Assembly (NCBI GenBank): GCA_026002995.1
Contig: BPGK01000001.1
Coordinates: 558,001-622,000, forward strand
Direction of reading: 5' to 3'
Length of the DNA stretch: 64,000 nucleotides
Source: Gaiellaceae bacterium
GTDB lineage: Bacteria; Actinomycetota; Thermoleophilia; Gaiellales; Gaiellaceae
A program made the position numbers and the translations under genes. The stretch's first letter is position 1, and every line of letters begins with the position of its first letter. The notes beneath the pieces were generated by a model, which saw only the letters and a list, made by a program, of their open reading frames with translations, ran no database searches and was not told the DNA's origin. Below, piece after piece: positions 1 to 64,000 of the stretch.

Positions 1-984
1 CGAGCGCTCCTCGCGGGGCTCGGGAATCCGCAAGACGCGTATCCCGCGATCCACGTCGTCGGCACGAACGGGAAGTCGACCGCGACGGTCACGATCGAGC
101 AACTCCTCCTCTCGGAGGGGCTCGCAGTCGGCTCGACGATCTCGCCGCATATCGCGAGCTGGGCCGAGCGGATCCGCATCAACGGGCAGCACGCCGACTT
201 CGAGGCTGCGATCGCGCGCGTGCGCGAGCAGGCCGAGCGCGTCCGGGCGACCCAGTTCGAGATCGTCACCGCGGCGGCGCTCGCCGCGTTCGCGGATGCG
301 GGGATCGACGTCGCCGTCGTCGAGGCAGGGCTCGGGGGGAGGCTCGATGCGACGAACGTCCTTCGCACGCGGGTCGTGCTGCTCACGAACGTCGGGCTCG
401 ACCACACCGACGTGCTCGGCGAGAGTCGGGAGGCGATCGCCCGCGAGAAGCTCGCGGTGGCACGTGAGGACAGTGTCGTCGTGCTTCCCGACCGCGAGTT
501 CGCGCACCTCGTGCCCGAGCGAGAGGTGGTCGTCGGTGGAGCCCGTGAGGCGGCCGAGGCGTTCCTGGGGCGGAGGATCGACGCGGAGCCTTCCGTCTCG
601 CTTCCCGGGCGGCTCGAGCTGCGCGAGGGCGAGATCCGGGACGGCGCGCACAATCCCGACGGTGCGCGGTTCCTCGTGGAGCGTCTGCCTCCGGGCGACT
701 ACACCGTCGTCGCCTCCGTTCTTCGCGACAAGGATGTCGATGCGATGCTCGCAACGCTCGCCCGCGTGGGGTCGCGCTTCGTCGCCACGCGCTCGTCCTC
801 CCCGCGGGCGCTTCCTGCCGAGGAGCTCGCGGAGCGCGCCCGAGCCCGCTTTCCGCTCGTCGAGGCGGTTCCCGAGCCGTCCGCCGCGGTGCGGCGCGCG
901 CACGAGCTCGGGGAGCCGGTGCTCGTGACCGGATCGCTCTACCTCCTCGGCGACCTCGCGCAGGCGGAGGGAGGGTCGAGATGA
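1..984 (+). CDS. folC: Folylpolyglutamate synthase / dihydrofolate synthase, 5'-truncated by window edge
   Basis: Frame 1 is open from base 1: HVVGTNGKSTATV P-loop, GLGGRLDATN, DGAHNPDG motifs. Confidence 0.9.
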   Translation, partial: RALLAGLGNPQDAYPAIHVVGTNGKSTATVTIEQLLLSEGLAVGSTISPHIASWAERIRINGQHADFEAAIARVREQAERVRATQFEIVTAAALAAFADAGIDVAVVEAGLGGRLDATNVLRTRVVLLTNVGLDHTDVLGESREAIAREKLAVAREDSVVVLPDREFAHLVPEREVVVGGAREAAEAFLGRRIDAEPSVSLPGRLELREGEIRDGAHNPDGARFLVERLPPGDYTVVASVLRDKDVDAMLATLARVGSRFVATRSSSPRALPAEELAERARARFPLVEAVPEPSAAVRRAHELGEPVLVTGSLYLLGDLAQAEGGSR

Positions 985-1094
985 CGCGAACGGGTGAGCG
1001 GATCTCCGTCCTCCTCTTCGCGCTGCTGATCGTGGTCGGGATCGTCGGGCTCGCGTTCGGGCTCGGGTACCTCGTCGGCAGGCTTCTGCTATGA
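981..1094 (+). CDS. 37-aa single-TM microprotein (MTRTGERISVLLFALLIVVGIVGLAFGLGYLVGRLLL)
   Basis: ATGA overlaps with folC stop and with the next start; hydrophobic segment; below the ORF-track length cutoff. Confidence 0.55.
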   Translation: MTRTGERISVLLFALLIVVGIVGLAFGLGYLVGRLLL

Positions 1095-1606
1095 GGGAGG
1101 CCACGATGCCGATTGCGCAGGCGCTCGACTCCGTCGACTGGACGCTCGCTCGAAACCTCGGGATCCTGCTCGTCGTCGTCCTCTGGCTGGCGACTGCCTT
1201 CTGGGTCCTCAAGGACGCCCGCCGCCGCATCGCCGACGCGTGGCTCGTCGCGCTCGCGACGCTCGTCGGGCTCGTGCTGCCGTTTCTCGGGCCGATCATC
1301 TACCTCTTCTTCCGACCGCCGGAGTACCTCGCCGACGTGCGCGAGCGCGAGCTCGAGATCCGCGCTATGGAGGAGCGCCTCGCCGAGCTCGATCGCCGCT
1401 GTCCGGTCTGCCGCGCGCGCGTCGAGGCGTCGTACCTCGTGTGCCCGGTCTGTACGACGCGGCTGAAGCAGGCATGTCCGTCGTGCGGCCAACCGCTCGA
1501 GTCGCTCTGGCAGGTCTGCCCCTACTGCGCGACGGAGATCCCGCCCGCGCTACCCGCGCTCGACGAGGTGTCGTTGCGACCGCGCCGTCGTCGGGCGAGC
1601 GACTAG
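1091..1606 (+). CDS. Membrane-anchored double zinc-ribbon protein
   Basis: N-terminal TM segments then CPVCRARV..CPVCTTRL..CPSCGQPL..CPYCATEI. Confidence 0.75.
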   Translation: MREATMPIAQALDSVDWTLARNLGILLVVVLWLATAFWVLKDARRRIADAWLVALATLVGLVLPFLGPIIYLFFRPPEYLADVRERELEIRAMEERLAELDRRCPVCRARVEASYLVCPVCTTRLKQACPSCGQPLESLWQVCPYCATEIPPALPALDEVSLRPRRRRASD

Positions 1607-1618
1607 CATCCTCGCTCC

Positions 1619-2038
1619 ATGGCCAGGGAGACCACGCTCGTTCTCGTCAAGCCCGACGGCATGCGCCGCGGCCTCGCGGGCGAGATCCTCGCGCGCTTCG
1701 AGCGGCGCGGGCTCGAGCTCCGGGGCGCGCGGCTGCTCAAGATCTCGAAGTCGCTCGCTCGTGCGCACTACGCCGAGCACAAGGGGAAGCCGTTCTTCGG
1801 CGACCTCGTGGACTTCATCACCTCGGGGCCGGTGCTCGCGCTCGCCGTGAGCGGCGAGTCGGCGATCTCGGTCGTCCGCGCGATGATGGGCGCGACGAAC
1901 CCGCTCGACTCCGCGCCGGGAACCATCCGCGGAGACTTCGCGCTCGAGCTCTCCGAGAACATCGTCCACGGATCGGACTCGAAGGAGAGCGCGAAGCGGG
2001 AGCTCGCGCTCTTCTTCCCCGACGGCCTCGTCTCGTAA
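1619..2038 (+). CDS. ndk: Nucleoside diphosphate kinase
   Basis: ETTLVLVKPDGMRRGL; ...ENIVHGSDSKESAKRE active-site region. Confidence 0.95.
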   Translation: MARETTLVLVKPDGMRRGLAGEILARFERRGLELRGARLLKISKSLARAHYAEHKGKPFFGDLVDFITSGPVLALAVSGESAISVVRAMMGATNPLDSAPGTIRGDFALELSENIVHGSDSKESAKRELALFFPDGLVS

Positions 2039-2050
2039 GGCTGCCGCGCG

Positions 2051-2656
2051 CTGCACGCCGATCTCCTGACTCTCGCCTCGACCAGTCCTCAGCGACGCGC
2101 GATCCTCGAGCAGCTCCGCATCCCGTTCGAGGTGGTCGCCCCGCACTACGTCGAGGACGATCCGCCGGACGCCGACGCCGCTGAGCTCGTCCGCCGCCAC
2201 GCCGAGGGCAAGGCGCGCTCCGTCCATGTCGACGGCCGTCTGACGCTGGGCGTCGACACGACCGTCGTCCTCGACGGGCGCGTCTACGGGAAGGCGCGCG
2301 ACTCCGAGGAGGCGCGGCAGATGCTGAACGAGCTCTCCGGTCGCACGCACGCGGTGCTCTCGGGGCTCTGCCTCCTCGGCGCCGGCGAGGAGATCATCGT
2401 CCACGAGCGGACGGAGGTGACGTTCAGGCTGCTGTCGTCCGAGCTCGTCTCCTTCTACGTCGCGAGCAGGGAGTGGGAGGGTCGTGCGGGCGCCTACGCG
2501 ATCCAGGGGCTCGGCGGACGCCTCGTCGAGCGGATCGAGGGCGACTACCTGAACGTCGTCGGGCTCCCGGGAGCGCTCCTCGTGACGCTGCTCGAGCGCC
2601 TTGCCCCGCGCCTGCTCGTCTCCACGGGCCCCACCACGAGCGAGACTCCGGGATAG
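2051..2656 (+). CDS. maf: Maf family nucleotide pyrophosphatase (start uncertain)
   Basis: LASTSPQRRAILEQL near N-terminus upstream of the listed ORF start; RHAEGKARSV, GVDTTVVLDGRVYGKARD. Confidence 0.85.
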   Translation: MHADLLTLASTSPQRRAILEQLRIPFEVVAPHYVEDDPPDADAAELVRRHAEGKARSVHVDGRLTLGVDTTVVLDGRVYGKARDSEEARQMLNELSGRTHAVLSGLCLLGAGEEIIVHERTEVTFRLLSSELVSFYVASREWEGRAGAYAIQGLGGRLVERIEGDYLNVVGLPGALLVTLLERLAPRLLVSTGPTTSETPG

Positions 2657-3778
<1,122 letters not shown>

Positions 3779-3810
3779 GGGTCTGCGCTACCGGTCAGGA
3801 GTCTGCGCTA

Positions 3811-3867
3811 GGGGTCAGGTCTCTCGTGTTGCACGCCAAGGGCGTGCAACACGAGAGACCTGACCCC
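3811..3867. repeat. Perfect inverted repeat: 27-bp arms, 3-nt loop
   Basis: GGGGTCAGGTCTCTCGTGTTGCACGCC-AAG-GGCGTGCAACACGAGAGACCTGACCCC. Confidence 0.95.
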
Positions 3868-3996
3868 GCTCGTTCCGAGAGACCTGACCCCGCTCGTTCC
3901 GAGAGACCTGACCCCGCTCGTTCCGAGAGACCTGACCCCGCTCGTTCCGAGAGACCTGACCCCGCTCGTTCCGAGAGACCTGACCCCGCTCGTTGC
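3853..3996. repeat. Six tandem copies of a 24-bp unit GAGAGACCTGACCCCGCTCGTTCC
   Basis: Direct reading; the last copy has one mismatch at its end; first copy overlaps the right arm of the hairpin. Confidence 0.95.
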
Positions 3997-4044
3997 GCCC
4001 TCGCTCGACGCTACTCCGGGCGGGCGTCGCTACACTGGCCCGTC

Positions 4045-4980
4045 GTGCCCAGGGAACGCAGCGCGCGATCGGGCGCGCTGGGCGTGACCGTCCGGCGCGT
4101 CCCGTCCACACCATCGAGCTCACGCAGCGCCGGGACGCTCCGCCGCCGGCTCGCGGTCGGCCTGCTCGTGCTCGCCTCCGTCGTGCTGATCACGCTCTCC
4201 TTCAGAGCGGGAGAGGACGGGACCGCTTGGGACATCGAGGCCGTCGGGTCGACCCTCCTGCGCCCGGCCGCAGTGGCCGTCGAACGGGTCGCGCAGCCCT
4301 TCCGTGACGCGTACGCCTGGGCAGACGGCTTGCTCACGGCTCGCTCCGAGGCGGACCGACTCCGGACCGAGGTCCGCGAGCTTCGCCAGCGCGCGATCCA
4401 GAGCGAGTTCGCCCTGCGCGAGAACGAGTACCTCCGCGGGCTGCTCGAGTACATCGACGGGCCGCGCTTCCCGGCGGGCTACGACCCCGTCGCAGCGGAG
4501 GTCATCGGTCGCCCCGGGAGCGCGTTTGCGCAGGCCGTGGTCGTCGCCGCCGGGTCGCGGGACGGGGTACGGGTCAACGACCCGGTCGTCAACGCCGACG
4601 GGCTCGTGGGGCTCGTGGTGCGCGTGAGCCCGCGTACCGCGCGGGTGCAGCTCCTCACCGACCCGCGCGCGGCGGTCTCCGCGCTCGACTTGCAGACGGA
4701 CGCGGCGGGGATCGTGCGCCACGCCCGCGGCACGCGCGAGACGCTCGTCCTCGACCGCGTACGGAAGCGCGACCTCGTGCGCGTCGGCGACGAGATCGTC
4801 ACCGCCGGCTGGCGGGTCGGCGCGCTGACCTCCCTGTACCCGAAGGGAATCGCCATCGGAGTGGTCACGTCCGTCGGCCAGACCGACACCGACCTCTACC
4901 AACAGATCCAGGTCGACCCGTACGTCGACTTCGGAGGGCTCGACGCCGTCCTCGTCCTCGTCCCCAAGGGCCGACAGTGA
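4045..4980 (+). CDS. mreC: Rod shape-determining protein MreC
   Basis: Signal anchor RLAVGLLVLASVVLITLSF, coiled coil, AAEVIGRPGSAFAQ..VVVAAGSRDGVRVNDPVVNADGLVG; GTG start at 4045 is preferred over the listed start, which lies in the repeat region. Confidence 0.9.
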   Translation: MPRERSARSGALGVTVRRVPSTPSSSRSAGTLRRRLAVGLLVLASVVLITLSFRAGEDGTAWDIEAVGSTLLRPAAVAVERVAQPFRDAYAWADGLLTARSEADRLRTEVRELRQRAIQSEFALRENEYLRGLLEYIDGPRFPAGYDPVAAEVIGRPGSAFAQAVVVAAGSRDGVRVNDPVVNADGLVGLVVRVSPRTARVQLLTDPRAAVSALDLQTDAAGIVRHARGTRETLVLDRVRKRDLVRVGDEIVTAGWRVGALTSLYPKGIAIGVVTSVGQTDTDLYQQIQVDPYVDFGGLDAVLVLVPKGRQ

Positions 4981-5504
4981 CTCCCGGCGACGCGCTCCGC
5001 GCCGCGCTCGTCGTCCTTGCCGCGGCGATGCTCCAGGTGGTGATCGTCTCCTCGCTCACCGTGCTCGGTGGCACGGCAGACCTGCTGCTCGTGACGGTCT
5101 GCTGTCTCGGCCTCCTCCGCGGTGCCGTGGTGGGTGCGGTCGCGGGCTTCGGCGCGGGGCTCGTGGTCGACGTCCTCACGCTCGACACCCTCGGGGCGTC
5201 CTCGCTCGTGCTGACGCTGGTGGGGTTCTGGGCCGGCCGCTACGGGGAGACGACCGCGCGCGGGACGAGGCTTCCGCCACTCGTTGCCGTGGGCGCGCTC
5301 ACGATCCTCGCAGCAGTGTTCGCCACGTTCCTGCGCGTCCTCTTGGGCGAGGAGGTCGTCGCCGAGCACGCGCTCGTCGGGGCTCTCGTCCCCGCGCTCG
5401 TCCTCAACCTCGCGCTCGCGCTCCCGGTGTCCTCCCTCCTGCGCACCGTCGTTCGTCCGCGATCCGAGAGCCCTTCCGCCGCGGAGGTCGAGCTCGTTGC
5501 CTGA
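4977..5504 (+). CDS. mreD: Rod shape-determining protein MreD
   Basis: Multi-TM protein between mreC and PBP2; ATGA-type overlap. Confidence 0.8.
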   Translation: MTPGDALRAALVVLAAAMLQVVIVSSLTVLGGTADLLLVTVCCLGLLRGAVVGAVAGFGAGLVVDVLTLDTLGASSLVLTLVGFWAGRYGETTARGTRLPPLVAVGALTILAAVFATFLRVLLGEEVVAEHALVGALVPALVLNLALALPVSSLLRTVVRPRSESPSAAEVELVA

Positions 5505-7512
5505 CCGACGGGGCAGTCCCTACGGTGAGCGCCGGCTTCCGCCGGCGCGCTTTCTCCCCCCTGACCCGCGGGTGCGTGAGCCGCATCGCCTGACCCCGCA
5601 GCTCGCGCTCAGGGTCGGCGTGCTCGGCGTCGTCGCGCTCGTCGCGTTCGGCATCCTCTTCGCGCGTCTCTGGTCGCTTCAAGTGCTCTCCGGCGACGAG
5701 TACCTGAACGCCGCGCAGAACAACCAGCTCCGACTCGTCCGGCTCGAGGCGCCTCGGGGGCCGATCCTCGACCGCAACGGCCGCGTCCTCGTCTCCAACG
5801 TGGCCGGAACCGCGGTCAAGCTGTGGGTGGGCGACATGCCCGAGAAGGGCCGCAACGCCCTCGTCCGCCGCCTCGCGACCGTGCTCGGCCTGTCGCCGCG
5901 GAGGCTCGCGCGCGCCGTCGACGAGCAGCTCTCGGATCCGCTGACGCCGATCACGGTGAAGACGTCCGTCGGCGAGGCCCAGGTGAAGTACCTCTACGAG
6001 CACCGGGCGGAGTTCCCGGGAGTCGAGATCGTCCAGACCTACCTCCGTCACTACCCATACAAGGCGCTCGCCGCCCAGCTCCTCGGGTACGTCGGGGAGA
6101 TCTCCGCCGAGGAGCTCGAGCGGCTCCGCAAGGACGGCTACCGCGCCGGCGACACGATCGGCAAGACGGGGATCGAGGCGGCGTACGACGCGTACCTCCG
6201 AGGAGTACCGGGCCTCGCCCAGATCACGGTGGACTCGCTTGGACGCCCCCAGAGCTCGCTCGAGCTGCGCCAGGAGGCCCGGGCTGGAAACGCGCTCCGC
6301 CTCACCATCGACGTCCGGATCCAGCGGGCGGCGGAGGAGGCGCTCCGGTACGGGATCGAGCTCGCCCACGCGAACGACCACTGGGCGGCGAACGGCGGCG
6401 CCATCGTCGCCCTCGACCCGCGCGACGGCGCCGTGCTCGCGCTCGCCTCCTCGCCGAGCTATCGGCCGTCGGTCTTCGTCGGCAGGCTCGATCGGCGCAA
6501 GCTCGCCCCGCTTCTCGACGAGGAGGCGGCGCGTCGCGCGAACTACCCGGGCCTGAACCGGGCCATCGCCGGCCTGTATCCGCCCGGATCGACCTGGAAG
6601 CCCGTGACAGCGCTCGCAGGGATGCAGGAGCACGTGTTCTCGGCGTACGACCCCTTGCCGTGCACGCCGGTCGCCTACTACGGGCTCGACCGGCAGAAGT
6701 TCCGCAACTGGAACCCGTACGTCAACCGTCCGATGACCCTTCCGGAGGCTCTGGCGGAGTCCTGCGACACGTACTTCTACGAGATCGGCAACCGCTTCTA
6801 CCTGCAGGGATCCGAGGGCCGCGTGCGGATGCAGCAGTGGGCCCGCCGATTCGGCTTCGGATCGCCCACCGGCATCGACATCGCCGGCGAGGAGCCGGGC
6901 CTCGTCCCGACGCCGGAGTGGCGCCGCAAGACGTTCACGAGCGACTGGGATCGGGCGTGGAACCCCGGTGACTCGATCCAGCTCAGCATCGGGCAGAAGG
7001 ACCTCCTCGTGACCCCCCTCCAGATGGCGGCCTTCTACGCGATGCTCGCGAACGGCGGCAACATCGTCACCCCGTACCTCGCCTCGGCCGTCGAGCAGCC
7101 CGGCTCGAGGGGCTCGCCTCGCCTCGTCCTCAAGCGCTTCGCGCCGAAGCCGCCGCGGCCGGCGGGCGTCGACCCCGCCGCGCTCGCCGCCGTGCGGGAC
7201 GGCTTGTGGCGCGCGACGCACTCGATCAACGGGACGGCGTCCGGCGTGTTCGGCTCGTACGAGATCCCGATCTCCGGCAAGACCGGGACGGCGGAGAAGG
7301 TCGTTCCGCTCCCCGGCTACCCCGCCGGGCACCTCGAAGACCAGTCCTGGTGGTGCGGTTGGGGGCCGTCCGAGGCCGCGCGGCTCGTCGTCTGCGCGCT
7401 CATCGAGAACGGCGGCCACGGCTCGGCGGCCGCCGCCCCGGCGGCCCTCCGGGTCTTCGAGCGCTTCTTCAATCGGAAAGCGCCGGCCCCGGTCCTGACG
7501 GAGAGCGACTGA
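5497..7512 (+). CDS. mrdA: Penicillin-binding protein 2 (peptidoglycan transpeptidase)
   Basis: RGPILDRNGRVLVSN; PGSTWKPVTALAGM; SGKTGTAEKV; TTG start at 5497 inferred. Confidence 0.92.
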   Translation: MPDRRGSPYGERRLPPARFLPPDPRVREPHRLTPQLALRVGVLGVVALVAFGILFARLWSLQVLSGDEYLNAAQNNQLRLVRLEAPRGPILDRNGRVLVSNVAGTAVKLWVGDMPEKGRNALVRRLATVLGLSPRRLARAVDEQLSDPLTPITVKTSVGEAQVKYLYEHRAEFPGVEIVQTYLRHYPYKALAAQLLGYVGEISAEELERLRKDGYRAGDTIGKTGIEAAYDAYLRGVPGLAQITVDSLGRPQSSLELRQEARAGNALRLTIDVRIQRAAEEALRYGIELAHANDHWAANGGAIVALDPRDGAVLALASSPSYRPSVFVGRLDRRKLAPLLDEEAARRANYPGLNRAIAGLYPPGSTWKPVTALAGMQEHVFSAYDPLPCTPVAYYGLDRQKFRNWNPYVNRPMTLPEALAESCDTYFYEIGNRFYLQGSEGRVRMQQWARRFGFGSPTGIDIAGEEPGLVPTPEWRRKTFTSDWDRAWNPGDSIQLSIGQKDLLVTPLQMAAFYAMLANGGNIVTPYLASAVEQPGSRGSPRLVLKRFAPKPPRPAGVDPAALAAVRDGLWRATHSINGTASGVFGSYEIPISGKTGTAEKVVPLPGYPAGHLEDQSWWCGWGPSEAARLVVCALIENGGHGSAAAAPAALRVFERFFNRKAPAPVLTESD

Positions 7513-8690
7513 TGATCGAGGTCGCTCAGCCACGCTCGGCGGCGCCCAGGGCGCGCGTGGGCGCGATGCCGATCGCCTTCCTGCGCAGGCTGGACTGGAT
7601 CCTCCTCGCCGCGACGCTCGCGCTCGCCGGCTACGGGCTCTGGGCGATTGCGGGCATCACCCGCTACGACGTCCCCGGGGACGAGCACTACTACGTCGTC
7701 CGACAGGCGATCGCGCTCGCCGTCGGGTTGGTCGGGTTCGCGGTCGCGACGATCGTTCCCCTCGATCTCGCGCGGCGGTACTGGAAGCTCGTTTACCTCG
7801 CGACGCTCGGGCTCATGACGCTCGTCATCGTCGCGGCCGAGGCGATCCGTGGCTCGCGGCGCTGGCTCGACCTCGGAGTCATCCAGTTCCAGCCGTCCGA
7901 GCTCGGCAAGGTTCTCTTCGTCCTGGCGATCGCAGGCTTTCTCGTGCAGCGAGCTGGGAGGACCGTGCAGTGGAGGACGCTGGCAGCGGCGCTCGGGCTC
8001 GGCGCGGCTCCCGTGCTGCTCGTCTTCCTGCAGCCGGACCTCGGGACTGCTCTCGTGTACGCGGCAGCGCTCGCTGCCGTCCTCTTCTTCGTCGGAGCGC
8101 GTTGGCGCCAGCTCCTGGCGCTCGTCGCGCTCGCCGTCTTCATCGCCCTCTCGGTGCTCTGGCTCCTCCCCAGCGTGGGGATCGAGGTCCTCGAGCCCTA
8201 CCAGGTGGCTCGTCTGACGCTCGACCCGAACGCCGACCCGAGCGGCGTCACGTACAACCTGAACCAGTCGATCACCGCCGTGGGCTCGGGCGGGTTGACC
8301 GGCCGCGGCGTCAGCGGCGCGACGCAGACGAACCTCGACTACCTTCCCGAGCACGCGACCGACTTCGTCTTCGCCTCGCTCGCGGAGCAGCGCGGGTTCG
8401 TCGGCTGTTCGATCCTCCTGCTCCTCTACCTCCTCCTCGTCTGGCGGGGGCTGCGCGTCATCACCGTCTCCCGAGACCTGTACGGCGCCGTCGTGGCCGG
8501 TGGGCTCGTCTTCGCCTTCCTCTTCCAGGTGTTCGTGAACGTCGGCATGACGATGGGCATCGCGCCCGTGACGGGCATCCCGCTGCCCTTCGTGACCGTC
8601 GGCGGCTCGGCCATCGTCGCGAACCTCGTGCTCGTCGGCGTGCTCCAGGGCATCCACGCCCGTGGGCACGCGGGGGCCAGCGCACCGTGA
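7512..8690 (+). CDS. rodA: RodA/FtsW family glycosyltransferase
   Basis: Multi-TM; GSRRWLDLGVIQFQPSELGK; LPEHATDFVFASLAEQRGFVG. Confidence 0.95.
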   Translation: MIEVAQPRSAAPRARVGAMPIAFLRRLDWILLAATLALAGYGLWAIAGITRYDVPGDEHYYVVRQAIALAVGLVGFAVATIVPLDLARRYWKLVYLATLGLMTLVIVAAEAIRGSRRWLDLGVIQFQPSELGKVLFVLAIAGFLVQRAGRTVQWRTLAAALGLGAAPVLLVFLQPDLGTALVYAAALAAVLFFVGARWRQLLALVALAVFIALSVLWLLPSVGIEVLEPYQVARLTLDPNADPSGVTYNLNQSITAVGSGGLTGRGVSGATQTNLDYLPEHATDFVFASLAEQRGFVGCSILLLLYLLLVWRGLRVITVSRDLYGAVVAGGLVFAFLFQVFVNVGMTMGIAPVTGIPLPFVTVGGSAIVANLVLVGVLQGIHARGHAGASAP

Positions 8691-9466
8691 CGGCGAGCGT
8701 CTCGTCGCTCGTCTCCGAGGCCGGGAGCGTCGTGCGCGCCGTCCGGGAGGCGCAGGAGAGCGGCGTCGGCGGCGCCGTCCTCGTCAGCGGCGTCCTCGCA
8801 GACCACCTCGCGCGCGAGCTCGGGGCGGGCGCCGACCCCGGGGTCGTCCGGGTCGGCGACGTGCCCGGCGCCGACGCAGCAGTCGCAGTCCGCATCATTG
8901 CGGGCGATCCGAGTGACGAGGATCGCGCATTCGTCGTTCGGGCGGAGCGAGTGTCCGTGCCGGTCGTGCTCGTCCAGCTCTGGCCGCAGGCGGACTGGAC
9001 GCGACCGTTCGTCCTCTCCCCGTTCGTCGTCGAGTGTCGCGCCGGCGAAGGCTTCCCGCTCTCCGAGATCGCCTCCCGCATCGCGGAGGCGACGGAGGGC
9101 TCCCTGCGGCTCGCCGCTCGCGTCCCGACGCTCCGGGACGCCGCGACGACGCATGCGACGCGCACCGCGGTGGCGCGAGCGGCCCTGCTCGGCCTGCGCG
9201 GGCGATCGCGTTCGCCCCTCACGCTCGAGCAGGTTCGACTCGCGATCCGCCTCCGATCGCTCGAGGCGCGCGCGGTAGACGGCGCTGCTCCCGAGCTCGC
9301 CGCCACGACCGCCGCGGTCGTGGCCGGCGGTCTCGTGCTGCGCGTGGTGGCTCGCCGGCTGCGTCGTGTCCTCCCCGAGCCTCTCGCGAACGCCGTCGTC
9401 GCGGCGGGCGGAACCTGGGCGCTGGCGGAGACGCTCCGCCGAGCCGAGGCGCGCGGCCGTCGCTGA
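8687..9466 (+). CDS. Conserved hypothetical protein coupled to rodA, C-terminal hydrophobic hairpin
   Basis: GTG start overlapping rodA stop; protein-like composition. Confidence 0.6.
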   Translation: MTASVSSLVSEAGSVVRAVREAQESGVGGAVLVSGVLADHLARELGAGADPGVVRVGDVPGADAAVAVRIIAGDPSDEDRAFVVRAERVSVPVVLVQLWPQADWTRPFVLSPFVVECRAGEGFPLSEIASRIAEATEGSLRLAARVPTLRDAATTHATRTAVARAALLGLRGRSRSPLTLEQVRLAIRLRSLEARAVDGAAPELAATTAAVVAGGLVLRVVARRLRRVLPEPLANAVVAAGGTWALAETLRRAEARGRR

Positions 9467-9528
9467 CCCACGGATGTCGTCCGGAGCCGGTCCTAGCATG
9501 GCCGCCGTCACGCCGATGGGAGGGACGA

Positions 9529-9722
9529 TGCCGAACACGGAGCTCGCCGAGGAGCTGCTGCAGCTGGAGGAGGCCGACGCCTGGTTCGAGTACCTCGAGT
9601 CGACCCGCGGGCAGTCGGAAGCGCGCTACGCCGAGCTCGAGCCGTGGGCCTGGGCGCGCCTTTCGCAGCGGCTCCGCGCCGTGCGCGCCCGTCGCGCGCG
9701 CCTGCGGCCGGCTGCCGCGTAG
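9529..9722 (+). CDS. Small hypothetical protein
   Basis: MPNTELAEELLQLEEADAWFEYLESTRGQ; acidic helical small ORF just upstream of rne. Confidence 0.5.
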
Positions 9723-9854
9723 ACGGGCTCGGCTCAGCCGGCTGCTAGCCTAGGCGCAGGCTCATGGCCACCCGTTTCACCACTCGCAGCGCGATCCGGG
9801 AGACGCCGTCGGCGTCTCTTTCGTCGCGCGCGACCGACAGAGGAGATTCAGACC

Positions 9855-12617
9855 TTGGCACTACGCTGGTTCCGACTCGGCAGGAGGAAGAAGGACGTCG
9901 CTGCGGGCGAGGAGCGCGCCACGCAGGACGAGACACCGCCTGAGGCGAGCGCGCCGCAGGCGACCGAGGCCTCGACGGCGGTCGAGGCGACAGAGCAACC
10001 GAAGAAGAGACGTAGGCGCGGCAGCCGAGGCGGACGCGGTCGCAAGAAGGCGACGGCGACCACGGAGGACGGGGGCGAAGTCGGGCAGCCGTCCGAGCCG
10101 GAAGACGCCGCGAGGCTAGCCGCTGCCTCGCCCGCGAAGGGTGTCGCCGACCGCCGGGTCGAGCGGAAGCCTGGACGCGCGTCTCGCAAGCGGACGCCGA
10201 CGAAGCGCGCCCCGCTCCCGCAGGCGAAGCGCGAGCTCCTCATCTCCGTCGACGTCGGCGAGCAGCGGGTTGCGATCCTCGAGGACGATCGCGTCGCGGA
10301 GGTCTACCTCGAGCGTCCCGAGCGGCGATCGATCGCCGGGAACATCTACCTCGGGGTCGTCGACAACGTCCTGCCCGGGATGGAGGCGGCGTTCGTCGAG
10401 ATCGGCCTCGAGAAGAACGGCTTCCTGTACGTGGACGAGATCGTCGGCCCCGAGCTCGAGGGTCGCAAGGGCGCGCGCAAGATCCAAGACCTCATCAAGC
10501 GCGGCGAGACGATCCTCGTCCAGGCGGTCAAGGATCCGATGAAGTCGAAAGGCGCGCGGCTGACGACCGAGATCTCCCTTCCGGGGCGCTACCTTGTGTA
10601 CGTCCCGAACGGCGAGGGCTCGGGCGTCTCCCGCCGGCTCGAGGAGGACGAGCGCACGCGCCTCAAGGAGATCCTCAAGGGCCTCGACGCCAAAGGCGGT
10701 GGGATCATCGTCCGGACGGCCGCCGAGGGGGCGTCTGCCGAGGACATCGAGCGCGATCTCATCTTCCTCCAGCGCCTCTGGAAGACGATCCAGGCGAAGG
10801 CGAAGACGGTCTCGGCGCCGGCGCTCGTCTACCAGGAGGCCGAGCTTCCGCTGCGCATCGTGCGCGACCTCTTCGCCGGCGACTTCGTCGGGGCCCTCAT
10901 CGACGACGACCGCACGTTCCGTCGGATCGTGAGCTACCTCAAGAAGACCTCGCCGCACATGATCGAGCGCGTCCACCGGTACAAGGAGAAGGAGCCGCTG
11001 TTCGAGGCCTACGGCGTCGAGCGGGAGATCGCCTCCACGCTCGAGCGCCGCGTCGATCTCCCCTCGGGCGGCTACCTCGTCTTCGACTACGCCGAGGCCT
11101 TCACGGTCATCGACGTCAACACGGGGCGCTTCGTCGGCTCGCGGGCGAAGGGCTCGACGGGTCGGCTCGAGGACACGATCGTGAAGAACAACCTCGAGGC
11201 CGTCAGCGAGGTCGTCCGGCAGCTTCGCCTCCGCGACATCGGCGGGATCATCGTCATCGACTTCATCGACATGGCGAACCCGAAGAACCGGCAGACGGTC
11301 GAGGACGCGCTCCGGACGGAGCTCGAGCGCGATCGGACGAAGACGTACGTCGTCGAGATCTCGCCGCTCGGCCTCGTCGAGATGACGCGCCAGAACGTCA
11401 CGGAGGGGCCGAGGGAGATCCTGACCGCGAAGTGCGCGGCCTGCGGCGGGGACGGGTTCGTCGTCTCCGACGCAACGCACGCGGTCGAGGTCGAGCGGAA
11501 GCTCAAGGCCATCGCCAAGGGGTCGCGGGTGCAGGCGTTCCGCGTGGCCGTGCATCCGCGCGTCCTTCCGCTCCTCGCGGGTCCGGGAGGCGTGCGTCTC
11601 GACGCGCTCGAAAAGGCGACGCGCCGCCGCTTCTTCCTCGTTCCCGCCACCGGAAACGGGCACGTCCCGCTCGATCACGTCCAAGTCCTCGAGCAGGGCA
11701 AGGTCGACGCCCTGCGGCCGGAGAGCCCCGTCGAGGAAGGGGCGACTCTCGAGCTCAAGCTCGTTGAGGTCGGTCTCCACGACGCCGCTGCCGGGGTCGG
11801 CAAGCTCGACGGGGCGGAGATCGTCGTCGCGGGGGCGGCGAAGCTCGTCGGCAAGAAGGTCGCCGTGCGCATCGGCCGCGTGCTCGACGGCCTCGTGCTC
11901 GCGACGCTCGCGGACGCGACTGCGCCCCCGGCGCCGGTGACGTTCGAGGCGGAGGCGGAGAAGCCGACGCGTGCGCCGGCTCGCAAGAAGGTCGAGGAGG
12001 AGCAGCCGACGACCGAGGAACCGGCGCTCCCGTCCCTCGAGGCGCCCGAGGCCGAGACGGAGCTCGAGCCCGTCGAGGCGAGCGCCGACTTCGAGGAGGC
12101 GGCGACCGAGCTGCCGAAGAAGAAGCGGACGAGGCGCGGCTCCCGTGGCGGACGCGGCCGGAGGAAGGCCGCGGCGACTGACACCGCCGCCGGATCGTCC
12201 GACGGTGAGGCGGAGCTCGCTCTCGAGCCCGAAGCGGAGTCCCCCGGCTCCCGGCGACGGACACCGCGTATCCACGTGCCGACGAACGGCGCACCCGAGG
12301 CGGCGACACGCGAGGTGGACGAGACGGCTCCCGAGGACGTCGAGGCGCCCGCTGCCCTCGCGCTCGTCCCCGTCGAGAGCGGCGAGGAGGAGGGAGCTCA
12401 GCCGAGGAAGAAGCGCACGCGTCGCGGCTCGCGCGGCGGCCGCCGCCGGAAGAGGGCGTCGGCGTCGGATGGCGGCCCGACGGTCGCCGACACAGGGGCG
12501 GACGGCGAGCCGGCTTCGCCGGAGGGCGAGGCCGACGAGGCGGCCCGGGCCCCCGCGTACGTGCCGATGGCGGAGTGGATCGACGACTTCGACGCCCGCG
12601 CGGAGCGCGCCGGATGA
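9855..12617 (+). CDS. rne: Ribonuclease E/G family protein
   Basis: S1 region GNIYLGVVDNVLPGMEAAFVEIGLEKNGFLYVDEI; DFIDM; CAACGGDG Zn-link motif; TTG start. Confidence 0.95.
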   Translation: MALRWFRLGRRKKDVAAGEERATQDETPPEASAPQATEASTAVEATEQPKKRRRRGSRGGRGRKKATATTEDGGEVGQPSEPEDAARLAAASPAKGVADRRVERKPGRASRKRTPTKRAPLPQAKRELLISVDVGEQRVAILEDDRVAEVYLERPERRSIAGNIYLGVVDNVLPGMEAAFVEIGLEKNGFLYVDEIVGPELEGRKGARKIQDLIKRGETILVQAVKDPMKSKGARLTTEISLPGRYLVYVPNGEGSGVSRRLEEDERTRLKEILKGLDAKGGGIIVRTAAEGASAEDIERDLIFLQRLWKTIQAKAKTVSAPALVYQEAELPLRIVRDLFAGDFVGALIDDDRTFRRIVSYLKKTSPHMIERVHRYKEKEPLFEAYGVEREIASTLERRVDLPSGGYLVFDYAEAFTVIDVNTGRFVGSRAKGSTGRLEDTIVKNNLEAVSEVVRQLRLRDIGGIIVIDFIDMANPKNRQTVEDALRTELERDRTKTYVVEISPLGLVEMTRQNVTEGPREILTAKCAACGGDGFVVSDATHAVEVERKLKAIAKGSRVQAFRVAVHPRVLPLLAGPGGVRLDALEKATRRRFFLVPATGNGHVPLDHVQVLEQGKVDALRPESPVEEGATLELKLVEVGLHDAAAGVGKLDGAEIVVAGAAKLVGKKVAVRIGRVLDGLVLATLADATAPPAPVTFEAEAEKPTRAPARKKVEEEQPTTEEPALPSLEAPEAETELEPVEASADFEEAATELPKKKRTRRGSRGGRGRRKAAATDTAAGSSDGEAELALEPEAESPGSRRRTPRIHVPTNGAPEAATREVDETAPEDVEAPAALALVPVESGEEEGAQPRKKRTRRGSRGGRRRKRASASDGGPTVADTGADGEPASPEGEADEAARAPAYVPMAEWIDDFDARAERAG

Positions 12618-12701
12618 GCCGTCGTCCGCTATCATCCGCCCGTTCGCGGGCGCAGACGCCCGCGTTTCTCGCGCAGTAGGGCACTCGAGACGGAGCAGCA
12701 C

Positions 12702-13283
12702 GTGACGTACGCGATCATCGAAGTCGGCGGGAAGCAGTACCGCGTCCACGAGGGCACGCGACTGCTCGTCGACCGTCTTCCGCTGGACGACGGCGCGTCC
12801 TTCTCGCCAACCGTGCTCCTCGTCGGCGGCGGAGACGCTCCCGTGCTCGATCCGACCGGGGGCGAGGTCACGGCCAGGGTCGTCGGCGCCGTCAAGGGCC
12901 CGAAGATCCGGATCGGGAAGTACCGCAAGCGCACCGGGTACCGGCGGCACACGGGCTTCCGGGCGTCGCTCACGCAGATCGAGATCGAGTCGATCGGCGG
13001 CGTGCCGGCGCGTGGTGGCACGACGTCGAAGAAGAAGGCCGCGCCCGCGGCTCCGCCAGCATCTGCCCCCGTCACGGAGACCGCCCCCGAGTCGCCCGTG
13101 GCTGCGGGCGCGCTGCCAGCGGGGTACGAGAGCCTGACCATCGCCGACCTCAGAGGCGTCGCGGACACCTGGGACATCGACGCGCTGCGTGCGGCGCTCG
13201 CCTACGAGGAGGAGCACGCAAAGCGCAAGGGAGCGATTGCGGTGCTCGAGGCGGCGATCGCACGGAAGGAAGGTGAGTCCTGA
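12702..13283 (+). CDS. rplU: 50S ribosomal protein L21 with long C-terminal extension
   Basis: [33 protein letters not shown]; followed by ~85-aa linker plus helical domain. Confidence 0.95.
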
Positions 13284-13540
13284 TGGCGCACAAGAAGGGC
13301 CTCGGCTCGTCGCGGAACGGCCGCGACTCCAACGCGAAGCGCCTGGGTGTCAAGGTCTTCGCCGGTCAGCCCGTGAAGACCGGGATGATCATCGTTCGCC
13401 AGCGCGGCACGCGCTTCCGTCCCGGGCCGGGCGCCGGCCTCGGGAGGGACGACACCATCTTCGCGCTGCGCGACGGCATCGTCGAGTTCCGCCGCTCCGG
13501 CGACAAGCGCTTCGTCTCGGTGGCGACGCCCTCGTCGTAG
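13283..13540 (+). CDS. rpmA: 50S ribosomal protein L27
   Basis: [24 protein letters not shown]. Confidence 0.97.
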
Positions 13541-13569
13541 GGGCGACGCTCGCATCGTCCTCGCGATGA

Positions 13570-15386
<1,817 letters not shown>

Positions 15387-15421
15387 ACTGCGTCGAGAGC
15401 AAGCGAGGAGACGAGACCGAC

Positions 15422-15772
15422 CTGACCCCACTCGAGCAAGCACGTCGTACAGCCGCTCTGTGCCAGGAGAAGCTGGCGTCGGACGTCACGATTCTCGACA
15501 TGCGCGGCGTTTGCGACTTCACGGACTTCTTCGTGATCGCGACCGGCCGCAACCCCCGTCAGACGAAGGCGATCTACGACGAGGTCGCAGGGGTACTGAA
15601 GAAGGAGCACCGGCTGCTGCCGCGCTCGAGCGCAGGCCTGCCCGAGGCGACGTGGATCGTGGCGGACTACCTCGACGTCGTCCTCCACCTCTTCACGCCC
15701 GAGACGCGTGACTTCTACCGTCTCGAGGATCTCTGGAGCGACGTGCCCTCCGTCGAGGTCGCTACCGCGTAG
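15422..15772 (+). CDS. rsfS: Ribosomal silencing factor RsfS/Iojap (start uncertain)
   Basis: DMRGVCDFTDFFVIATGRNPRQTKAI; WIVADYLDVVLHLFTPETRDFYRLEDLW. Confidence 0.88.
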   Translation: MTPLEQARRTAALCQEKLASDVTILDMRGVCDFTDFFVIATGRNPRQTKAIYDEVAGVLKKEHRLLPRSSAGLPEATWIVADYLDVVLHLFTPETRDFYRLEDLWSDVPSVEVATA

Positions 15773-15829
15773 ACGGCGAGCGCCGGTAGGAGGTCGGTTC
15801 GGGCACGCCGCTAGACTGTGAACGCTCGT

Positions 15830-15902
15830 GGGGCCATAGCTCAGCTGGGAGAGCGCCACGCTGGCAGCGTGGAGGTCGCCGGTTCGAGCCCGGCTGGCTC
15901 CA
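15830..15902 (+). tRNA. tRNA-Ala (anticodon GGC)
   Basis: GGGGCCATAGCTCAGCTGGGAGAGCGCCACGCTGGCAGCGTGGAGGTCGCCGGTTCGAGCCCGGCTGGCTCCA folds as a cloverleaf. Confidence 0.93.
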
Positions 15903-15926
15903 CTTCGACGAGAGAAAGGAGCGGGG

Positions 15927-17120
15927 ATGCCCTTCTACCAGCGTCGCGGCGAGCTCCCGCGCAAGCGCCACATCGTCTTCCGTGAGAACGGGGCGCTCCT
16001 CACCGAGGAGGTGATGGGGCTCGAGGGCTTCTCCGGGCTGGAGTCCATCCTCTACCACCTGCACTCCCCGTGTCGGATCAAGGAGCTCGGCCCCTTCACG
16101 CCGATCGAGCGCGAGGAGTGGGTGCCGGACACGCACGCCCACCGCCTCCAGAACACCTACGACGTCGCGCCCGAGGGCGACGAGATCTCGGGCCGACGGA
16201 CGCTCATGTGGAACGACGACGTGGAGATCTCCCTCTGCCGGCCCGCCTCGACGATGGACTACTTCTTCCGCAACGGCGAGGGCGACGAGGTGATCTTCGT
16301 CCACGAGGGGCAGGGGACGCTCGAGACGACCTTCGGCGACCTCCCCTACCGAGCGGGCGACTACGTCGTCATCCCGCGCGGGACGACCTACCGCTTCCGG
16401 CCCGAGGGCGAGCAGCGCTACCTCGTCTTCGAGACGCCCGGCCTGATCGAGATCCCTCGCCGCTACCGCAACGAGTACGGCCAGATCGTCGAGGGCGCCC
16501 CCTACTACCACCGCGACATCCACCCGCCCACCGAGCTCAGAACGTACCGCGAGCGGGGCGAGTTCCTCGTCAAAGTCCGGGTGCGAGGCGGCTACCAGGA
16601 CTACCTCCTCGACTACCACCCGCTCGACGTCGTCGGCTGGGACGGCTACCTGTACCCGTGGACCTTCTCGATCCACGACTTCGAGCCGATCACCGGCCGC
16701 ATCCACCAGCCTCCGCCCTCGCACCAGACCTTCCAGGGGCCGAACTTCGTCATCTGCTCCTTCTGCCCGCGCAAGCTCGACTTCGACCCGGAGGCGATCC
16801 CCATCCCCTACCACCACTCGAACCTCCAGTCGGAGGAGATGATCTACTACGTCTCGGGCAACTTCGGCTCGCGCAAGGGGATCTCCGTCGGCTCGATCAC
16901 GCTCCACCCCTCGGGGCTTCCGCACGGGCCGCAGCCGGGGCTTGCCGAGCGCTCCCTGGGCGTGGCCGAGACGACCGAGCTCGCGGTCATGTGCGACACC
17001 TTCCGTCCGCTTCGGCTCTCGACCTTCGCCCGCGAGCTCGACGACCCGAGCTACGCCTACTCCTGGTACGAGCCGCCGGCGGAGGAGCCGAGCCTCGCGG
17101 GGGCGACGAGTCACCTGTAG
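15927..17120 (+). CDS. hmgA: Homogentisate 1,2-dioxygenase family protein
   Basis: FYQRRGELPRKRHIVFR; cupin motifs; EGAPYYHRDIHPPTE, HPSGLPHGPQPG. Confidence 0.85.
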   Translation: MPFYQRRGELPRKRHIVFRENGALLTEEVMGLEGFSGLESILYHLHSPCRIKELGPFTPIEREEWVPDTHAHRLQNTYDVAPEGDEISGRRTLMWNDDVEISLCRPASTMDYFFRNGEGDEVIFVHEGQGTLETTFGDLPYRAGDYVVIPRGTTYRFRPEGEQRYLVFETPGLIEIPRRYRNEYGQIVEGAPYYHRDIHPPTELRTYRERGEFLVKVRVRGGYQDYLLDYHPLDVVGWDGYLYPWTFSIHDFEPITGRIHQPPPSHQTFQGPNFVICSFCPRKLDFDPEAIPIPYHHSNLQSEEMIYYVSGNFGSRKGISVGSITLHPSGLPHGPQPGLAERSLGVAETTELAVMCDTFRPLRLSTFARELDDPSYAYSWYEPPAEEPSLAGATSHL

Positions 17121-17160
17121 GGGGCGGGGCGCTCAGGGCGACCCGAGGGGCGCCCCTACA
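17117..17160. repeat. Inverted-repeat-like GTAGGGGGCGGGGCGC...GGGGCGCCCCTAC segment downstream of hmgA
   Basis: Direct reading; same GTAGGGGCG family look as 13575. Confidence 0.5.
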
Positions 17161-17227
17161 CCCGTGCCCCGACCGGCTCTCGTTCCGCCCGGGCGCCCTT
17201 CCCCGCTCGCCTCGCGGTGCCCCGGGC

Positions 17228-17443
17228 TCAGAACACCGGCCGATCGCCCGACGTCAGCATTGCGAGGGCGACCTCCGGTGGAAAGCCGGCCCTGCGCAGC
17301 GCGAGCGCGTCTTGCAGCGGCACGTCGATCCGCTCGGCGAGGATACGTGCAGTGGTGGGGTCGTAGCCCGCGCGCTCGAGCGATGCGCGGCGGAGCTCCA
17401 CGACGCGCTTCGGATCGTGTGCGGGCTCGCGCTCGGTCAGGTT
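17228..17443 (-). CDS. Small hypothetical protein
   Basis: LTEREPAHDPKRVVELRRASLERAGYDPTTARILAERIDVPLQDALALRRAGFPPEVALAMLTSGDRPVF; start uncertain. Confidence 0.4.
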   Translation of the reverse strand, partial: NLTEREPAHDPKRVVELRRASLERAGYDPTTARILAERIDVPLQDALALRRAGFPPEVALAMLTSGDRPVF

Positions 17444-18885
17444 CCGCGGATCGTCAGCCGACGGTCGAGCACGATCCCGTTGCGGTCGTTGAGCTCGAAG
17501 GTCGCCGTGTACGTGACGCCTTTGCGGACACCGCCGTTCGGGAAGCGCAGCCGCGCCGTGATCGTGCAGTCGCGAAGCAGCGGGGAGGTCTGCTGTCCCA
17601 CTGCGATGAGGCGGCCGTTCTGGAAGATGCGCCAGGTCATGCCGATCGATGTCCCCACGGGGTCGTTCGCGCAGTAGCGGCGCGTGTAGAGGCGAACGAG
17701 CGGCGTCGTGGTGCCCGCTCGGATGGACTCGATGCTGTTCCGGGCGTCGAGCGGCGCGGCGATGGCGCGGAAGGCCGCCGGCGACGCTCCCTTGGCTGCG
17801 CCATTTCTCCGGTAGAGCCCGGAGTCCCAGGGCTGGCCCTGGTCGTCCTGGTAGACGAACCAGATGAACATGTCGACGAAGGGGTAGCCACGCGCGATCC
17901 GGATCGCCTGGCGCAGGTACGCGGCTTGCGTCGCGTACGACACGCCGAGGGAGTCCTCGGGACGGGTCTCGTGCGCGTACTCCGTCACCCAGATGCGGAC
18001 GTCCTTGCGCTTGAACCACGTCTTCAGGCTCTGCTGGAACCGAGAGAGTGAGCTCAGGGGGACGTTCGGCCACTTGAGCCGCTGGCTCGGCTTCAGGCTC
18101 GGCACGGCCGGGTACGGGTGGTGCGTCCACGCGTCGAACTTGAGCTTCGGGTTCGCCTTCGCGACGAGCTCGGCGAACTTCCCGGGGGAGTGCGTGGGCC
18201 TGAGTCCGCCGGGGTTGTCCGTGCCGCGTGCCGACGTCTCGCCGATCCCGACGAGCGCACTCGGGTTCCCGGCCTTGATTCCGGCGTAGGCCGCAGCGTA
18301 GAGCTTCGCGTAGTTCGCCGGTGCGACGGATCGGCCTCTGGCGTCGAACTGCGGCGTGAGGAAGAGCTGGAGGTTGGGCTCGTTCCACACCGACCAGAAG
18401 CGCACGAAGGGGTACCCGTTGTAGCGACCCGAGTACCGCGCCGCGATCGCTCGCGCGAAGCTCGTCAGGTCGGCGAGCCGGAGCGGCATGACGTTCGGCG
18501 GCTTGCCTCCGTTCGCCCACCCGGGGGTGCCGCTGATCGTGAGGAGGACCTCCTGCCCCATCTCCTGGGCGGTGCGCACCGCCTCGTCGACGTCGTCCAG
18601 CACGTAGGCCGGGTCGAACGGGTCGGCGGGGCTCGCCGGCCGTCGCGGCGCCGTCTTGTTCCACTCGACGAGGAGGCGGACGATGCTGGCGCCGTCGCTC
18701 GCGGCGCGCGCGGCGCGCGCGGCGCGGTCCTCCACCCAGCGGTAGCTCGGGTCGTCATGGAACCCGATCCACATGCGCTCGGCACCGCGGGCGCTCGTCG
18801 CCGACAGCGCGGCGAGCGTGGAGAGGAGCGAGACGAGCGACAGGACGAGGACGAGGCGAGCGATGCGATTCACGTGAACGAACAC
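17437..18885 (-). CDS. Secreted TIM-barrel glycoside hydrolase-like protein
   Basis: Signal peptide; RFWSVWNEPNLQLFL; WVTEYAHETRPED; WFVYQDDQGQPWDSGLY. Confidence 0.75.
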   Translation of the reverse strand: MFVHVNRIARLVLVLSLVSLLSTLAALSATSARGAERMWIGFHDDPSYRWVEDRAARAARAASDGASIVRLLVEWNKTAPRRPASPADPFDPAYVLDDVDEAVRTAQEMGQEVLLTISGTPGWANGGKPPNVMPLRLADLTSFARAIAARYSGRYNGYPFVRFWSVWNEPNLQLFLTPQFDARGRSVAPANYAKLYAAAYAGIKAGNPSALVGIGETSARGTDNPGGLRPTHSPGKFAELVAKANPKLKFDAWTHHPYPAVPSLKPSQRLKWPNVPLSSLSRFQQSLKTWFKRKDVRIWVTEYAHETRPEDSLGVSYATQAAYLRQAIRIARGYPFVDMFIWFVYQDDQGQPWDSGLYRRNGAAKGASPAAFRAIAAPLDARNSIESIRAGTTTPLVRLYTRRYCANDPVGTSIGMTWRIFQNGRLIAVGQQTSPLLRDCTITARLRFPNGGVRKGVTYTATFELNDRNGIVLDRRLTIRGT

Positions 18886-18989
18886 CTCCGGTCGAGAGGA
18901 TGCGCTTGCTGGGCGGCGGGTGCACCCTAGCGTCTGCGGTGTGAGCGTCGTGTAAGGGACTGCCGCGTCCGTCGCGTAGACTTCGGATC

Positions 18990-19247
18990 GTGGGCTCCGT
19001 CTCCGTCTGGGAAGCGATCTTCATGCTGCTCGTCCTGAAGATCCCGGTCGTCTACCTCGCCGCGGTGGTCTGGTGGGCGATCCGCGCGGTCCCGGACGAG
19101 AGTGGGCGCGGAGGCGGGGCCGTCGGAGTGCCGGCGCCGCTTGCTCCCTGCGACTGGGGACGCCGTCCGCCCCGCCCTTCTCTCCGGCGACGACGAGGCT
19201 TTGATCCGCGTCCGCTCGTGAGGCGACGCTCGAGGAGCGCTCGGTGA
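18990..19247 (+). CDS. Small membrane protein
   Basis: One N-terminal TM; overlaps next ORF. Confidence 0.45.
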   Translation: MGSVSVWEAIFMLLVLKIPVVYLAAVVWWAIRAVPDESGRGGGAVGVPAPLAPCDWGRRPPRPSLRRRRGFDPRPLVRRRSRSAR

Positions 19248-19495
19248 ACGCGGTTCCGCACCGGCGGTCGGACACAGTCGCAGGGTTCCTGTGCGCGTTC
19301 TCCCTCGCCTTGTCCGGGATCGCGCTCGTCCGCCAGCCTGCGCTCCTCGCGCCCGTCGCCGTCCTCGTCGCGCTCGTCGCGACGCGAATGACCGTGACCT
19401 ACCGACGGCTCGCCGCCGTCGCTGTCGCGGTCTCCGGGCTCGCGTTCCTCGTCGGCATGTCGATCGCGGTGTGGGCGGACGTCTCGCTCTTCTGA
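19244..19495 (+). CDS. Small membrane protein
   Basis: Two to three TM segments; coupled to kgd. Confidence 0.55.
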   Translation: MNAVPHRRSDTVAGFLCAFSLALSGIALVRQPALLAPVAVLVALVATRMTVTYRRLAAVAVAVSGLAFLVGMSIAVWADVSLF

Positions 19496-19520
19496 CGACG
19501 GGGGCTGGTACAACAACTCC

Positions 19521-22427
19521 GTGGGCGCGTCCCGTTCCGAGTCCGGTCTGAACGCCGGGTACGTCGGCGCACTCCTCGAGCAGTACCTCGAGAACCCGTC
19601 AGCGGTGGATCCGGCCTGGCGGACGGTCTTCGAGGGGGCCGACGCCGAGCTCCTCGCGGCGCTCCCCGGTCTCGCGCGCCTCGTCGCGCCGCGGGAGCCG
19701 ACGCGCATCGACGAGGTTTCGGGCAACGGAGGAGGCTCGCCCGCGCTGGCAGTGGTCGAGGAGGTTCCCACCCCCTCTGCACCGCCAGAGGAGCCGGCGG
19801 TCGAGCCGTCTGCCGGCGTGCAGCCCAGAGCCCCCGAGCTCCTCGAGGCCGTCGCCTCGGCGATGGCGCTCGTCGCCGCGATCAGGACGCACGGTCATCT
19901 CGCGGCGCGACTCGACCCGCTCGGCTCCGAGCCGCTCGGCGACCCCGCGCTCGACGAGCACGAGCTCGCGGTCCCGCTCACGCCCGAGATCCAGCAGCAG
20001 ATCCCCGCCTCTGTGCTCGGCGTCCACGTCGAGGGAGAGACGCTCGCGGACGTGCTGCCTCGGCTGCGCGAGGTGTACTGCGGGACGATCGCGTACGAGA
20101 TCGAGCACATCTCGGATCACGCCGAGCGAGCCTGGCTCCGCCGTGCGATCGAGTCGGGTCGGTTTCGGGCGCCACTCACCCCCGAGGAGCGGCGGAAGCT
20201 GCTCGCGCGTCTCGCGCAGGTGGAGGGGTTCGAGACGTACCTGCGCCGGGCGTTCGTCGGCCAGAAGCAGTTCTCGATCGAGGGGCTCGACGTCCTCGTC
20301 CCGATGCTCGACGAGGCCATCGCGCTCGCAGCGCGTGACGGTGCGCATCAGGTCGTCCTCGGAATCGCGCACCGCGGTCGTCTCAACGTGCTCGCGCATG
20401 CGGTCGGTCGTCCGTACGCCGCGATCCTGCGCGAGTTCGAGGGCGAGCGGACGATCAACGCGCTCGTCACCGATCCCGAGGGTGGGACCGGCGACGTCAA
20501 GTACCACCTCGGAGCGTCCGAGTCGAAGGCGACCCCGTACGGCGAGATCGAGGTCACGCTCGCCGCAAATCCGAGCCACCTCGAGGCCGTCGATCCCGTC
20601 GTCGAGGGGCTGACGCGCGCCGAGCAGACCGATCGCTCGCGAGGCGCCGGTGTCCACGACCCGAGCGTGGCGTTGCCGATCCTCGTGCACGGCGACGCCT
20701 CCTTCGCCGGGCAGGGCGTCGTCGCGGAGACGTTCAACCTCCACGCGCTCGACGGGTACTCGACGGGAGGAACCCTCCACGTGATCGCCAACAACCAGGT
20801 CGGCTTCACGACGGATCCAGCCGAAGGCCGCTCGACGCGGTACTCGAGCGATCTCGCGAAGGGGTTCGACGTTCCGATCGTGCACGTGAACGCGGACGAC
20901 CCGGAGGCGGCGCTCTCCGCGATTCGGCTCGCGCTCGCGTACCGCGAGGAGTTCGGCCACGACGTCGTGGTCGACCTCGTGGGCTACCGGCGATTCGGCC
21001 ACAACGAGCAGGACGAGGCGGCGTACACCCAGCCCCTCCAGGCCGCGCGAATCCAGGACCATCCGCCGGTTCGCGTCTCGTACGGCGCACGGCTCGTCGA
21101 CGAGGGCGTCGTCCGACCGCACGAGGTGGACGAGCTCCTCGAGCGCACGCTCGAGGAGTTGCGCCGCGCCCACGACGAGCTGAGAGCGTCGTTCGCCGAA
21201 CCTGCGCCACTCGTCGAGCCGCGTCGCCCCGAGGACACGGGCGCCGCCGTCGTGACGGCAGTGCCGGCCGAGCGGCTCCGCGAGCTCAACGAGCAGTTGC
21301 TCGCGATCCCCGAGGGCTTCACGCTCAACCCGAAGCTCGCTCGCCAGCTCGAGCGCCGGCGCGAGGCGATGGTCGAGGGCGGGATCGACTGGGGCCACGC
21401 CGAGGCCCTGGCGTTCGCGTCGCTGCTCGAGGACGGCATCCCGATCCGACTCTCGGGGCAGGACACGGAGCGCGGCACGTTCGCCCACCGCCATGCCGTC
21501 CTGCACGACGCGGTGACCGGGGAGACCTTCACGCCACTGCAGGAGCTGCCTGACGCGGCCGCCTCCTTCGAGATCTACAACTCGCCTCTCTCCGAGTACG
21601 CACCGCTCGGGTTCGAGCACGGGTACTCGATCGCGGCCCCGGACGCGCTCGTCCTCTGGGAGGCGCAGTTCGGCGACTTCGTGAACGGCGCGCAGATCGT
21701 CGTCGACCAGTTCATCGTATCGGGCCGCTCGAAGTGGGGCCAGACCTCGCGGCTGACACTCCTCCTTCCACACGGGTACGAGGGGAACGGCCCGGAGCAC
21801 TCGAGCGCCCGGCTCGAGCGCTTTCTCCAACTCGGCGCCGAGGACAACATCCGCGTCGCGAGCTGTACGACCGCCGCCCAGTACTTCCACCTGCTCCGCA
21901 GGCAGGCACTCGACGCGACGGCGCGGCCGCTCGTCGTGATGACCCCCAAGGGCCTCCTCCGGCTCCGTCAGGCGACCTCGACCCTCGAGGATCTCGCGGC
22001 AGGGTCGTTCCAACCCGTGATCGACGATCCACGCGCGAGCCACGGAGCTGTGCGCAGGCTCGTGTTGTGCAGCGGAAAGGTCTACTACGACATCACTGGG
22101 CACGAGCTCCGGGGCCTCGCCTCCTCGGTCGCGGTGGCGCGGATCGAGCTCCTCTACCCCTTCCCGAGAGACGACCTCGCGCGGCTCGTCGCCTCGTATC
22201 CGGCGTTGCGCGAGATCGTGTGGGCGCAGGAGGAGCCGCAGAACATGGGGGCGTGGCGCTCCATCCGGCACCGGCTCGAGGAGGCGGCTGCGCACGCTCC
22301 CTCGGTCGATCGCGTGCTCTATGTCGGCAGACCCTGGCGCGCGAGCCCGAGCGAGGGGTACCCGACACTCCACCATCGCGAGCAGGATCGGATCGTCCGC
22401 GAGGCGCTCGGCTTCCGCGCCGGGTGA
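19521..22427 (+). CDS. sucA: 2-oxoglutarate dehydrogenase E1 component
   Basis: LEQYLENPSAVDPAWR; FSIEGLDVLVPMLDEAI; GIAHRGRLNVL; GDVKYHLGAS; VWAQEEPQNMGAWRSI. Confidence 0.95.
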   Translation: MGASRSESGLNAGYVGALLEQYLENPSAVDPAWRTVFEGADAELLAALPGLARLVAPREPTRIDEVSGNGGGSPALAVVEEVPTPSAPPEEPAVEPSAGVQPRAPELLEAVASAMALVAAIRTHGHLAARLDPLGSEPLGDPALDEHELAVPLTPEIQQQIPASVLGVHVEGETLADVLPRLREVYCGTIAYEIEHISDHAERAWLRRAIESGRFRAPLTPEERRKLLARLAQVEGFETYLRRAFVGQKQFSIEGLDVLVPMLDEAIALAARDGAHQVVLGIAHRGRLNVLAHAVGRPYAAILREFEGERTINALVTDPEGGTGDVKYHLGASESKATPYGEIEVTLAANPSHLEAVDPVVEGLTRAEQTDRSRGAGVHDPSVALPILVHGDASFAGQGVVAETFNLHALDGYSTGGTLHVIANNQVGFTTDPAEGRSTRYSSDLAKGFDVPIVHVNADDPEAALSAIRLALAYREEFGHDVVVDLVGYRRFGHNEQDEAAYTQPLQAARIQDHPPVRVSYGARLVDEGVVRPHEVDELLERTLEELRRAHDELRASFAEPAPLVEPRRPEDTGAAVVTAVPAERLRELNEQLLAIPEGFTLNPKLARQLERRREAMVEGGIDWGHAEALAFASLLEDGIPIRLSGQDTERGTFAHRHAVLHDAVTGETFTPLQELPDAAASFEIYNSPLSEYAPLGFEHGYSIAAPDALVLWEAQFGDFVNGAQIVVDQFIVSGRSKWGQTSRLTLLLPHGYEGNGPEHSSARLERFLQLGAEDNIRVASCTTAAQYFHLLRRQALDATARPLVVMTPKGLLRLRQATSTLEDLAAGSFQPVIDDPRASHGAVRRLVLCSGKVYYDITGHELRGLASSVAVARIELLYPFPRDDLARLVASYPALREIVWAQEEPQNMGAWRSIRHRLEEAAAHAPSVDRVLYVGRPWRASPSEGYPTLHHREQDRIVREALGFRAG

Positions 22428-22433
22428 CCGGCC

Positions 22434-22628
22434 CTATCGCCGTCGCGTCGTGCGCCCGAGGAGCGCCCCGGCGATGCGCGGCCCGTGGCGCCAGAGCAGC
22501 CTCGCTCCCTCTCGCTGAGCCGCAGAGACGAGCCTCCGTCGCTGCGAGGCCGGGACGCGCCGCCAGACGCGGTAGACGAGCAGAACGAGGGCGACGGGGC
22601 GGAGGAGCATCAAGGTGCATCGTCGCAT
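22434..22628 (-). CDS. Small basic hypothetical protein
   Basis: MRRCTLMLLRPVALVLLVYRVWRRVPASQ...; convergent with sucA. Confidence 0.4.
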   Translation of the reverse strand: MRRCTLMLLRPVALVLLVYRVWRRVPASQRRRLVSAAQREGARLLWRHGPRIAGALLGRTTRRR

Positions 22629-22702
22629 ACGGCTCGCCTGCGCGGGATCGTCCGGCGACCAACCCACCTGCTCGCGGGTACACTTTTTGCGCTGAACGAT
22701 CC

Positions 22703-23038
22703 ATGTCGAACGCCGACGAGCACAGCATCTCCGGGGCAGAGTCCATCTTCGCCGAGGCGATCCGCGAGCACCTCGATCTGAAAGCGCGGAACGCCGCACT
22801 CGAGGCGCAGATGCCCCTCGAGCGGTATCTGGGCGGCGATCCGCTCGAGAACCACCCGCTCTTCAAGAGCGAGGAGCAGGCGCGGATCGAGGAGACGCTC
22901 GACGGAGAGCCTGCGGCGGAGCTGAGCTCCGAGCGCCTCGCGTGGCCAGGCGAGGAGACGCTCGAGAGCGTCGAGGGGGCCGCCGTCGACGAGACGCTCT
23001 GGTCCGGCCGCCCGCGCGACTTCGACTGGGGCGACTGA
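22703..23038 (+). CDS. Hypothetical acidic protein
   Basis: MSNADEHSISGAESIFAEAIREHLDLKARNAALEAQMPLERYL...FDWGD. Confidence 0.65.
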   Translation: MSNADEHSISGAESIFAEAIREHLDLKARNAALEAQMPLERYLGGDPLENHPLFKSEEQARIEETLDGEPAAELSSERLAWPGEETLESVEGAAVDETLWSGRPRDFDWGD

Positions 23039-23151
23039 CCTCGGCGCGTCAGGCGCGCACGACGCGCGGCGCCTCCAGAGCAGACTGGGAACGCTCAGCC
23101 GTCCGGGCGCGAGCGTGCTCGCATGACATCGGTCTGAATCGAAGTGATGCT

Positions 23152-23191
23152 TGACAAATGCCACTAGTGATGTCACAGTGATGTCACTGTG
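23152..23191 (+). promoter_or_regulatory. Candidate autoregulated promoter: TTGACA plus two TGATGTCAC direct repeats with 11-bp period abutting a GTG start
   Basis: TTGACAAATGCCACTAGTGATGTCACAGTGATGTCACTGTG. Confidence 0.5.
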
Positions 23192-23647
23192 CAGCTCCAG
23201 AGCCACATCCAGGCAATCCAGCACGACCTCGCCGCGACCGCCGGCCTCGGGGACGAGGCGACGCGGGAAGCGGCCAAGCGACTGATCGAGACGCTCGGCG
23301 CGACGCTCCATCTCCGACTGCTCGACCTGCTCGGCGAGGCCGCGCTCGAGATCGGAGGACAGCTCGAGTCCGGGCGGATCGAGGTGCGGCTCGCCGGCCG
23401 CGACCCCGAGCTCGTCGTGGTCGTCGACGACGCCGCTGGTGCAGTGAGCACGGTCGCGCTCGGCGACGAGCACGTGGGGCGAATCTCGCTCCGACTCCCG
23501 GAGTCGCTCAAGAAGGGAGTCGAGGCCGCGGCCGACCGCGAAGGAATCTCGACCAACGCCTGGCTCGTGCGCGCCATCGCGCGTGTGCTCGACTCGCCCT
23601 CCACCCGACGCACCCGCAATCGCCTCCAGGGCTACGCCCAGGGCTGA
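23189..23647 (+). CDS. HicB-like / ribbon-helix-helix domain protein
   Basis: C-terminus GRISLRLPESLKKGVEAAADREGISTNAWLVRAIARVL resembles RHH/HicB-C. Confidence 0.65.
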   Translation: MQLQSHIQAIQHDLAATAGLGDEATREAAKRLIETLGATLHLRLLDLLGEAALEIGGQLESGRIEVRLAGRDPELVVVVDDAAGAVSTVALGDEHVGRISLRLPESLKKGVEAAADREGISTNAWLVRAIARVLDSPSTRRTRNRLQGYAQG

Positions 23648-23658
23648 AAGGAGAGAGC

Positions 23659-23787
23659 ATGCTTCTCGCCCCCCTCCCCTTCGACTACGCCACCCTCCTC
23701 GACCCCGGCGACCGCGTGCGTCGCACCCGCATCCGGACGGAGGACCGCAGGGTGCGCCCGACGCGCGCGCGGGGCTCACGCCCGTAG
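23659..23787 (+). CDS. 42-aa small ORF
   Basis: Preceded by AAAGGAGAG ribosome-binding site; MLLAPLPFDYATLLDPGDRVRRTRIRTEDRRVRPTRARGSRP; between RHH gene and DUF4097 gene. Confidence 0.35.
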   Translation: MLLAPLPFDYATLLDPGDRVRRTRIRTEDRRVRPTRARGSRP

Positions 23788-24633
23788 GTGGCCGCCGTGC
23801 GCGTCTTCGACACTCCCGGGAGCGTCTCCCTCCGCATCAAGCTCCCGAGTGGTCGCGTTGTGGTCACGACGGTCGACGAGCCGCAGACGAGTGTCGAGCT
23901 CGTATCGCTCGGCCGGCGTGGCCACGATGTGTTGGAGGACGTCTCGGTGGTACACGACGACCGAGGTGATCACCACGTCGTCGCGATCGAGCAGCGGCCG
24001 CGGTTCCGCTGGGGGCCGCTACAGGTCTCCTGGGACGACGCGCTCGAGGTCCGCGTCGCCTGTCCGACCGGAACGGATCTCGAGCTCGCCACGGCCTCGG
24101 CCTCGGTGCGCGCCGAAGGCGAGCTCGGCGACGTCGCCGTCACGACCGCGACGGGCGACGTCGTCCTCGGCACCGCGTGCGGCACGCTCGGGGTCAAGAC
24201 CGCGAGCGGAGACGTGTCCGTGGCCGAGGCGCGCGGCGAGGGGACGCTCACCACGGTCTCCGGCGACGTCCGCGTCGAGCGGTGCCCCCGGCCGCTCGGC
24301 GTCCGCTCGGTCTCGGGTGACGTGGAGATCGAGACGGCATCCGCCCCGGTGATCGTCGCGACGACGTCCGGAGACGTCCGGATCGAGCGCGTCACAGGCG
24401 GCGAGGTCGAGGTGCGCTCGATCTCCGGGGACGCGCGCATCGGCGTCGGGCCCGGAACGCGCGTGTGGATCGATGCGGTGTCGGTCTCGGGCACGCTCGA
24501 GTCCCAGCTCGGGCTCGAGGAGCGCCCGCCGGCGACCGCGGATGCGGACGTCGTGCCGCTGCGTGTGAAGACGGTGAGCGGCGACGTCTCGATCGTCCGA
24601 GCGTCGGAACGCGTCGGCGCCGGGGCGAGCTGA
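23788..24633 (+). CDS. DUF4097 family beta-strand repeat protein
   Basis: Repeated SGDV motifs (KTASGDVSV, TTVSGDVRV, RSVSGDVEI, ATTSGDVRI, KTVSGDVSI). Confidence 0.8.
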   Translation: MAAVRVFDTPGSVSLRIKLPSGRVVVTTVDEPQTSVELVSLGRRGHDVLEDVSVVHDDRGDHHVVAIEQRPRFRWGPLQVSWDDALEVRVACPTGTDLELATASASVRAEGELGDVAVTTATGDVVLGTACGTLGVKTASGDVSVAEARGEGTLTTVSGDVRVERCPRPLGVRSVSGDVEIETASAPVIVATTSGDVRIERVTGGEVEVRSISGDARIGVGPGTRVWIDAVSVSGTLESQLGLEERPPATADADVVPLRVKTVSGDVSIVRASERVGAGAS

Positions 24634-24642
24634 CCCGCGTCC

Positions 24643-25002
24643 TCAGGCGCCGCGCACCGCGGCGACGACCTCGTCGACGCGTCCCTCGACGAGGAGGTCG
24701 ACGAGCCGCGAACCGTCGCGCGCCCGGAGGCCGAGCGGCGCTGTCAGGAGGCCGTAGAGCTCGTTCTCGTCGAGCCCGGCCTCGCGCGCGGCGGCAACGA
24801 CCCGCGCGACGCCGGGGCGGGGTCGTCGACCGGCGAACTGCCAAGCCGGGTAGAGCCAGTCCAGGGAGCCCGGCTCCCGGACGGCGACGAGCTCCCCGGC
24901 GCGGCGCAGGATCTCGATCCGCTCCGGAGTCCAGCCGAGCCGCTCGGCGAGCCACGACCCCGAGATGCAGTCGAGGTACGGCCGTTCCTGCGTCACGCTC
25001 AT
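24643..25002 (-). CDS. Hypothetical protein, antitoxin Xre/MbcA/ParS-like C-terminus
   Basis: GSWLAERLGWTPERIEIL..; C-terminal LVDLLVEGRVDEVVAAVRG. Confidence 0.5.
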   Translation of the reverse strand: MSVTQERPYLDCISGSWLAERLGWTPERIEILRRAGELVAVREPGSLDWLYPAWQFAGRRPRPGVARVVAAAREAGLDENELYGLLTAPLGLRARDGSRLVDLLVEGRVDEVVAAVRGA

Positions 25003-25073
25003 CGGCCGCAGCCTATACGCGCTCGCTCGCCTGCGGGTTCAGGAGCCCTCCCGCGCAGCCGATAGGACCGGGG

Positions 25074-26135
25074 ATGAGGCGCGCTCTCGTGATCGTCTGC
25101 GTCGCGGCGCTCACCGCCGCGTCTGTCGCCGGCGCCCAGGCAGGGGGACGCTCCTGGGCGAAGCCGCAGATCACCGCTGTCGTCTCGGCGGGGCTCCTCG
25201 CGACGAGCGTCGCGGAGTTCCGGCCCGACGACCCCGTGACGGCGGGCGAGCTCGCGATTGCGCTCTCGGCGTTCGGGGAGGCCGGCGCGGTCGTCGAGGA
25301 CGCGGATCGACCCGTGAGTATGCGCGAGCTCGACGCTCGCCTCGTCGCAGTCGCCGGTCTGAGTCGCGAGGCCCGCGCGATCCGTGGCGCCGCGCTGCGG
25401 GCAGGGCTCTCGCCGACGCCGTGGCTCGGAACGGAGACGGTCGCCCGCCTGCTCGGCTTCCGGATCAACCACCCGGTGGCCAGGGAGCACCTCGAGCGTC
25501 AGCTCGACGAGCCTGCGACGCGGGCCGAGGCTGCCTACTCGATCGCCCGCCTCCTCTCGCTCCGCGCCGACGAGGTGGACGCGCTCCGCACCGCGATCGC
25601 CGCCTTCGAGCTCCCGGAGCTCGACGCGGCCCAGCAAGCGGTTCTGCGTCGCGCGCTGCGCTTCGTGGGCTCGCCGTACGTGTGGGCGGGGTCGTCGGAG
25701 CGACCCCAGCGGATCGGCACGCGCATGGCGCCGGGGGGCTTCGACTGCTCCGGGTTCGTCTGGCGCGTGTACAAGCTCCAGCCGTTCGGATTCGCTCCCG
25801 AGCTCTCGAGCGTGCTCAGGGGCCGGACCTCGTACGCGATGAGCGGCGAGGTCGCTCCCGGGGCACGGATCGGTCGCTCCGACCTCGAGCCGGGAGACGT
25901 CGTCTTCTTCGGCTCGGCAGGGCCGCGCTCGAGGCCGTCGCAGGTCGGTCACATGGGTCTCTACGTCGGTGGTGGCTGGTTCGTCCACTCCTCCTCCAAC
26001 GGGACGACGCTCCAGCCGCTGACGGGCTGGTACGAGCGGACGTTCGCCTGGGCGCGCAGGCCGCTGGCGGAGGCGGGCATTCGCCTCGAGCCCGCGGAGC
26101 GGGCGGCCGGCGGTGGAGTCCCGAAGCGCTCCTGA
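25074..26135 (+). CDS. Secreted NlpC/P60 family peptidoglycan hydrolase
   Basis: Signal peptide; GSPYVWAGSS...GGFDCSGFVWRVYK...DVVFFG...VGHMGLYVGGGWFVHSSS. Confidence 0.85.
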   Translation: MRRALVIVCVAALTAASVAGAQAGGRSWAKPQITAVVSAGLLATSVAEFRPDDPVTAGELAIALSAFGEAGAVVEDADRPVSMRELDARLVAVAGLSREARAIRGAALRAGLSPTPWLGTETVARLLGFRINHPVAREHLERQLDEPATRAEAAYSIARLLSLRADEVDALRTAIAAFELPELDAAQQAVLRRALRFVGSPYVWAGSSERPQRIGTRMAPGGFDCSGFVWRVYKLQPFGFAPELSSVLRGRTSYAMSGEVAPGARIGRSDLEPGDVVFFGSAGPRSRPSQVGHMGLYVGGGWFVHSSSNGTTLQPLTGWYERTFAWARRPLAEAGIRLEPAERAAGGGVPKRS

Positions 26136-26150
26136 ACGCGCAGCCGGCGA

Positions 26151-26375
26151 TGGAGCGTACCGGGATCGAACCGGTGACCTCCGGCTTGCAAAGCTCAACT
26201 CGGCCTTGCGGGCTCGACCGGTAGGGGCGGGGATTACCCGCAAGAGCAGGGGTTTCGTTCGTCGTCTTGCGGGGATTACCGGGAGCCGTCGGCGTCTTCC
26301 GGCGATCGCATGCGGGATGTATGCGGGATGAGGTCGTTGCCTGATTGTAGAACAGAGCACTGAGGTCCGTCGAAC
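26151..26375. repeat. Direct repeat copy A (225 bp) carrying a minus-strand tRNA-Ala(UGC) 3' half (26151-26193)
   Basis: tggagcgtaccgggatcgaaccggtgacctccggcttgcaaag...tgcgggatgtatgcgggatgaggtcgttgcctg...gtcgaac; matched by copy B. Confidence 0.85.
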
Positions 26376-26633
26376 AGGTTCGGCCAGGCTCCTCACCATC
26401 GCGGTCTTTGGCGGGCCTCCGGGTCACAAGAGTTGACCGCCCCGCAAGCGGCTGCGGACGCATCGCGCTCGGCCCTCAACGAGCGGCGTTGACCCCCTTC
26501 TAGAAGCGGCTGGCACCTCACCGTCGCCTGCATTCGTGGGATTACGGTCGCGTTGCCGCTCAGCGACCTCCGATCGCGTGCCGATACTAATCGCGCTAAT
26601 GTTCAAGAATCGTTCAACTGAGAGGAGCTGTAC

Positions 26634-27428
26634 TTGCCCCTGGATCTAGCAGCGGTAGACCGGTCAACGCTCGCGCGGCCCCCGCTGACGAGCGTGATCT
26701 GCCAGGTCAGATACGACACGACCCCTGCGGCCTCCGATGCTCGGAAGCTTCAGGATCTGCGCTCGGCAATCGGCGGGGACGTGGCGTTTCCGTCGGTCGA
26801 GGAGATCAAGCAGGGCGAACTGTCCATCCAGTTCGGGCCAGGGATGTCTCCGGCGGCGTCTCAGCAGACGACCGTCGGGCGGGGATGGCGGCTGCGCAGC
26901 GCGGACGGCACGCGCGTTGTGGCTCTCCTTCCCACGTGGGTGACGCTCGAGATGTTCGCGTACCCGGGCTGGGACGAGGGATTTTTCCCCATGCTCGAGA
27001 GTCTGATCCAGGCCGTCAACGAGATCGTCGAACCGACTTTCGAGCAGCGCCTCGGGCTCCGCTACGTCAACCAGATCACTACTCCGGAGGATGTGAGAAG
27101 CGCTGAAGGGTGGGCGGGATTCATCGATCCGACGTTCCTCTCGGTGGCAGCCCATCCGGAGATCGGACCGCACGTGCATCTGACCCGGCAACAAACCGTG
27201 CTGGAGCTCGGGGACGGAGTCTCCTGCAACGTGAACCACGGCTTCGGCCCGGACGACGATCGCGGAGGGGCGCTGACCTACGTTCTCGATCTCGACGTCT
27301 ACCGTGAGGGCATGCGCGACTTCGACCCGCAGCTGATCTGCGAGACCGTCACACAGTTCAACCTCATCGCGCTGAGGCTCTTCCAGCTCGCCACTACGCG
27401 CGAGCTGCGCGAGGCTCTCGGACGATGA
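26634..27428 (+). CDS. TIGR04255-like family protein
   Basis: RPPLTSVICQVRYD..; QRLGLRYVNQI; overall layout recalled for this family; TTG start. Confidence 0.6.
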   Translation: MPLDLAAVDRSTLARPPLTSVICQVRYDTTPAASDARKLQDLRSAIGGDVAFPSVEEIKQGELSIQFGPGMSPAASQQTTVGRGWRLRSADGTRVVALLPTWVTLEMFAYPGWDEGFFPMLESLIQAVNEIVEPTFEQRLGLRYVNQITTPEDVRSAEGWAGFIDPTFLSVAAHPEIGPHVHLTRQQTVLELGDGVSCNVNHGFGPDDDRGGALTYVLDLDVYREGMRDFDPQLICETVTQFNLIALRLFQLATTRELREALGR

Positions 27429-28402
27429 CCGCCGCGCGAGTCACGGCCGGCACTCCGGTGATCACGCCGGGCGACACGATCGACGAGCTCTTCCCCGCAG
27501 TGCGGCATCAGCGTCGCTTCCATCTCGGCGCGATCTCCTGGCCGTCGAGCGCGGACGAGGTAGATCTCTATCGGCGGACGCTCGACACGGTCGCATGGCC
27601 GCATTCGACGTTCGAGGGCTCGGCGACGCCGGCGGCCGCGCTCGACGAGGTCGACACGACGCTTCTTCCCCATCACACCGAACCGTGGTGGTTCGTGCGT
27701 CGATGGAACCGGCGCCTCGACGAGTACGAGCTCGTCCGGGACGCTATCCGGGAGGTCATGGTCTTCACTGCCGGCGCCGACCCGAAGTGGACGGCATACG
27801 TCGACGTCGGCACGAGCTTCGCGGAGCCCGTCAGCCAACCCTTCGACGTCTGGTGGGAGAGCGGATTCGCCGAGCAGCCGATCATCGGAGGCTCGACGCT
27901 CGTCATTCATCGTCGCGCGCCCGACGTCTACGGCGGGTGGGAGGCCGAGGAGGACGAACCCCGGTTTGCGGTCCTGCGGTCGCCCGCATTCCGCGCGTTC
28001 ACAGAGCTCCGCGATTGGCTGAACCTCTCCGTGCCCGAAGCCACTACGCTGATCGGGGTCGGCCGCACGACTCCGAATGCATGGGAGCGGGAAGGCCGTG
28101 AGCCACGGCCACGACAGGCCCGGAGGCTCTACCAGCTGCACGGCCTGGTCGGGACGCTGGTACGCCGGCTCGGCCTCGATGAGGCGCGGGCGTGGCTCCA
28201 GCAGGGCGATCCGGCACGGTGGCGCCTCATGGAGGACGAGGACATCAGCATGTTCGCGAAGGCTGTTGAGACCATCGCAATGGGGCCGGCTCGGCCTCCA
28301 CGTCATGTCGCAGGAAGCGAGATCGCGGACGACCCAAATGCAGCGCGAGTCTTGCCCGGCGGCACAAGGCGTCGCGTCACCGTGCGACGGAGAAGGCGAT
28401 GA
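27425..28402 (+). CDS. Hypothetical protein with HTH/Xre-like C-terminal region
   Basis: LNLSVPEATTLIGVGRTTPNAWEREGREPRPRQARRLYQLHGLV; 4-bp overlap with upstream gene. Confidence 0.55.
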   Translation: MTAARVTAGTPVITPGDTIDELFPAVRHQRRFHLGAISWPSSADEVDLYRRTLDTVAWPHSTFEGSATPAAALDEVDTTLLPHHTEPWWFVRRWNRRLDEYELVRDAIREVMVFTAGADPKWTAYVDVGTSFAEPVSQPFDVWWESGFAEQPIIGGSTLVIHRRAPDVYGGWEAEEDEPRFAVLRSPAFRAFTELRDWLNLSVPEATTLIGVGRTTPNAWEREGREPRPRQARRLYQLHGLVGTLVRRLGLDEARAWLQQGDPARWRLMEDEDISMFAKAVETIAMGPARPPRHVAGSEIADDPNAARVLPGGTRRRVTVRRRRR

Positions 28403-29290
28403 GCCTCGATCGAGGAGCGTGCGATCGCACCCTGGCCCAGTGACGTCCTTTCGGCGCTCAAGCGGTTCAAGCTCGGCGACCTCGTCGCCGGGGTTCCGTT
28501 CGTCTACCACGGCGCCGTCGAGGACGGCCTTCCTCTCGACTATCCGCCGCCCGATGCGGAGGACGATGATGTGGAGGCGGCTGCGGAGCGCGAGGACCCC
28601 GCTCCTCGAGACCGTGAGTTCGACGCGCTCGCCTGGGAGCCACCGGACGGCGACGGCTACGCGATCATCACGACGCAGACGTGCGATCTCTGTGAGGAGG
28701 GCGAGCCGAGCCAGCCGTGGTTCATGGTGAGCCCGGTGCGTCGGATGTCCGGCGCGCACGCGAGCAGAACGCTCCCCGGCTTCATGTACCGCATCTCGCC
28801 GCCAGATCTCCCGGGAGCCACCTGGGCAGCTGATCTCCGCATGGAGGTCCCGGTCGAGAAGACATTCCTCGTCGGCAAGACCCCGATCGCCGGCTTCGCC
28901 GACGAGAGAGGTCTCATCGACTTCGCCGATGCCCTGGGCCGGCGTCGCGATCGTGCCGCGCTCGCGTCGTCACTCGTCGGCGCCGTCGCAACTACGCTGC
29001 GCGAGCGACGTCGTCGCCAGGACGGTTTCAAGAGGATGCTGCGCCGAGAGGTCTACAGTGTCCGCCTGCGGATTGAGGAAGGCACGCGCGAAGCGCCAGT
29101 GAGCGTGGTCGTGCATGTTTTCACCAGAGGTCCCGTGTCGGACAACGTGCGTGACCGATTCGACGCGTGGTGGGACGAGGCACGCGAGGCCTGCGACCGT
29201 GTGGGAATCACGCTGCTGCCGACAAGGTTCCACGCATGCGAGGCCGACCTCGACATTTACGAGGACGCCATCGCACTCGATCTCGGTTGA
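28403..29290 (+). CDS. Hypothetical protein with ITTQTCDLCEEG motif; no canonical start in frame (apparent frameshift near 28399-28410)
   Basis: Frame open from 28403; first in-frame ATG is only at 28571, inside protein-like sequence. Confidence 0.55.
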   Translation, partial: ASIEERAIAPWPSDVLSALKRFKLGDLVAGVPFVYHGAVEDGLPLDYPPPDAEDDDVEAAAEREDPAPRDREFDALAWEPPDGDGYAIITTQTCDLCEEGEPSQPWFMVSPVRRMSGAHASRTLPGFMYRISPPDLPGATWAADLRMEVPVEKTFLVGKTPIAGFADERGLIDFADALGRRRDRAALASSLVGAVATTLRERRRRQDGFKRMLRREVYSVRLRIEEGTREAPVSVVVHVFTRGPVSDNVRDRFDAWWDEAREACDRVGITLLPTRFHACEADLDIYEDAIALDLG

Positions 29291-29390
29291 GACCCCGCTT
29301 CCGCCCGGTGGCAGGCAGTCGGGCGAGTCGCGCCGTCCCCAAGGGGAGAAGCGACGGCACCGAAGGCGTGAGTGAGTTCGCTCGTCGTTT

Positions 29391-29410
29391 GCTTTACGAA
29401 GTGCTAAAGC
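29391..29410. promoter_or_regulatory. Candidate operator dyad GCTTTA-N8-TAAAGC upstream of small ORF
   Basis: gctttacgaagtgctaaagc. Confidence 0.35.
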
Positions 29411-29461
29411 GCATGCTAGTGTGCGTTTCGCTTAGCTAATCGGAAAGCGACGAAGGAGACG

Positions 29462-29779
29462 ATGTCCGCAAGAACTGCGAGGGCGCTCAGAAATGTGGAG
29501 AAGGCGGTTGCCGAGCTTCGTGCGTCGCTTGCGGCCGAAGATGCTCAGGTGGCGGGCGACGAACGATGGCTCCGGATGCTGACGATGGTTGAGGATGCCG
29601 GCGGGACAGTGACTCGCGACGAGTGGCGGGAGCTGGGACTCAAGTGCGGCTACGACCCGCGGGGCCTTGGCGGGTTCTACCGAGGGACGTACGCCTCGAT
29701 GCGTGTGAATCCCGACGGCACGCGATCCCTGACGGCTGCCGGAGTGGAGTACCTCACAAAGTACGGCCGGAAGCGCTGA
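29462..29779 (+). CDS. Small hypothetical protein, winged-helix-like
   Basis: MLTMVEDAGGTVTRDEWRELGLKCGYDPRGLGGFYRGTYASMRVNPDGTRSLTAAGVEYLTKYG. Confidence 0.55.
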   Translation: MSARTARALRNVEKAVAELRASLAAEDAQVAGDERWLRMLTMVEDAGGTVTRDEWRELGLKCGYDPRGLGGFYRGTYASMRVNPDGTRSLTAAGVEYLTKYGRKR

Positions 29780-29920
29780 GCGCAACAAGAAGCCGATCGC
29801 ACCCGACGCACGAGTGCGTGTGCGTCGGGTGTGCATGGTCTCGCTCTACACCTCGTGGCCACTCACCGAGATGGCGGCGACGCTCGAGAAGATTGTGATG
29901 GCGCTCGAGTAGCCGCCCGC

Positions 29921-30730
29921 CTACAGCGTCAGCGGGCTCGCGGTCTCGGTCTCGACCTTGGCCTTCCGCGCCTCCCAGGTAGCGACGAGGAAGCTGGCCA
30001 TCGCGCCAGCCAGGTTGACCGCCAGCTCGGCGTGTCGCGGGGCGGGGCGGACCGGCTTCGATCCCTGTCCGTGCGCGTCGCTGATGCGGTTGCGCAGCGT
30101 GGCGAGCCCGTTCACGACCGACCAGCAGCCGCCGAGGATCTGCTTGAACGCCTCTTCAGTGTGTTCGCTCGGGGCGATGTTCAGGGCCGAGGCGACCTTC
30201 CCGTAGAGCTTGGGCAGGTCGTCGTCGCTGTAGGTGACCTGCAGGTCGTCGAGGATCAGCTTGCAGACGGTCTCGAGCAGAGTCCGGGCAGCGGTGATCG
30301 CTCCCTCGGGATCCGATGCGCGCCGACTCAGCGCCTTGTCCCAGGCTGCATGCACGTGGTCGGCGTCGAGTGTCGACAGCGTCTCCGTCGTCGCCGCATC
30401 CGAAGGCGTCTCGCCAGCCTCGAGCGCCTCGAGGAGCGGAGCGAAGGCGTCCCAGATCTCGGTGCGTCGCTCGTGGTAGTGCGCCCAGCGGGCCTTGATG
30501 TAGCCCCAGAACTGCGCCGGGTCGCGGCAGGTGCGGACGAACGTCGGCACGAGCTCCTTGCTCCGCGAGTCGTTCATCAGCCGGCGGCGCAACTTCCCGT
30601 AGTCGTACGGGGTGATGGAGCCGCCGGTGGCGTGCGCGAGTAGGCCGTTCTGCAGGGCCTCGGCGGCCTCGTACAGCGTCAGTTCGTCTAGATCGGGTTC
30701 GGGCTCGTCATCCTCGAAGAACACGAGCAC
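29921..30730 (-). CDS. Abortive infection family protein (Abi_C-like C-terminus)
   Basis: EGAITAARTLLETVCKLILDDL...LPKLYGKVASALNIAPSEHTEEAFKQILGGCWSVVNGLATLRNRISDAHGQG. Confidence 0.7.
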   Translation of the reverse strand: MLVFFEDDEPEPDLDELTLYEAAEALQNGLLAHATGGSITPYDYGKLRRRLMNDSRSKELVPTFVRTCRDPAQFWGYIKARWAHYHERRTEIWDAFAPLLEALEAGETPSDAATTETLSTLDADHVHAAWDKALSRRASDPEGAITAARTLLETVCKLILDDLQVTYSDDDLPKLYGKVASALNIAPSEHTEEAFKQILGGCWSVVNGLATLRNRISDAHGQGSKPVRPAPRHAELAVNLAGAMASFLVATWEARKAKVETETASPLTL

Positions 30731-30744
30731 ATCGTAGGTGCCGC

Positions 30745-31501
30745 CTACTCGCCGATGGCCGTGCGGACGAGCTCGCTGAAGCCGATATAGAGATGCGCGA
30801 GGCCGGCGGCCGCGCCGAGGAACGCCAGGCGCTCGTTGTGCTTGTGGAACGGATCCCGCTCCCACGCAGCGACGAGGTCCCGCTGCTTGTCCCAATGGAT
30901 CAGATCGCCGAAGTGGTAGGCCGAGAACAGGTAGACGGGCGAGTGCTCGCTGCCGAACTCGAGGTTCGGGTCGACCTTGCGGCGGACGAGACGCTTCAAC
31001 TCCGTGGCCTGCAGCTTCCCGCGCGCGCCGCGCCAGGCATCGAGCTGCGCACAGCGCTCGTCGGCCAGACCGTCGGTCTCGGCGGCCGAGGCCTTGCCGG
31101 AGGCGGCCACTGACGATGAGGAAGCTCGCCGGCTCGCCCTTGCCGTCGAACTGGCGCAGGAGGGTCGAGAACCCACGTGTGATCTCCTTCGACGTCTCGA
31201 TCGCTTCAACGTGTTCCTCGCCCGTGTCGTCGTCGAGGTGGACGGTCATCTGGTCGTCCCCTCCGAGCAGCTGGCTCTCGGCCAGCTCCTCGGCCGCGAC
31301 GATGAAGCGCTGGCAGAGCTCGAGGCTCTCCTGGTCGAGGGGCTGCGTGAGCGTCGGGAACGAGCGCGGGTCGGCGATGTCCGGGAAGACGAACTGAAGC
31401 ATCCGCCACCAGAAGCGGAAGGCCTCCGGGTTCGGCGCGCGATCGATCAGCGGCGGCTCGAACGTTAGGACGTTGTTCTCGATAATCGCCTCGGCGGCCA
31501 C
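30745..31501 (-). pseudogene. Partner gene of the Abi module, split between two frames (apparent frameshift ~31105-31115)
   Basis: Frame 1: MAAEAIIENNVLTFEPPLIDRAPNPEAFRFWWRMLQFVFPD...FLIVSG; frame 2: GKASAAETDGLADERCAQL...HNERLAFLGAAAGLAHLYIGFSELVRTAIGE. Confidence 0.6.
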
Positions 31502-32017
31502 GGCTGTGAACCGAACGAACTCGCCGTCCTTCTTCTTCGGCTGACGGGCCGTCGAGCCAGCGTAGCGCCGCCCTGGGCCGCTTCTTCGGCGTCGGGCTAG
31601 CCGTCCAGCCAGAGGCCGACGGCTGCGCTACGCCGTTCCTTGAAGAGCAGCCCAGAAGATCGGCGGGCCGTGGTCGATCGCACGGCGGTGAGCATGACAG
31701 CGTCTGCCAAAGCCGGGTCGTGGCGAGGAGCAGGCTAATCGCTCTGGTGTCAGCCGCGACAACGGTGAGCTACGCCTGTGACTCTGGCGCGGGATGTGCG
31801 CGGGATGGCGTTGTTGTCTGCCAAGAAATCCCTGCACACAGGAATGTCCTCGACGACCGCCGACGTGATCTCCGATCTACTTCAACCGGCACAGAACTTG
31901 CGGGAATTTGCGGCCACGAGCGGGTTTCGCCGGCGTCAGCCCGATTCGCGCGAGCACGCCGCTGGCGTGGATTTTGCCCATAAAGGCAACAACAAAGTGC
32001 CAATTTGCAGGTGTTTA

Positions 32018-32242
32018 TGGAGCGTGCCGGGATCGAACCGGCGACCTCCGGCTTGCAAAGCTCTGCTTTGCCTTGCGGGCCTAGCCGGCGCATGCGGGGA
32101 TCACCGGCGAGAGCAGGGATTTCGTCCGGCGCCTTGCGGGGATTGACGGGAGCCGCCGGGGCCTTCCGGCGACCGCGTGCGGGATGTATGCGGGATGAGG
32201 TCGTTGCCTGGTTGCAGAACAGAGAACTGTGAGCCGTCGAAC
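32018..32242. repeat. Direct repeat copy B (225 bp) carrying a minus-strand tRNA-Ala(UGC) 3' half (32018-32060)
   Basis: Same length and layout as 26151-26375, diverged in the middle. Confidence 0.85.
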
Positions 32243-32383
32243 TGCTCGCCCGCGCCGCGAGCAGGACGCGGGCTTCCCATCCCTCAGACCAGGACGGCAG
32301 CTGCGGTCGCCGCGGGCCGCCGCCGGGACCGCCCGCCGGCGGACCCCGCTGCCCTACGCTCGGTTGCGCGAGACGAAGCATCA

Positions 32384-32403
32384 GTATTCGCTTATGCTTA
32401 TAC
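32384..32403. promoter_or_regulatory. Candidate ArsR-family operator GTATTCGCTTATGCTTATAC
   Basis: Imperfect dyad (7/10 arms) immediately before the ArsR start. Confidence 0.45.
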
Positions 32404-32406
32404 AGC

Positions 32407-32751
32407 ATGAGCGTCGAATCTCCAAGCGGCCTGGTCGAGACGAGGGCGCAGCTCTTCCACGGGTTCTCGGACCGCTCGCGGCTCTCGATTGTGGAGGCGC
32501 TTCGTGAGGGCGAGCGGCGGGTGAGCGACGTCGTCGCAGTGACGGGGCTGACCCAGCCGAACGTCTCCATGCACCTCGCCTGTCTTTGGGAGTGCGGCCT
32601 CGTCGCGCGCGAGAAGCGCGGCCGCGAGGTCTACTACCGGCTGATCGAGGGCGTTCCCGAGCTCCTCTCCGCGGCGGACGTGATCCTTGTGGTGGCCGGC
32701 GAGACGGTTGGTGCCTGCCCGCGCTACCGGGTGGGAAGGCGAGCCGCCTGA
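32407..32751 (+). CDS. ArsR family metalloregulator
   Basis: FSDRSRLSIVEALREGERRVSDVVAVTGLTQPNVSMHLACLWECGLV. Confidence 0.9.
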   Translation: MSVESPSGLVETRAQLFHGFSDRSRLSIVEALREGERRVSDVVAVTGLTQPNVSMHLACLWECGLVAREKRGREVYYRLIEGVPELLSAADVILVVAGETVGACPRYRVGRRAA

Positions 32752-34670
32752 GCGGCGAGCACGAGCTCGAGGAGCGCCTCTCCTGGAGGGAGGCGACGTA
32801 TCGCTTTCCGCCGCTTCGGAACGCGCTCGCGGCTGCCGCTCTGACCCTGGCCGGAGTCGTCGCTGAGTTACTGGGCGTTCCGGAGGCGGTGTCGCTCATC
32901 CTCTTCCTGGCGGCGATCCCGGTCGGGGGCTTCTACTTCGCGCGCAAGGGGATCGAGGAGCTCGTCCGCGAGCGCGAGGTCGGGATCGAGATTTTGATGC
33001 TGGTCACCGCCTTCGGGGCGATGGCGTTTGGGCTCTTCGAGGAGGCGGCGGCGCTCGTCGTCCTCTATGCGAGCGCGGAGGCGGTCGAGGAGCTGACCTT
33101 CGCCCGCACGCGCTCGGCGATCCGCGAGCTACTCGACCTCGCCCCCAAGCAGGCGACCCGCCTGCGCGAGGGTCGCGAGGAGCTCGTGGCGGTGGAGGAG
33201 CTTGCGCCGGGGGACCTCTTTCTCGTCCGTCCCGGGGAGGCGATCGCGACCGACGGCCTCATCCGCTCCGGGCGGGGGGCGCTGAACGAGGCGCCCGTGA
33301 CCGGGGAGGCGGTGCCGGTCGAGAAGGGGCCCGGGGCGGAGGTCTTCGCCGGCTCGGTCAACGGCCCGAGCGCGCTCGAGGTGGAGGCGACCCGCCCCTT
33401 CGCCGAGAACACGCTGCAGCGGATCATCCACCTGGTCGAGGAGGCGCAGGAGAAGAAGTCGCGCGCCCAGCGCTTCGTCGACCGCTTCAGCGAGCGCTAC
33501 AGCCCGGCCGTGCTCGGGGCCGCGCTCCTGGTGGCGGTCGTGCCCACACTCCTCGGTGGCGAGTGGGAGGAGTGGGCGCTGCGCGCGATCACGCTCGTCG
33601 TCGCCGCCGCCCCCTGCGCGCTCGTGATGTCGATTCCGGTCGCCGTCGCCGCGGCGATCAGCCGCGGCGGCCGCGAGGGCATCCTCGTCAAAGGCGGCGC
33701 CCAGCTCGAGGCGCTCGGCCGGATCCGCGTCGTCGCCCTCGACAAGACGGGCACGCTCACCGCCGGCCGCCCGCAGGTGACCGACGTGGTCGCACTCGAC
33801 GGAGCGAGCGAACGTGACGCGCTCGCGCTCGCGGCCGCGGTCGAGGCCCACTCGGAGCACCCGCTCGCGGCCGCGATCGTCGCCCACGCCGAGGTGGAGC
33901 GAATCACCTTCGAGCCGGCCGAGGCCTTCGAGGCGCTCGTCGGGCACGGCGCCCGCGCGCGTCTCGACGGGCGCGAGCTGTGGGTGGGAAGCCCCCGCCT
34001 GCTCGCCGAGCTCGCCCCCGAGGCGACGCTCCCGCCACAGGCTGAGGAGCTGCAGGCGCAGGGCAAGACGGTCGCGATCGTCGGCGAGGATGTTCGCCCG
34101 CTCGCGCTCATCGCCCTCCGCGACGAGCCACGGCCGGAGGCCCGTCGCGCGATCGCGGCGCTCCGGCGGCTCGGGATCCAGCACGTCGCGATGCTGAGCG
34201 GCGACAACGAGCGCACCGCCCGCGCGATCGCCGCCGAGCTCGGGATCGACGAGGTGCTCGCCGAGCTCCGCCCCGAGGACAAGGTCGAGGCGATCGAGCG
34301 CCTGCGCGCCGAGCACGGGCAGGTCGCCATGGTCGGAGACGGGATCAACGACGCTCCCGCCCTCGCCCGCGCCGACCTCGGGATCGCCATGGGCACGGGC
34401 GGCACCGACGCCGCCATCGAGGCCGCCGACGTCGCGCTCATGGCCGACGACCTAGACAAGGTGGCCGAGGCGCTCCGCCTCGGTCGGCGTGCGCAGCGGA
34501 TCTCCCGCCAGAACCTCGTCTTCTCGATAGCCCTCCTGGCCCTCCTGATCCCGAGCGCCCTCGCCGGCCTGCTCACCGTCGTCGCCGCCGTTCTCGTGCA
34601 CGAGGTCTCCGAGCTGCTCGCGGTCGCGAACGGGGTGCGGGCGGCACGGCCGGGGCCGGTCTCCGCGTAG
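32748..34670 (+). CDS. P1B-type metal ATPase with APC membrane motif (start uncertain, CTG at 32748 or nearby)
   Basis: VVAAAPCALVMSIPVA; DKTGTLTAG; MVGDGINDAPAL. Confidence 0.9.
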   Translation: MSGEHELEERLSWREATYRFPPLRNALAAAALTLAGVVAELLGVPEAVSLILFLAAIPVGGFYFARKGIEELVREREVGIEILMLVTAFGAMAFGLFEEAAALVVLYASAEAVEELTFARTRSAIRELLDLAPKQATRLREGREELVAVEELAPGDLFLVRPGEAIATDGLIRSGRGALNEAPVTGEAVPVEKGPGAEVFAGSVNGPSALEVEATRPFAENTLQRIIHLVEEAQEKKSRAQRFVDRFSERYSPAVLGAALLVAVVPTLLGGEWEEWALRAITLVVAAAPCALVMSIPVAVAAAISRGGREGILVKGGAQLEALGRIRVVALDKTGTLTAGRPQVTDVVALDGASERDALALAAAVEAHSEHPLAAAIVAHAEVERITFEPAEAFEALVGHGARARLDGRELWVGSPRLLAELAPEATLPPQAEELQAQGKTVAIVGEDVRPLALIALRDEPRPEARRAIAALRRLGIQHVAMLSGDNERTARAIAAELGIDEVLAELRPEDKVEAIERLRAEHGQVAMVGDGINDAPALARADLGIAMGTGGTDAAIEAADVALMADDLDKVAEALRLGRRAQRISRQNLVFSIALLALLIPSALAGLLTVVAAVLVHEVSELLAVANGVRAARPGPVSA

Positions 34671-34918
34671 CCCGGGGCCCCTCGCCGGGCGAGCAGGCCG
34701 CCGCGCTCCTGTCGGGCTCGCCACGGCATACTGGGAGCCAGGGTCAGCGATTTGCCGAAGGAAGGGCGAATCGGGGTGGTACCGGCTGGCTCTCGTCGGT
34801 TGTAGTGTCACCCCCCATCGGCGGGGGCCGTCCGGGAAGCAGACGGAACCCCACTGTGAGGAGAGGCGACCCTAGTAGACCCCCGGCTCCGATCACCAGT
34901 CGGGCTAGCCTTGCCACG

Positions 34919-35806
34919 ATGGGCACGGCCCACTTTCGGAGGAGTGGCCTGTTGGCGGTCGCTGTGGGTGCAGCCGTGATCCTTGTCGGTCTCGTGGGGT
35001 GGCAGGTGGTCGGCGGGGGCGACCGCGGCGATTCGGCGGACGGTCCAGGGCCGGTACACGTGCACGCGCTCGGGATCAATCCAGCCGACGAGGCGCTGTT
35101 CATCGCGACGCACACCGGTCTCTATCGGGTCAGCCGCGGAGAGGATGAGGCGAGCCGTGTCGGCGATCGTTACCAGGACACGATGGGGTTCACGGTCGTC
35201 GGCTCAGACCGCTTCCTCGGCTCCGGCCATCCCGACTTGCGCGACGACCTTCCGCCGCATCTTGGCCTGATCGAGTCGACGGACGCGGGCGTGACGTGGG
35301 AACCCATCTCGCTTCTCGGCGAGGCCGACTTCCACGTGCTCCGCCTTGCCGATGAGCGCCTCTACGGCTACGACGCCTCGAACGACCGGCTGCTCGTGAG
35401 CGAGGATCTCGGCCGAACGTGGAGCGAGCTCGAGAAGCCCGGCCCGGTCGTCGACCTCGTCGTGTCGCCCGTCGATCCCGCCCGGATCGTCCTCGCGTCG
35501 GCCGGTGGCCGGGAAGAGGGACTGTTCGCGTCGAAGGACGGCGGGCGGACGTGGAAGCGGATCCACGATGTCGTCGGTCTCCTCGCTTGGCCTGCGCCGG
35601 AACACCTCTACGCGCTCGCAAGCCACGGCGAGGTCCTCGAGAGCGCCGACCGCGGCCGGTCGTTCGAGCCAAGTGGCGAGATCGGGGGCGACCCGGCCGC
35701 CTTCCTGGCCGCGAGCGCCAGCGAGCTCTACGTCGCCCTCCACGACGGGACGATCAAGCGCACGACAGATGGCGGAGCGAGGTGGACCATCCGCTCGGCG
35801 CCGTGA
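34919..35806 (+). CDS. Secreted/lipid-anchored beta-propeller (BNR / sortilin-like, F510_1955-like) protein
   Basis: N-terminal TM; ESTDAGVTWEPI, VSEDLGRTWSEL, ASKDGGRTWKRI, RTTDGGARWTI. Confidence 0.75.
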   Translation: MGTAHFRRSGLLAVAVGAAVILVGLVGWQVVGGGDRGDSADGPGPVHVHALGINPADEALFIATHTGLYRVSRGEDEASRVGDRYQDTMGFTVVGSDRFLGSGHPDLRDDLPPHLGLIESTDAGVTWEPISLLGEADFHVLRLADERLYGYDASNDRLLVSEDLGRTWSELEKPGPVVDLVVSPVDPARIVLASAGGREEGLFASKDGGRTWKRIHDVVGLLAWPAPEHLYALASHGEVLESADRGRSFEPSGEIGGDPAAFLAASASELYVALHDGTIKRTTDGGARWTIRSAP

Positions 35807-37293
35807 GCGCCCGCCCGCGTGTCGGGAAAGTTCTCGTATGCCTCCTCGTCGCGGGTCTCGTAATCACCGCCGCAGTCGCAACCTTTGAACTGACACGCGT
35901 CGAGGACGAGGAGCCCCCACGGCCTCTCGCTGTTCCGTCCGAGATTGTCGGGCCGGACCCGCTCGCGTTCGACGACGCGCGGCGGAGCGCGTATGAGCGC
36001 GCCGCCGCCTTCGGGCTCAGCCACGTTCTCTTTGCGAAGAGCCCGGGCGGCGTCGTCGCCTCAGCCCGGAGAACCGCCGACTTCCGACCCTTGGTCGAAG
36101 AGGCCGTCGCCGGGAGCGGGATCGACCCGGACTTGCTTGAGGCGATCGTCTTCCTCGAGAGTGCGGGGCGGCCGGACGTGATCGCGGGACACGACGTCGA
36201 GCACGCCGCTGGACTCGTTCAGATCCTGGCCGAGACCGCCACGAACTTCCTCGGTATGCCGGTCGATCTTGCGGCGAGCAGGCAGCTCACGAAGCGGATC
36301 GACGAGGCACGCCGCCGCGGCGACGCGGATGCCGTCGATGCTCAGCTCGCCGAGCGCCGAGGAGTCGACGCCCGCTTCGACCCATCCCAGGCGCTCGCCG
36401 GGGCCGTCCGCTACCTCACCGAGGCCCGTGACCGGTTCGGGCGGGAGGATCTGGCGGTCGTCTCCTACCACATGGGGATCGGCAACCTCGAAGGCGTTCT
36501 GCGCGCCTACTCAGGCCGCTCGAACGGGTCCATCGAGACGGTCGTCGACGAGGAGGACCTCGACTACGTCCGCGTCTACTTCGACTCGTCGCCCGGCCGC
36601 AATCGCGGAGCCTGGGAGCGGCTCTACTCCTTCGGGGACGACTCGCAGACCTACTACTGGCGAGTGCTCGCGGCACGGGAGATCATGGGCCTCTTCCGCA
36701 AACGGCCCGCCGAGCTCGAGCGCCTCAGCGAGCTGCACGGTCGCGGGCCGAGCGCAGAGCTGGTACTCCACCCGCCCGACGCGACGCCGCGCTTCGCGGA
36801 GCCGGACGACCTCGAGCAGGCGCTCGCGAGAGGTGATCTCCGGAAGATCCCGGACGATCCGGAGCGCCACCACTTCCGGATCGGCCCTGGCATTGGCCGC
36901 GAGGGCGCCCGCAGCGGCGAGGACTCCGCCGCCTATCCCACCCTGCGCCCCAGGGCCATACGCCTTCTTCGCTATCTCGCCGCACAGGTTTATGAGCTCA
37001 GCGGAGAGACCACCCCGTTGACCGTCACGCGCGTGGCCTCCGACGAAGCCTCGGCAGGCTCGCTCCCCAAGTCGACCCCCGACAGGGCGACGCACGCGTC
37101 GATCCACGCGACCGGCTACTCGTTCGACGTCCGCCGGCGGTACGGATCGGGCACCCAGGCGGAAGCCTTTCAGTGGACGCTCGAGCGCCTCGGGGCGCTC
37201 GGTCTGATCGCCTGGTCGCGCGACGACGCATTGATCCACGTCACCGTCTCCCCGAAGGCGGATGTGCGTCCGCCTACGAGCGCGTCTCGGTAG
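35803..37293 (+). CDS. Lytic transglycosylase SLT-domain protein with C-terminal peptidase-like domain
   Basis: LLEAIVFLESAGRPDVIAG..AAGLVQIL; YHMGIGNLEGVL; C-terminal THASIHATGYSFDVRRRYG. Confidence 0.7.
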   Translation: MSARPRVGKVLVCLLVAGLVITAAVATFELTRVEDEEPPRPLAVPSEIVGPDPLAFDDARRSAYERAAAFGLSHVLFAKSPGGVVASARRTADFRPLVEEAVAGSGIDPDLLEAIVFLESAGRPDVIAGHDVEHAAGLVQILAETATNFLGMPVDLAASRQLTKRIDEARRRGDADAVDAQLAERRGVDARFDPSQALAGAVRYLTEARDRFGREDLAVVSYHMGIGNLEGVLRAYSGRSNGSIETVVDEEDLDYVRVYFDSSPGRNRGAWERLYSFGDDSQTYYWRVLAAREIMGLFRKRPAELERLSELHGRGPSAELVLHPPDATPRFAEPDDLEQALARGDLRKIPDDPERHHFRIGPGIGREGARSGEDSAAYPTLRPRAIRLLRYLAAQVYELSGETTPLTVTRVASDEASAGSLPKSTPDRATHASIHATGYSFDVRRRYGSGTQAEAFQWTLERLGALGLIAWSRDDALIHVTVSPKADVRPPTSASR

Positions 37294-37927
37294 CGCGTGC
37301 GGCGGTCTCGCTGCGCATCTCTCGCTCGGCGGGAGAAACCCATTTGGCGTGATGGCGCGTTGCCCAGTCTTCGCGGACCGACCCCAGCGTCATCCCGCGG
37401 AGCGCGTGTCGGGTGGCCGGATGGATAACCGCCAGGTAGAGGTGGCCGGTGACGAGGAAGACGGATGCGATCGTAAGCCCGTCGTGAAGGAGAAGCGTGC
37501 TCGTCCAGCGGAAGTCGGTGTTGCGCTCCCCGTACCAGAGCAGAAACCCCGAGGCGGCGAAGAGCACGGCGAAGGCACCCGTCAGCGCCGCGTTCAGCTT
37601 CTGGCCCGCGTTGAAGCGGCCTTGCGGAGCCGGGCGCGCGGCGAGCCAGCGCCTGTCGTCTCCGTCGAAGAGGTCGAGCTCGCGGAACGTGCGACCCAGC
37701 CCCGAGCGGTCGCCGACCAGCACGACCAGCACGAGCGCGAGGACCCAGGCGATCGCCGTGTAAACGTGGATCGCCTTCACGAGCGGGCGGTTGCTGACCG
37801 CGATCGACAGGGACGGCAGGTAGAGGACGAGTCCCGTGCCGAGCAGGACGAAGAACGCGCTCGCGTGGATCCAGTGGAGCGCCCGCTCGGTGCGCGAGAA
37901 GCGGCGGACGTAGCGGACGCTAGCCAT
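37274..37927 (-). CDS. Cytochrome b561/b6-type membrane subunit
   Basis: RFSRTERALHWIHASAFFVLLGTGLVLYLP; IHVYTAIAW; LTIASVFLVTGHLYLAVIHP. Confidence 0.8.
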   Translation of the reverse strand: MASVRYVRRFSRTERALHWIHASAFFVLLGTGLVLYLPSLSIAVSNRPLVKAIHVYTAIAWVLALVLVVLVGDRSGLGRTFRELDLFDGDDRRWLAARPAPQGRFNAGQKLNAALTGAFAVLFAASGFLLWYGERNTDFRWTSTLLLHDGLTIASVFLVTGHLYLAVIHPATRHALRGMTLGSVREDWATRHHAKWVSPAEREMRSETAARATETRS

Positions 37928-38630
37928 AGCCGTTCGAGCGCCCGACCCAGGCGTCGCGGTCGTAGCCTCGCTCCTCCCAGTAGCCGTCGAACGCCTCCTC
38001 ACCGAGCAGGATCCGCTCGACCCACTTGACGTTCTTGTAGCCGTACATCCTCGGGATGACGACGCGGGCTGGCGCCCCGTGCTCCCGCGCGAGGGGCTTC
38101 CCGTCCATCTCGTAGGCGAGCATCGCATCGGGCAGGAGCGCCTGCTCGAGCGTCAAGGTGTCGACGTAAGGCTGCTCCGCGGAGACGAACGCCACAGCCT
38201 TCGCGCTCGGAAGCGGCCGAGCCTGCTCGAAGAGGTCGCCGAAGCGGACGCCCGCCCAGCGCACGTCCTCGACGCTCCACCCGGTGACGCAGTGGAAGTC
38301 GGAGACCTGCTCGGCCCGCGGCAACGCGAGCAGCTCGTTGTAGGTGAGCTCGAGCGGCCGCTCGACGAGCCCTTCGATCCGCAGCCGCCACGTCGCCCGG
38401 TCGAAGGTCGGCATCGGCGGGTTGACGTTGTAGATCCGCCAGCCTCCGGTGGGCGAGGGGAGCGCGTCGAGCCCGGGGACGCGTCCCGTGGCGGGGCCGA
38501 GCAGTGACGAGAGGGCCCGCCACGCCGGCTCGCCCCAGGCAAGCGAGGAGAGGCCGAGCGCGACGACGCCGAGAAAGGCACGGCGCCCGTACGGGCGCAC
38601 GTCGGAACCAGCCGGCTCGGGCATCGCCAC
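37920..38630 (-). CDS. Tat-exported molybdopterin-dependent oxidoreductase (YedY/MsrP-like)
   Basis: RRAFLGVVAL Tat-like signal; DFHCVTGWSVEDVRWAGVRFGDL; GAPARVVIPRMYGYKNVKWVERI. Confidence 0.88.
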   Translation of the reverse strand: MAMPEPAGSDVRPYGRRAFLGVVALGLSSLAWGEPAWRALSSLLGPATGRVPGLDALPSPTGGWRIYNVNPPMPTFDRATWRLRIEGLVERPLELTYNELLALPRAEQVSDFHCVTGWSVEDVRWAGVRFGDLFEQARPLPSAKAVAFVSAEQPYVDTLTLEQALLPDAMLAYEMDGKPLAREHGAPARVVIPRMYGYKNVKWVERILLGEEAFDGYWEERGYDRDAWVGRSNGYG

Positions 38631-38686
38631 AGTATGAGGCTGGGCGCTCGCGCCCTCAGGGGTGCAGAGCCGATTTCACGGGTATT

Positions 38687-39373
38687 TCAGACATCGGCGA
38701 GTCCGAGGGCTCGCCTGCCGAGCAGCCTCCACTTCGCGAGGAACTGGGCACGCGTCCATACGAGCCGGCTTCCGCTGAGCGGGTCGTTGACGCTGATCGA
38801 GTTGCCGCGCAGGCGTGTCAGGACCACGACGTGCTCGCCGAAGTTGACGGTGATGCGCTTGCCAGCGGGGGTTCGCCAGGAGCGGTACGGCCCTCTGCTG
38901 AGCCCGATCCAGGTCATCACAGGGCGCCCGCGCGCGAGTTGGGCGAAGAGGCGCTCGCGCTGGCGAGTCAGGTCGGTGAGCCGTACGCCGTAGCGGGCGG
39001 CGAGGGCGCGGATGGGCCTCTGGTACACGCCGAACCCTCCCGCAGTGCCCCCGCCTTCCGGGCGGCCGACGAAGCCCTTCTCGGGATCTCCCCACGTCCA
39101 GGTGCCGTCTGCGGCGACGATCGGATCGAGTGGCCCGCTCCGCCGGACCTGCCGCTGCAGCGTCCGCTGGTCGACGCGCACGCCGACCGAGGCGAGCAGC
39201 ATCGAAAGCGAGGCGGTCTCGCAGTTGTTCCGGTAGGCCTGCCGCACGAGTGGCACCTCTCCGATGGCTGGTCGTTCCGCCGCGAATGCCTGCCGCTCGC
39301 CGCCGCCGACGAAGCCCGCGCCTTCGGCGACGGCGAGCGCGGCGCCGAGCGTCGCCATGACTCGTCGACTCAC
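38687..39373 (-). CDS. C39-like (papain-fold) peptidase, secreted
   Basis: YRNNCETASLSMLLASVG; GRPVMTWIGLS; FGEHVVVLTRLRGNSISVNDPLSG. Confidence 0.75.
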   Translation of the reverse strand: MSRRVMATLGAALAVAEGAGFVGGGERQAFAAERPAIGEVPLVRQAYRNNCETASLSMLLASVGVRVDQRTLQRQVRRSGPLDPIVAADGTWTWGDPEKGFVGRPEGGGTAGGFGVYQRPIRALAARYGVRLTDLTRQRERLFAQLARGRPVMTWIGLSRGPYRSWRTPAGKRITVNFGEHVVVLTRLRGNSISVNDPLSGSRLVWTRAQFLAKWRLLGRRALGLADV

Positions 39374-40107
39374 TGCTCCCGCACCTCGGGCCGTCGGGCG
39401 AAGGCGATTCCCGCCTCGCTCTCCGCGAGCGTCACGTCGATGTCGACGAAGTACCTCGCCTCGAGCAGGTCGCGCCAGCTCTCGGGGGAAGCGGGGTGCT
39501 CCCAGCGCCCGGCCGCTATGCGGCCGGCATTGCGAGCGAGCCGGACGATCCCGGCCGGACCCTTGCGCGCGACCCCCAGGATCATGCTTCCCACGATCCG
39601 CCGGTCGCGCGACGCGAGAGAGAGCGAGAACATCATGTCGCAGACGACGAGCCGCCCGCCTGGCCGGAGGATGCGCCTCGCCTCGGCGAGGGCGAGCGCC
39701 TTCCCTTCGTCTCGAAGGTGATGGAACGCGTAGCTCGAGACGACCACGCTTGCACATTCGTCCTCGAGCGGGACTTCCCTCATGTCCGCGACGACGGTGT
39801 GGACGTTCTCGAGCCCGTCCGCCATCGCCCGCTGCGAGAGGCGTTCGAGCATCGGTTCGGAGTAGTCGACCGCGTAGACGGCGGCGGCGCTGCGCGCGGC
39901 CGGAAGGCTAAGCAGTCCGGTGCCCGCCCCCAGGTCGGCGACGACCTCGTCCGCACGCGGCGAGGCCAGCTCGAGCACCTGCGCGGCGAGTCGAGTGAAC
40001 ACCGGAGACGCCGCGAGCTCGTCCCACGCGGCGACCCGGGCGTCCCAGGGTGTCGTCTCGGATAGCCGTCCCCGCGGAAGCCGGATGACGGCGTTGTGGC
40101 TCTGCAC
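39370..40107 (-). CDS. Class I SAM-dependent methyltransferase
   Basis: EVVADLGAGTGLLSLPAA; VVVSSYAFHHLRDEGKALALAEARRILRPGGRLVVCD. Confidence 0.88.
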   Translation of the reverse strand: MQSHNAVIRLPRGRLSETTPWDARVAAWDELAASPVFTRLAAQVLELASPRADEVVADLGAGTGLLSLPAARSAAAVYAVDYSEPMLERLSQRAMADGLENVHTVVADMREVPLEDECASVVVSSYAFHHLRDEGKALALAEARRILRPGGRLVVCDMMFSLSLASRDRRIVGSMILGVARKGPAGIVRLARNAGRIAAGRWEHPASPESWRDLLEARYFVDIDVTLAESEAGIAFARRPEVREQ

Positions 40108-40167
40108 TCTTTTTCCTCCTTACTTCGGATGCCAACGACGACGAGGCCCTGTCGGGCCGTCGTCGAC

Positions 40168-40479
40168 TCACAGCCGAAGCGGCTGGAAGAAGGAGCTATC
40201 GATACCGGGCTGACTGAGCCGCGGGGTCGCCTGCGGCGGTGCGCGCGAGAGGCTCGCTCTACGTTGCCGGATCCTCGGCCGTACAGCCCCTGCAAGATGA
40301 AGAGCCGCGATCAGCACTATCGCGAGGGCTACGCAGATCAGCTCGACGTGCCCGGCAATGCCCTCACTCGTCTCGTGCAGCGCGATGAATGCGACGAGAA
40401 CGACGAGGGCGAGAAGCAGGAGCGGCCCGAGAACCGGATGACGAAGGCCTCGCTCGAGCTGACAGCGCAGACGGATCAC
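40168..40479 (-). CDS. Small membrane protein
   Basis: Two TM segments. Confidence 0.5.
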   Translation of the reverse strand: MIRLRCQLERGLRHPVLGPLLLLALVVLVAFIALHETSEGIAGHVELICVALAIVLIAALHLAGAVRPRIRQRRASLSRAPPQATPRLSQPGIDSSFFQPLRL

Positions 40480-40518
40480 CTGACGAAGGCTAACGGACGC
40501 TGCTCGGCGCTCGAACCG

Positions 40519-41447
40519 CTATCCCGTCACCTGGCTCGGGACGATCGGGTACAGCCACGCCTCGACTCCGTCCACGTGCGTGCCCGGCGTGGACCAGGGG
40601 TATCTAGAGATCCGCGCGTTCGCCCCTGTGCCGGAGACGCTTCCCACCGCGTAGAGCTCGTTGAGGAGCAACCGGCCGCTACGGATCGAGTACGCGTACC
40701 GGTCCAAAGAGCGCACGGGCGGGCCAGCCGTTCGGTTCCCCTCGGCGTCGTACTGCGCGCCGTGGCAGGGGCAGCCAAACGACTGGGCGAGCACAGGTCG
40801 GAGCTCGACGCGTCGAGCTCCTTTCGCGCATTGTCGTCGATCGGTCCGTTTGGCTGTACGGGGCAGCCCAGGTGCACGCACCGTCCGTACAGGATGGTGA
40901 AGCTCGGCTCGCCGGCTTCCGTGAGGCCGTTGTAGCGGATGAATGCCGTGCGCCGGCTCACCTCCCCTTGCCCGGGCGCGGCGAGGTAGTTCGTGATCAC
41001 GAACTCGCCCTCTGGGAAGTTCTCGATCGGCCCGAGATCGACCTCCCCCTCCTCCACGTTCGTGAACGAGGGAAGCACCATGAACCCGAGCACCGGAAGC
41101 GTGACGACCGCGCCGATCGCTGCACCTACGCCGACCGTCGCGGCCTCGAGGAAGCGCGACCGCGTATACGCTGGCAACGGTTCTGCTGCAGCCGCGGGAG
41201 CTGCAGTCGCGTCCGGTTCGGCGACGACGCGCGTCTCGGGCTCGACCTCGGGGACCTCACCGCGTACGTCGCGTGTGACGTCGCGCGCCCAGAGCAGGCC
41301 GAAGACGGCCGCGAGAATCGCGCCGATCAGAGCGACGAGCCAGCTGATGACAAGTCCGAGGAGCAGGCACGCGACACCTGCGGCGAAGCCGATGGGCCAC
41401 AGGCTTGACCCGGGCGGGTGCGTTCGCTCCTGACTTGGATCGGTCAC
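40519..41447 (-). pseudogene. Rieske 2Fe-2S protein, frameshifted between its two cluster motifs
   Basis: Frame 1 encodes TM region and YGRCVHLGCPVQPNG; frame 2 encodes FGCPCHGAQYDAEGNRTAGPPVRSLDRYAY...PSQVTG. Confidence 0.8.
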
Positions 41448-41689
41448 GGCTGGCCGTCCGGATTCAACACTCGGTCGCGCCAGCCCCGTACGAAGATCTC
41501 GTGAATGTCTTCGCCGCCGGCGGTGAGGCCATCAGGCTGTGTCTGCCGAGATGTCTCGCCATGGAGAAACGGCCACGAGGTGATGGTCAAGTATTCCCGA
41601 CCTGCTCGGCGGTACTCGGCTTGCCGAATGAAGCCCGGCGTGGACACGCCTGCGTCGCTCGCCCAGGGTCGAGACCCACAACGTCCGTG

Positions 41690-42358
41690 ATGTCTGCCCG
41701 ACGCCTCGTCCGAGTGCTATCGACGTTCTTCGTGCTCGCCGGCCTCGCCCTCATCGGCTGGACGCTCGTCGTCTGGCAGTGGCAGGACCCGTTCACGTAT
41801 CTGCTGATGCAGCATGAGCAGCGGGCTCTGACGAAGCGCTACGAGCAACGGGAAGCGACCTATCGCTCGCAGCCAGGAGCTGCTGCCTCGGGCACTCCGA
41901 CGGTTTCCGAGGAGGCGCGGAGGTTCCGGCGTGCCTCCGGCTCGGGCGCACCGATCGCTCGCCTGCGCATACCGCGGTTGGACCTGAACGTCGTCGTCGT
42001 CAACGGAACCGACAGCGAGACGCTGAAGAAGGGCCCGGGCCGCCATCTCTCGACGTTCATGCCGGGTGAGGGCGAGCTCTCGTACATCGCCGGACATCGC
42101 ACGACGTACGGCGCGCCCTTCTCGAACATCGACCAGCTGGAGCCAGGAGACGAGGTAACCGTCGAGCTTCCGTACGCGACGTTCGTGTACGCGGTGACCG
42201 GGCGACGGATCGTTCCTGCCAGCTACGTCGCGGCGCTCGAATCTCGCGGCCGCGAGGAGCTCGCGCTCCAGGCTTGCTGGCCGCGCTTCTTCGCCACGCA
42301 GCGCATCATCGTCTACGCGCGGCCGGTGAGGATCACAAGGCGTGCTCGCGCTCCGTAG
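41690..42358 (+). CDS. Class E-type sortase
   Basis: IPRLDLNVVVVNGTDSETLKKGPGRHLSTFMPGEGELSYIAGHRTTYGAPFSNIDQL; C-terminal LQACWPRFFATQRIIVYA. Confidence 0.85.
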   Translation: MSARRLVRVLSTFFVLAGLALIGWTLVVWQWQDPFTYLLMQHEQRALTKRYEQREATYRSQPGAAASGTPTVSEEARRFRRASGSGAPIARLRIPRLDLNVVVVNGTDSETLKKGPGRHLSTFMPGEGELSYIAGHRTTYGAPFSNIDQLEPGDEVTVELPYATFVYAVTGRRIVPASYVAALESRGREELALQACWPRFFATQRIIVYARPVRITRRARAP

Positions 42359-42836
42359 CGCGTGCGGCTTGACCCCGGCTTACGAGCTGATCCGAAATGT
42401 CTGAAGACGGTCGCCGCCTGCAAGGAGAGCGCCCCACCTCCTCGTCGTCTCGCTTTCGGCCCACATCGCCTCTGTCGACCTGCGCACGCCGATCGTCTTC
42501 CTGCGCGAGTCGAGGCGGCTCCTACTCTACGAGAAGGAGAAGCGGTCGCTGGTTCAGGTTGCTCCGGGGGAGCCATCGGAGTGTTGCTGCCAGCAGGCCT
42601 GGCGCCTTGCCACCGGCAGGGGAGTGTTCCGACCATCCGTGCGGCGGCGGTACGTCTCCTCGACGGAGCTGAAGCCGGCCTGCCGAGCGATGTGCAGGAG
42701 CGCGCCTCGCGGGCGGAAGCGGAGTGCGCGGATTTAGCGATCTGTCACCCGAGTCTTGGTCTTACACCAAGTCGCCGTGGCGTAGCATCTCCTCAGTGCG
42801 AGACTGGCTCCGTCCGAATCCGCGAGGCGGGGCCGC

Positions 42837-44828
42837 ATGATCGAGCTCGGGTCGGCGGCTCTTCTCGTCTGCCTCGGGCTGGCCCTCTACGGGCTGGTAG
42901 CCGGCGGGATCGCCGCGGCTCAGGGGAAACGTCGCCTCTCTGTCTCGGCCCAGAACGCGGTCGTCTTCTCGTTCGTTCCGGCCGCGGTGGCCTTCGCCGT
43001 CCTGCTCGCCGCCTTCGTGCGGCGCGACTTCAGCTTCGTCTACGTTGCTCAGCACTCGAGCACGACGCTGCCGCAGCCGTACGCGATCTCGGCGCTTTGG
43101 GGCGGCCAGGAGGGCTCCCTCCTCCTGTGGCTCTTCCTGCTGACTGGCTACGCCGCCGGCGCGATCCTGCTCGCGCGGCGGGTCTCGGGCGGGCTGGCGC
43201 CGTGGCTCGCGCCCGTGTTCGCGCTCGTGATCGCCTTCTTCGCGCTTCTGCTGACTGCCGTGGCGACGCCCTTCGCGGCCCAGCCGGCACCGGTGGAAGG
43301 GGCGGGGCTCAACCCGAGCCTCCAGAACCCGTACATGATGACGCACCCGATCTTCCTGTACCTCGGGTTCGTGGGGCTCACCGTCCCGTGGGCGTTCGCC
43401 ATGGCCGCGTTACTCTCGCGAAGAACCGACGAGCTCTGGATCGTCGCGACGCGCCGCTGGACGCTCCTCGCCTGGACGTTCCTCGGCGTTGGCCAGCTGC
43501 TCGGCGCCAAGTGGGCCTATGAGGAGATCGGCTGGGGCGGGTACTACGCGTGGGATCCCGTCGAGAATGCCGCGCTCATGCCCTGGCTCGCGGCGACCGC
43601 TTTCCTCCACTCTGTCTTGATCCAGGAGAAGAAGGGGATGCTCCGAGTCTGGAACATCCTCCTCGTCATCCTCACCTTCTCGCTTTCCCTCTTCGGCACC
43701 TTCCTCACCCGCTCAGGCGTCCTCAACTCGATCCACTCCTTCGCCCAGGGCAAGGTCGGGCCCGCACTGCTCGGCTTCATCATGCTCGTGGTCGCACTCT
43801 CGCTCATTCTGTTCTTCTCGCGCTTGCCGCTCCTGCGCTCGCAGACGAAGCTCGAGTCTGTGGTCTCCCGCGAGGCGACCTTCCTCTACAACAACCTCCT
43901 GCTCGTGGCGCTCACGTTGACCATCCTCTGGGGCGTCATCTGGCCCCTCGTCTCCGAGGCTGTGCAGGGCGAATCCCGCGTCGTCGGCGCTGCTTACTAC
44001 AACTTCTTCCTGCGTGCCTTCGGGCTCCCGCTTCTGCTGTTGATGGGCATTGGGCCGCTGATCGCGTGGCGCAAGGCGTCGCTTCGCTCGCTCGGTCGGA
44101 CCTTCCTCGTTCCGTTCGCCGCCGCGCTGGCTGCCGGTACGGTGCTCGTTGCGCTGGGCGCGGGATCCTCGCCGCCGGGGTTGATCGCGTACACGTTCTC
44201 CGCGTTCGTCCTCGCCGCCATCGTCCTGGAGTTCGCGCGCGGGACGTCGGCGCGTCGCGCACTCAGGGGTACGAGCTGGCCGGCCGCGCTCTTCGAGCTC
44301 GTTGCCGCCAACCGGCGGCGGTACGGCGGCTACCTCGTGCACGTGGCGATCGTGATGCTGGCGATCGGTGTCGCAGGCTCGAGCAGCTACCAGACGGTCC
44401 GCGACGCGAAGCTTCAGCGCGGCGAGAGCTTCGTCGTCCGCGGCTACACGCTCACGTACCAGGACACTGTCCTACGCGAGGCGCCGAACGCGCTCGAGCA
44501 GCGTGCCGTAGTCGCGGTCCGTGACGGCGACCGCGACCTCGGGATCCTCGAACCGGGGAAGAACGCCTACTCGGTGGAGGCGTTCTTCTCGACCGAGGTC
44601 GACATCCGCTCGAACTGGCTCACGGGTGAGGATCTCTTCCTCGTCGCCGAACAGTTCAACAAGGACGGGTCGGTCTACCTGAGAGCGTTCGTGAAGCCGC
44701 TCGTCAACCTGATCTGGCTCGCCGGGATCCTCTTCGTCTTCGGCTCGCTCGTCGCCATGTGGCCGAACGCGCGCGAGCAACGCCGGCTGGTGGCTCGCTA
44801 CGCGCCGGCCACCGTGACCGAGTCCTGA
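42837..44828 (+). CDS. ccmF: Cytochrome c-type biogenesis heme lyase CcmF/NrfE family
   Basis: ALWGGQEGSLLLWLFLLTGYA; GWGGYYAWDPVENAALMPWL; multi-TM. Confidence 0.92.
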   Translation: MIELGSAALLVCLGLALYGLVAGGIAAAQGKRRLSVSAQNAVVFSFVPAAVAFAVLLAAFVRRDFSFVYVAQHSSTTLPQPYAISALWGGQEGSLLLWLFLLTGYAAGAILLARRVSGGLAPWLAPVFALVIAFFALLLTAVATPFAAQPAPVEGAGLNPSLQNPYMMTHPIFLYLGFVGLTVPWAFAMAALLSRRTDELWIVATRRWTLLAWTFLGVGQLLGAKWAYEEIGWGGYYAWDPVENAALMPWLAATAFLHSVLIQEKKGMLRVWNILLVILTFSLSLFGTFLTRSGVLNSIHSFAQGKVGPALLGFIMLVVALSLILFFSRLPLLRSQTKLESVVSREATFLYNNLLLVALTLTILWGVIWPLVSEAVQGESRVVGAAYYNFFLRAFGLPLLLLMGIGPLIAWRKASLRSLGRTFLVPFAAALAAGTVLVALGAGSSPPGLIAYTFSAFVLAAIVLEFARGTSARRALRGTSWPAALFELVAANRRRYGGYLVHVAIVMLAIGVAGSSSYQTVRDAKLQRGESFVVRGYTLTYQDTVLREAPNALEQRAVVAVRDGDRDLGILEPGKNAYSVEAFFSTEVDIRSNWLTGEDLFLVAEQFNKDGSVYLRAFVKPLVNLIWLAGILFVFGSLVAMWPNAREQRRLVARYAPATVTES

Positions 44829-44890
44829 TCCTCCGCGCCGGCATCGACGGCCGTCGTGCGCTCGTCGGCGAAGCGGCGTACCCTGCTCGT

Positions 44891-45535
44891 GTGCGTCTGA
44901 CCCGGCGCTCCCTCGCATTCCTGGCGTTCTGTGGTCTCGTCCTGGCCGGGGAGGTCGTGGGCCGATGGGCGGCCGAGCGCCTCCCGCTCGTCGGGCACGT
45001 ACCGAAGCGCCCCCACGACGGACTCGATGCCTGGCCGCTCATGGTGATCGCGGCCAAAGTCGCGATCGCCCTGCTCCTCGCTCGGCTTGCGTGGCGCCTC
45101 GTGAAGGCCCATGGGGTGGCAAGCGCAGGCGAGCGCGCGCTGCTCCTCGTCGGACGTCGCCCCTCGAGGCCGCTGCCCGTGCTCGGCCTGTCCCCACGGG
45201 TGTGGCTTGCGAGCTTCGCCGCGATGTCGCTTCTCTATCTCGTGCCGACGAGCACCGGTGAGGCCAAGATGGGCTGCTGGCTGCTCGTCACGCCCTGGCT
45301 CCACACACAGGCGCTGCCCGTCTTCGCGGTGCTGGCGGTCGTCGTCGCGTCGCTCTGGCGCACGGTGAGCCGGTGGCTGTCAGACCTCGAACGCTACGGC
45401 GAGCGGCTGCGGCTGTTGACCTGCTCCTTTGGCCGAGCCGTCTCCACCCGCCGCTGCTACCCGGCGATCGCTCGGCCGCCGCGCGCGCTCTTCGGGCTGG
45501 CGTTCGAAAGCCGCCCGCCTCCGCTTCCCCCCTAA
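44891..45535 (+). CDS. Hypothetical membrane protein
   Basis: Four or so TM segments; GTG start. Confidence 0.55.
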   Translation: MRLTRRSLAFLAFCGLVLAGEVVGRWAAERLPLVGHVPKRPHDGLDAWPLMVIAAKVAIALLLARLAWRLVKAHGVASAGERALLLVGRRPSRPLPVLGLSPRVWLASFAAMSLLYLVPTSTGEAKMGCWLLVTPWLHTQALPVFAVLAVVVASLWRTVSRWLSDLERYGERLRLLTCSFGRAVSTRRCYPAIARPPRALFGLAFESRPPPLPP

Positions 45536-45588
45536 CGGGGCGGTCGCCCGCCCCGAGGCTCGCGTGCCCTTCGACCTCGAGGAGGGAG

Positions 45589-45855
45589 ATGGAGTCCGAA
45601 CTTACCGCTACGCTCGAGCGCGCCGCGCACAGCACGTGGCGAGCGCTTGCCCTGACTGCGATCGGCCCGCTGACCGTTCTCGCCGGGGTGGCGTGGGCGC
45701 TCGTCCAGCCCTACCGGGTGACGCTTCTCGATCCGCGCGCCCACGGCGTCTGGGATCACGTCGTCCAGCCGCCGCTCCTGGTCGTGACGGTCGGGGTGCT
45801 CTTCCACGTCGTCGTCGTCCGACCGCTCGTACGCGCGCTCGAAGGAGGCTCCTGA
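45589..45855 (+). CDS. Small membrane protein (2 TM)
   Basis: GGAGGGAG ribosome-binding site; coupled with next gene. Confidence 0.65.
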   Translation: MESELTATLERAAHSTWRALALTAIGPLTVLAGVAWALVQPYRVTLLDPRAHGVWDHVVQPPLLVVTVGVLFHVVVVRPLVRALEGGS

Positions 45856-46457
45856 TGCCTCCCGCCGAGAACGTGCACTGGCTCTTCGCAACCGGGCTTC
45901 TCGGCTTCGGCCTCTGCCTCCTCGCGCGGGCGCTGGTCGGGGAAGAGCTGTGGAACCGGAGCACGTGGCGCCGCTACCTGCTGCCGGCCGTGCTCTTCTG
46001 CATCGGAGCCGCGATGTGGCCGGTGACCGTGTTCTTCGTCGTGTCTCCGATTCACACGCTCGCGCACACGACGTGGGCGCAGCTGACGATGCTCGCCGGG
46101 ATCGCCCAGCTCGGCCTTAGCGCTGGGCGCCTGACGAGCCGGTGGTGGAACCTCCTCGTGCCGGTCGCGGTCGCCGCCTCCGGCGCGATGTTCGTGGTCC
46201 ACGAGAGCAACCCCTGGTTCTTCATGCGCTCGTCCTTCCTCCATCACCTCATCGGCTGGACGCTCGTCGTCGGCTCGCTCATCCCGCTCGTCCTCGTCTT
46301 CCGGCCGCGCTCGACGGCCCTCTCCGCCGGGCTCGCGGCGCTGGCGATCGCGGTCGCCGTAATGCTCTACGCGGATCGCGACCGCGCTCCAATCTTCGGC
46401 CGCCTGTCGCCGCTCGCCGGGACGGCTCGGGAACCTGCGCCAGAGGTACGGCCGTGA
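45855..46457 (+). CDS. Multi-TM membrane protein
   Basis: Six predicted TM segments; overlaps CopCD gene. Confidence 0.65.
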   Translation: MPPAENVHWLFATGLLGFGLCLLARALVGEELWNRSTWRRYLLPAVLFCIGAAMWPVTVFFVVSPIHTLAHTTWAQLTMLAGIAQLGLSAGRLTSRWWNLLVPVAVAASGAMFVVHESNPWFFMRSSFLHHLIGWTLVVGSLIPLVLVFRPRSTALSAGLAALAIAVAVMLYADRDRAPIFGRLSPLAGTAREPAPEVRP

Positions 46458-47722
46458 CTCGAGCGCTGCCCTTCGTGGTCGTCGCGGCGCTCGTAGCCCC
46501 GGGCACAGCCGGCGCGCACGCGGTTCTCAGCTCCAGCTCGCCCGGCTACCGCGAGCGCGTCGAGCGACCCCCGCCGGTGATCATCCTCCGCTTCAGCCAG
46601 GTGGTCGAGCCGATCCCGAACGGCATCGTCGTGCGCGAGGCGCGGGGTCGGACGGTCTCGGATCCGGCGCGACTCGGGCCCGACGGACGATCGCTCGTCG
46701 CCACAGTGCGGCCGCTCGCCCGCGGCGCCTACACCGTGCGCTGGCAGACGCTCTCCATCTCCGACGGTCACGTCGTGTCCGGTCTCTTCACCTTCGGCGT
46801 CGGGACGAGAGCGCCGGCGCCGACCGAGGCTGTCGGAGCTGGTGGCCCGACCGCGGTCGAGAAGATCGTCCGTTGGCTCTCGTACCTCGGACTGGCCGTG
46901 CTCGCCGGCGGGCTCGCGCTTCGGCTCCTGGCCCTGCCCCCGGTGCTGCCCGAGCGGCTCGAGCAGGCGTTCTTCGCCCTCCTGGGCGCCGCGACGCTCG
47001 TCGTCGTCGACGCGGGCATCGTCGCTCTGCTACTCCGCGCGGACGCGGCGCTGCAGCTGCCGCTCGAGCGCTTCCTCTACGCCGACCTCTCGCCCTTCGC
47101 CTCCGGCACGCGGTTCGGCGTCGCCTGGGTCTGGATGACGCTCGGCTCCGTGCTCGCCGGCTGCCTGGTAGCCCTCGCCTGGCTCCGGCGTTCCCGCCGA
47201 CCGCTCTGGCCGGCACTGGCGATCGCCCTCGCGGTGGCCTCCGGCTTCTCGCTCTCGGGCCACTCGGCGAGCGAGCCGAACTCCTCGCCGCTCAGCGTCG
47301 CGGCCGACTGGCTGCACATCGGCGCCGCGTCGCTCTGGCTCGGCGGGCTCGTCGTCCTGGCGGTCATCGGATGGCGGCTCGACCAGCGAGCCCGCCGAGC
47401 CGCCTTCCTCCGTTTCTCCCGCCTCGCGTCGGTGCTCGTCGGGGTCGTCGTCCTCGCCGGCGTCTACCTCGGCCTTCTGAGGCTGTCCGCGCCCGACGAC
47501 CTCTGGTCGACCGACTACGGGCGCGTGCTCGCCCTCAAGCTTCTGCTGGTCGGCCTCGCGCTCGCGTGGGGCGCGGCGCACTACCTCTTCGTGCGACCAC
47601 GTCTCGCGAGCGGTGCGGAGCTTCCAGGCGGCCGAGTCGGGCGCAGCCTGGTCGGCGAGAGCGTCGTCGGTGTCACCGTCCTGCTCGTCGCGGCGTTCCT
47701 CGCCAACACCCAGCCGCCGTAG
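46454..47722 (+). CDS. CopC-CopD fusion copper-resistance protein
   Basis: AHAVLSSSSPGYRERVERPPPVIILRFSQVVEP...TLSISDGHVVSGLFTFGV then CopD-type TM region. Confidence 0.9.
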   Translation: MTRALPFVVVAALVAPGTAGAHAVLSSSSPGYRERVERPPPVIILRFSQVVEPIPNGIVVREARGRTVSDPARLGPDGRSLVATVRPLARGAYTVRWQTLSISDGHVVSGLFTFGVGTRAPAPTEAVGAGGPTAVEKIVRWLSYLGLAVLAGGLALRLLALPPVLPERLEQAFFALLGAATLVVVDAGIVALLLRADAALQLPLERFLYADLSPFASGTRFGVAWVWMTLGSVLAGCLVALAWLRRSRRPLWPALAIALAVASGFSLSGHSASEPNSSPLSVAADWLHIGAASLWLGGLVVLAVIGWRLDQRARRAAFLRFSRLASVLVGVVVLAGVYLGLLRLSAPDDLWSTDYGRVLALKLLLVGLALAWGAAHYLFVRPRLASGAELPGGRVGRSLVGESVVGVTVLLVAAFLANTQPP

Positions 47723-47735
47723 GAGCGGCCGGCGT

Positions 47736-48236
47736 CTAGCGTCTCGCCTTGGGCACTGCCATCTGCGGCCCCGCATAGGAGACGGCGGGGCAGCGCTCGA
47801 GCTGGCGCAGCCGAGCGGCGAGCGAGACGGCAAGGAGCGCGAGGCCGGCCGCGGCGAGGTAGGGCTGCACGGGCGCGAAGAACGAGAGCGCGCCCCCGAC
47901 ACCGATTAGGGCGACGACGAGCTTGTTGCAGACGGGGCAGCCGACCGCGAACAACGACATGAGGCCTCCGCCGAGGGTGGCGCCTGCCGATGAGTCGATC
48001 GGCACCCGCCGGACGTAGGTCGCCAGCACGAGACCGGCGAGGACGGCCGTCAGGGCCCAGACCGGGTAGTTCCACCATAGGACGGGCGTCATGCGTGTAT
48101 AGAAGGGATTCGGGAAGACATCCGTGGGGAGTCCCGTGAGCAGCGCCGTGGCGAGCGCGCCGGCACCCGCGACCAGCCATTGCCGTCGGCTGAAAGTCGA
48201 AAGCTGGCGAAGGCTCTCGCGCAGGGAACCGAACAC
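47736..48236 (-). CDS. Membrane protein with CPVCNK motif
   Basis: Multi-TM; LFAVGCPVCNKLVVALIGVGGALSFFAPVQP. Confidence 0.65.
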   Translation of the reverse strand: MFGSLRESLRQLSTFSRRQWLVAGAGALATALLTGLPTDVFPNPFYTRMTPVLWWNYPVWALTAVLAGLVLATYVRRVPIDSSAGATLGGGLMSLFAVGCPVCNKLVVALIGVGGALSFFAPVQPYLAAAGLALLAVSLAARLRQLERCPAVSYAGPQMAVPKARR

Positions 48237-48352
48237 GAGCGTGGATTATCGGTCGGCGCGAGGCCACCGGTTGCGAAGATGCTGTGAAGGCGTTTGCCGC
48301 ATCGGTGACGGTGGCACTTGAACCATCCGTGCCCACACCGAGGAGGTCCCTG

Positions 48353-48724
48353 ATGACTCACCATCTGACCGCAGAGCATGTCTCCGCCGACATGCGCGAG
48401 TGCATCAAGCTGTGCTCGGACTGCCACGACGTCTGTCTCGAGACAGTCGCGCACTGTCTCGATCGCGGCGGCGAGCACGCTCGACCCGACCATGTGCGAG
48501 CGCTTCTCGACTGCGCCCAAGCCTGTGACACGGCTCGGGACTTCATGCTTCGCGGCTCCGATCTCCATGCGGTCGTATGCCGCGCGTGCGCAGACGCCTG
48601 CGAGCGGTGCGCGGACTCGTGCGAGGCGATCGGACCCGACGACGACGTCATGCGCAACTGCGCCGAGATCTGCCGGCGTTGCGCCGAGAGCTGCCGGTCT
48701 ATGGCCTCGGCGCGTGCAGCCTGA
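48353..48724 (+). CDS. Cys-rich four-helix-bundle copper-binding protein (Csp/DUF326-like)
   Basis: CIKLCSDCHDVC...CAQACDTARDFM...CRACADACERCADSC...CAEICRRCAESC. Confidence 0.88.
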   Translation: MTHHLTAEHVSADMRECIKLCSDCHDVCLETVAHCLDRGGEHARPDHVRALLDCAQACDTARDFMLRGSDLHAVVCRACADACERCADSCEAIGPDDDVMRNCAEICRRCAESCRSMASARAA

Positions 48725-48848
48725 GACATTAGAGAAGGGGGATCGTCGAAACCCAGAGCGCTGAGATCGTGGAGCTTGGACCGTGGCTCTGCGAGTGGTA
48801 CGGACGATGTCCGCTGAACGCGCCATGCGCTTTTGGCCCACCGGGCTG

Positions 48849-50063
48849 TTACGCGCGGCTAGCTTCTGCGAGTTCGTTGATCAGCCTGGCGGCCCGGTGA
48901 GCGCCGTCGGCTGGAATCTCCGGCCAGGTCACGTCGCTGCCTAGCAACTCGATGAGGGTGTCTGCCAGTGCCTCGGGCGGTGTCTGCGAGTACGAGAGCC
49001 GCCTGCCCGCTCGGTGGCGCGCAAGGCGCTCTGCGACGACGAGGTTCTGCTCGAAGTGATTCTCGAGCGGGAAGTAGACGAACGGTCGGCGCAGCGCGGT
49101 CAGCTCCAGGGTGGTCGTCCCCCCGCCCTGGACGACAGCGACGTCGCACGCGGCGAGGTGCTCGTAGAGGCGGGGAACGTACCCACGCACCTCGAGGCCA
49201 GGTAAGGCGGGGACGGCTGCCGGGTCGAGCCGCGGTCCGCAGACGAGCACCATCCGCACGCCAGCGACGCGCTTCTCCAGATGCGGGTATGCCTCGGCGC
49301 AGAGCCGGAGGAGGTCGGCGCCCACGCTCGTCCCGCCTACGGCGCAGAGGACGAGCGGGCGGTCGTCGTAGCCGAGCGCGCTCCGGACCTTCCTGTCCGC
49401 GTACGCAGCCGGGTCGAAAGGGAAGACGTAGCCGAGGAAGCGGTAGTGGCGCCGAGCGTACTCGCGCCGGTTCGGCAGCAGGAAGCCGAAGGGACGGTCG
49501 GAGACGTCCTCGGGCTCGCCGACGAAGAGCACGAGCTCCTGCGACGGCGGCCTCCCGCGCCGCCCGCCCGCCCAGCCCCAGTTGAAGCGGTAGGTGAGAA
49601 GCCGCTCCAGTGGATTGCGGGTCATCGCGTCAAGCCCGACGAAGTCGTAGATCATCGTGAAGGGCGCCTTCTTCAGCTCGGGCCTCGCCTGCAGCGCGCC
49701 CGCGATCTCATACGCCTCGTCGCCGACGAGCAGGTCATAGGGGTACTTCGCGGTCACCTGCGCGAAGGCGGCGACGGCGCGCTTCCAGGCGCTGCGTGCG
49801 GCCTGCCCCGCGTAGCTCATGATGTTGAGGGAGAACCCGTCGGCGGCTCTCTCGGCCAGCGCGGTCTCCTCGGCCCACGCCGCCGTCTCGGGCAGCAGCG
49901 TCTCTCCCTCCTCCGCGAGTAGCCGGGCGGCGGGATCGCCTGCGAGCCAGAGGATCTCGACTCCGGGATCGAGAGCGCGTAGCTCCCGTGCGATGGCGAG
50001 GTCTCGTGCCGCGTGTCCGAGGCCGATCGAGCCGCTGATGAAGAGGACGCGCGTTCCGGTCAT
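48849..50063 (-). CDS. MGT-type glycosyltransferase
   Basis: GSIGLGHAARDLAIAREL; C-terminal CDVAVVQGGGTTTLELTALRRPFVYFPLENHFEQ. Confidence 0.82.
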   Translation of the reverse strand: MTGTRVLFISGSIGLGHAARDLAIARELRALDPGVEILWLAGDPAARLLAEEGETLLPETAAWAEETALAERAADGFSLNIMSYAGQAARSAWKRAVAAFAQVTAKYPYDLLVGDEAYEIAGALQARPELKKAPFTMIYDFVGLDAMTRNPLERLLTYRFNWGWAGGRRGRPPSQELVLFVGEPEDVSDRPFGFLLPNRREYARRHYRFLGYVFPFDPAAYADRKVRSALGYDDRPLVLCAVGGTSVGADLLRLCAEAYPHLEKRVAGVRMVLVCGPRLDPAAVPALPGLEVRGYVPRLYEHLAACDVAVVQGGGTTTLELTALRRPFVYFPLENHFEQNLVVAERLARHRAGRRLSYSQTPPEALADTLIELLGSDVTWPEIPADGAHRAARLINELAEASRA

Positions 50064-50068
50064 GTGCA

Positions 50069-51010
50069 CTACCCCACGGGCCAGGGCGTGTTGGACCCGG
50101 CGGCACCGAGACGACCCGCGGCCTCGCGCGCGTACAGCGCGAGGAAGCGCTCGATGATGCGCGTCACCTCGCCGGGACGCTCCTGTGGCGCCGCGTACCC
50201 GCAGCCCTCCAGCACGTGCACCTCCTCGGGTGCGAGCGCCTCGACCTGTCGCCGCCCGGTCTCGAGCGGGAGGAGGCGGTTGGCATCGCCCCAGATCCAG
50301 CAGAGGGGAGGGCGGCCTGCGAGTGCGGAAGAGTCGGGCAGTACCCAGTTGTCGAAGTCGCGGCCGAGGCGCAGCTGTGCCAGCCGCGTCTCGGGCTCCG
50401 CATAGCAGCGGGCGACGTGATCCAGGTACGCCCGCCCGCTCGGGCACGGGCGGGAGCCGAGCTGGTCGCGGACATACGGAAAGTGCCGCTGCCGAGCGAG
50501 GGGCATGCGCCGCATCTTCCGCCGAGCGAGCCGACGGAGAAGGGGATTCCTCAGGATCGGCGTGAAGCGACCGAGCGAGCCGGCCGCGTTGGCTTCCCGC
50601 GTCAATGTGTGCATCAGCACCAGAGCCGAGACTGCCTCCGGGCGCCGCGCCGCGTAGTGTAGGGCCGTGAGGCTGCCGAGGCAGTTCCCCACGAGCACAA
50701 CGGGCGCGAGCTCCAGGTCGGCGACGAAGCGCTCGAGCCAGCGAACGTAGAGCGCAAGCGAGGGTCCGGGGTCGGGGAGGCGGTCTGAGCGGCCGAAGCC
50801 CGGCAAGTCGACCGCGATCACGTCGTGGGTCGCACTGAAGTGCTCGACCTGCTGCTCCCACAGTCGCCAAGTCAGCGTCGCGTTGGGAAGAAACACCATC
50901 GCCGGCCGCCCGGCGCCGCTGCGCCGATACCAGACTCGGCGTCGCTCGAACTCGTGCCAGTGACCATCGTCGGCACGGGCGCCGCGAGCTGCGGCAGCGA
51001 GGCTGGTCAT
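50069..51010 (-). CDS. Alpha/beta hydrolase
   Basis: DVIAVDLPGFGRSDRLPD; VVLVGNCLGSLTALHYA (nucleophile motif GNCLGS). Confidence 0.85.
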   Translation of the reverse strand: MTSLAAAARGARADDGHWHEFERRRVWYRRSGAGRPAMVFLPNATLTWRLWEQQVEHFSATHDVIAVDLPGFGRSDRLPDPGPSLALYVRWLERFVADLELAPVVLVGNCLGSLTALHYAARRPEAVSALVLMHTLTREANAAGSLGRFTPILRNPLLRRLARRKMRRMPLARQRHFPYVRDQLGSRPCPSGRAYLDHVARCYAEPETRLAQLRLGRDFDNWVLPDSSALAGRPPLCWIWGDANRLLPLETGRRQVEALAPEEVHVLEGCGYAAPQERPGEVTRIIERFLALYAREAAGRLGAAGSNTPWPVG

Positions 51011-51146
51011 GTCCTCCTCCTCGATTCTCGTGCGACCCTATTCGACCGGTGTGAAGAGCCGGTGAATCTGATCTGCGCTTTCCGGTGAAGCCGCCGCCCC
51101 CTCGCCGCCGACCGGAGCTTTCCAGTGTGCCCTGCGGTTGGAGCGA

Positions 51147-52145
51147 CTACGGTCGATCGGCGCTTAGGGCGGCGATTCCGTGCGGCCCGGACCCGACCGG
51201 GATCGATCCGACGAGGCGGCCTCGCTCGGACAGGACGGCCACGCGGTTCGCGCCGTGCACGGCCACGAGGACCAGATCTCCCGCCGTTGCCGCATGATGC
51301 GGAGCCGGCCCGACGCCCGTTGCTCCCAGGACTCGTCGCGAGCGTGGAGCGATGCGAACGACCGTGCCTGCGTCGTTGTCGCTCACCCAGAGGCGCCGCG
51401 CTCCGAAGACGAGGTGATGCGGCTCGCTTCCCGCCCGCACGCGTGCGACGGCCCGGCGGGAGCGAACGGAGACGGCGGTGAGATCGCCCGAGGCCCAGTT
51501 GCTGAACCAAAGCTCAGCGCCGTCAGGGGCGAGAGCGACGTCATGCGGTGCTCCGCCCAGGCCCGGGCGAGCGACGATCCGCCCGCTCGCAGCGTTCCGG
51601 ACTTCCACTCGTGACGTCGCATTCATGGTGACCCAGAGCTCGTCCCGTCGAGCAACGACCTCGACGTTGTGCGGCTGCCCGCTCGTCCGCACGGTGCGGA
51701 GCAGACGGCCGCTCGGAACGGCGAGCTGGACGAGGCGCTCCCCACGCTCCGCGGCGATCCAGAGCGTCCGACTGCGCGCGCCGAACGCGGCATCGTGCGG
51801 GTAACCCCCGACGCCGACCGATCGGATGACCGTTCCCGTGCGCGCTCTGATCAGTGTCACGCGCTCCGAGCGCGGACTCGTGACGGCGAAGAGCTCGCCG
51901 TCGGGGCTCACGGCGACGTTGTGCGGCCCGGCGGCGACCTTCGCTCTGCGGACGACGCGCCAGGGCGGCCCTCTCAGGAATGCGATCTGCCCCGCCCGCT
52001 CGAGAGCGACCACGGCCACGTATCGAGAGCCGTCGTCGTGCGATGCAGCGCCGGCATGGGCATGCCACATCCCGGCCACGAGCGCGCCCAGGGCGATGCT
52101 CGTGGTGACGCCCAGCGTCCGCGCACTATCGCTTCGGAGCCTCAT
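51147..52145 (-). CDS. YncE-like beta-propeller protein
   Basis: GPHNVAVSPDGELFAVTSP, GYPHDAAFG, GQPHNVEVV, GAPHDVALAPDG, SEPHHLVFG repeats. Confidence 0.8.
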   Translation of the reverse strand: MRLRSDSARTLGVTTSIALGALVAGMWHAHAGAASHDDGSRYVAVVALERAGQIAFLRGPPWRVVRRAKVAAGPHNVAVSPDGELFAVTSPRSERVTLIRARTGTVIRSVGVGGYPHDAAFGARSRTLWIAAERGERLVQLAVPSGRLLRTVRTSGQPHNVEVVARRDELWVTMNATSRVEVRNAASGRIVARPGLGGAPHDVALAPDGAELWFSNWASGDLTAVSVRSRRAVARVRAGSEPHHLVFGARRLWVSDNDAGTVVRIAPRSRRVLGATGVGPAPHHAATAGDLVLVAVHGANRVAVLSERGRLVGSIPVGSGPHGIAALSADRP

Positions 52146-52158
52146 GACGCGGGCTCGG

Positions 52159-52608
52159 TCATCCTCGGCGATCCATGATGGCGTACATCTGAGCGATCTC
52201 CTCCCGCTGGGCTTCGATGATCTGCCGGCAGAGGTCGCGGATTTCTGCATCGCTGAGGCCTGCCTCCTGGCACATATGGATCGCCCGGGAGTGGTGGGGG
52301 ATCATCGAGCGCAGGAAGGCATCGTCTCCGACGAGCGCCTCGGAACGGCCCGCCGTGAACGCCCCGATCAGCACGAGTCCGAGCACGACATACAACACGG
52401 CGTTGACGCGCTTGTTCTGGAGCATGTTGCCCATCGCTAGCAGCATGATCAGACCCATCGCCGAGATCATCGAGAGTGAGATCCAGAAGACGCTGAGGCT
52501 GAGTTCGAGGTGACCGAGGACATCGATCTGCGAGAACGCGAGCAGGTACATCACCACGAGGCTTCCGGGGAGACTTGCTGCGAAGCGGCCGTACATCATC
52601 GGGCGCAT
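52159..52608 (-). CDS. DUF305-like membrane protein
   Basis: DDAFLRSMIPHHSRAIHMCQEAGLSDAEIRDLCRQIIEAQREEIAQM. Confidence 0.85.
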   Translation of the reverse strand: MRPMMYGRFAASLPGSLVVMYLLAFSQIDVLGHLELSLSVFWISLSMISAMGLIMLLAMGNMLQNKRVNAVLYVVLGLVLIGAFTAGRSEALVGDDAFLRSMIPHHSRAIHMCQEAGLSDAEIRDLCRQIIEAQREEIAQMYAIMDRRG

Positions 52609-52816
52609 GCCTATCTCCTCCCTTTCCTTCGACGGGTTCTGGGAGGAGCTACCCTCGGCGGTGCGTTTCTAGCCGCGCCCCCAGGCAAGCGGCAGCGGGC
52701 TGCGTAGCGTGACGGATTTCTCGAGCGCCCGAACGGCCGGCTTTCTTCGCTAGCGTCCGCGGTCGACACGCTGGCGCACGACGACCAGGACCTTCGGTCA
52801 CCAACTCGCGCCGATG

Positions 52817-55237
52817 CTACGAGGGCTGCTCAGGCCTGTCGAGCGGTGGTTCCTGGCTCGGGGCCGAGCCGCGCGGCAACCGCAGCCGCTTCAGGGCGAC
52901 GGCGTTGACCGCGACGAGGACGCTCGAGCCCGACATCGAGATCGCCGCGATCTCCGGGCGCAGGGTGAGGCCCCACTTCGCGAAGGCTCCGGCGGCGATC
53001 GGCAGGGCGAGCGAGTTGTAGCCGATCGCCCAGCCCAGGTTCTGCTTCATCTTGCGCACGGTGCCGCGCCCGATCGCGACCGCGGTGGCCACGTCCAGGG
53101 GGTCGGAGCGCATGAGCACGACGTCGGCGGTCTCGATGGCGACGTCGGTGCCGGCGCCGATCGCGATCCCGACGTCGGCCTGGGCGAGCGCGGGAGCGTC
53201 GTTGACCCCGTCGCCGACCATCGCCACGATCCGGCCTTGCCGCTGGAGCTCGGCGACCTTGGCCGCCTTGTCGCCGGGCAGGACCTCCGCGATGACCTCC
53301 TCGATCCCCACCTCGGCGGCGATCCGCTCCGCGGTCGCCCGGTTGTCGCCGGTGAGCATCACGGGGCGGATTCCCTGCTCCCGGAGGGCCGCCACCGCCT
53401 CGGCGGCCGTCTCGCGGGGGGCGTCCGCGATCGCGATCAGGGCGGCGGCGCGCGCGTCGACGGCGACGTGGACGACGGTACGGCCCTCGCCCGCGAGCTC
53501 GGCGGCCCTCTCCGCGAGGCGGTCGAGCGAGATCCCCTCGCGCTCGAACAGCCGCGCGTTGCCGACGGCGAGGCGACGGCCGTCGACCGAGGCGAGCGCG
53601 CCGTGACCGGGCACGGCCTCGAACCCGGTCGCGCGCGGCGGATCGAGGCCGCGCGCCTCGGCCGCCCGCACGATCGCCTGGGCGAGCGGGTGCTCGCTCT
53701 CGCGCTCGGCGGCTGCGACGAGGCGCAGGACCTCGTGCTCGTCCACCCCGTCCGCCGTCGCAATGTCCACCACCTCGGGCTCGCCGCGTGTAAGCGTGCC
53801 CGTCTTGTCGAGGACGACCGTGTCCAGCCTCGCCGCCTGCTCGACCGCGATCGCGCTCTTGAAGAGGATCCCGCGCCGCGCGCCGAGGCCGGTGCCGACC
53901 ATGACCGCGGTCGGCGTCGCGAGCCCGAGCGCGTCCGGGCATGTGATGACCACCACCGTGATCGCGTAGACGAGTGACTCCTGCACGGAGGCCCCGACGA
54001 CGAGGTACCAGACGAGGAACGTGCCGAGGCCGCCGACGAGGGCGACGAGCACGAGCCAGAAGGCCGCCTTGTCGGCGAGTCGCTGCGCGGGCGCCTTCGA
54101 GTTCTGGGCCTCCTGCACGAGCTTCACGATCTGCGCGAGCGCCGTGTCCGAGCCGACTGCCGTCGCCCGCGCGCGCAGCGTTCCGTTCTTGTTGATCGTG
54201 GCGCCGATGAGCCGATCGCCGGAGCGCTTGGAGACGGGCATCGACTCGCCGGTCACCATCGACTCGTCCACGGAGCTCTCGCCCTCGAGCACCTCCGCGT
54301 CGACCGGCACCTTGGAGCCGGGGCGGATCAGGAGCAGCTCGCCGACGTGCACCTCCGCCGTCGGCACCTCCAGCTCGACGCCGTCGCGGATGACGGTGGC
54401 CTTCGGCGGCGCGAGGTCGAGGAGGGCGCGGATCGCGTCGTTGGCGCCGCCCCGGGCGCGCATCTCGAACCAGTGCCCGAGCAGGACGAAGGCTGCAAGG
54501 AAGGCCGCCGCCTCGTAGAAGACCTCGCCCTCGATGAAGAAGGTCGCGGCGACCGAGTACACCCAACCGGTGCCGATCGCGACCGCGACGAGCACCATCA
54601 TGTCCAGCGTCTTCGCCCGGAGCGCGAGGTATGCGCCCCGGAAGAAGACCCAGGACGAGTAGAAGATGACAGGGAGGCTGAGCAGGAACTCCCAGACGTC
54701 GTCGCGCATCCCGAAGGGTGTCGGCGGAATCCCGCCGAAGATGCGGTCACCGAGCTCGGACCAGATCGCGATCGGGATCGCGAACGCGACCGCGACGAGG
54801 AAGCGGTTGCGCATGTCGCGCACCATGGCGTCCATGGACATCCCGGCATGCCCGCCGTGCCCGTGGCCCTCGGCGGCGCGCATCGTCGCCGCGTGGTCGT
54901 GCGCGGGCGCGAGCGGCTCGTCCTCGGCGCGGGGATCGCAGAGCTCGCACGGCACCGAGCGGCCGGCGCAGTGGAACCCGCACTCCTCGACGAGCTCCCG
55001 GAGCTCCTCGACCGAGGTGAGCGCCGGGTCATACGTGACCGTCGCTGTCTGAGCGACGGGGTTCGCCTCGACGCTCCCGACGCCGGGGACGCGGGCCAGC
55101 GCCGCCTGGACGACGAGATGCTCGCTGCCGCGGTACATCCCGCCGACGTGCAGGGTCGTCGTCGCGGTCGCGCTGCCGCCCTCGTGGCCGTGGTGCTCGT
55201 GCCCCGAGTGGTCCGTCATCTTCGGCTCCGCGCTCAT
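52817..55237 (-). CDS. P1B-type metal ATPase with CPD membrane motif and degenerate HMA domain
   Basis: [35 protein letters not shown]-terminal HMA-like [10 protein letters not shown] lacking CxxC, then CELC and His-rich stretch. Confidence 0.92.
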
Positions 55238-55965
55238 GCGGGTGACTCTTCCCGAGTGGCGTGAAGGTCGTGTGAAGAATCACCTCGGTCTTCCGAGGCC
55301 CGGCCGGTCCACGCCCGGAGGAAGACGAGCGTGCCGAACGTCGTTCGCCTGCGCCGCATCTCCTCGACGCGCTCGAACCTGGCCGATGCGATCATCGACG
55401 GCAGCGCTCCGCGCGCGTTGTCCGAGGTCGTCTCGAATCCGTCGAGCACCCGGACCGGGAAGAACGCGGCCCGCATGAGCAGACCGTCCGGCGGGCCCCA
55501 GTCGGCGACGTGGAGCTCACCGTGCGGGTTCAGCACGCGGCGAGCTTCCGCGAGCGCCGCGCGCTTGCCGTCCGTCGTCAGGTGATGGAAGAGGAGGCTC
55601 GAGACGACGCGGTCGAAAGACCAGTCATCGAACGGGAGCGCCTCGGCGCGAGCATCGAGGAGCTCGGCCTGCGCGCCGGACTCCGCGATCCGCGTCCGCG
55701 CTCGCTCCAGCGCGTCTGCGTCGGCATCGACGCCGACGACGTGCACGCCGGGCGCGGACCGGGCGAGCCGCGTCGTCAGCGTGCCGGTTCCGCAGCCGAG
55801 GTCGAGCACGCGCATGCCGTCGCTGAGGCCCGCCTGCTCGACGAGCTCGGCCTTCCACGCGGACTCGCGCAAGACGGTCGCCATGAGCGGGTCGTAGAAG
55901 CGCGTGAGCGCGGAGAAGCGGAGCGCCGGGATGAACTGCCCTCTGGAATGCCGATTCGAGCTCAC
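55234..55965 (-). CDS. Class I SAM-dependent methyltransferase
   Basis: [50 protein letters not shown]. Confidence 0.88.
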
Positions 55966-55985
55966 GAGCTGGCGCTCGACGCCGG

Positions 55986-56276
55986 TCAGCGCGTGCGCGA
56001 GAAGCGCTGGACGGCGGCGAGCAGGTCTTCGCTCTTCCTCTTGGCGACCTCGCCGTCGCCGGCGGCGAGCGCGTCGGCCACGCAGTGGCGGACGTGGTCC
56101 TCGAGCAGCTTGACCGAAAGGCTCTCGAGCGCGGTGGAGACCGCCGCGATCTGCGTGAGGATGTCGACGCAGTAGCGCTCCTCCTCGACCATCCGCTCGA
56201 TCCCGCGCACCTGCCCTTCGATCCTGTGCAGCCGCTTGATCAGCGCGTCCTTGTCGGAAACGTAGCCGTGGGTCAT
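55986..56276 (-). CDS. csoR: CsoR/RcnR-family metal-sensing repressor
   Basis: [35 protein letters not shown]...[10 protein letters not shown]. Confidence 0.93.
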
Positions 56277-58501
56277 GCAGGCTCTCCCTCGAGTCGCGGG
56301 ACTGGGTGGGGGACAGTGGACGAGGTGTCCTCGCGCCGGCTGTGGAAGCGGCGCAGGCGCAGGCTGTTGGTGACGACGAAGACGCTCGAGAACGCCATCG
56401 CAGCGGCCGCGACGATCGGGTTCAGGAGGCCCACGACGGCGAGCGGGATCGCGGCGACGTTGTAGGCAAAGGCCCAGAAGAGGTTGCCCTTGATCGTCCG
56501 CAGCGTGCGCCTGGCGAGCGCGATCGCGTCTGCGGCGGCCCGCGGGTCCCCGGACACGAGCGTGAGGTCGGACGCCTCGATCGCGACATCCGTGCCGGTG
56601 CCGATGGCAAGTCCGAGGTCGGCCTGCGCGAGGGCGGGCGCGTCGTTGACGCCGTCGCCGACCATCGCGACGACCTCGCCCTCCTCTTGCAGCCGCCGCA
56701 CCTCGGCGACCTTGTCCTCGGGGAGCACGTTGGCGCGCACCTGCCGGATTCCGACCGTCGCTGCGACCGAGCGGGCGGTCCGCTCGTTGTCCCCCGTCAG
56801 GAGCACCGGCGTGAGGCCGAGCCGGACGAGCGCTTCGACCGCCTCAGCGCTCGATGGCTTGATCCGGTCGGCGACGACGAGCAGACCCCTCGCCGTCCCG
56901 TCCCAGCCCACCGCCACGACCGTGCGTCCCTCCGCCTCCGCCTCCTCGCGCGCCTGAGAGAGCTCGCGCGGGAGCTCGAGCCCCCACTCGGCGAGCAGCT
57001 GCGGACGTCCGACGATCGCGGCATGGCCCTCGACCACGGCCTCGACGCCCAGCCCGGCGCGGTTCGAGAAGCGCTCGACCCGCGGGAGACCCCCAAGCTC
57101 TTCTCGCGCTCGCTCGGCGATCGCCCGCGCGATCGGATGCTCGCTCGCGTCCTCGGCTGCACCGGCGATGCGAAGGAGCTCGGCACGCGTCACGCCCTCG
57201 GCGGGGATGGCGTCGGCGAGCCACATTCGTCCTTCGGTGACCGTCCCCGTCTTGTCCAGGACGATGGTCGTGATCCTCCGCGTCCGCTCGAGGACCTCGG
57301 GCCCCTTGATGAGGATGCCGAGCTGAGCGCCGCGCCCGGTGCCGACCATGAGCGCCGTGGGGGTGGCAAGGCCGAGCGCGCACGGACAGGCGATGATCAG
57401 CACCGCGACCGAGGCGGTGAACGCGGCCGACGCATCGCCGGTCAGGAGGAGCCAACCGGCGAGCGTCGCGAGCGAGATTGCGATCACGATGGGTACGAAG
57501 ACCGCGGAGACGCGGTCGACGAGGCGCTGGATGGGCGCCTTGCCCGCCTGCGCCTCCTCGACCATTCGCGCGATCTGGGCGAGCGCGGTCTCGGCACCGA
57601 CCTTGGTCGCGCGCACGATCAGCCGTCCCGACGAGTTGATCGTCGCGCCGGCCACCTCGTCGCCCGGACCGACCTCGACCGGCACGGGCTCCCCCGTCAG
57701 CATCGACTGGTCGACGGCCGAGAATCCGTCCTCGACGACTCCGTCAGTCGCGATCTTCTCGCCGGGGCGGACCACGAAGAGGTCTCCCGGCTGGAGCTCG
57801 TCCACCGGTACCACCACCTCTTGCCCGTCGCGGAGCACGCGCGCCTCCTTCGCCCCGAGCTCCAGCAATGCGCGGATGGCGGCGCTCGAGCGCCGCTTCG
57901 CGCGCGCCTCGAGGAAGCGGCCGAGGAGGATCAGGGTGGTGATCACGGCCCCGACCTCGAAGTACGTATGCGCGTCGAGCGAGCCGACGAGCGCCACGGT
58001 CGACCAGGCCCATGCGGCGAGGGTGCCGATCGAGATCAGCGTGTCCATGGTCGCCGCACCGTGGCGCGCGTTCAGCGCCGCGGCGCGATGGAACGTCCAG
58101 CCCGCCCAGAGCACGACGGGCGTCGCGAGCGCGAACGCCAGCCACTCCCAGCCCTCGAACTGCAGCGGCGGTACCATCGCCAGCGCCACGAGCGGCGCCG
58201 TCAGGACCGCCGCGACGATCAGACGCGTGCGCAGCTTGCGTGCGCGCTGTTCGTCCGCCTCGGCGCGGGCCTCGACGCTCGCGCGGTAGCCGGCGGCCTC
58301 GACCGCGCGGATGAGGTCCTCCACTGCCGCCTGGGCGGGGTCGTAGCTGACTGTGGCCTGCTCGGTGGCGTAGTTGACCGACGCCTCGACCCCTTCGAGC
58401 TTGTTCAGCTTGCGCTCGATGCGCGTCGCGCACGAAGCGCAGGTCATGCCCTCGAGCGAGAGCTGGACGCGCGTGCGGGGCTGTTCAGCTGTCGCAGTCA
58501 C
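56273..58501 (-). CDS. copA: Copper-exporting P1B-type ATPase
   Basis: [56 protein letters not shown]. Confidence 0.95.
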
Positions 58502-58701
58502 GCCGCCTCGTACCCCGCCTCCTGGATCGCCGCGCGGAGCTTCTCGTCGGAGAGCTCCCGACCTCGGATCGTCACGACCTTCGCATCGATGTCGACGTCG
58601 ACCTCCTCGACGCCCTCGACCTCCGATACCTCCTCCCGGATCGACATGCCGCAGTGCGCGCAGTGGATCGCGGGCACGGTGTAGATGACCGTCTCGCTCA
58701 T
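58498..58701 (-). CDS. copZ: CopZ-like heavy-metal chaperone
   Basis: [36 protein letters not shown]. Confidence 0.9.
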
Positions 58702-59570
58702 CGGACTGCCTCCTTGTCGGTTATTGCTCGACTATACCCCAGAGGGGTACTTTCGGCCAAGAACTCGTCGCGGCAGCCGCGCGAGCAGAAGAGGAGTGTC
58801 GTCCCGTTCTGCTCGATCGAGGGGGCGCCTGCCTCGGCCGGATCGATCAGCATCCCGCACACCGGGTCGCGAACGAGCGCCTGGAGCGCCTTGAACTGGC
58901 CGTCCTCGAGCCAGAGCACGCGGTCGGCGACCTCCCGCAGCCGCTCGTCGTGGCTCACGATCACGACCGTAGTCCCCTCTTCCTTCGCGAGCTCTCGCAG
59001 CAGGCGCATCGTCTCCGCGCCGTGATGCGAGTCGAGATTGGCGGTCGGCTCGTCGGCGAGGATCAGGACCGGGCGGTTGGCGATCGCGCGCGCGATCGCG
59101 ACCCGTTGCTTCTCGCCGCCCGAGAGCTTCTCGATCGGAAACTCGAGGCGCTCCGCGAGGCCCATCGACTCGAGCAGCGAACGTGCTCGCTCTCGCGCCC
59201 TACTGCCACGCTCCCCGGCGATATTGAGTGCGACTTCGACGTTCTCGCGCGCGGAGAGAGCCGACACGAGGTTGAAGTCCTGGAAGATGAAGCCGAAGGC
59301 GCGCGCGCGGAAGGGCGGGAGCTCGCGCTCGCCGAGGGCGGCGATGTCGGTGCCGTCGATCCGGATCTCGCCGCCGCTCACACGCAGCAGGCCTCCGAGC
59401 ATCGAGAGGAAGGTCGTCTTGCCGCTGCCCGAGGGCCCCATCACGAGAATGATCTCGCCGCGCTCGAGGTCCAGGTCGAGCCCGCGCACGGCCTCCACGC
59501 GCGTCGCTCCCTCGCCGAAGGTCTTGGTGAGGCTCCGGATACGAACGAGTGTCGACTCCATCTCGATCAC
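58698..59570 (-). CDS. MacB/LolD-type ABC transporter ATPase with C-terminal YHS domain
   Basis: [40 protein letters not shown]-terminus [37 protein letters not shown]. Confidence 0.9.
58735..58749. promoter_or_regulatory. CsoR-type operator TACCCC-AGA-GGGGTA
   Basis: Perfect 6-bp arms, 34 bp upstream of copZ start, inside 3' end of ABC-YHS gene. Confidence 0.75.
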
Positions 59571-60667
59571 CTCCTGAACACGCTTGCGGGATCCACGCGC
59601 GCCACGCGCAGGACGGGCAACGCTGCCGCCACGAGCGTGACCGCCGCGGCGACGGCAAGCGCCTGGGCGACGTCGCCCGCTCGGATCGCGAGCACGAGCG
59701 TCGGAGCGAGGCTCGGGAGGAGCGACGCCAGCACCCAGACGAGGACAAGCGCGAGAGCGAAGCCGGCGGCGACGGTGGCTCCGACCTGGGCAACGGCGAG
59801 CGCGAGCGCGCGGCGTGCACGCAGGCCGAGCGCACGCAGGACGGCGTAGTCGCGGAGCTGGGAGAGGGTGGCGCTGTACGCGACGAGCCCGGCGACGGCG
59901 ACCCCGATCACGAAGCCGACGAGGATCATCGCCCGCACGATGTCGGTCGTCATGTCTCCCACGACGCGGCGCTCGGAGCGAGCGAAGGATGTACGGGTAG
60001 ACGCCGTCACGCCGGGCACCGAGGCCTCGATCCGCTCTGCCAGCTCCGGGGCCTCGATCCCGGGCTGGGTCCGGACGAGGACGTAGCTCACGACGCCGGC
60101 GATCCCGAGCACGCGTGCGAGGTCCTGCCTGCGGACGAAGGCGACGGAGTTGAGGATCGAGGCAAGGCCTTCGACCTCGCCGGACACGCGGAATGTCCGA
60201 CCGAACGCCCGAACTCGCGAACCGGTCGAGGCCGCAAGCCTATCGGCGAGCGTTCGCTCGAGCAGGATCTCTCCCGAGCGGGGCCGTCCACCGGTCGCGA
60301 TGGGAAGCGGCGCGCCTCCAGAGTCGTCGCCAATCAGGTAGACGATTCCCCGCCTATCCCCGCGCTCGATCATCGCCGGGACGTAGAGGATCGGCTTTGC
60401 TTCGGCGACGCCGGGGACCGCGCCGATCGCTACGGCTGTCGGCTCGAGGACCGCCGACTGGGTCATGTGCATCGTGTCGACCCCTCGCTGGGCAACGATC
60501 ACATCGGCGCCGCTCTCGTCGATGTAAGCGGTCAGCCGTCCTTCGATTCCAGCGAAGATCGCCTTCAGGGCAAGGACGAGCAGCAAGGCGGCGGCGATGC
60601 CGGCCACGCCCGCCGCCGCTCGGCCCTTGCGGAAGAGGAGCTGGCGGCGTGCAAGCGGGACGCTCAT
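59567..60667 (-). CDS. FtsX/MacB-like ABC transporter permease
   Basis: N-terminal TM, large extracytoplasmic domain, three C-terminal TM, ALRALGLRARRALALAVAQVG. Confidence 0.88.
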   Translation of the reverse strand: MSVPLARRQLLFRKGRAAAGVAGIAAALLLVLALKAIFAGIEGRLTAYIDESGADVIVAQRGVDTMHMTQSAVLEPTAVAIGAVPGVAEAKPILYVPAMIERGDRRGIVYLIGDDSGGAPLPIATGGRPRSGEILLERTLADRLAASTGSRVRAFGRTFRVSGEVEGLASILNSVAFVRRQDLARVLGIAGVVSYVLVRTQPGIEAPELAERIEASVPGVTASTRTSFARSERRVVGDMTTDIVRAMILVGFVIGVAVAGLVAYSATLSQLRDYAVLRALGLRARRALALAVAQVGATVAAGFALALVLVWVLASLLPSLAPTLVLAIRAGDVAQALAVAAAVTLVAAALPVLRVARVDPASVFRR

Positions 60668-61797
60668 CGCCGGAAAGCCGAGGCCGGGTCGAGGCGCGCG
60701 AGGAAACGGGCGGGCACGAAGGCCGCCACGAGCGCCATGGCGAGCGCGCCTGCCGCGATCGCCGCCACGCTCCCCGCGTTGACGGCGATCAGGTACTTGG
60801 GCGCGACGCTGGACACGCCGCGCGCCGCTGCGAGCGCGAGCACGACTCCGAGCATGGTGCCCCCGAGGGCGAGCGCGATGGCCTGGGTACCGACGAGCCG
60901 GAAGAGGGCACCGCGGCTGAGGCCGAGCGCCTTCAGCGTCGCGTACTCCCGGCTCCGCTCCGCGGTCGAGCTGTAGACGGCGAGGCCGATCACGAGGATC
61001 GCCACCGCGAACGCGATCGCGACCATGGCGAGGAGCGGGGCAGAGAACGGGTCGACGAACTGGCGGCGGTCGTTGGCGGCGACCTCCGCTCTCGTGAGGG
61101 CGGACACCCCGGGGACTGTGCGGTCGATCCGCGCTGCGAGCACCTCGGGGTCGATGCCGGGCTCGGGGCGGACGAGGAAGAAGCCGGCCGACCCCGGCAG
61201 CTGGCTCACGGCGTTCACCGTGGAGCGGAGGGCGAAAGCGAGCGGCGTCATGAAGCCGCTCGTTCCGTGTGAGAGGCCGACGATCCGGAACGTCGCCCCC
61301 CGGTACTCGAGCGTCGATCCGGGCTCGAGACCGTGCTCGGAGGCCAGCACGCGATCGAGGACGAGCTCCGCGCCCTCGATCGGGGTACGGCCGGAGGCGA
61401 GCTTCCAGGGCCCGCCGGGCTTCCCCGGGTCGTACCCGATCAGGAGGGCGAGAACGGGGCGCCCGTGCAGGCGGAGCATCGCGTACTGCTGGCTGATCGG
61501 GGTCGCGTCCGCGACTCCCGGTACGCGTACGAGGTCGCGGCCGAGCGTATCCGGAAGGACCGACGTCTGGGAGAGGAAGTTCCGGGCGCCCGCCTGCCCC
61601 ACGAGAACGGGCGCCTGACGGTCGATGTAGATCGTCACCTGCTCGCCCATCCCGCGCCGGAGGCCGGCCAGGAGCAGCACGAGCGCGACCGCGGCCGCGA
61701 CGGCGACGACCGTGACCCCGAGCTTGGCTGGCTCAGCGCCGAGCTGGCGCCAGGCGATGGGAACCATGCCGCGGCGGCTACGTCCGATGCCCACCAT
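60664..61797 (-). CDS. FtsX/MacB-like ABC transporter permease
   Basis: Same layout; YATLKALGLSRGALFRLVGTQAIAL. Confidence 0.88.
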   Translation of the reverse strand: MVGIGRSRRGMVPIAWRQLGAEPAKLGVTVVAVAAAVALVLLLAGLRRGMGEQVTIYIDRQAPVLVGQAGARNFLSQTSVLPDTLGRDLVRVPGVADATPISQQYAMLRLHGRPVLALLIGYDPGKPGGPWKLASGRTPIEGAELVLDRVLASEHGLEPGSTLEYRGATFRIVGLSHGTSGFMTPLAFALRSTVNAVSQLPGSAGFFLVRPEPGIDPEVLAARIDRTVPGVSALTRAEVAANDRRQFVDPFSAPLLAMVAIAFAVAILVIGLAVYSSTAERSREYATLKALGLSRGALFRLVGTQAIALALGGTMLGVVLALAAARGVSSVAPKYLIAVNAGSVAAIAAGALAMALVAAFVPARFLARLDPASAFRR

Positions 61798-62029
61798 GAC
61801 TGCGGTGGTCGTCCCCGCCGTCTCCGTGGGACATACCGCGCATCATCAGCGCCATCATCGCCGTGCATGCGACGGCGATGACGATGAAGCCGGCTCCGAC
61901 GACGCCGGTCGCGACGAGCGCGACCGCGATCACGAGCATCGGGATGCAACAGGCGATCATCAGCCAGCCATGGCCGGCGTGACCGGTCTTCCGCTGCTGC
62001 CGTGCGGCCTCGGGAGCTTCGTGGTTCAC
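61778..62029 (-). CDS. His/Met-rich small membrane protein
   Basis: Two TM segments; C-terminal MMALMMRGMSHGDGGDDHRSHGGHRT. Confidence 0.7.
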   Translation of the reverse strand: MNHEAPEAARQQRKTGHAGHGWLMIACCIPMLVIAVALVATGVVGAGFIVIAVACTAMMALMMRGMSHGDGGDDHRSHGGHRT

Positions 62030-62265
62030 GCCGGCCTCCTCAGTGACGGCGGCACGTAGCCGAGCTTGCGGTACAGGGGGCAGTGGCCCAGCGCACCGGT
62101 CACCACCAGGTCGAGCCCCGCCAGCACGAGGAGCACCTCGAGTACGACGGCGAGCACGCCGCCTGTGGAGGCGAGGAGCAGCAGGCCGGCGATCGCCGCA
62201 CCGGCGCCGATCACGATGCGTCCCGCGCGCTCGATCGGGGTGATGTTGGTCTCGAGCCTCTTCAT
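62026..62265 (-). CDS. DUF2892/YgaP-TM-like membrane protein
   Basis: NITPIERAGRIVIGAGAAIAGLLLL...GALGHCPLYRKLGY. Confidence 0.78.
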   Translation of the reverse strand: MKRLETNITPIERAGRIVIGAGAAIAGLLLLASTGGVLAVVLEVLLVLAGLDLVVTGALGHCPLYRKLGYVPPSLRRPA

Positions 62266-62345
62266 GTGGCTACTCCTTCCCTTGGGGGTCTTGCCACCGC
62301 AAGCTTCCAGTCCGGCCGAGGCGCCGACATCGGTGGCACTCCGCA

Positions 62346-62360
62346 TACCCCATAGGGGTA
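62346..62360. promoter_or_regulatory. CsoR-type operator TACCCC-ATA-GGGGTA
   Basis: Perfect 6-bp arms, 81 bp upstream of the first gene of the minus-strand operon. Confidence 0.75.
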
Positions 62361-62436
62361 ATCCCTGACTCACTGAGCCGTTGGGCTCGCGGAAAGCGCG
62401 AGCAATCCTGACGCCTGGGTGGCCTCGTGGGCGTCA

Positions 62437-63126
62437 TTAGCCGATGCGCCGGGAACTGCGCGGAGACGGTCTCTGCTCGGGCATGGCGGGCGGCACGGGC
62501 TCGCGGAGCTGCGGCAGGAAGCGCGGCGTCTCGCGTGCGTACTGTTCCCACGCCCCGCCGAAGCGCTCGGCGACGTCCCGCTCCTCGCGAATCGCGAGGC
62601 GGCGGTAGACGAGCAGCAGGATCGGGAACATGACGAGGGTGACGAAGGTCGGCCACTGCAGCAGGAAGCCGACCATGATCAGGACGAACCCCGCGTACTG
62701 TGGATGGCGAAGCCGCGCGTACGGTCCGCTCACCGCGAGCTCACCCGCCTTCACCGCGGCGAGGAGCACCTTCCAGGCGGCCCAGATGAGCCAGAATCCG
62801 CCGATGATGAAGGCGTAGCTCGCCAGGTGGAACGGGCTTACGTGCGGGTCGCCCCTCCAGCCGATGAGGTCGGTCCAGAGGTGACCTGCGTTGTGGCTCA
62901 GGTCGACTCCGGGGACGAGCCCACCGAGCGGCCCGGTCAGCAGGTACACGGTGAGCGGGTAGCCGTACATCTCCGTGAAGAGGGCGACGACGAAGGCCGA
63001 GAAGCCGCCGAGTACGCGCCAGTCGCGGCTGGAACGCGGGTGGAAGAAGCTCACCGCGAAGGCGATGAAGAGGGCCGAGTTCACGACCACCAGGAACCAG
63101 AGCCCGTAGCCGTACTCGTCGCTCAT
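62437..63126 (-). CDS. Isoprenylcysteine carboxyl methyltransferase-like membrane protein
   Basis: GPYARLRHPQYAGFVLIMVGFLLQWPTFVTLVMFPILLLVYRRLAIREERDV. Confidence 0.85.
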   Translation of the reverse strand: MSDEYGYGLWFLVVVNSALFIAFAVSFFHPRSSRDWRVLGGFSAFVVALFTEMYGYPLTVYLLTGPLGGLVPGVDLSHNAGHLWTDLIGWRGDPHVSPFHLASYAFIIGGFWLIWAAWKVLLAAVKAGELAVSGPYARLRHPQYAGFVLIMVGFLLQWPTFVTLVMFPILLLVYRRLAIREERDVAERFGGAWEQYARETPRFLPQLREPVPPAMPEQRPSPRSSRRIG

Positions 63127-64000
63127 CGCTCACCTCCCGAGCGCGCGAGCTCGACTACCTGCTCGACCGCGCGATGCAGGGGGTCCGGCAGCTCCTCGCG
63201 CTCCATGCTCGCGAACCGCCGCCACGCCCGCTCCGGCTTGTGGCTTCCGCCCCGGAGGCCGGTCACGCGCTCGAAATCCGGATCGAGCACGACGATCCGC
63301 TCGCCCGCGAGTGCCCCGATCGCCTCGTTCAGCGGATCGTCGCGCCGGTCGCGGTCGTGCAAGGCGACGAAGGGGACGCCTACGGCACGGCAGACGCGGG
63401 CGAAGAGGACGATGTTCGCCTTCCCGCCGCACTCGACGATCGAGACGCCCTCTCGGTCGTGGTCGTAACCACAGGCGGCGAAGGCGAACGGGAGGGCGAG
63501 TCGCTCCGTCTGCCCCTCGACGAGGAGCGCGGCTCGGGAGAGGAAGAGCTCGCCTCGCTGGGCGTCGAACTCCGTCAGCAGACGGAATTCCTCTCCCGCC
63601 GCCAGCGCCTCCGGCTGGATGACGCGGGAGCCGTGCTCGGTCATCCGGACGATCGCCAGCTCTTCGAGGCGGGAGACGTTCAGGAGGTTGGGCGAGTGGG
63701 TCGTGTAGAGAACCTGGTTGCCACCTTGGGCGAAGGTGCGCAGCAACCGGTAGAGGTAGCGCTGCGCCTGCGGGCGCAAGTAGAGCTCCGGCTCCTCGAC
63801 GAGGAGGACGAGTCCGCGGATCCCGAGGACGCAGCACTCCTCGATTCCGTCGACGAGCGACGCGGCGGGGAGCGTCCCGGACGACGGCGGCCTGCCGTTG
63901 CCCTGGTCGGCGAGCGCCTCGCGCATCAGTCCGAGCGCCTGCCCTGCGAGTGGGTTCTCAGGCTCGTCCGCGACGAGATTCGCGGCCCGCTCCGACGCCG
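63123..64000 (-). CDS. OLD-like ATPase-TOPRIM nuclease, truncated by window edge
   Basis: LLVEEPELYLRPQAQRYLYRLLRTFAQGGNQVLYTTHSPNLLNV; LLVEGQTERLALPFAF; frame open to base 64000. Confidence 0.8.
   Translation of the reverse strand, partial: ASERAANLVADEPENPLAGQALGLMREALADQGNGRPPSSGTLPAASLVDGIEECCVLGIRGLVLLVEEPELYLRPQAQRYLYRLLRTFAQGGNQVLYTTHSPNLLNVSRLEELAIVRMTEHGSRVIQPEALAAGEEFRLLTEFDAQRGELFLSRAALLVEGQTERLALPFAFAACGYDHDREGVSIVECGGKANIVLFARVCRAVGVPFVALHDRDRRDDPLNEAIGALAGERIVVLDPDFERVTGLRGGSHKPERAWRRFASMEREELPDPLHRAVEQVVELARSGGER

Follow-up and report, generated by a model that had tools for sequence, protein, structure and literature searches.

The window analysed here is a stretch of 64 000 nt (C1:558001-622000) in a genome that consists of one 2.62-Mb contig. 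Judged by the 2-oxoglutarate dehydrogenase protein, the nearest named relative is a Thermoleophilia MAG (69%), and the organism probably belongs to this class. A repeat search of the window detected a single pair of direct repeats of 226 nt (26150-26375 and 32017-32242) that were 85% identical, confirming the two diverged repeats of equal length described in an earlier note on this DNA, and a blastn search of the repeat against the whole genome returned 84% identity over 225 nt (E = 6.5e-67). On the minus strand, each repeat is closed by the 3' half of a tRNA-Ala(UGC) gene, which spans 44 nt from the anticodon loop to the discriminator. Over its first 44 nt, the left repeat (copy A) agreed with the 3' part of the intact tRNA-Ala(TGC) gene at every position (100%), and the tRNA part of the right repeat (copy B) showed two differences from it. 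The two copies matched at 42 of 44 nt in the tRNA part and at 148 of 181 nt (82%) outside it, after which the homology ended abruptly. As previously noticed, the 5' half is absent from both copies, and no tRNA-Ala(TGC) was found by ARAGORN over the window. A genome-wide search with the 225-mer recovered the two full copies and otherwise the tRNA core only, so that the genome contains exactly two displaced tRNA-Ala 3' halves (C1:584151 and C1:590018) and the 225-mer was ruled out as a common dispersed repeat. A tRNA-Arg(ccg) called by ARAGORN at window positions 32246-32341 (minus strand) was absent among the 45 tRNAs of the Rfam model and is probably spurious. Short open reading frames with an (M)ERAGIEPATSGLQS-like motif also run antisense to the tRNA 3' halves (window positions 26113-26331 and 32005-32232, plus strand); these may be a spurious protein, a possible product of automatic annotation.

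The intact tRNA-Ala(UGC) gene and the matching integrase that the earlier note proposed to look for elsewhere in the genome were both found to the right of the window. The intact gene is single in the genome (C1:662138-662210, minus strand) and lies 72-78 kb right of the two repeats, and the tRNA 3' ends of copy A (window position 26151), copy B (window position 32018) and the intact gene are all oriented alike. A tyrosine integrase of 403 aa (C1:660891-662102), with a PF00589 match above the cut-off, ends 36 bp from the 3' end of the intact tRNA. The remark that no integrase is visible thus holds for the window but not for the array, whose integrase lies beyond it. Upstream of the integrase are genes for an excisionase-family HTH protein (TIGR01764), a DnaG-like primase, a ParB-family protein and a DUF932 protein. 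The locus has the make-up of a tRNA-targeted island, with a 3' fragment in the same orientation downstream of an intact tRNA and an integrase within the interval beside that tRNA. Used as a query against the genome-contig collection, the integrase gave no match. Two more tyrosine-recombinase genes lie close together at C1:846611-849263, distant from the array, one of them in an 872-aa open frame.

The second motif shared by the repeats is a pair of 7-mers, GCGGGATNNNNGCGGGAT, forming the direct repeat GCGGGAT-N4-GCGGGAT. The 2.62-Mb genome has exactly four copies of it, all on the plus strand (Table 1); the reversed-pattern control gave 0 and the chance expectation in the window was 0.00. The third partial relative of this motif suspected at ~31787-31822 is real (31789-31820, 81%), and its core is one of the four genomic copies. 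Core B is flanked by site pairs on both sides, and copy A and the intact tRNA have a pair on one side each, on opposite sides. In the attP of lambda-type tyrosine integrases, arm-binding sites lie on both sides of the core; integration leaves the element with an arm at either end, and both arms meet at a tandem junction. Since the positions of the four pairs match this expectation for tandem attP sites, we divided the array into element 1 and element 2, in line with the earlier suggestion that homology beyond the tRNA core marks the ends of related elements in tandem. The GCGGGATNNNNGCGGGAT pairs are probably arm-type sites of the integrase as predicted from sequence, and the GCGGGATG direct-repeat pairs flanking the cores most likely represent putative attP arm-binding sites; it is their position, repetition and spacing that suggest binding by Int.

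Table 1. Features of the tRNA-Ala(UGC) array (window coordinates, or contig coordinates where prefixed with C1)
Feature	Position	Strand	Remarks
NlpC/P60-like gene, conserved chromosomal left flank of array	25074..26135	+	same-genus homologues with 62-65% aa identity
Core A, displaced tRNA-Ala(UGC) 3' half	26151..26194	-	44/44 nt versus intact gene; 15 bp past NlpC stop codon
Right arm of element 1	26195..26375	.	82% identity to 32062-32242; homologues beside tRNA cores in other genera
Predicted arm-type integrase site pair GCGGGATGTATGCGGGAT	26312..26329	+	one of four in genome; 118 bp from core A
TIGR04255 family protein, element 1 cargo	26634..27428	+	NCBIfam TIGR04255, E = 8.8e-36
325-aa protein, element 1 cargo	27425..28402	+	weak HTH_31, Pfam PF13560, E = 0.0023, below cut-off
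239-aa protein, element 1 cargo	28571..29290	+	no Pfam, NCBIfam or PADLOC match
105-aa protein, element 1 cargo	29462..29779	+	no Pfam, NCBIfam or PADLOC match
Abi_C / AbiJ-like reading frame, element 1 cargo	29921..31501	-	Pfam PF14355, E = 3e-23; PADLOC AbiJ, E = 1.5e-20, C-terminal part only
Predicted left-arm site pair of element 1 (GCGGGATGTGCGCGGGAT), the third partial motif	31789..31806	+	upstream of core B, 212 bp away
Core B, displaced tRNA-Ala(UGC) 3' half, junction of elements 1 and 2	32018..32061	-	95% identity to intact tRNA
Right arm of element 2	32062..32242	.	82% identity to element 1 right arm
Predicted arm-site pair of element 2	32179..32196	+	118 bp from core B
Left 32 kb of 72-kb element 2	32062..64000	.	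runs on to C1:662137 (window coordinate 104137, outside window)
GCGGGATNNNNGCGGGAT copy 1	C1:584312	+	right of core A; the pair at 26312..26329
GCGGGATNNNNGCGGGAT copy 2	C1:589789	+	left of core B; the pair at 31789..31806
GCGGGATNNNNGCGGGAT copy 3	C1:590179	+	right of core B; the pair at 32179..32196
GCGGGATNNNNGCGGGAT copy 4	C1:662069	+	within last codons of integrase gene, left of intact tRNA

Element 1 extends from core A to core B (5.87 kb), with a G+C content of ~66%, slightly below that of the chromosome. Both of its attachment ends are kept, namely cores A and B, the right arm at A and the left-arm pair at 31789, and no integrase was detected in it, either with PF00589 or with an HMM built from the resident integrase and its relatives (13 sequences in all). 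The island that had been proposed between the two repeats can now be described more closely, as the lesser of two members of a 78-kb array and the one that has no integrase. Within its Abi_C/AbiJ-like reading frame, the coding signal changes frame at ~30745-31110, which looks like a mid-gene disruption; a decayed gene, two overlapping genes and an assembly error are alternative explanations of the switch.

Element 2 extends from core B to the intact tRNA (72.1 kb) and ends on the tRNA-proximal side with the integrase and the four genes upstream of it. Its genes were taken from a simple codon-usage caller, and errors are to be expected in some start positions and among the small genes. Those in the window include an ArsR regulator, three P-type metal ATPases, a CsoR-type repressor, CopC-CopD and CcmF, among others, and further cargo comprises a multicopper oxidase, a cupredoxin, a cytochrome b, two-component systems and redox proteins. 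The ccmF gene of element 2 is a second copy, 70% identical to the resident gene at C1:1667280, and most relatives have one. No relaxase, type IV secretion or FtsK-type transfer genes were found by Pfam in the majority of the gene calls, which were scanned. Because its G+C content (~70%) is the same as that of the chromosome, composition lends element 2 no support.

We consider it very probable that the array arose when two tRNA-targeted integrative elements accreted in tandem in the single tRNA-Ala(UGC) gene. The integrase would recombine the ~45-nt tRNA 3'-half core of attP with the identical sequence in the tRNA gene, and each insertion would restore an intact tRNA from the old 5' half and the 3' half of the element while displacing the earlier 3' half. 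Element 1, with its TIGR04255, HTH and Abi-type cargo, would have inserted first and is now a CIME-like segment with no integrase; element 2, carrying Int, the Xis-like HTH protein, the primase, ParB and the metal and redox cargo, would then have inserted adjoining element 1. At the first T-stem pair of the tRNA, copy A and the intact gene share A-U, and copy B has G-C in its place; both alleles also occur in intact genes of relatives. If the crossover is assumed to lie at the anticodon end, A would be the original chromosomal 3' half, B would have been brought by element 1 and the 3' half of the present intact gene by element 2, and from this allele pattern we infer that element 1 preceded element 2. 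Any present-day mobility of the array would likewise be a matter of inference. We also observed that the compensatory T-stem alleles (A-U and G-C) are mixed among intact tRNA-Ala genes and displaced 3' halves (C1:662138-662210, 584151 and 590018; L065), as expected if integration swaps the tRNA 3' half.

We then compared the insertion site among same-genus genomes, in which neighbourhood comparisons are coarse since the relatives have only ~62-65% protein identity in the NlpC flank. The 5' side of the tRNA was syntenic and the 3' side was different in every genome compared, that is, the site is variably occupied, as is typical of a tRNA-targeted island. In G006, the tRNA is accompanied by a 44%-identical integrase and by a 3' half 6 kb on, and the contig with the tRNA shares a 99-nt overlap with the contig leading to NlpC. 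In G009, a tRNA-Ala 3' half lies ~200 bp downstream of the NlpC gene and another contig contains a copy of the A/B arm (80-83% identical), and three displaced 3' halves were found in G007. Given the variable 3' sides and the displaced halves near NlpC, the interval between NlpC and tRNA-Ala is an insertion hot spot in this genus. The comparison with an empty site proposed earlier did not succeed: NlpC directly beside an intact tRNA was found in none of the relatives examined, all of which were occupied, with contigs breaking in the region. Relatives carrying the same genes without the repeats, which would have spoken against insertion, were not encountered either, the flanking genes being conserved and the DNA at the tRNA 3' end differing. 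On the other side of the tRNA, ~29 kb (C1:662211-691400) lie between its 5' end and a conserved upstream block that begins near C1:691400 and directly abuts the tRNA in same-genus relatives. This insert contains aromatic-catabolism-like genes (by eye), no repeat accounts for it, and it is a separate rearrangement outside the two-element model. Just inside the arm of the G009 element (L066, G009:C185, 1521-3227), genes for a macrodomain protein and a DarT-like protein were recognised by eye; these would be a putative DarTG-type pair.

The arm module was also found beyond the genus. Integrase relatives in the family adjoin tRNA-Ala(TGC), Ala(CGC), Asp(GTC), Gly(GCC) and Val genes, and in other genera the arm module lies beside tRNA-Asp(GTC) 3' halves. 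These tRNA-Asp modules aligned with copy B almost without gaps from the core to the arm pair at 62-66% identity, and the distance between arm pair and core was 117-120 bp across genera. Among the 34 places in the family with the exact arm pattern that were examined, 21 had a tRNA 3' fragment within 300 bp and 13 had no tRNA fragment in that range; several of the 13 have one variant sequence in common and are possibly unrelated. The reversed arm pattern had no match in the counts listed for the 103 genomes searched. A weak arm-like match at tRNA-Val (G088) was not counted as homologous, the motif spacing being shared but the arm identity only 42%, and an arm-like stretch in G027:C131 had no recognised Ala or Asp core. 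A 31-kb contig, G091:C132 (L112 and L196), contained four tandem tRNA-Asp(GUC) 3' halves with arm pairs (cores near 903, 3586, 16571 and 22386), and no integrase was detected on it. Such an array could have come about by repeated decay, or its segments could be passengers that have no integrase and are moved in trans. The cargo between its cores is very different from one to the next, with a sugar ABC transporter and amylase-like genes in one place and a RES/Xre-like toxin-antitoxin pair in another (by eye).

Other histories were weighed against tandem accretion. The array could be a single 78-kb island from A to the tRNA in which copy B is an internal duplication of the left end, as would fit the presence of only one integrase between A and the tRNA and of the same arm in both repeats. 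Copy B, however, also has a left-arm site pair, which is unexpected from a duplicated left end, its core allele is unlike those of both A and the intact tRNA, and the divergence between the two arms (18%) is about equal to that from the element of another species (G009); we regard this history as improbable. The idea that the two copies are dispersed repeats of an ordinary kind, or come from a failed duplication of the tRNA gene, without any insertion, deserves next to no credence: both are indeed partial tRNA copies, but there are only two in the genome, and the integrase and arm sites are placed as insertion predicts.

A different question is whether element 1 ever carried an integrase. Element 1 and segments like it could be an integrase-less class moved in trans by the integrases of related elements, keeping only an att module and cargo, and the tandem tRNA-Asp array of G091:C132 points in this direction, since both arms are retained, as in element 1, in two of its segments (2.7 and 5.8 kb), and since the arm module with its constant spacing is conserved across genera. 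On the other hand, CIME decay is a documented route (PMC5704250) that predicts the same local picture, and an integrase of a different subfamily, or one encoded outside the contigs, may have escaped detection; we therefore hold movement in trans to be a possible but less likely origin of element 1. The broader proposal is equally tentative, namely that element 1 belongs to a family of trans-moved, integrase-less, att-bounded segments that form tandem arrays at tRNA genes throughout this Thermoleophilia family and share a modular att of ~225 bp, in which the arm lies ~118 bp from an exchangeable tRNA-Ala(UGC) or tRNA-Asp(GUC) core.

Under the preferred reading of two accreted elements, the array is a tRNA-targeted island beside a CIME-like remnant. 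An intact tRNA, a displaced fragment and an integrase are the standard signature of an island (PMC4383910), and the array resembles the tRNA/tmRNA islands of Islander (PMC4383910) in its intact tRNA, its 3' fragments in the same orientation, the integrase adjoining the tRNA, the anticodon-side core (~44 nt) and a length inside the range of 2-200 kb. A tandem array in Islander, however, needs an integrase for each member, and because element 1 contributes a fragment without an integrase, the Islander rule counts one island here. The accretion, at one tRNA gene, of a CIME that has no integrase and an element that has one is described in a review with the same three-step history (PMC5704250), and the present array is alike in that a segment without an integrase but with both attachment ends directly adjoins an integrase-bearing neighbour in the same tRNA gene. 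The two elements also share their specificity, as CIME accretion implies, in the same tRNA core, a homologous arm (82%) and the same arm motif. Element 2 differs from the ICESt1-type case (PMC5704250) in that none of its genes was recognised as a conjugation gene; it hence has no visible engine for cis-mobilisation and, over the majority of gene calls scanned with Pfam, does not qualify as a self-transmissible ICE. The Acinetobacter G08 and G62 islands (PMC6070778) are likewise integrase-bearing with metal-resistance cargo; they belong to another phylum and host, and the likeness is one of description rather than sequence. The array is thus a known kind of arrangement, and what may be new is the conserved arm with an exchanged tRNA core together with the integrase-less tandem array; a limited search of the open-access literature found no paper on non-autonomous tRNA arrays.

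In sum, the ends of a 78-kb mobile array were mapped precisely in a little-studied and mostly uncultivated bacterial class, which explains why its left end alone resembled an integrase-less island, and the four arm-site pairs supply attP sequences that are directly testable. The occurrence of the same arm with different tRNA 3' halves across genera provides a natural series for changes in the target tRNA of an integrase, and the same series bears on whether integrase-less segments are fossils or passengers. If movement in trans were true, such segments would be tRNA-anchored cargo cassettes served by shared integrases.
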